Source of the DNA: a virus
DNA: 22,108 nucleotides
Strand: one strand, 5' to 3'
Virus record (IMG/VR): IMGVR_UViG_3300046532_004847
Span: 1 to 22,108 of that record
Each line of letters opens with the position of its first letter. The stretch's first letter is position 1. The translations under genes and the position numbers were made by a program. Of the stretch, positions 1-22,108 are shown piece by piece. Under the pieces are notes generated by a model. That model was not told the origin of the DNA. It searched no databases and saw only the letters and a list, made by a program, of their open reading frames with translations.

Positions 1-535
1 TTTCTTCAAACCTATTTAAACTATCGCAAAAGGGAAGTTCGGTTTGATGGTCTGTATAATTTTTTAAAACACTTAAGAATAGGTTGGCGTGTTCTATTTT
101 AGGTATACAACTGAGTGTATAATACTTGTGGCCCACCTCTTTACAGTACTTACTCCAGTGTAAATCCCAACCTTTTACTTTAACGGAATGATGTGATCCA
201 GCGTAACATTGATTTGTATGTTTTTCTAGGTACTTTGCCTTCTGGACAGCCTCGTTCCATGTGGTGTCTACTCCAACCGCCTCGCTTGTCACGGATATAA
301 CGGCGTGAGAATAAAAACTAAAAAGTGGAATATTATCCTCTGTAGATAAAACTGATAATTTAATATTAGATTGATCACATATGGCAAAGATGGCAGGTAA
401 CATTGAATGGTTTTTTATTTCTCCAAACCAAGGACATACCACAATTTCTCCATCGAATTTTCTCTCAGGGTAAAACTCATAAACCTTGTGTCCCTTATCG
501 TTTTTGTAGGAGTAATCTATTGTTTTGATATTCAT
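1..535 (-). CDS. Unrecognised protein, 3' end cut by the window edge
   Basis: An open frame begins with ATG at 535 and runs without a stop to base 1 (about 178 codons), so the C-terminus lies outside the window. The start overlaps the stop of the upstream methyltransferase gene in an ATGA, the coupling seen at several junctions here, which supports both the start and the frame. The product begins MNIKTIDYSYKNDKGHKVYE and is soluble-looking, with many aromatic, Cys and His residues (for example GSHHSVKVKGWDLHW near residues 118-132). I see no signal peptide, membrane segment, nucleotide-binding loop or metal motif that I can assign. Its position at the end of a run of sugar-modifying genes suggests glycan metabolism, perhaps a glycosyltransferase or related enzyme, but that is inference from context only. 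Confidence 0.75.
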   Translation of the reverse strand, partial: MNIKTIDYSYKNDKGHKVYEFYPERKFDGEIVVCPWFGEIKNHSMLPAIFAICDQSNIKLSVLSTEDNIPLFSFYSHAVISVTSEAVGVDTTWNEAVQKAKYLEKHTNQCYAGSHHSVKVKGWDLHWSKYCKEVGHKYYTLSCIPKIEHANLFLSVLKNYTDHQTELPFCDSLNRFEE

Positions 536-1077
536 TTGACGCCCCAAAAGTTCATGTAATTCTCTTGGTGTAGTTCAACGCTTTGGGCGTCGAAAAACTC
601 GTCAACCGCCCTCGTTACTCCGGGAAAATCTGGCTCTGGTTTATCGGGGTGTTCGCCGTAATCATGGCCAGATAATATCCCGCCTTTTTTGAGCTTCGGA
701 TACCAAGCCTCTAGATCAGCCATGCAACCTTTGTAGCTATGATCCGCGTCTACATAAACAAAGTCTATTGATTCATCATCGAAAAGACGAGAGGCGTTTA
801 CCGTCCAATTATTAATTTGAAAAATATTTTTGTAGCGCTTCCAAAGAAGGGGTCTTTGGAATTGAACATCAACAGCTATAATTTTTAAATCTTTATATAC
901 CCTAGCTAAAAGCTCAGGAAGAAAACTACCCAGCGAGCCTAGCTCTACAAAGGTTTGAGGTTTGTGTTCCTGCACGAGTTTATCTATAATTAAGCCCGTC
1001 TCCCAATGACTCCATCGGTGGCCTAGGGTTTTTTCTATATCTCGTCTATTTTCCATATCTTTTATGTTCCGTAACAT
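532..1077 (-). CDS. Class I SAM-dependent methyltransferase (Methyltransf_24-like)
   Basis: This is a small Rossmann-type methyltransferase, probably acting on a sugar or a small nucleotide-linked substrate. The SAM-binding motif I is VELGSLG (residues about 44-50), followed by an acidic strand end IIAVDVQ (66-72). A second signature, DADHSYKGCMADLEAW (110-125), and KKGGILSGHDYG (130-141) are characteristic of the family often found beside glycosyltransferases. At about 181 residues it is a bare catalytic domain. Two starts are possible: the ATG at 1077, overlapping the preceding gene by 32 bases, or the ATG at 1056 (MENRRD...), overlapping by 11, which is closer to the spacing of the neighbours. 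Neither has a clear ribosome-binding site. It ends in an ATGA overlap with the next gene. Methyl transfer is well supported; the acceptor is unknown. Confidence 0.85.
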   Translation of the reverse strand: MLRNIKDMENRRDIEKTLGHRWSHWETGLIIDKLVQEHKPQTFVELGSLGSFLPELLARVYKDLKIIAVDVQFQRPLLWKRYKNIFQINNWTVNASRLFDDESIDFVYVDADHSYKGCMADLEAWYPKLKKGGILSGHDYGEHPDKPEPDFPGVTRAVDEFFDAQSVELHQENYMNFWGVK

Positions 1078-2104
1078 TACCTAAATCAACTATAGGATCA
1101 TCGAATATTGGGTTTTTTAAAAGATTAAGAAACTCGTCACGCTCCGGATGATCCTCTCGCCACACAGCGACACTCCCAAACCCTTCTGGCGAAAACGTAC
1201 CCCAGTTAATTATTTTAGAAAAATAAACTTTATCCACCCCTAACCTTTTTCCCAACTTAACGAAGTCAATCATCTCTTTGTAGTTGACTTCCTGAACGAC
1301 AAAATCCAATCTTAATTCGTTTATCATTTTTTGTCTTCTTAACGAAGAGAGGAAGATTAAATTTTCCTGAAGTTTCCCCCAGTGCCCTCCCCTGCGCGTA
1401 ATTTTGTACGTATCTTCAGTGGACGCGTCTATGGAGACGATGACCGTATTAACGTTTTTCTGTATTTTCAACATTTTTCCCCAAGTTTTCTGGTTAAACA
1501 AGACTCCATTTGTCTGAAGATTAAAAAGCACTTTAGGGAAATTAGAGCCATCTACGTTAAATAAAAAATCTCTAAATATTTTTGATCCGAAAGGGTCTCC
1601 TGACCCAGTAACGTTTATCAAGCAGTATCTATCGTGAGGCTTACTGAAAACTTCTTTCGCTATTTGTTCTTGGATTTTCAAGCTTCTCTCGTAAGCGGGT
1701 CCTGAAGTAACACTAAAAGTTTTCTTTCTACAGCTAGGACAGCTTAAGTTGCAAGACTTATCATGACATAAATTATAAAAAATTGGAGAGAGGTCATCTA
1801 CGGTATGATTGTCAATAATGTCGCGGTGACGCTGGTCTTGTATTGAGTCTCTGGTCGGTAACGAATTGGATTTTATGTGAGGGCATAATTCATGATTACA
1901 ATGACGAAATGAGCCATCTAAAATACTTCTCCTTATTTCTTTTACATCCTCGTTGTTGAAGGCCTCCTTGACAGAGTATTTTTCATTTATGGGGGGCGTA
2001 TGATAATTTAACCACGAAGGGCAACATAAAGAAGCTTGCCCGTTAGGGTGAATTTCGAAATGGTCAAACGGTTTATGACAAAATTTATTAGAAACACTTT
2101 CCAT
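1046..2104 (-). CDS. Radical SAM protein with an N-terminal SPASM/twitch-like cysteine set
   Basis: The 352-residue product has the radical SAM cluster motif CNLSCPSC (C118, C122, C125; CX3CX2C), which binds the [4Fe-4S] cluster that cleaves SAM. A GxGDPF segment follows near residue 168 and NLQTNG near residue 195, both typical of the radical SAM barrel. Before the barrel lies a second cysteine-rich region: C9 in a CHKPF context, an HPNG turn, C27-C28, then C69 and C74 (CNHELCPH). This looks like the auxiliary-cluster-binding SPASM or twitch motif, which in most known enzymes follows the barrel rather than precedes it. Such proteins modify peptides, proteins or sugars; here the neighbours are a sulfotransferase, a methyltransferase and glycosyltransferases, so a carbohydrate substrate is my inference. 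The start overlaps the sulfotransferase gene by 17 bases. Confidence 0.88.
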   Translation of the reverse strand: MESVSNKFCHKPFDHFEIHPNGQASLCCPSWLNYHTPPINEKYSVKEAFNNEDVKEIRRSILDGSFRHCNHELCPHIKSNSLPTRDSIQDQRHRDIIDNHTVDDLSPIFYNLCHDKSCNLSCPSCRKKTFSVTSGPAYERSLKIQEQIAKEVFSKPHDRYCLINVTGSGDPFGSKIFRDFLFNVDGSNFPKVLFNLQTNGVLFNQKTWGKMLKIQKNVNTVIVSIDASTEDTYKITRRGGHWGKLQENLIFLSSLRRQKMINELRLDFVVQEVNYKEMIDFVKLGKRLGVDKVYFSKIINWGTFSPEGFGSVAVWREDHPERDEFLNLLKNPIFDDPIVDLGNVTEHKRYGK

Positions 2105-2804
2105 CGTTATTCTTTAGCGCTGGGAAATTATAGTCAAATGCCCGTAAATCATCTTGAAAATTTTGAGTGACATAATTGTAAGAATTTTGATTATAAGTAT
2201 CTTGAAATTTAAAATCTTTCTGATCCGGTAAACTTTCGTTTTTTTTGAGCAGCTTTATTCTTGGTAAGTTAAAAAGACCACAGAAATAACTAAAGCATTG
2301 GACTAGTTCTTCGAACTTAAAAAGGCCATCTACTAATTGCCTGTTACGGAAATCCAATGGAACTTTAATATTTTTAGGGGATTCGCAAATCATCTGGACT
2401 TGCGGGCGAGCGAGTGATCCCGCTCGATTACTTTGCAAGAAGTCTTCAAAAGATACCCCTTTGACTCTTTTCTGTTTCCCTCTCGTATCTGTGCCCCCTG
2501 TCGCGCACCACCAGTTATAAAGGGAGACAAGTCTAGAGTAAGGGTTACGCACACAACTAAATACGTAATAATTTTGCCATATTTCTTCACCCAATCTCTC
2601 TCTTATTTCAAGAGCGGAGCTATGCTTATGAAGCTCCCCTGCAGTTTTTTTTTCTTCATCGTCTTGGAGCTCGTGATTGGGGTGACCACCTAAAATTATA
2701 TCCTGTTGCAAGTCTAAGAACGGGTAAAGAGCGTCAACAATGCTAGTCCCAGCCGTCTTCGGGGCATGAACAAAAATAAATCTATGTTTATGACTAATAA
2801 TCAT
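2088..2804 (-). CDS. Carbohydrate sulfotransferase (Sulfotransfer_2-like)
   Basis: This is a predicted PAPS-dependent sulfotransferase that moves a sulfuryl group to a sugar hydroxyl. The 5'-phosphosulfate-binding loop is HAPKTAGTS (residues 13-21) right after the first beta-strand, and the 3'-phosphate-binding segment is CVRNPYSRLVSLYNWW (84-99), with the expected Arg and Ser. This order and spacing is the signature of the family of membrane or soluble carbohydrate sulfotransferases. No transmembrane anchor is visible, so it probably acts in the cytosol, drawing PAPS from the host because no PAPS synthesis gene is seen here. The 238-residue length is normal for bacterial members. The start overlaps the preceding glycosyltransferase stop in an ATGA, and its 3' end overlaps the radical SAM gene. 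Confidence 0.9.
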   Translation of the reverse strand: MIISHKHRFIFVHAPKTAGTSIVDALYPFLDLQQDIILGGHPNHELQDDEEKKTAGELHKHSSALEIRERLGEEIWQNYYVFSCVRNPYSRLVSLYNWWCATGGTDTRGKQKRVKGVSFEDFLQSNRAGSLARPQVQMICESPKNIKVPLDFRNRQLVDGLFKFEELVQCFSYFCGLFNLPRIKLLKKNESLPDQKDFKFQDTYNQNSYNYVTQNFQDDLRAFDYNFPALKNNDGKCF

Positions 2805-3895
2805 TTTAAAGATTTGTATATTTCGCTTTCCTCTAAACTCTTCCTGAAATAGTTTCCATCAAGCCTCCGTCTTGTTTCGCAGGTTAACAAATATTGATGG
2901 GCTTTCTCAATTAGATCGTAATCTAAAGCTTTAGCCGCCGCTTCGTCAAGGGTATCAAAAAACAAGGGATAATCTTTGCCGAAGTATTCTATAGTAGCCG
3001 GAAGCTTATTAATTAAAGTTGGCGTAGCTCTGGCGATAGCCTCAATCACCCCATTGTTAGCGCTAGAAGCATAAAGGTCCAAAAATAAAATGTTATCTAT
3101 AAAAATATTATCATAGGCCTCGTTGCTTAATCTGGTTAAGTCGTATGTATTGTCATTATATTTCTCAGGCACGTCTTTCCCGTGAATCTCTTTTTGTTTA
3201 ATTAAAAAATAATTAATTGTCTTTATTGGACTCTCTCCTACGTAAGGCAAAAGCCTAATCTTTCGATAACCTGAAGACTTATCCAAGGGTAAAAGGAAAA
3301 GACTTAGCATATTCCTTAGCCAGTATCCTATTAAGAAAATTTTCTTATCTTCATTTTTTAAAAATTTTTGAAAATTAAAAATTTTATCTGGCGTCTCCGT
3401 AGGGTGAATTAAGGGATGAGTGGGAATCCCGGTTTCAGACTGAACATATTCAGCTAAGTCAGTAGAAAGAGTGAAGAAGCCCTTGCACGTTTTCAAGCTC
3501 TCCTGAAACTGAGGCTTGACAATTATTTTCTCTAAAGAGTTGAATCCGAAAAACCATTCCGGGGTAAATGGCGGGTTGTGTAATACGCCTACCCAATCTT
3601 GGTCGTAAGTTTCAATCTCTCTTTTCCATGAAAAATTTCTTTCGACAAAGGAGTCGAAAAACACCCCCTCATCATTGTGAAGGGGTGCTAGTTGATCTAA
3701 AACGTAAGACCATCCACTTCGGTGATTCCCGAAGCACGGCTGCTCGTTTAAGTTTAATTTCCCAGAAGACGCCCCTTCGATTATTTTAAAAGTCTTATCA
3801 TAGCTTCCCCAAGCGTTATTCTCCCAACGCTCTTTCTCGTTAAGGGTTTCGGCTATTTCGACTTTATAATCATTAAAGGAATGAATACGACTCAT
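2801..3895 (-). CDS. GT-B-fold glycosyltransferase
   Basis: A 364-residue protein that I read as a two-domain GT-B glycosyltransferase. The best evidence is its C-terminal half: SANNGVIEAIARATPTLI followed by KLPATIEYFGKDYPLFF, matching the nucleotide-sugar-binding EX7E region of retaining GT-B enzymes, where the donor diphosphate and sugar are held. The N-terminal half has short hydrophobic strands (DQDWVGVLHNPPF, then CKGFFTLSTDLAEYV) consistent with the acceptor-side Rossmann domain. I chose the ATG at 3895, two bases after the stop of the lipoprotein gene. An upstream in-frame ATG at 3928 would add 11 residues and overlap that gene by 31 bases. Specific sugar and acceptor are unknown. It is the first gene of the second glycan block, just after the lysis cassette. 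Confidence 0.78.
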   Translation of the reverse strand: MSRIHSFNDYKVEIAETLNEKERWENNAWGSYDKTFKIIEGASSGKLNLNEQPCFGNHRSGWSYVLDQLAPLHNDEGVFFDSFVERNFSWKREIETYDQDWVGVLHNPPFTPEWFFGFNSLEKIIVKPQFQESLKTCKGFFTLSTDLAEYVQSETGIPTHPLIHPTETPDKIFNFQKFLKNEDKKIFLIGYWLRNMLSLFLLPLDKSSGYRKIRLLPYVGESPIKTINYFLIKQKEIHGKDVPEKYNDNTYDLTRLSNEAYDNIFIDNILFLDLYASSANNGVIEAIARATPTLINKLPATIEYFGKDYPLFFDTLDEAAAKALDYDLIEKAHQYLLTCETRRRLDGNYFRKSLEESEIYKSLK

Positions 3896-3897
3896 AG

Positions 3898-4116
3898 CTA
3901 GTCTTGAGGAAGGCCGCCAGCGTACCATCCTTCAGGAAGCTTTACCTTGTTCTTCGACAAAATCCATTCTCCGTCTTTAAGAACGTAAACTTTCCCGGCT
4001 GGGAAGTCGGGGCCTACCCTAATTAGATTTGATTGCGTGTCAACGAAAACGACACGAGTAGAGCCACATCCTAAAAGTAGCAAGCAACTAATTATTAGTG
4101 GGAGTATCTTCTTCAT
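3898..4116 (-). CDS. Small outer-membrane-type lipoprotein of the lysis cassette
   Basis: The 72-residue product starts with a classic lipoprotein signal: MKK, a hydrophobic stretch (ILPLIISCLLLL) and the lipobox LLGC with Cys17 as the lipidated residue. The mature part is about 55 residues and contains VGPDFPAGKVYVLKDGEW and a C-terminal LPEGWYAGGL. I recall similar 'VGP..G.VYV..DGEW...LPEGW' lipoproteins beside phage holins, but cannot verify this here. It starts inside the preceding small gene in another frame (29-base overlap), an architecture reminiscent of spanin pairs in which a lipoprotein o-spanin gene is nested in or overlaps the i-spanin gene. A role in outer-membrane disruption is therefore plausible but unproven. 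Presence of a lipobox and outer-membrane-type lipoprotein would suit a Gram-negative host. Confidence 0.75.
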   Translation of the reverse strand: MKKILPLIISCLLLLGCGSTRVVFVDTQSNLIRVGPDFPAGKVYVLKDGEWILSKNKVKLPEGWYAGGLPQD

Positions 4117-4276
4117 CTTTTTGTTTTGATTTAGATTCTTGCTCTTCTATTCGTCTACGCCATTTGTCTTTAAGGCCTTGTGGCGTGGCGTCAGCGTCGC
4201 TCGCCTTAGTGTCTTTTTTCACTTCGGAAGAAAGCCATTCCAACAGAGCTTTAAATAACGCTGACAACCACGCCAT
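4088..4276 (-). CDS. Small charged protein of the lysis cassette
   Basis: A 62-residue protein with an N-terminal segment MAWLSALFKALLEWLSSEV that is hydrophobic on one face but carries a lysine at position 9, so it looks like a membrane-active amphipathic helix or a weak membrane anchor rather than a clear transmembrane helix. The remaining 40 residues are highly charged (KDKWRRRIEEQESKSKQKDE) and probably helical. It lies four bases after the holin-like gene and overlaps the lipoprotein gene, so it occupies the place of an inner-membrane spanin or accessory lysis protein. Its start region, AATACTATGGCG, is identical over 12 bases to that of the holin-like gene. I cannot assign it to a named family. 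Confidence 0.65.
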   Translation of the reverse strand: MAWLSALFKALLEWLSSEVKKDTKASDADATPQGLKDKWRRRIEEQESKSKQKDEEDTPTNN

Positions 4277-4282
4277 AGTATT
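4271..4282 (-). repeat. 12-base start-site repeat, copy 2 (small charged protein gene)
   Basis: Identical to the 12 bases at 4488-4499: AATACTATGGCG on the minus strand, here overlapping the last codon of the holin-like gene and the start of the small charged protein gene. No Shine-Dalgarno sequence is present at either copy. Confidence 0.6.
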
Positions 4283-4493
4283 AGCCTTTCTTGGCTAGCC
4301 CCCTAGAGACGGTATACCCCAAAGCTGCGGCTGCGCTGCAGACGAATCCAAAGATTTTATCAGCGTTTGAAGTTCCCTCCGGGTCCACCATTCCTGCTCC
4401 CCATGCGAGAGAACCGAAAGCCACGCAAACCGTGATCCAGAATTCCGTAGTTTTCCAGCCGGGTTTTACGCTATTATTTTTATTAGTCGCCAT
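4281..4493 (-). CDS. Holin-like two-helix membrane protein
   Basis: A 70-residue protein with the organisation of a class II-type holin: a short polar N-terminus, KPGWKTTEFW leading into a first hydrophobic helix (about residues 17-36), a polar turn VDPEGTSNADK, a second hydrophobic helix (about 46-62, FGFVCSAAAALGYTV) and a basic end SRGLAKKG. The combination of KPGWKTTEFW and ALGYTVSRGLAK is familiar from annotated phage holin-like proteins. It would form the inner-membrane lesion that triggers lysis. No endolysin gene is visible in the window, so the muralytic partner must lie elsewhere. It is the first gene after the 116-base gap and sits directly behind a sigma70-like promoter, with a predicted leader of only a few bases and no ribosome-binding site. 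Confidence 0.75.
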   Translation of the reverse strand: MATNKNNSVKPGWKTTEFWITVCVAFGSLAWGAGMVDPEGTSNADKIFGFVCSAAAALGYTVSRGLAKKG

Positions 4494-4499
4494 AGTATT
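4488..4499 (-). repeat. 12-base start-site repeat, copy 1 (holin-like gene)
   Basis: The minus strand reads AATACTATGGCG across the start codon of the holin-like gene. The identical 12 bases recur at 4271-4282 across the start of the next gene. The copies include both upstream and coding bases, so they could be a shared translation-initiation context or a remnant of duplication. Confidence 0.6.
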
Positions 4500-4502
4500 T
4501 TT

Positions 4503-4531
4503 ATTATAGTTATTGTCTTATTAAAAAGCAA
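4503..4531 (-). promoter_or_regulatory. Sigma70-like promoter for the lysis cassette
   Basis: On the minus strand a -35 box TTGCTT (4531-4526) is followed after 17 bases by a perfect -10 box TATAAT (4508-4503). The ATG of the holin-like gene begins 10 bases after the -10 box, so transcription would start about three or four bases before the start codon and make an almost leaderless mRNA. It lies in the longest non-coding interval of the packaging/lysis region, which supports a real promoter over a chance match. Confidence 0.65.
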
Positions 4532-4537
4532 GACAAA

Positions 4538-4609
4538 TTAGGCCTCGCTTCTTGCTCTTTTTGGATCAGTTGCATCCAAAAGTTTTTGCAAAGCATCTCC
4601 GTCGTGCGT
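4538..4609 (-). other. In-frame open extension after the TAG of the FtsZ-like gene
   Basis: Directly after the TAG stop at 4612-4610, the same frame stays open for 23 codons to a TAA at 4540-4538. It would encode THDGDALQKLLDATDPKRAR followed by SEA, a hydrophilic, plausibly helical and basic tail. This could be a C-terminal tail reached by stop-codon readthrough, or the remains of a longer gene after a nonsense mutation. Other genes in the window end in TAG, so wholesale TAG recoding is unlikely. An open run of this length is not improbable by chance. Confidence 0.35.
4559..4581. other. Perfect 8-bp hairpin after the FtsZ-like gene
   Basis: TTTTGGAT (4559-4566) and ATCCAAAA (4574-4581) are exact inverted repeats around a 7-base loop. 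On the minus strand, the direction of all neighbouring genes, no U-run follows, so it is a poor intrinsic terminator there. On the plus strand GTTTTT follows, but no gene is transcribed that way. It may stabilise the 3' end of the packaging mRNA, or act as a structure downstream of the TAG codon. Confidence 0.45.
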
Positions 4610-5812
4610 CTAAATTAGGTCCCCTAGACGAGCTAGCTCATCCAATTTAACTTGAGGTTTTTCCAGCCCCCCTACAGCGCTAAACACTATAAGCGTTGGC
4701 TTGTCGCCACTGTATATACCTCTATGGACTACACTATGAGGCTTCAGCATTCTCGATAACTGATCGAAGGCTTGATCCAAACTGGACTGAGGGATTGTGT
4801 TAAGTTGTTCCGTCCCTCCGATCATAACCGCCGCAGCGCAATTGCCCGTAGATAAATCTACGCCGCCCGTTAGAATGTTATTCTTAAGATTTTCCCGAAC
4901 AGCTCTAGAAATTGCAATAGGATCATTCCAGTCATCTACAGGCGAGGCTCCAAAAACCATGAGCCCAGAATTAAGGAGACTGCCGTAATCATTAGAATCA
5001 AAAGCGGAATAAGTGCTATCTTTCGCTGCTGTATGATTAAATAAATGAAATAAGCCAGCCATACTATGATTAGCGGCTTTCCAAAATTGAGACACGGCTA
5101 AATTTGGATACAGCGTCCCAATTTTTTCATTATCTATTAAAATAAGCGGAGAGACGATCCCTTTTTCCACCAATCCATAAGCCTCTTTTAAAACGCCGTA
5201 AGCATTAGCGTTTACCCTTTTACCTTCTGAATTTTTTGGTAAAGCAAGGATTACTCCGACCTTAGTGTCTCTAGCTTTTAACGTTTTTAAAAGCTCTTGA
5301 GATGATTTAACTAAAGGGATGACCGAGCCAGAGCCCGTACCTCCCCCGGCTCCCGCGCACACAAAAATTTTATCTACTTCATCCCCGAAGCTATTCCTCA
5401 TGAAGTCTAAAACGTCCCCCTCTTTGTCCTCAAAACATTTGGTAGCTACAGCAGGGTCTTTACCTGCCCCTCCGTCTCCAATGCATAATTTGTTTTTTAG
5501 CTTAATCGTATTTAAATCTTGTTGAGCAGTGTTTACGACGCCTATCCTTCTATAGCCTAAGTCATGAAAGGTCTCGGCTATACGGGAACCACCTTGCCCT
5601 GCTCCTATAAATCCAAATTTGAAAGCTACTGCGGCAGCGTCTTGAATTGTGTTTTTCTTTGCTTTTTCAGGAGGAGGAGGAATAAGTAAGTCTGGCATGG
5701 AGATGTCTACCGGATCGTTATAGAGGGTCTTGACTTGACTCTCTACTATCTCTTCTTTTTTACTCTCTTCTGGGGAAGGAGTCTCTAGTGGGGTAAGATT
5801 ATCGTTTTCCAT
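4610..5812 (-). CDS. FtsZ/tubulin-like GTPase
   Basis: A 400-residue member of the FtsZ/TubZ/tubulin superfamily, expected to bind GTP and polymerise. After a proline- and acid-rich, probably disordered N-terminus (1-60), the Rossmann core starts with FGFIGAGQGGSR (T1 loop, 67-77). The tubulin signature GAGGGTGSG (154-162) is intact. VVNTAQQDL (92-100) corresponds to the T3 region. FDSNDYGSLLNSGLMVFGAS (271-290) resembles the FtsZ T7 loop and helix, with D272 and D275 as candidate catalytic aspartates. The motif set looks like active FtsZ-type GTPases. It is encoded four bases after the portal gene, so it is probably made with the packaging proteins. Phage tubulins such as PhuZ position capsids or phage DNA; a similar job here is inference. 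An open 23-codon extension follows its TAG stop. Confidence 0.9.
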   Translation of the reverse strand: MENDNLTPLETPSPEESKKEEIVESQVKTLYNDPVDISMPDLLIPPPPEKAKKNTIQDAAAVAFKFGFIGAGQGGSRIAETFHDLGYRRIGVVNTAQQDLNTIKLKNKLCIGDGGAGKDPAVATKCFEDKEGDVLDFMRNSFGDEVDKIFVCAGAGGGTGSGSVIPLVKSSQELLKTLKARDTKVGVILALPKNSEGKRVNANAYGVLKEAYGLVEKGIVSPLILIDNEKIGTLYPNLAVSQFWKAANHSMAGLFHLFNHTAAKDSTYSAFDSNDYGSLLNSGLMVFGASPVDDWNDPIAISRAVRENLKNNILTGGVDLSTGNCAAAVMIGGTEQLNTIPQSSLDQAFDQLSRMLKPHSVVHRGIYSGDKPTLIVFSAVGGLEKPQVKLDELARLGDLI

Positions 5813-5816
5813 TTTT

Positions 5817-7793
5817 TTAAAATTTACTTGCTAATAAAAGACTGCCTAAATATATGTCTACGTTATGTTCCGCGCAAATAGCGTGAACCTGCTTGACTCT
5901 TTCTTTATCATTATCTTGCGGCTTTTTGCAGTATGAAGTCACGCTTTTTTCCCATCTAGAGGGCTCCTCGTTACAGATGATTATATCGCAAATCTCAGCA
6001 GCTACCTCTTTCTGCTTCTTATTTAGCCTTTTTACTCTATGAATCTTTCTAAGCTCCGCCTCCGCTAGAGAAGTTAATTTCTGAGATAGAATCATATTGT
6101 CTTTAAGCCGAGCGAAGTCAAATTTCACGCTTGCTTCCCCTTGACCTACGGGAGTCGATTTCCTCTCTTCTTGAGGAATACCTTCGGTCCCCTCAGGCCT
6201 CCCCGCGCTCTTTGGGGGGCTCTCTTTCTTATCGACGTCTACTTTTTCTTTTAAATTTATATTTTCAGTTATCTTTTTTGAGCCCATTATAGGCTCGTAG
6301 AATCCGTCATTTTTAGCTTTCTTAAAGTCCTCCTGAGATTCAAGAGAGTCTTTCCTGTAAGGCAAACGATTAGTTTTAAGAGAGTCAAATAATTCATCAG
6401 CCGTAATAGCTCCTAGCTCATATAAACGAGTATAAACTCTGTCCTTCGTCACTGAGTCTTTAAGGCTTATTTCTTGAAAATAAGGAGTAGGGTAGTTCTT
6501 GAGTCCCATCGTCTTAGCGATTTTCTTAATTTCCGGAATTAAAAATTTCTGCAAGAAGGCTTGACGCCCCTGCTCTAAACGGGCAAGAAACACCTGTATC
6601 TTACTTTCTTGATTCGCGAACTTTTCTCCCCCTACTAAAATGTTATTAAGACCTAAGTTAATATCTTGGTCAAATATTTCATATTTTTTAGAATCTAAAA
6701 GCTCTGAAATCTTAGGGATTACAAATTCCGCTTTTGTCGTGTAGTCAGAGATGAGTACTCTCCCTACGGACTGATTTTGAAATAGCTCCTGCATGGCCGC
6801 AAGATTCCTTTGGTTAATCCCTCCTTTTTCTGGGTCCGTGCCCATAGTGACTAATAGAATCGCTTGCTGCATAGTGCGAGCGATTGCCATGTCCATTTTT
6901 TTAAGCTCGCTCTTCGCGTTGATATCCTCTAAAACTGGATAACCCATAGGAACACCATAAGGTTCGTAATCTTGTTTTTTATAAAAAACAGTCATCACTC
7001 TGTCCATATCTAAAGGAATCTTAAGTCCTTGGGAAGAGCTAACGTTTATATCCTGAATTTGTTTCTGAATTTCTTCAGGAAGAGAATCGAAAATTGTAAA
7101 ATCTTCCGCTGAAACGGGGTTCCGTAGCCTATTCACTTCGTATCCTGAGAGATTTTTATAATAAACAGGATTGTAAAAGCTTAAATTTCCAGTAAGCCTG
7201 ATGTCAGCGGGATTTAAAAGGACGTACTTTAAAGGGAGAGTTAGCTCATCCGTGAGAGCCTGAGCTGAAGGAGAAGCCCCAAAAACTTGAGTCATTTTTT
7301 TAATATCTTCTTTTTTCACTTTCCCATCAAATCGATATAAAAATACGTTACCCGAACGATAGTACTCTCTAAAAAACTGATCCTGAATTCCCCATACATT
7401 TATTTTATTAAAAAACGCTTCGAAAAAGTCCCTCGACTTCTTGCTCCCTCCCTTGAAGAATAAGGAGCCGCAAGAGAACTCAGTCATTAGGTCGATAACG
7501 TTTCTAAACTGAGCAAAATTATAATAAGCTTTTTGACATAAAATTACAGCGTCTCTGACGGTAATGTCCTTGTCTCCCCCATAGATAGCGGAATATCTCC
7601 AAGGGATTAAGCCGTCGTCAATATTTTTATATTTATCAGTGCGCTCAATATCAGCAGCTCTATTACGTCGAGTAGACGTTCGTTGCGTAGAAAGATTTGA
7701 CGCCGCCGCCATCAAGGGGGTGATGTCTGCGCTTTTGGCTGTAGATGCTTTAGCCACTTCCTTTTTCCCCTGCGTATTTGCTTTAGCCCTCAT
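5817..7793 (-). CDS. Phage portal protein with long C-terminal extension
   Basis: A 658-residue portal protein, the dodecameric ring through which DNA enters the capsid and to which terminase and tail bind. Evidence: position directly after the large terminase gene; a lysine/threonine-rich disordered start (1-50); a mixed alpha/beta body with DQFFREYYRSGNVFLYRF (138-155) and KYVLLNPADIRL (189-200), typical of portal wing domains; and the conserved late segment with DQDINLGLNNILVGGEKFAN (375-394) and RLEQGRQAFLQKFLIPEIK (405-423), typical of the stem/crown helices. After about residue 510 comes a Pro/Gly/Glu-rich linker (AGRPEGTEGIPQEERKS near 530-546) and a separate roughly 100-residue helical tail containing five cysteines, which I do not recognise. 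No Shine-Dalgarno sequence precedes the ATG. Confidence 0.87.
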   Translation of the reverse strand: MRAKANTQGKKEVAKASTAKSADITPLMAAASNLSTQRTSTRRNRAADIERTDKYKNIDDGLIPWRYSAIYGGDKDITVRDAVILCQKAYYNFAQFRNVIDLMTEFSCGSLFFKGGSKKSRDFFEAFFNKINVWGIQDQFFREYYRSGNVFLYRFDGKVKKEDIKKMTQVFGASPSAQALTDELTLPLKYVLLNPADIRLTGNLSFYNPVYYKNLSGYEVNRLRNPVSAEDFTIFDSLPEEIQKQIQDINVSSSQGLKIPLDMDRVMTVFYKKQDYEPYGVPMGYPVLEDINAKSELKKMDMAIARTMQQAILLVTMGTDPEKGGINQRNLAAMQELFQNQSVGRVLISDYTTKAEFVIPKISELLDSKKYEIFDQDINLGLNNILVGGEKFANQESKIQVFLARLEQGRQAFLQKFLIPEIKKIAKTMGLKNYPTPYFQEISLKDSVTKDRVYTRLYELGAITADELFDSLKTNRLPYRKDSLESQEDFKKAKNDGFYEPIMGSKKITENINLKEKVDVDKKESPPKSAGRPEGTEGIPQEERKSTPVGQGEASVKFDFARLKDNMILSQKLTSLAEAELRKIHRVKRLNKKQKEVAAEICDIIICNEEPSRWEKSVTSYCKKPQDNDKERVKQVHAICAEHNVDIYLGSLLLASKF

Positions 7794-7796
7794 AAT

Positions 7797-7808
7797 TAAT
7801 GATCATTA
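7797..7808. promoter_or_regulatory. 12-bp perfect palindrome between terL and the portal gene
   Basis: TAATGATCATTA is a perfect palindrome filling more than half of the 22-base gap between the two genes. It could be a dimeric protein-binding site, or simply an AT-rich chance palindrome; no promoter boxes go with it. Confidence 0.3.
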
Positions 7809-7815
7809 CACTTTT

Positions 7816-9642
7816 TTAAACCATTCTAGGCAAAAAAGTAGTAGAAAAGTCGTCCTTCTTTTGCCGTAAGTCAAAGTAGCATTTTAACGCCCAATTCGCC
7901 AGCATTAAAGCTGTATAGTTATCTCGCCTCGCCCGATTAGCAGAAGTGCTTCTTTTGAGGTGCTGCGGAAGGTCGAAGGTTTGAGTTCCTTTAGCTGTGC
8001 TTTTGACCTCAATTAGAGCGCACTGCCTCTTAGTTTGGTAAACTAGAGCATCTTGAGTCTCAATTAAGTCGCTTACAGTTTCTGCTCCGGTGAACTTTAA
8101 GTTAATTAAAGTATTGTTTTGTTTATCAAACGCTGAACCGTTAGCGGTAGTTCTTGAGGCAAACCAAATATGCTTATAGTCGATGCAAGCCTGAAGGTGT
8201 TCATTAGCTTTTCGTATAAACTCGCTTGTAAAATTTTGTTTAAAACAAATTCTATAATTGCTCTTATTATAAGAGGTTTTACATTTTCTTATCTCTTTAG
8301 TGTAGTCGATTCCCTCTTTTACGGAGTCAAACTCTATGAACTTAAGATTAATTCCGGCGTTGACAAAGTTCTCTGACTCATTGCAGCTATCTAAAAATTG
8401 ATACCCCGCGTTATCAATGCAAATCATTTCTACATCGAAACTTGTTAGTATGTAAAAGAAATAATTTATGTGGTCTTTTAAATCGCCCCCTGCCACAGCA
8501 TAATTGTGCACTAAAGTTCCTTCTTTTCTTTCTTCATCAATTTCTAGAAGAGAAATGGCAAAGTAATCAGACGCGGGGCTATTACTAAAACTGGGGTCAA
8601 TACCAATCATGTATTTTTTTCCCTTTCCTCCTTTAACTAAAGTCGTGGGCTCTTCTCCGTCTGGAATAGTACATTCGTGCATTTTCTTTGCACTAAAATA
8701 GCTATCACTTCCGTCTGTAAATTGAGCGCAATACTCTCGCAAAAATGAAGAGTGGGACTGGCCGCCGCCTTGAGCTTCTTCAATGATAGTTTTATCAATC
8801 ATTTCAGGAGGAAGGGCTTCGTACCCTAATTGAGATATAAAATATTTCGCATTATAGTTCTCGTTATCATAAATCTTAACCATCCATTCTTTATAAGTCT
8901 TATATAAATTTTCAAAAGTATAAGAGGCTGAAGAAAGGGCAATCATTTTTGAAGAGTTTTCAAAAACCATTCGGTCCTCTTCTTTCATTTTTCCAGAGTT
9001 AATGAATTTATCCTCCATTTCTCTAATTTCGATCCTCTCCTTCATGTTCTGGGGAGCGACCAAGAAGGGCATTAATACCGTTTGGATTATCTCCTCCGGT
9101 AACAATAGGTACTCGTCCAGCACAAGTATGTTAGCTCTAAAGCCTCGAATTTTTTCCCCACTTAAAGGTATCGCTGTAATGCTCCCGCCGTTCACCTCCC
9201 ATTCGTATTGATCATTTCTCTTCGAAGGGCGCTTGCAAAAAGCTTGTTGGAGAAGCTCGGCTCCCCTAGTCTTGACGATTTTCTCCAAATTGTTAAATAT
9301 AAAGCGAGCTGTACGAAAAGTGGGGCCAGCTATTAAAATTTTAGTCCCGGGGTTAAATATGCATTGCAAGAAGCAAAAAACAGAAGCTATAAAAGTCTTA
9401 CCGCAGCCACGCCCCCACACGCACATGGAAAAATTTCGAGTCATGAACCCCTTGAGGGTAATTTCCTGATAAGGAGCTAATTTTATTCCCGATATTAACT
9501 CCGTAGTAAATCCCACGTTCGAATTTAGAAAGCGAGCCAAGGACAGACGAGCTTCTTTATCTTCTAAATAACCGTCAAGCTTTAACAGCTCTTTATTGGT
9601 GTTACTAATGCTACTTTTATATTTGTCGGGAGCGTACCACAT
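7816..9642 (-). CDS. terL: Terminase large subunit (packaging ATPase and nuclease)
   Basis: The 608-residue packaging motor translocates DNA into the prohead and cuts the concatemer. The N-terminal ATPase has a Walker A motif GRGCGKT (77-83), a Q-motif-like LAPYQ (55-59), a Walker B strand with catalytic acid NILVLDE (171-177) and the coupling motif ALSSAS (235-240). The C-terminal RNase H-like nuclease starts with YMIGIDPS (344-351, D349), then MICID (406-410, D410), and a third acidic site is probably the Asp in ETQDALVYQ near the C-terminus. Length and order are those of T4 gp17-like enzymes. It begins two bases after the ERCC4 nuclease gene. The start ATG (MWYAPDK) has no ribosome-binding site. 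Confidence 0.95.
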   Translation of the reverse strand: MWYAPDKYKSSISNTNKELLKLDGYLEDKEARLSLARFLNSNVGFTTELISGIKLAPYQEITLKGFMTRNFSMCVWGRGCGKTFIASVFCFLQCIFNPGTKILIAGPTFRTARFIFNNLEKIVKTRGAELLQQAFCKRPSKRNDQYEWEVNGGSITAIPLSGEKIRGFRANILVLDEYLLLPEEIIQTVLMPFLVAPQNMKERIEIREMEDKFINSGKMKEEDRMVFENSSKMIALSSASYTFENLYKTYKEWMVKIYDNENYNAKYFISQLGYEALPPEMIDKTIIEEAQGGGQSHSSFLREYCAQFTDGSDSYFSAKKMHECTIPDGEEPTTLVKGGKGKKYMIGIDPSFSNSPASDYFAISLLEIDEERKEGTLVHNYAVAGGDLKDHINYFFYILTSFDVEMICIDNAGYQFLDSCNESENFVNAGINLKFIEFDSVKEGIDYTKEIRKCKTSYNKSNYRICFKQNFTSEFIRKANEHLQACIDYKHIWFASRTTANGSAFDKQNNTLINLKFTGAETVSDLIETQDALVYQTKRQCALIEVKSTAKGTQTFDLPQHLKRSTSANRARRDNYTALMLANWALKCYFDLRQKKDDFSTTFLPRMV

Positions 9643-9644
9643 CT

Positions 9645-10580
9645 TTACAAAATCTTTCTATCGTACGCTAACTGGAGGTCTATATTTTTATAAACACAAT
9701 TAGATAAGAATATTTTCTCGCTCACCCTTACCGCTTCCTTTCTCCCCTTAACAAAAAGAAATTGGGCGTGGTCATATTTTTGTATAATTCGCCTCACGTT
9801 GTGAAATATAAACTCCGGAGTGGCTTTTATTTTTTTTGAAATATGAGGCAGGAAGGGGAAACTTAACGCCTGAGATAGAGTGTCTTCAACTAAGATAATT
9901 AAGTTAGCGTTTTGCTCTGCGGCTCTTTCAATTTCGCGACAAAACCTTTCGTAGTTCAAGGTACTTAGAGTCGAAATGAAATCAGCTAACGATTTCCTTT
10001 CTATATAGCAATTACAAGTCATCTCCTTATCGTTAAGGGTGTAATCTCCAAATTTAAGACCGTATACTTCGGAGGGGATATTAAATTTCAATGGCTCTTT
10101 TTCTCTTGAGTCTATTAACACCTTGTGCCCCTTATTAAGCTCTCCTTTTACTTCTATATTTTTAATTTTTTTATATTTATTTTTCAAGCCTAATCTTAAA
10201 CACAACTCATAATAATCATCAAAATATTGTTCGAAAGTCACTATCGAAGGAATAGCTACCGTTCTCAATTCAATTTGACACGGAGAATATATTAACTCCT
10301 TTTCCCTTTTCCTCTTGCAGAGAAGAATCTCTAAATACTCTTTAGCTTTATCGAGTGGCTGTCTTTTTAACCATTTCAATTGATTTGCTCTTGTATTAAA
10401 ATCATTAGAAAAATAATAATCTTTAGATTTAAATTTTATAATCTTTTGATCATGGAGATCGTAACGAGGAAAATATTTTTGATAATACGCCGCCACGCGA
10501 AGCTTATGAGCTTTAAGGTGAGCGTGTAACTGGCGCTCCGTTTCAAACTCTTTTTCGCAAGCTTTACATTTAGATACCAT
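9645..10580 (-). CDS. ERCC4-type structure-specific nuclease with N-terminal C2H2 zinc finger
   Basis: A 311-residue predicted nuclease. The C-terminal half shows the ERCC4 (XPF/Mus81) active-site pattern: VLIDSREKEP (154-163; D157, R159, E160), LKFGDYTL (175-182), then YIERKSLADF (192-201) with the hallmark ERK and a following Asp. The N-terminus holds a classic C2H2 zinc finger, C5-X2-C8-X12-H21-X3-H25. The family cuts branched DNA such as flaps, forks or junctions. Encoded immediately before the large terminase, it could clear branches from replicating DNA before packaging, as T4 endonuclease VII does; that role is inference. The helix-hairpin-helix often paired with ERCC4 domains is not evident; the zinc finger may replace it for DNA binding. 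Confidence 0.85.
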   Translation of the reverse strand: MVSKCKACEKEFETERQLHAHLKAHKLRVAAYYQKYFPRYDLHDQKIIKFKSKDYYFSNDFNTRANQLKWLKRQPLDKAKEYLEILLCKRKREKELIYSPCQIELRTVAIPSIVTFEQYFDDYYELCLRLGLKNKYKKIKNIEVKGELNKGHKVLIDSREKEPLKFNIPSEVYGLKFGDYTLNDKEMTCNCYIERKSLADFISTLSTLNYERFCREIERAAEQNANLIILVEDTLSQALSFPFLPHISKKIKATPEFIFHNVRRIIQKYDHAQFLFVKGRKEAVRVSEKIFLSNCVYKNIDLQLAYDRKIL

Positions 10581-10582
10581 AT

Positions 10583-11671
10583 CTAGCCTTCTAAAACCTC
10601 TTCTTCGGTTAAACCTAATACTCTCGCTCTGATTTCATCCATATTCGAGATATTATTAATCTCTTCAGATAGAACGTCTTTTCTCATCTCGGCTAAAGCT
10701 ATCATTTTCTTCCTGCCCTCTTCATCTCTCCATATCTCTACTAAGTTTAAAATGCTTGCGTTATCTTTTTGCTGATTCTTTAGTCTAGAACTTCTTTTTT
10801 CCTTAAGGTCGTCTAAAAGCTTATGTTGCCTATTTACTGATTGATGGTATTCATTTTGAGCTGTATTTATAGACTCGACAAGAGCCATTGAGATTCTTCT
10901 CCCTTCGCTGTCGTTAGCTGCGTCATCAAGAAGCCCCTGAAGGTGCTCTACTCTTCGCTGAATATTAGAGGCTATAACCGCTTCTCCTGAGAGGACGATG
11001 TATTGATCTATCTCTTCGTGGCTTAAGTCCGGTTTGTCATGAGTATAACGAACAAAGCTGCTCTCATATAATTCGCGATCAACATTTGTTGATAAATGAT
11101 TCATATGATGAAGAAACCTGAAGGTATGCAGATACCGAATCAACATCTCGCAATTTTTTTTATTCGCCGCAGTAATCTTGCTTCTGTCAATACCCTCTAA
11201 GATATATTTATTAACTTTAGCTATCGCCCGATCTACACTCCTAGGCGGCTTATACTCTTCTTGGGGAATTTCCCCTGCCCGAAAGCCTTCTTCAGGACTT
11301 AGCGACTGAATATACTCCTGAACAGAGCGGGCTTCTGGACTGAGATTTGAAAGATTGGAATCATCGAAAAGTAGACGAGCTATCTCCACAAAACTCATCA
11401 TACGATAATGATTATCAATAAACTCCGCATCCTCTTCAGATAATTTAGTTTTTTCTTTTGGTTGGTATTGATGGGAAGCCTTAGCTTTTAATCCCCTTTC
11501 CACTAAAGCAGCTTTTACAAGTCTACCGTACTTACTCCTGCCGTCTTTCATATTCTCGGGCTCATCGCTAAAGAAATGGTCTACGAAAGCAGAAGTTAAA
11601 GGCTTTATGTCGCTGCACCCTTCTTCAAACTTTTTCCAAATGAATTCCTTATGTTGGTCGGTAGGTTTCAT
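10583..11671 (-). CDS. Helical protein of unknown role, possible small terminase subunit
   Basis: I do not recognise this 362-residue protein. It is predicted to be almost entirely helical and soluble. Two N-terminal segments could be helix-turn-helix units: residues about 42-60 (DGRSKYGRLVKAALVERG) and about 80-118, where SFVEIARLLF is followed by EARSVQEYI. The C-terminal part (about 230-300) is rich in Arg, Lys and Glu with heptad-like spacing, suggesting a coiled coil. DNA-binding N-terminal helices, an oligomerising middle and a position shortly before the large terminase match what a small terminase subunit would look like, but the protein is longer than most. A transcriptional or structural role is equally possible. 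It starts one base after the sigma factor stop with no ribosome-binding site. Confidence 0.7.
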   Translation of the reverse strand: MKPTDQHKEFIWKKFEEGCSDIKPLTSAFVDHFFSDEPENMKDGRSKYGRLVKAALVERGLKAKASHQYQPKEKTKLSEEDAEFIDNHYRMMSFVEIARLLFDDSNLSNLSPEARSVQEYIQSLSPEEGFRAGEIPQEEYKPPRSVDRAIAKVNKYILEGIDRSKITAANKKNCEMLIRYLHTFRFLHHMNHLSTNVDRELYESSFVRYTHDKPDLSHEEIDQYIVLSGEAVIASNIQRRVEHLQGLLDDAANDSEGRRISMALVESINTAQNEYHQSVNRQHKLLDDLKEKRSSRLKNQQKDNASILNLVEIWRDEEGRKKMIALAEMRKDVLSEEINNISNMDEIRARVLGLTEEEVLEG

Positions 11672-11672
11672 A

Positions 11673-12368
11673 TTATAAAATATCTATTTCATTATCTTGT
11701 AAAACTTTTTTTACTTTAGCTATTATTATTTTCTGTATATTTTTTATTTGTTTGTAACCGGGCTTTCTATCTTTTTCAGAAGTTTTATAGCCTACGGTTT
11801 TTGCTGCTTCTTCTTCGGAGAGGTTATCAATATATAAAGCTTTGTAAACCTTCCATTCCAAAGGCTTTAAAATACTCTCCATTTTAGAGTGTAATTTAGC
11901 CGCATTAGAAAAAAAATTATCCTCCGCATAGCTCTGGCTTTTAACTTCAAATAGATGATTTTCTAAGGGCACGGCTATCTTAACGTCATGAGCAATTTTT
12001 TTAGTTTTTTCCCATTTGGAAACTAAGGGACATACGTTATCTTGCTTTCCGTACACTAGGCATCTATCCTGCGGTTCGGCTGCCGCACACCGAGAACACG
12101 GCTTAGAATAATTACCGTAATTATTCCTTATGATGTTCTTTATCTGATTAGTTATTATCCGATTTAACCACGGAGCCAATGGGTAGGCGGAGTTGTAAAG
12201 ATGCCATTTTTTAAAAAGGTGCAATTTAATTATCTGTGAAACGTCATCAAAGTCAAGCCAGCTTAGAGAATGAAGAGTCCACCTTCCCTTCCTTTTCTCT
12301 ATTTCTCTATTTATTAATAAAATAGAATCCTCAAAAGAGGGCTTAAGCTTTTTCTTTTTTTTAGCCAT
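11673..12368 (-). CDS. Phage RNA polymerase sigma factor with cysteine-rich insertion
   Basis: A 231-residue sigma70-superfamily protein. Residues about 35-82 (WLDFDDVSQIIKLHLFKKW, then PLAPWLNRIITNQIKNIIRN) fit sigma region 2, which binds core polymerase and the -10 element. Residues about 162-222 (ILKPLEWKVYKALYIDNLSE, then EAAKTVGYK and QIKNIQKIIIAKVKKVL) fit region 4, the helix-turn-helix for the -35 element or a clamp contact. Between them lie four cysteines, C91-X2-C94-X8-C103-X9-C113, arranged like a zinc site, absent from ordinary ECF sigmas. It would redirect host polymerase to phage, most likely late, promoters, as T4 gp55 does. It overlaps the zinc-ribbon gene by eight bases, and the two may work together. 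Confidence 0.8.
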   Translation of the reverse strand: MAKKKKKLKPSFEDSILLINREIEKRKGRWTLHSLSWLDFDDVSQIIKLHLFKKWHLYNSAYPLAPWLNRIITNQIKNIIRNNYGNYSKPCSRCAAAEPQDRCLVYGKQDNVCPLVSKWEKTKKIAHDVKIAVPLENHLFEVKSQSYAEDNFFSNAAKLHSKMESILKPLEWKVYKALYIDNLSEEEAAKTVGYKTSEKDRKPGYKQIKNIQKIIIAKVKKVLQDNEIDIL

Positions 12369-12720
12369 TAGGTCTTATAGCGCCCGCCTCTTTTCGGAAC
12401 TGCTCTAAGACCTTCTTTTTGGATATCTTTGGAGCTTTCTTTTTAACAGTTTTTGCAGAGCTGGAAGAAGAGAGGTCGGGAGCTAGTTGGCCCAGAGTCG
12501 CTAAGGGAATGCCTTTAACCCCCTCTACTCCTTCGATCTCAAAATCAAGTTTATTAATATTAGGTACGCTTTCCGGCTGTTTATCTTCGACAGCCTCGCC
12601 TAAGCGAGCGTCAACAGAAGCTTTAGCTTGGGAAAAAGAGTTCCCGCACTTTTGACAAAAGTTCGGCTTACTTATAGTGTAAGTATTATCAGTACCGCAG
12701 GATGAACAATATAGTTTCAT
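12361..12720 (-). CDS. Zinc-ribbon protein
   Basis: A 119-residue protein starting with a zinc ribbon: C5-X2-C8 (CSSCG) and C22-X2-C25 (CQKCG). The middle (residues 30-90) is acidic and low in structure; the end is lysine-rich (KTVKKKAPKISKKKVLEQFR), suited to nucleic acid or protein contact. Zinc ribbons of this form are common in transcription-linked phage proteins. Its stop overlaps the sigma factor start (ATGGCTAA), so the two are translationally coupled, and a joint role in phage transcription is my inference. It is the first gene downstream of a candidate promoter at 12746-12741. Confidence 0.75.
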   Translation of the reverse strand: MKLYCSSCGTDNTYTISKPNFCQKCGNSFSQAKASVDARLGEAVEDKQPESVPNINKLDFEIEGVEGVKGIPLATLGQLAPDLSSSSSAKTVKKKAPKISKKKVLEQFRKEAGAIRPNG

Positions 12721-12735
12721 AATTTAGCAATATTC

Positions 12736-12768
12736 GTTATATTATAACAAAAACATGAAAACATCAAA
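12736..12768 (-). promoter_or_regulatory. Promoter for the zinc-ribbon/sigma operon, in a palindromic divergent region
   Basis: On the minus strand TATAAT (12746-12741) lies 20 bases before the zinc-ribbon ATG, with a weak -35 TTTGAT (12768-12763) 16 bases upstream. The -10 box sits inside a 13-base palindrome GTTATATTATAAC (12736-12748), whose other strand offers TATATT (12738-12743) as a -10 for the plus-strand ORF at 12755. The intergenic gap is only 34 bases. The minus -10 is good, the -35 boxes are poor, so the plus-strand promoter is speculative. Confidence 0.5.
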
Positions 12769-12934
12769 TAAATATTTACACCAAAACATTAATAAATTAA
12801 AAGAAATTTTAGAAATTTCTTATCCCTTCTGCAAGCATAGCGATCCCGATGTCGCACAAGGAGCAGCTATGATTAACAAATTAGCCAAAGAGTCTTTGGA
12901 TAACGTAGAAAAAGCTTCAAGGCAGACTCTTTAA
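12755..12934 (+). CDS. Small uncharacterised protein, the only plus-strand gene
   Basis: A 59-codon ORF from ATG at 12755 to TAA at 12934. It fills almost all of the interval between the zinc-ribbon start and the end of phoH, and overlaps the phoH stop convergently by 18 bases. The product begins MKTSNKYLHQNINKLKEILE and continues with SYPFCKHSDPDVAQGAAM and a helical end NKLAKESLDNVEKASRQTL. It is hydrophilic and probably two helices around a short CKHSDPD turn; I recognise no family. Support: it fills a gap otherwise too long for this compact genome, a palindromic -10-like element precedes it, and the opposite strand has no usable ORF here. Against: short length, opposite orientation and no ribbon-like or membrane motif. 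It could be a small regulator of the adjacent transcription genes. Confidence 0.6.
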   Translation: MKTSNKYLHQNINKLKEILEISYPFCKHSDPDVAQGAAMINKLAKESLDNVEKASRQTL

Positions 12935-13726
12935 CTTTTTCACCAAAAACTTGACGAGCTCTGACCTCATGATGTCTTCTTCAGTAAATTCGAAATTGTA
13001 AACGCCATTTTCTGAGCTCTCTTCATCAGAGAATAATTTAAACATTTTCTGAAAGCCGCCGCCCCCTCCATTTCTTAAGTCTGTTTGCGCGGGGTCGGCT
13101 AACACAAAGCATCTACTATTTTCTCCAAGCCTTGTCAGTACAGTGGTAATTTCTTTAATGGTAGAATTTTGAGCCTCGTCTAAAATTATACATTTATTTT
13201 TCCAATTCATCCCTCTAGCGAAGTTTACTGGAAACATAGAGACTCTGCCCTCTTCTTCTAGCTTTTCTGGCTTAAAGTTAATTAGCAATTCATCTAACTT
13301 ATCTAAAAATGGTAAATTATAAAATTTTAATTTGTCGTCCGCAGTTCCCGGAAGAAAACCTAGTTTAGATTCTGAGCTTTCCACTGCTGATCTCAAATAC
13401 ATAATGTCCGAAGTAGCTTTCATATTCAAAAGCTGAAGGCCGCAATAGACGGAGAGGAGAGTCTTAGAGGTTCCTGCTGGGCCATTAACAAAAACTATTT
13501 TAGTATTAGGATTTAGAGCTATTTTAAAAAAGTCTTTTTGCTTTTGCGTCCACGAAAATTGATTAAGCTTAATTTGTCTTTTGATTGGGTTTTCGACGGT
13601 AGTCTTCTCGTGATTGTTATTCAAGCCCTTAGCTACGTCGCTCCCCCCTCTGATTTTAATGGAAGTTTTCGAGTCGGAAGACTCGCTCATCGAAGCCCGT
13701 TTAGAGCTTGCAGTTTTTTTTCTCAT
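12917..13726 (-). CDS. phoH: PhoH-like P-loop ATPase
   Basis: A 269-residue PhoH-family protein. After a Ser/Lys-rich, probably flexible N-terminus (1-50), the domain starts with FSWTQKQKDFFKIAL (57-71), a Q-motif-like adenine contact, followed by Walker A GPAGTSKT (82-89), YLRSAVESSESKLGFLPG (110-127), a hallmark PhoH segment, and Walker B CIILDEAQN (179-187, D183-E184). Sensor-type ADPAQTDLRNGGGGG follows. PhoH ATPases are widespread in phages, especially marine ones; their function is unsettled (RNA-linked or phosphate-stress-linked roles have been proposed). It lies 15 bases after rmlB and before the plus-strand small gene, so it ends the first glycan transcript or starts a short unit of its own. 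Confidence 0.92.
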   Translation of the reverse strand: MRKKTASSKRASMSESSDSKTSIKIRGGSDVAKGLNNNHEKTTVENPIKRQIKLNQFSWTQKQKDFFKIALNPNTKIVFVNGPAGTSKTLLSVYCGLQLLNMKATSDIMYLRSAVESSESKLGFLPGTADDKLKFYNLPFLDKLDELLINFKPEKLEEEGRVSMFPVNFARGMNWKNKCIILDEAQNSTIKEITTVLTRLGENSRCFVLADPAQTDLRNGGGGGFQKMFKLFSDEESSENGVYNFEFTEEDIMRSELVKFLVKKLKSLP

Positions 13727-13741
13727 CAGCTTATATTACAC

Positions 13742-14692
13742 TTAAGAGCTAAATTTTCCGGAATAATGTTTTAAAGTAAGAGTCAAGCCGTCGTTAAAGC
13801 TGGTTTGAGGTTCCCATTTTAAATCTTTTTTTATTTTGGAAGCGTCAATGGCGTAACGATAATCGTGGCCCGCTCTATCCGCCACAAACCTAACTGCTGA
13901 AGCGTGACTTTTACCTAAAGCTTCACATATCCTTATTACCACTTGCAGGTTACTCATTTCACAATCAGCCCCCACTAAATACGTCTCTCCCACCTTCCCC
14001 TTGGTTAAAACTTTCCAAATCGCCTTGCAGTGATCTTTTACATAAATCCAATCTCTTACATTAGTTCCCGTTCCATAAACTGGAATCAATTCGTTATTCT
14101 GAAGCTTGCGAATAATAGTCGGAATCAGTTTCTCTTCGTGCTGGTTGGGGCCGTAATTATTAGAGCAGTTAGAGATGGTCGCTTTGAGCTTGTGAGTGTT
14201 AACGTAAGCTCTTACTAAAAAATCCGAGGAAGCTTTAGTTGCTGAATAAGGGTTACGAGGATCATAAGCAGTCTCTTCCGTGAACCGTTCCCCCTCTCCA
14301 GCCTCCCCGTATACTTCGTCAGTTGAAACGTGATGAAATCTGGCTTTGAATTTTTTAGCAGCCTCCAGAAGGGCGTGAGTCCCCACGATGTTAGACTCCA
14401 CAAATTCTTTTGACCCTTTTATGGAGTTGTCCACATGAGACTCCGCTGCTAAATGAACGACGTGAGTAATGTCATGTTTATAAAACGAGTCGTAAACTTT
14501 GTCGTAGTTAGAAATGCTATATTTTTCTAAAAGGTATTTGGGGTTGGTACAAAAACTTTTTGTATTATCTAGGGAGGAGGCATAAGATAAGCAGTCTGCA
14601 TTTACTATCTTACTTACTCCTTTTTTATTTATTATATGCTCTATAAAGTTAGAGCCAATAAAGCCGCATCCGCCTGTTACTAAAATGTTCAT
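13742..14692 (-). CDS. rmlB: dTDP-glucose 4,6-dehydratase
   Basis: A 316-residue extended SDR enzyme that converts dTDP-glucose to dTDP-4-keto-6-deoxyglucose. Evidence: NAD-binding GGCGFIG (7-13), HLAAESHVDNS (80-90), the catalytic STDEVYGE (123-130) with T124, D125 and E126, YSATK (149-153) with Y149 and K153, the substrate segment NCSNNYGPNQHEEKLIP (175-191) and the family-specific AGHDYRYAID (274-283). These match RmlB rather than GDP-mannose dehydratase or UDP-sugar epimerases. It is slightly shorter than typical RmlB but no catalytic part is missing. No RmlA (dTDP-glucose synthesis) is seen, so the substrate presumably comes from the host or from genes outside the window. The product could feed the DegT aminotransferase and RmlD-like gene upstream. 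Confidence 0.93.
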   Translation of the reverse strand: MNILVTGGCGFIGSNFIEHIINKKGVSKIVNADCLSYASSLDNTKSFCTNPKYLLEKYSISNYDKVYDSFYKHDITHVVHLAAESHVDNSIKGSKEFVESNIVGTHALLEAAKKFKARFHHVSTDEVYGEAGEGERFTEETAYDPRNPYSATKASSDFLVRAYVNTHKLKATISNCSNNYGPNQHEEKLIPTIIRKLQNNELIPVYGTGTNVRDWIYVKDHCKAIWKVLTKGKVGETYLVGADCEMSNLQVVIRICEALGKSHASAVRFVADRAGHDYRYAIDASKIKKDLKWEPQTSFNDGLTLTLKHYSGKFSS

Positions 14693-14700
14693 TTCTGGTT

Positions 14701-15459
14701 TTATGTTTCTAAGATTTTATAAATTTGGTCCCTGCTTCCTAATTGATCTGTAAAAACGGCCTTGTATTGACCCAGTATTTTATTTTCCTTACAGTCGCCC
14801 CATTTATCAGACATCTTTTGGTAAAGGTCGGCATCTAAATTGCTGGTTAAAGGAAAATCGAAAAAGATTTTATCTTTCAGGAAGCTGTCTCTTCTCCACG
14901 ACACCTGAGAGGCGTCCACTAGACAACAAGCGTTTGGAATCGAGCCTGACGCATTAAGAGGGTGCTCACTAGGCTCGTCAAGTAGATGTATTTTTTGCAA
15001 TTCAAAAATATTTTCATGATCCAATGGGTTATAGATTGCGACTCGACAGTAAGAGTAAATCACCTCCGAATTTTCCAAATAATACGAATTTAATTCTTTT
15101 AAATAATTTTTATGAAGAGCGTCGTCGTCGCACAGCATTAGGCAGATGTCTGCGTTTGAGTGCTTCTCTATGGCGGTATTCGCAAAGCTGCCAAAAAGAG
15201 AGCCTCCTCTTTTTTCCTTTTCTTCTAAAGAGTCTCCGGTGGCTATCACCTTGACTTTGCCTCTTCCATTATAATGGGGGTTTTTCTCTTTAAATTCTTT
15301 AACTATTTTTTCTCCATCTTGATTCGAACTGTCATCAATCAACGTCAATTCCCAATTTGTATAATGAGACTCGAAGACGCTAGCTATCGCAAAATTAGAT
15401 GCCATTTTGGGTCTATCATAATAAAATAACAGAATTTCAATTTTTAGGTCTTTGATCAT
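14701..15459 (-). CDS. GT2-type (GT-A fold) glycosyltransferase
   Basis: A 252-residue glycosyltransferase of the GT-A fold. The N-terminus IEILLFYYDRPKMASNFAIA and NWELTLIDDSSNQDG (34-48) is the nucleotide-binding start of GT2 enzymes. The metal-binding acidic motif is LMLCDDDALHKNYL (near residues 106-119), and the C-terminal half has WRRDSF and NLDADLYQKM, where an acidic residue could act as catalytic base. No membrane helices are present, so it is a soluble transferase. The donor and acceptor cannot be told. The start overlaps the GNAT-glycosyltransferase gene by 23 bases in another frame. Confidence 0.83.
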   Translation of the reverse strand: MIKDLKIEILLFYYDRPKMASNFAIASVFESHYTNWELTLIDDSSNQDGEKIVKEFKEKNPHYNGRGKVKVIATGDSLEEKEKRGGSLFGSFANTAIEKHSNADICLMLCDDDALHKNYLKELNSYYLENSEVIYSYCRVAIYNPLDHENIFELQKIHLLDEPSEHPLNASGSIPNACCLVDASQVSWRRDSFLKDKIFFDFPLTSNLDADLYQKMSDKWGDCKENKILGQYKAVFTDQLGSRDQIYKILET

Positions 15460-16624
15460 GTAATACTACTCGAGACGGGAAGTCGATCCCTCTGTGTTTG
15501 TACTGTTTCCATGACAATACGATGCCTTCTCTGCGAGAGCAATAGAGTTCTAAGTTTAATTCCTTTTTTATTATATTGGTAAAAGGAATCTCCCCCCTTC
15601 GCTCATGATCCAAGCTTATTCCGCTCGAAAAATGAAAAGGAAGAGCTCCCCTCTTTAATGGCTCCGAATAATTTACGTTCTGAACCGCTTCTAAGACGGA
15701 TCGAGTAGTCACACCACACCCCCCATTACAATGGCTCTCCTGACACCCCACGACGCCGTAAAAGCCTATCTCTGAGTCAAGCCTCCTAAATCTTTCTACA
15801 GCATCGCTCATTATCCCATTTTTTAAAATTATATGGTCATCTTCTAGAAAAAACCAATAGTCGTAATCATTTTTAAAATTATTAAAAGCAAAATCAAAAG
15901 CACCAAAGGAAGCCCCTATATTCTCCCTCTCAAGGACTCTGATTCTCCCGTTTTTTGTAAGAGTCTCATCTAGGGAATTTATGAAATTTGCACAGGAAGG
16001 GTTTCCATCAAAAATGTTATTTATAATGAAAATATCCATAGGATAACCGTAATCAATTTGCTTTTCTGTTTTCCACCAATATTTAAGCATCTCTAAGTTG
16101 TGATGAGGTGTCCAGCCTTCGCCTCTGAACGCGCCCCTTCTTCCGCCGTACCAAGTACATATAACTTTAGCCGCTTTTCCGCGAAACTCATTCAGTGCAA
16201 GCTCCATGTACAAATCGTTTTCCGTTTCCTCTTTCACCTCAAAGCCTAGCCTCTTGTAAAGATTGAAAGCTACGACATTGACCCTTAGGACTCTTAGCGT
16301 AGCCTTGCGGTAAAGCTTAAACCTTAATCTTTCCAATAGCTTTTCGTACGCAGCCTTTGCGTATCCCTTACCTCGATGACTGGGGCATATATCCATTCCT
16401 ATCTCAATGTCGGGGTAATTAGAAACTGTCCGGACATACCCCACCTCCTTATCTTGATAAATGATTTTTAACCATTCTGGATTTTCCCTAGAAAACCACT
16501 TAGTGAATTGAGACTTAGAGAACTTCCGGGAGTTGTGTAAAAAACTTCGAGTAGAGTCATCGTTGCGAATTTTCAAAATAAAATCACAATCCTCCACTTT
16601 TACTTTAGCAAACTTTATATCCAT
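15437..16624 (-). CDS. GNAT acetyltransferase fused to a GT-A-type glycosyltransferase
   Basis: A 395-residue two-domain protein. Residues 1-142 are a GNAT N-acyltransferase: the acetyl-CoA loop HRGKGYAKAAYEKLLERL (83-100, RGKGYA) and the closing NVVAFNLYKRLGF (116-128). Residues about 152-395 form a glycosyltransferase-like domain: KVICTWYGGRRGAFRGEGW (153-171), LERENIGASFGAFDFAF (231-247) and DYWFFLEDDHI (255-265), with EDD (261-263) as the likely metal-binding motif. The fusion suggests one protein acylates an amino sugar and transfers it, or acts on neighbouring residues. The C-terminal domain is clearly related to the next gene upstream (16615-17343): both carry REN followed 28 residues later by EDD. 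It overlaps that gene by 10 bases. Confidence 0.82.
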   Translation of the reverse strand: MDIKFAKVKVEDCDFILKIRNDDSTRSFLHNSRKFSKSQFTKWFSRENPEWLKIIYQDKEVGYVRTVSNYPDIEIGMDICPSHRGKGYAKAAYEKLLERLRFKLYRKATLRVLRVNVVAFNLYKRLGFEVKEETENDLYMELALNEFRGKAAKVICTWYGGRRGAFRGEGWTPHHNLEMLKYWWKTEKQIDYGYPMDIFIINNIFDGNPSCANFINSLDETLTKNGRIRVLERENIGASFGAFDFAFNNFKNDYDYWFFLEDDHIILKNGIMSDAVERFRRLDSEIGFYGVVGCQESHCNGGCGVTTRSVLEAVQNVNYSEPLKRGALPFHFSSGISLDHERRGEIPFTNIIKKELNLELYCSRREGIVLSWKQYKHRGIDFPSRVVLHDQRPKN

Positions 16625-17343
16625 TTAGCATTTTCGTGTATTGGTAGAATTAAATCTTCACCATCTTTATTACCGTACAGTTTTAATTCAGATCGATGAT
16701 TAAGAAAATAGTTTCTGTATTTATCGCCTATATCCCTAGCCGTGTATCCTTTTTTTATTAACGAGTTGAGGAAAAACTTTTGATTTTCAATTCCTCGATT
16801 ATAAGAGTCTTTACTTCCGAAGTTGGTCAGCTCAAATCCTTCCGTAGACAAATACGCGCTCGTTTTAATTAGACCGTTGGAAATGCCCGCGTGAAAATCA
16901 GTGCATCCTCCGTGGTTCCACCATAATTGACAAACATACCCTAACTTATCGTCTTTATCGAAATACTCTCTAAACTTTTCGTCAAAATTATTTGCTACCG
17001 GCGCGTAATCGTCTTCTACCAGAAGGCAATAATCAAAGTCTTTACTGTGTTTTTTAAGTCCTGCATCCCAAGCCGCATATGAATATCCCTCGTTCTCTCG
17101 TATTATCACCGAGGAGCTGATGTCTTTAAAATTAGAAATCATTTCAGAGGCTCTCTCGGTCTCTATTCTGCCAGAGCGATGATCGTGTTCGTTAATGACG
17201 AAGATGACTTTCGAGACGTTATGATTCAGCTTTTTAAGCTGATCTAAATGCTTACTTAAATACGCTAATCTATCTTTGCTATAAGCCTCAGACTGCACGC
17301 GCCTAGGTCCAAAAAAGAGAGATATTATATATGCTATTCTCAT
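16615..17343 (-). CDS. Glycosyltransferase-like protein, paralogue of the GNAT-fused domain
   Basis: A 242-residue protein of the same family as the C-terminal domain of the neighbouring fusion. Shared pattern: IRENEGYSYAAWDAGL (81-96), then DFDYCLLVEDDYAP (102-115), with EDD as the probable metal-binding motif and the same 28-residue spacing from REN. Both proteins also share CQ...GGC and TxAYL/TxSVL-like segments after it. The frame is open back to 17421, but that would overlap the sulfotransferase gene by 82 bases. The ATG at 17343 makes an ATGA overlap with its stop and starts with a natural hydrophobic strand MRIAYIISLFF, so I chose it. Probable sugar transfer; specificity unknown. Confidence 0.78.
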   Translation of the reverse strand: MRIAYIISLFFGPRRVQSEAYSKDRLAYLSKHLDQLKKLNHNVSKVIFVINEHDHRSGRIETERASEMISNFKDISSSVIIRENEGYSYAAWDAGLKKHSKDFDYCLLVEDDYAPVANNFDEKFREYFDKDDKLGYVCQLWWNHGGCTDFHAGISNGLIKTSAYLSTEGFELTNFGSKDSYNRGIENQKFFLNSLIKKGYTARDIGDKYRNYFLNHRSELKLYGNKDGEDLILPIHENAKWI

Positions 17344-17981
17344 TTGTAATGCAGCAGCCCTGTTTTCAATAATAATGGAATGGACTCCTTGTATTCGCTT
17401 CCTAAGAAAGAGATCAAGCATTTAAGGCCGCTAAGATCATTAAGGATATCTTCTAAATTTATTTTTATAATTGAATCGGAGTCTTCTAGATTTTTTAAAA
17501 AATTATGATAATAATTAACGCATAGCATAGTCTCCTCTCCGGCTCGCCCACTTAGTCTACTCAGGGAGGCCGCGCAATTTTCTGCTTTTCTAAAAAGCGC
17601 TACCACTTTAACTGGGATATCTAGCTCTTTAAAGACCTCGTTATACAACTTTCTTAATAGAATTATTCGTGGGTCTTTTATCACAAATGGATCAGAGTAT
17701 TCATAGGAGATAATTTTAATTAACTCTTCTCTATATTTCATAGAGTCTGATTCTTGATCGTGAGTTAAATCGCAAGAAGTAAATATACTGCTTCCTATCG
17801 AGGTTAATACTTTTTCATTAAAACGAAGGATTGAAGCGTTTTCGAAATACCCTTCCTCATTAAAAGAGTCTTTTACTTGAGTCTCATTTTTCCCGGTAGA
17901 ATATCCACTCTCTTTAATTACATTCGTTATAAAGGAAGAGCCGCTGCGAGGTGCAGATAAAACTAAAGCGCAATTACTCAT
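17340..17981 (-). CDS. P-loop sulfotransferase-family protein
   Basis: A 213-residue protein with the sulfotransferase P-loop LVLSAPRSGSSFITNVI (6-22), where PRSGSS holds the 5'-phosphosulfate of PAPS, and a matching second region VIKDPRIILLRKLYNEVF (100-117), followed by VVALFRKAENCAASLSR (126-142) that supplies Arg and Ser for the 3'-phosphate. This is the bacterial Sulfotransfer_3-like pattern, distinct from the carbohydrate sulfotransferase at 2088-2804. It is short, so it may be a minimal enzyme or a related nucleotide-binding protein with another activity. The start lies within the end of the deacetylase gene (8-base overlap). Together with the second sulfotransferase it points to a sulfated product. 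Confidence 0.8.
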   Translation of the reverse strand: MSNCALVLSAPRSGSSFITNVIKESGYSTGKNETQVKDSFNEEGYFENASILRFNEKVLTSIGSSIFTSCDLTHDQESDSMKYREELIKIISYEYSDPFVIKDPRIILLRKLYNEVFKELDIPVKVVALFRKAENCAASLSRLSGRAGEETMLCVNYYHNFLKNLEDSDSIIKINLEDILNDLSGLKCLISFLGSEYKESIPLLLKTGLLHYK

Positions 17982-18678
17982 AGCTGGTTTCTGCTGGAAG
18001 CTCGCTTAGGTTGAAAGTGGGGAAATCGTTTTCTTTTATATAGTTTACGATTTTTATAAGCTCGTCCGCTCCATCTTTCGATTTGAATCCATGAAACGTA
18101 AAAACACAATAGCTATCGTCTGGAGCTTCTTCTACGTCTTTTTTAAAATCTTCAAATTTGTAAATGTCGTTTACTATCCCTGTTGACTTTATTAAAAGAG
18201 AGCTATCACTGCTCAAGGGGTGGTATGATACCTTCGGCCTTTCTACCTCTTTTGAGCGCTCCCAAGGATGATGATCGTATACGTAACCCGTTCTAGCATG
18301 GGTAAAATTTAATTTTTTTAATATTTTGGATACTTTGATAGATGCGTGATATCCGGGATAACAAAAAGAAGTAGGCAAATTTAAACTATGTTTTTTAAAA
18401 AAATCATTTACCTTACAAATTTCACTTGTAACGCGCTCATCTTTCAAAGTTGTTAAATTTAAATGTGAATGAGTATGGTTTCCTAATTCAAAGCCATCTA
18501 ACTGCATCTGCTTAAGCTCCCCTATACTCATTAGCTCCTCACGAAGAGGATGTCCTCCCCACGGATTAACAGTGCAAATGAAGAACGTTCCCTTGAGTCC
18601 GTTATTTTTTAGCAAGGGTCTAACAAACTCGTAATGAGACTTTAACCCGTCATCGAAAGTAAGACATATGTTCTTCAT
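17974..18678 (-). CDS. Polysaccharide deacetylase (NodB homology domain)
   Basis: A 234-residue carbohydrate esterase 4-type enzyme, removing N- or O-acetyl groups from sugars with a divalent metal. Motif 1 is ICLTFDDGLKSH (4-15) with D9-D10, motif 2 is LGNHTHSHLNL (65-75) with the H68-X3-H72 metal pair, and SFCYPGYH near residues 105-112 fits motif 3. VFTFHGF near the C-terminus supplies the late histidine. No signal peptide or membrane segment is visible, so a cytoplasmic role on precursor sugars is more likely than action on host peptidoglycan. It is linked to its neighbours by ATGA and 8-base overlaps inside the glycan operon. Confidence 0.9.
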   Translation of the reverse strand: MKNICLTFDDGLKSHYEFVRPLLKNNGLKGTFFICTVNPWGGHPLREELMSIGELKQMQLDGFELGNHTHSHLNLTTLKDERVTSEICKVNDFFKKHSLNLPTSFCYPGYHASIKVSKILKKLNFTHARTGYVYDHHPWERSKEVERPKVSYHPLSSDSSLLIKSTGIVNDIYKFEDFKKDVEEAPDDSYCVFTFHGFKSKDGADELIKIVNYIKENDFPTFNLSELPAETSYE

Positions 18679-19166
18679 TTCATAATTACAGCTAAAATAA
18701 ACGCTCCGCTTTGACGGTCTTCATTGCCTTCGTTAAACTTAACTTCCTCTATAGCTCCGCCCCATTTTTCGGCACATCTTTTTACTACTGGAGGTTCAGG
18801 CGGGAATCCAGTATCTCCCGCAACTATAATAGTGCCATGAAATTGGTCATTAGAGTAAATCTTGTCAACTAAAAACTCGTTATCCTTAACTCCGTCATTA
18901 GGCCAAAAATAATAAACATCTGCAGGGGGAAGCTTGTCTTTGTAATAGTCTCCTTTAATAACGTTTAACCCTCTTTCTACAGCAACTCTTAAACGAGAGT
19001 CATCATACTCTAGTCCTATTACCTCTTTCGCGTATCGAGCCATAAAAACCATATTATCGCCCTCCGCACACCCAAGCTCGCAGACTCTCTTATCTTTGAT
19101 TATATCTTTTACAAAATCAGAAACAGCTATCGGTGATCTATGAGGACACTTAGAGTAAGCTTTCAT
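18675..19166 (-). CDS. Small SAM-dependent methyltransferase-like protein
   Basis: A 163-residue Rossmann-fold protein. Motif I is VCELGCAEGDNMVFMARY (28-45), followed by an acidic strand end VIGLEYDDSRL and a motif resembling DVYYFWPND (position of motif IV). The small size gives only the core domain. It may methylate an intermediate in the glycan pathway. The start is one base after the aminotransferase stop, and here a purine-rich AAGGAAGGG lies close upstream, one of the few places with a plausible Shine-Dalgarno. It overlaps the deacetylase start in an ATGA. Substrate is unknown. Confidence 0.8.
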   Translation of the reverse strand: MKAYSKCPHRSPIAVSDFVKDIIKDKRVCELGCAEGDNMVFMARYAKEVIGLEYDDSRLRVAVERGLNVIKGDYYKDKLPPADVYYFWPNDGVKDNEFLVDKIYSNDQFHGTIIVAGDTGFPPEPPVVKRCAEKWGGAIEEVKFNEGNEDRQSGAFILAVIMK

Positions 19167-19167
19167 C

Positions 19168-20289
19168 TCACCACCCTTCCTTAATACTCGATACTATATG
19201 CTCCCTACCTTCTTTAGTTACCCACCATCCGACAGGTATAGAAATTAATCTAGGAGTAATCTTGTCCAGCGAAGGCAAGTGAGACTTAAACTCTTTGACG
19301 CATGAATGGATGTCGTTTCTTTCATGCACTTGACTTACCATAACTTCACAATTCTTCATATGATTCATGAAGTCGTCCTTGCGATCTACTAAAAAACTAT
19401 AAATCCAAAATGAAGACTCAGCGTCCGGATTCCTCTCTAATAGATTAACTCCTTCTATGTCTTTTAATTCTTCATCATAGTAGGCGGCGTTATCTTTATG
19501 AGTTTTAAGAATATCGTCTATATACTTAATGTTCTCTAACCCGATAGCGGCGGCAATATCATTCATATGAAATTTAAATCCCCACTCAGCTATATCAGCC
19601 TCACATCTAAAATCCTTTTTATTACTATCCCTGTCTATCCCATACCATCTAAGCAATTTTGATCTTTTGTAGTATTCGCAATTAGGACTTACTAATGCCC
19701 CACCGTCACCAGTAGTCATATGCTTAATAGCCTGAAAGCTAAACGTACAGAAGTTTCCGTGGCTCCCTATAGGTTTTCCTTTATAACGACTTCCAAGGGC
19801 GTGAGCGCAATCCTCGATCACTACAGGCCTAAATCCATATAAGTTTTCAGTTTTATCAACAATATTTTTTATTCTATCTAAGTCTACCGGATACCCGCCC
19901 CAATGGACTATGAATATCACCTTAGTGGTCGGAGAGATTTTTCTTTCTAAATCGTCTAAATCCATATTAAGATTTTTCTCATCAACGTCTACCCACTTGA
20001 TTTTCAAATTATTCGCTAGAATGGGCCAATTGGTTGCCGTGCACGTGAGGGGCGTTGTTAAAACTTCGTCCCCGTCTTTAACGATTTTCCCTTTAATTAA
20101 ATGCAGAGCTAGATGTTCTGCTGAAGTCGCCGCATTGGTTGTAGCTACATAATCATTTTCTAGGAGATTTTTCAGCTCGACCTCAAATTCTTCAACTTTA
20201 GGCCCCTGTCCGATAAAGCCGCTGTCCAATACGTCCGCTACGGCGGCTTTAGCTCCATCAGCCATAAACACTTTAAATAAGGGTATCAT
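19168..20289 (-). CDS. DegT/DnrJ/EryC1-type sugar aminotransferase
   Basis: A 373-residue PLP-dependent aminotransferase acting on nucleotide-linked keto sugars. Features: IPLFKVFMADG start typical of the family, FIGQGPKVEEFE (25-36), TTNAATSAEHLALHL (50-64), VVIEDCAHALGSRYKGKPIG (156-175) with D160 for the pyridine nitrogen, and FSFQAIKHMTTGDGG (183-197) with K189 as the Schiff-base lysine. With RmlB in the same run, the likely substrate is a dTDP-4-keto-6-deoxy sugar (position of amination unknown). The frame is open upstream to a TTG at 20307, but the ATG at 20289 overlaps the previous stop as TAATG and has GGAG eight bases before it, so it is the better start. Confidence 0.9.
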   Translation of the reverse strand: MIPLFKVFMADGAKAAVADVLDSGFIGQGPKVEEFEVELKNLLENDYVATTNAATSAEHLALHLIKGKIVKDGDEVLTTPLTCTATNWPILANNLKIKWVDVDEKNLNMDLDDLERKISPTTKVIFIVHWGGYPVDLDRIKNIVDKTENLYGFRPVVIEDCAHALGSRYKGKPIGSHGNFCTFSFQAIKHMTTGDGGALVSPNCEYYKRSKLLRWYGIDRDSNKKDFRCEADIAEWGFKFHMNDIAAAIGLENIKYIDDILKTHKDNAAYYDEELKDIEGVNLLERNPDAESSFWIYSFLVDRKDDFMNHMKNCEVMVSQVHERNDIHSCVKEFKSHLPSLDKITPRLISIPVGWWVTKEGREHIVSSIKEGW

Positions 20290-21191
20290 TACTTTAACTC
20301 CGTCCAATACTTTAAGGATTCAATTATAGCCTCTTCAGTGTCTCTAATTTTTAAACCAGTTCTTGTAAGTTTGGAATTATCGAGAACACAATTAGACCTT
20401 GGAGCCTTCGCTCCAAAACCATAAAATTCTTCATCATTTTTCCAAAATTTAAAATCTTTATCTAATTTTAAATATTTTTTCATGAGCTTGACGACCTGTC
20501 TGGTCGTTATAGACCCAGTATTGACTATATTATAAATTCCATAATCTTCTTTATTTAACCATAAGTCTAAGCAGGTATCTACAAATTCATACCTATGGGT
20601 CATAGAATTAGTAGCGTCTAGCAACTTATCATAAGTCATCATCTTGGATATATAATTCCTACCGCTATGAAATTTATCGAATGGAATTCTTAATCTCCAT
20701 ATGTAAAAATCATCACATGTATTTATAATTCTGTTCTCCGCTAGAGCTTTTGTCCCGCTGTAGTAGCTTCCGTTAGAGAAATCAAAATTTGGCTCCTCTT
20801 CTTCAGTGTATCCGGAGCCGTCCTCCTTATATCCTCCGTAAATGCAGCCAGAGGAAACATGAGCGAAAGGAACTCCAGCTAAAAAGCATGATTTTGCTAA
20901 AAAAGTAGGGAACTCTACGTTTCCCTCGTAAGCCGCATCTTTATTATCTTCGCAAGCGTCTACGTTAGGCTTCCCTACATACCCTGCCGCATTGATAACT
21001 AAATCGGGGCTAAACTTATCTATTAATTCGTAAAGCTTTTCGTAATCGTGGAAGTAGCCTTCCTCTTTGGAATCTTTGTACAATTTCCAGTGCGGAATTT
21101 GAAAGCAATTTAATTCTTTATTTTTATAAATTTGTTGAGTAAACACCTCTCCTATGTACCCTGTGGCTCCAATTAGAAAAATGTTTTTCAT
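20289..21191 (-). CDS. RmlD-like SDR, nucleotide-sugar reductase or epimerase
   Basis: A 300-residue short-chain dehydrogenase of the extended/atypical type that includes dTDP-4-dehydrorhamnose reductase. NAD(P) loop GATGYIG (8-14), VINAAGYVGKPNVDACEDN (65-83) typical of RmlD, HVSSGCIYGG (111-120), and catalytic YSGTK (144-148, Y144 and K148). The later RLRIPFD and NIVNTGSITTRQVVKLM match the substrate-binding half of the family. It could reduce a 4-keto sugar, or be an epimerase/reductase for another nucleotide sugar. Its stop overlaps the aminotransferase ATG. Calling it rmlD would be premature, since the motifs do not set the stereochemistry. Confidence 0.82.
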   Translation of the reverse strand: MKNIFLIGATGYIGEVFTQQIYKNKELNCFQIPHWKLYKDSKEEGYFHDYEKLYELIDKFSPDLVINAAGYVGKPNVDACEDNKDAAYEGNVEFPTFLAKSCFLAGVPFAHVSSGCIYGGYKEDGSGYTEEEEPNFDFSNGSYYSGTKALAENRIINTCDDFYIWRLRIPFDKFHSGRNYISKMMTYDKLLDATNSMTHRYEFVDTCLDLWLNKEDYGIYNIVNTGSITTRQVVKLMKKYLKLDKDFKFWKNDEEFYGFGAKAPRSNCVLDNSKLTRTGLKIRDTEEAIIESLKYWTELK

Positions 21192-22090
21192 AAGGTGTAA
21201 GTATCCAGATTTATAGAGTTAAGTAAAGGAATATATCTTTTTATCAAATTATCTTCTTCTTGATTGAAGATAAAACGCATTTCTTCATCTTTCTCTTCAT
21301 ATGGTATTCCTCCTTCTATATGAGCCCCTCTTTTATCGTCGTGCTCCTCTGAAGACTTAAAATGATAATGATTACATCTAATAATTTTTCTATTTTCAGG
21401 ACTAGGGGAAAAAGCCTGATGATTCTGGTAGAACTCCTCCCCCACCTCTCTAGCCATCCCCACGCCCTCCTTATGCTCATTTACTCCTTGCAATCCCTCC
21501 TTATAAGCAAAGTAGTGAGGATTAACTGAATCCGATGACTTAAGAAAATCAACATGATCAGGGCGACATATAACTTTACAGTGTTCATTCTCTTTCTGGT
21601 TGAGGGACGCTCTTTTGTTAAATCTGTTTATAACATAGTCATTTTTGTATTTCTCTTTTCCGGAATCACCAAACATTACCCAGTTAACATGAAGAGCAGC
21701 GAATTCTTCGTATTTTTGCAAAATATCTAATAAACTCTTATTTTCATCAAGAGGGAAAGTGAATTCATCAATGTCAAAAAAGCACATCCACTTGCAAACG
21801 CTTTTATACTCATTAAGGACGTCTAGGCGATGAGTTAAGCTTAAGACTTCAAACCACCTCTCTATGTGCTTAAATTCAGAAATGTATTTGGGGGTAAAAT
21901 ATCTATAATCTACAATCCCCTTCTTAATGTAGGGCTGAATTAATTCGGGGGTATTATCCTTACTCCCATAATCATAAATTGCAAAATGTTGAACTCCAAC
22001 CAAGAGATAGAAATTAATCCATTCTTCAATGTATTTTTCAACATCTCTTATTGCTATGAAGGCAGATAATTGTATAGGATAGTTTTTCAA
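21188..22090 (-). CDS. GT92-like glycosyltransferase
   Basis: A 300-residue GT-A glycosyltransferase. The N-terminus SAFIAIRDVEKYIEEWINFY (9-28) followed by GVQHFAIYDYGSKDNTPEL (32-50) is the pattern of the Glyco_tranf_2_4/GT92 group, and the DXD-type metal motif is KWMCFFDIDEFTFPL (near residues 100-114). HVNWVMFGDSG and the late RCNHYHFKSSEE also fit that group. The only usable start is a TTG at 22090 directly after an in-frame TAG, so the frame cannot extend further. No ATG occurs near the N-terminus, so a TTG start (or a sequence error) is implied. The gene ends in an ATGA overlap with the SDR gene. Upstream 22091-22108 shows nothing further. Confidence 0.83.
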   Translation of the reverse strand: MKNYPIQLSAFIAIRDVEKYIEEWINFYLLVGVQHFAIYDYGSKDNTPELIQPYIKKGIVDYRYFTPKYISEFKHIERWFEVLSLTHRLDVLNEYKSVCKWMCFFDIDEFTFPLDENKSLLDILQKYEEFAALHVNWVMFGDSGKEKYKNDYVINRFNKRASLNQKENEHCKVICRPDHVDFLKSSDSVNPHYFAYKEGLQGVNEHKEGVGMAREVGEEFYQNHQAFSPSPENRKIIRCNHYHFKSSEEHDDKRGAHIEGGIPYEEKDEEMRFIFNQEEDNLIKRYIPLLNSINLDTYTL

Positions 22091-22108
22091 CTAATAATTT
22101 TTTGCAAA

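Follow-up and report, generated by a model that had tools for sequence, protein, structure and literature searches.

The window analysed here, a virus record of 22,108 bp that is probably a fragment and comes from an uncultured, mostly aquatic phage, encodes a tubulin/FtsZ-superfamily GTPase whose ATG lies 4 nt past the stop codon of the portal gene (gap 5813-5816). This GTPase is TubZ-like by its fold and its T7 loop, yet it is neither a plasmid TubZ nor a PhuZ and belongs to a distinct phage clade, which is spread over many uncultured phages. Its sequence strongly implies that the protein forms filaments, and its position next to the portal gene is a strong trait of one phage lineage.

A constrained GTPase gene with a complete tubulin fold

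The gene and its motifs lie on the reverse strand of the window as follows (position, strand, feature, basis).

4610..5812 (-): TubZ-like tubulin/FtsZ-superfamily GTPase, 400 aa (profiles, AlphaFold2 model, Foldseek, trees)
5588..5617 (-): T1 loop FGFIGAGQGG, residues 66-75 (sequence and conservation)
5327..5353 (-): T4 tubulin signature GAGGGTGSG, residues 154-162 (sequence and conservation)
4988..5005 (-): T7 catalytic loop AFDSND, residues 270-275, with FDSND at 271-275 (alignment)
5633..5812 (-): N-terminal extension, residues 1-60, with 13 D/E and 6 K/R (model and composition)
5672..5707 (-): conserved short motif DISMPDLLIPPP, residues 36-47, with a family pattern like DISLPDIPMP (alignment)

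The assignment to the tubulin/FtsZ superfamily on the basis of T1, T4 and T7, proposed in the preliminary description, was borne out: the Pfam profile PF00091 (Tubulin) matches the protein over its cut-off (E 5e-10), and the motifs are conserved in 56 members. The alignment of these diverse members contains the invariant positions G72, G75, N94, D99, G157/158/160/162, D227, N228 and D272, among them the glycines that bind GTP and, as D272, the catalytic Asp of T7; within the T7 loop of the aligned members, position 275 is either Asp or Glu. The FtsZl1/Tubulin_2 profile PF13809, which is 356 positions long, gave no full-length match and aligned with 63 residues around T4 only.

An AlphaFold2 model built on the 56-member alignment (pLDDT 91.6, pTM 0.86) displays the complete two-domain tubulin fold. 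The second (activation) domain is entire, and neither the model nor Foldseek places the protein in an unrelated Rossmann family. The best Foldseek match is the TubZ protofilament 2xka (TM 0.72, ∼380 aligned columns), followed by FtsZ and CetZ, and the best solved relative by sequence is TubZ 4ei7 (2e-16, or 4e-40 using a profile). Among viral folds (BFVD), the best match is A0A6J5RW92 from an uncultured Caudovirales phage, a relative with 25% identity that has already been deposited under the name 'FtsZ Cell division GTPase' and is known here by this database name alone.

The gene is real and under purifying selection like those of the large terminase subunit (TerL) and the portal. Indeed, the GTPase is 88% identical at the amino acid level in two other lineages, on other contigs where the gene order is kept, and its pN/pS, calculated with near-saturated synonymous sites, is 0.10, with similar values for portal and TerL. 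It occurs as a single copy per contig in the 25 contigs tested, several of which are 158-235 kb long, with one reaching 428 kb.

A clade separate from FtsZ, PhuZ and plasmid TubZ

In a tree of 62 proteins without CetZ, where the deep placement of long branches is uncertain, FtsZ (100/100), PhuZ (100/100) and six Bacillales plasmid TubZ (99/99) each form a separate clade. The window GTPase falls in a fourth clade (support 96/90), where phage proteins stand together with genes from MAGs of Planctomycetota, Omnitrophota, Chloroflexota and Zymogenaceae.

The canonical FtsZ-like signature read in the preliminary description does not translate into FtsZ identity, nor does the phylogeny group the protein with FtsZ. 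The score for the NCBIfam equivalog TIGR00065 is 58.9 bits against a cut-off of 295.2 bits, and the nearest solved structures are TubZ. FtsZ and the GTPase have in common the superfamily, the T1 and T4 loops and the two domains, but identity is ∼20% and the Asn of the FtsZ T7 sequence NxDxxD is an Ala in the window. The T7-like DSND segment thus does carry the catalytic Asp, but in a loop of TubZ type. The T4 loop of plasmid TubZ is equally canonical and not weaker as had been assumed for known phage tubulins. CetZ (4b45, 3zid), which is archaeal, offers a good fold match (target-normalised TM 0.83) with 22% identity.

PhuZ (phiKZ gp39, in nucleus-forming jumbo phages) is likewise a phage-encoded tubulin, but its fold match is weaker (BFVD TM ∼0.5) and it belongs to another clade. 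PhuZ identity was rejected on the trees and because the GTPase does not match phrog_4733, whereas phiKZ PhuZ does. Closer in structure are the TubZ proteins of Bacillus and Clostridium plasmids and of phage c-st (2xka, 3m89, 4ei7, 4xcq), with a common fold at TM ∼0.72, a shared T4 motif and FDxxD/E T7 loop, and a near full-length profile match. They differ in sequence (identity <30%) and clade, and the GTPase is devoid of their long C-tail: a median of 244 residues follows T4 in 51 members versus 297-322 in Bacillales TubZ, making the C-terminus ∼55-75 residues shorter. It also differs from them by a conserved N-terminal segment and the lack of a detected TubR neighbour. No TubR-like gene was found at the window-family loci with a profile that does recover plasmid TubR, and a complete TubRZC system was rejected on this ground.

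The jumbo-phage TubZ-like protein gp138 of Bacillus phage G shares 24% identity and a T7 loop of the form FDKND with the GTPase, but it lies in a different genome context and outside the clade in the trees. Directly upstream of it, gp137 (L009:7683-7988) shows a weak TubR-like match (E 0.003), which suggests that the two may form a TubRZ pair.

Cellular relatives were found in MAGs of Phycisphaerae and other Planctomycetota (L231-L257), with L243 assigned to Omnitrophota and L256 to Anaerolineae. The Planctomycetota chromosomal genes belong to the same supported clade with 34-39% identity, and their branches are nested next to those of phage genes; unlike the phage GTPase, they often form tandem pairs (L246, L248, L249, L252, L257). 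Homologues of the portal and terminase of the window phage were not found in the Planctomycetota gene neighbourhoods examined. A core gene of Planctomycetota, a phylum reported to be without FtsZ (PMC5147048), was rejected, as only 7 of 150 genomes at class level and 3 of 199 at phylum level carry it. A further family member (L230:5986-7200, +) contains two in-frame TGA codons. Since one of them, read as Trp, falls at a conserved FW position and the phage N-terminal motif is present, L230 probably represents a phage contig with recoded TGA that was binned into a MAG. As for hosts, the ribonucleotide reductase of a 158-kb relative is nearest to those of Tenacibaculum/Cellulophaga phages (∼50%), which does not settle the question.

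A packaging link restricted to one lineage

The genes listed below surround the GTPase gene on the same strand.

4281..4493 (-): small 70-aa protein downstream of the GTPase gene, holin-like by eye, without a family match
5817..7793 (-): portal protein, 658 aa, ending 4 bp before the GTPase gene (PHROG, Foldseek, weak SPbeta YonE match)
7816..9642 (-): terminase large subunit, 608 aa
9645..10580 (-): ERCC4-type nuclease, 311 aa, kept in the block
10583..11671 (-): conserved 362-aa block protein without assigned function
11673..12368 (-): sigma-70 region 2-like protein, 231 aa, possibly a late sigma factor
12917..13726 (-): PhoH-like ATPase, which bounds the conserved block upstream

The immediate proximity of a portal gene, as first described, was confirmed both by PHROG (portal families, E 4e-10) and by a fold search: the portal model is poor (pLDDT 61), yet its best Foldseek matches are portals. 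In one broad lineage, the genes are arranged as phoH, zinc ribbon, sigma-like, 362-aa protein, ERCC4, TerL, portal and GTPase, with occasional inserted genes. Inserted genes of ∼430-1030 aa separate the GTPase from the portal, and at other loci genes of ∼300-1060 aa separate the portal from TerL (L026-L034, L040, L109, L189; L101, L104, L156). A contig of 35.6 kb contains the window region and extends to a collagen-like tail fibre gene. On both sides, the block is flanked by many genes that resemble glycan- or surface-modification genes by eye (window 2-3928 and 13742-22090, -), including epimerases, glycosyltransferases, an aminotransferase and sulfotransferase-like types; these flanks are less conserved among relatives than the packaging block. 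Separately, in L116 and L038, and also in L115, L127, L196, L209 and L214, the gene immediately upstream of the GTPase encodes a protein of 62-73 aa (EFVSRCMGDDMMNKDFKDQKQRAAVCYSQYK type). These loci belong to two lineages whose wider context differs, and the small protein is a possible partner of the GTPase.

A scan based on the GTPase retrieved at least 79 relatives on viral contigs, and a second search found further ones. Adjacency of portal and GTPase on the same strand was recorded at 99 loci (overlapping and duplicate records counted), mostly with a gap of 1-5 bp, and is kept across portals down to ∼50% identity. Moreover, portal and GTPase distances are correlated over 34 dereplicated loci (r 0.71, 0 of 2000 permutations). 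As the samples for both adjacency and distances were picked via the GTPase, they are biased towards the link. A scan based on the portal instead yielded 15 adjacent and 3 interrupted loci, 49 without the GTPase and 13 undecidable ones, so that the GTPase is linked to the portal in 18 of the 67 informative loci. In whole-contig searches of 20 portal contigs, no GTPase copy was found in 19. Mapped on the portal tree, GTPase presence requires 6 changes compared with 23 when labels are shuffled, a pattern that we read as either an old gene of the lineage with several losses or a few gains. A universal core gene of the lineage was rejected in view of the many relatives devoid of it in the portal-based sample. 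For the same reason, the GTPase must be dispensable for packaging itself, since it is absent behind a portal of the same family in many phages.

In larger contigs of other lineages, the GTPase is present and no match to the window portal family was found. Its sites elsewhere are diverse: beside genes for a DNA polymerase and an ATP-dependent protease, among tail genes, close to a GTP cyclohydrolase gene, or a few genes off TerL. The link to a packaging operon is thus immediate at the window, as initially noted, but it is the trait of one lineage and not a rule of the family.

The N-terminal segment

The 60 N-terminal residues were initially taken as an acidic and disordered extension. The acidic character holds (13 acidic and 6 basic residues), but low model confidence is limited to about the first 40 residues (pLDDT 45-62), and residues 41-60 are ordered (79-92). 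A motif similar to DISLPDIPMP occurs in 28 of 51 members versus 0.3% of shuffled N-termini. This motif is retained in phages without a detected match to the window portal family, which makes a dedicated contact with the portal unlikely. More likely, it acts on the filament itself or on a shared partner.

Discussion

Throughout the tubulin/FtsZ superfamily, a GTPase site becomes complete through the T7 loop of the adjacent subunit, and the strict conservation of this loop here argues for a head-to-tail polymer. We give about an even chance to a late-expressed cytomotive filament that would position capsids, packaging complexes or phage DNA in the manner of PhuZ, though without a phage nucleus. 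Translation of the GTPase would probably be coupled to that of the portal; from this position in the packaging block, we infer that it is made late, together with the head and packaging proteins. Each subunit would bind head to tail to the next and complete its GTPase site with the FDxxD loop, and the resulting dynamic filament may move or position late-infection cargo such as procapsids, packaging complexes or the DNA that they package. Since the C-tail that provides TubR and filament contacts in plasmid TubZ is missing, regulation or cargo contact would probably take place via the conserved N-terminal segment. Both the nature of the cargo and this N-terminal role are tentative proposals.

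Several other explanations deserve consideration. Plasmid TubZ proteins are the closest relatives among both solved structures and annotated sequences, and in phage G, a distant relative, a gene with a weak TubR-like match lies immediately upstream; both would agree with a TubZRC-type partition, in which the GTPase separates plasmid-like or pseudolysogenic phage genomes via a DNA-binding adaptor and a centromere. We consider this unlikely, given the failure to find TubR at the window-family loci, the location of the window-lineage gene within a packaging block and not near replication or partition genes, and the missing C-tail, which in TubZ binds partner proteins (PMC5322520). A GTPase that aids assembly or packaging without forming filaments, for instance in building the portal ring or the procapsid, would account for the tight portal linkage, the correlated divergence and a conserved N-terminal segment that plasmid TubZ does not show. 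However, the preserved T7 loop is most sensible with a head-to-tail contact, the N-terminal motif is present where the portal family was not found, and many phages with this portal are deprived of the GTPase; this explanation too is unlikely.

The gene could also be a moron-like hitch-hiker with a role unrelated to packaging, being a neighbour of the portal by descent only. Its patchy distribution across the portal tree and the free insertion of other genes among TerL, portal and GTPase go in this direction, but adjacency conserved to ∼50% portal identity, correlated distances and strong purifying selection render it quite improbable. As for a block of host division, raised in the preliminary description, the GTPase might co-polymerise with host FtsZ or poison it, or its N-terminal peptide, which is acidic and proline-rich, might mimic the FtsZ tail. 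Besides this peptide, superfamily kinship with FtsZ is in its favour. The known phage inhibitors of FtsZ, however, are small proteins that are not tubulins. Identity to FtsZ of ∼20%, a different clade and nearest cellular relatives in Planctomycetota, reportedly without FtsZ (PMC5147048), make such interference highly improbable, and no support for it was obtained.

The late positioning filament is modelled on PhuZ and its late-infection role. PhuZ, the closest lytic-phage tubulin to have been characterised, carries capsids along filaments to the phage nucleus and positions this nucleus (PMC9067925). Here, the chimallin profile phrog_4795 detected nothing in 18 related contigs, which are possibly fragments, with phiKZ as a positive control; the likeliest role is thus to transport or position capsids or phage DNA as PhuZ does, though without a nucleus. 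Between these cargoes, the GTPase genes found beside the DNA polymerase in some lineages indicate that DNA positioning fits as well as capsid movement. PhuZ is missing from one third of nucleus-forming phages (PMC10299810), and the absence of the GTPase from many relatives similarly fits a helpful but dispensable role. A broader proposal, possible though rather doubtful at this stage, is that phages possess a third kind of cytoskeleton, built from a tubulin co-expressed with packaging genes that would join procapsids or portals to DNA without a nucleus, through N-terminal rather than C-terminal contacts, in many uncultured phages and with exchange with Planctomycetota.

Phage tubulins as such are already known (PMC10299810, PMC7824862, PMC9123017), so far as PhuZ in nucleus-forming jumbo phages and TubZ in plasmid-like partition. 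In the literature searched, which covered few subscription papers, no description of this GTPase clade or of its portal link was found, and both the clade and its genomic setting appear to be undescribed. A separate clade that occurs on many metagenomic phage contigs, is linked to packaging in one lineage and has neither a TubR partner nor a nucleus shell detected suggests that phages may organise their assembly with a cytoskeleton more widely than among nucleus-forming phages. It raises the question of whether phages devoid of a nucleus move capsids or DNA on filaments, and the chromosomal relatives in Phycisphaerae, within a phylum reportedly without FtsZ, offer a second question that can be put to the test.
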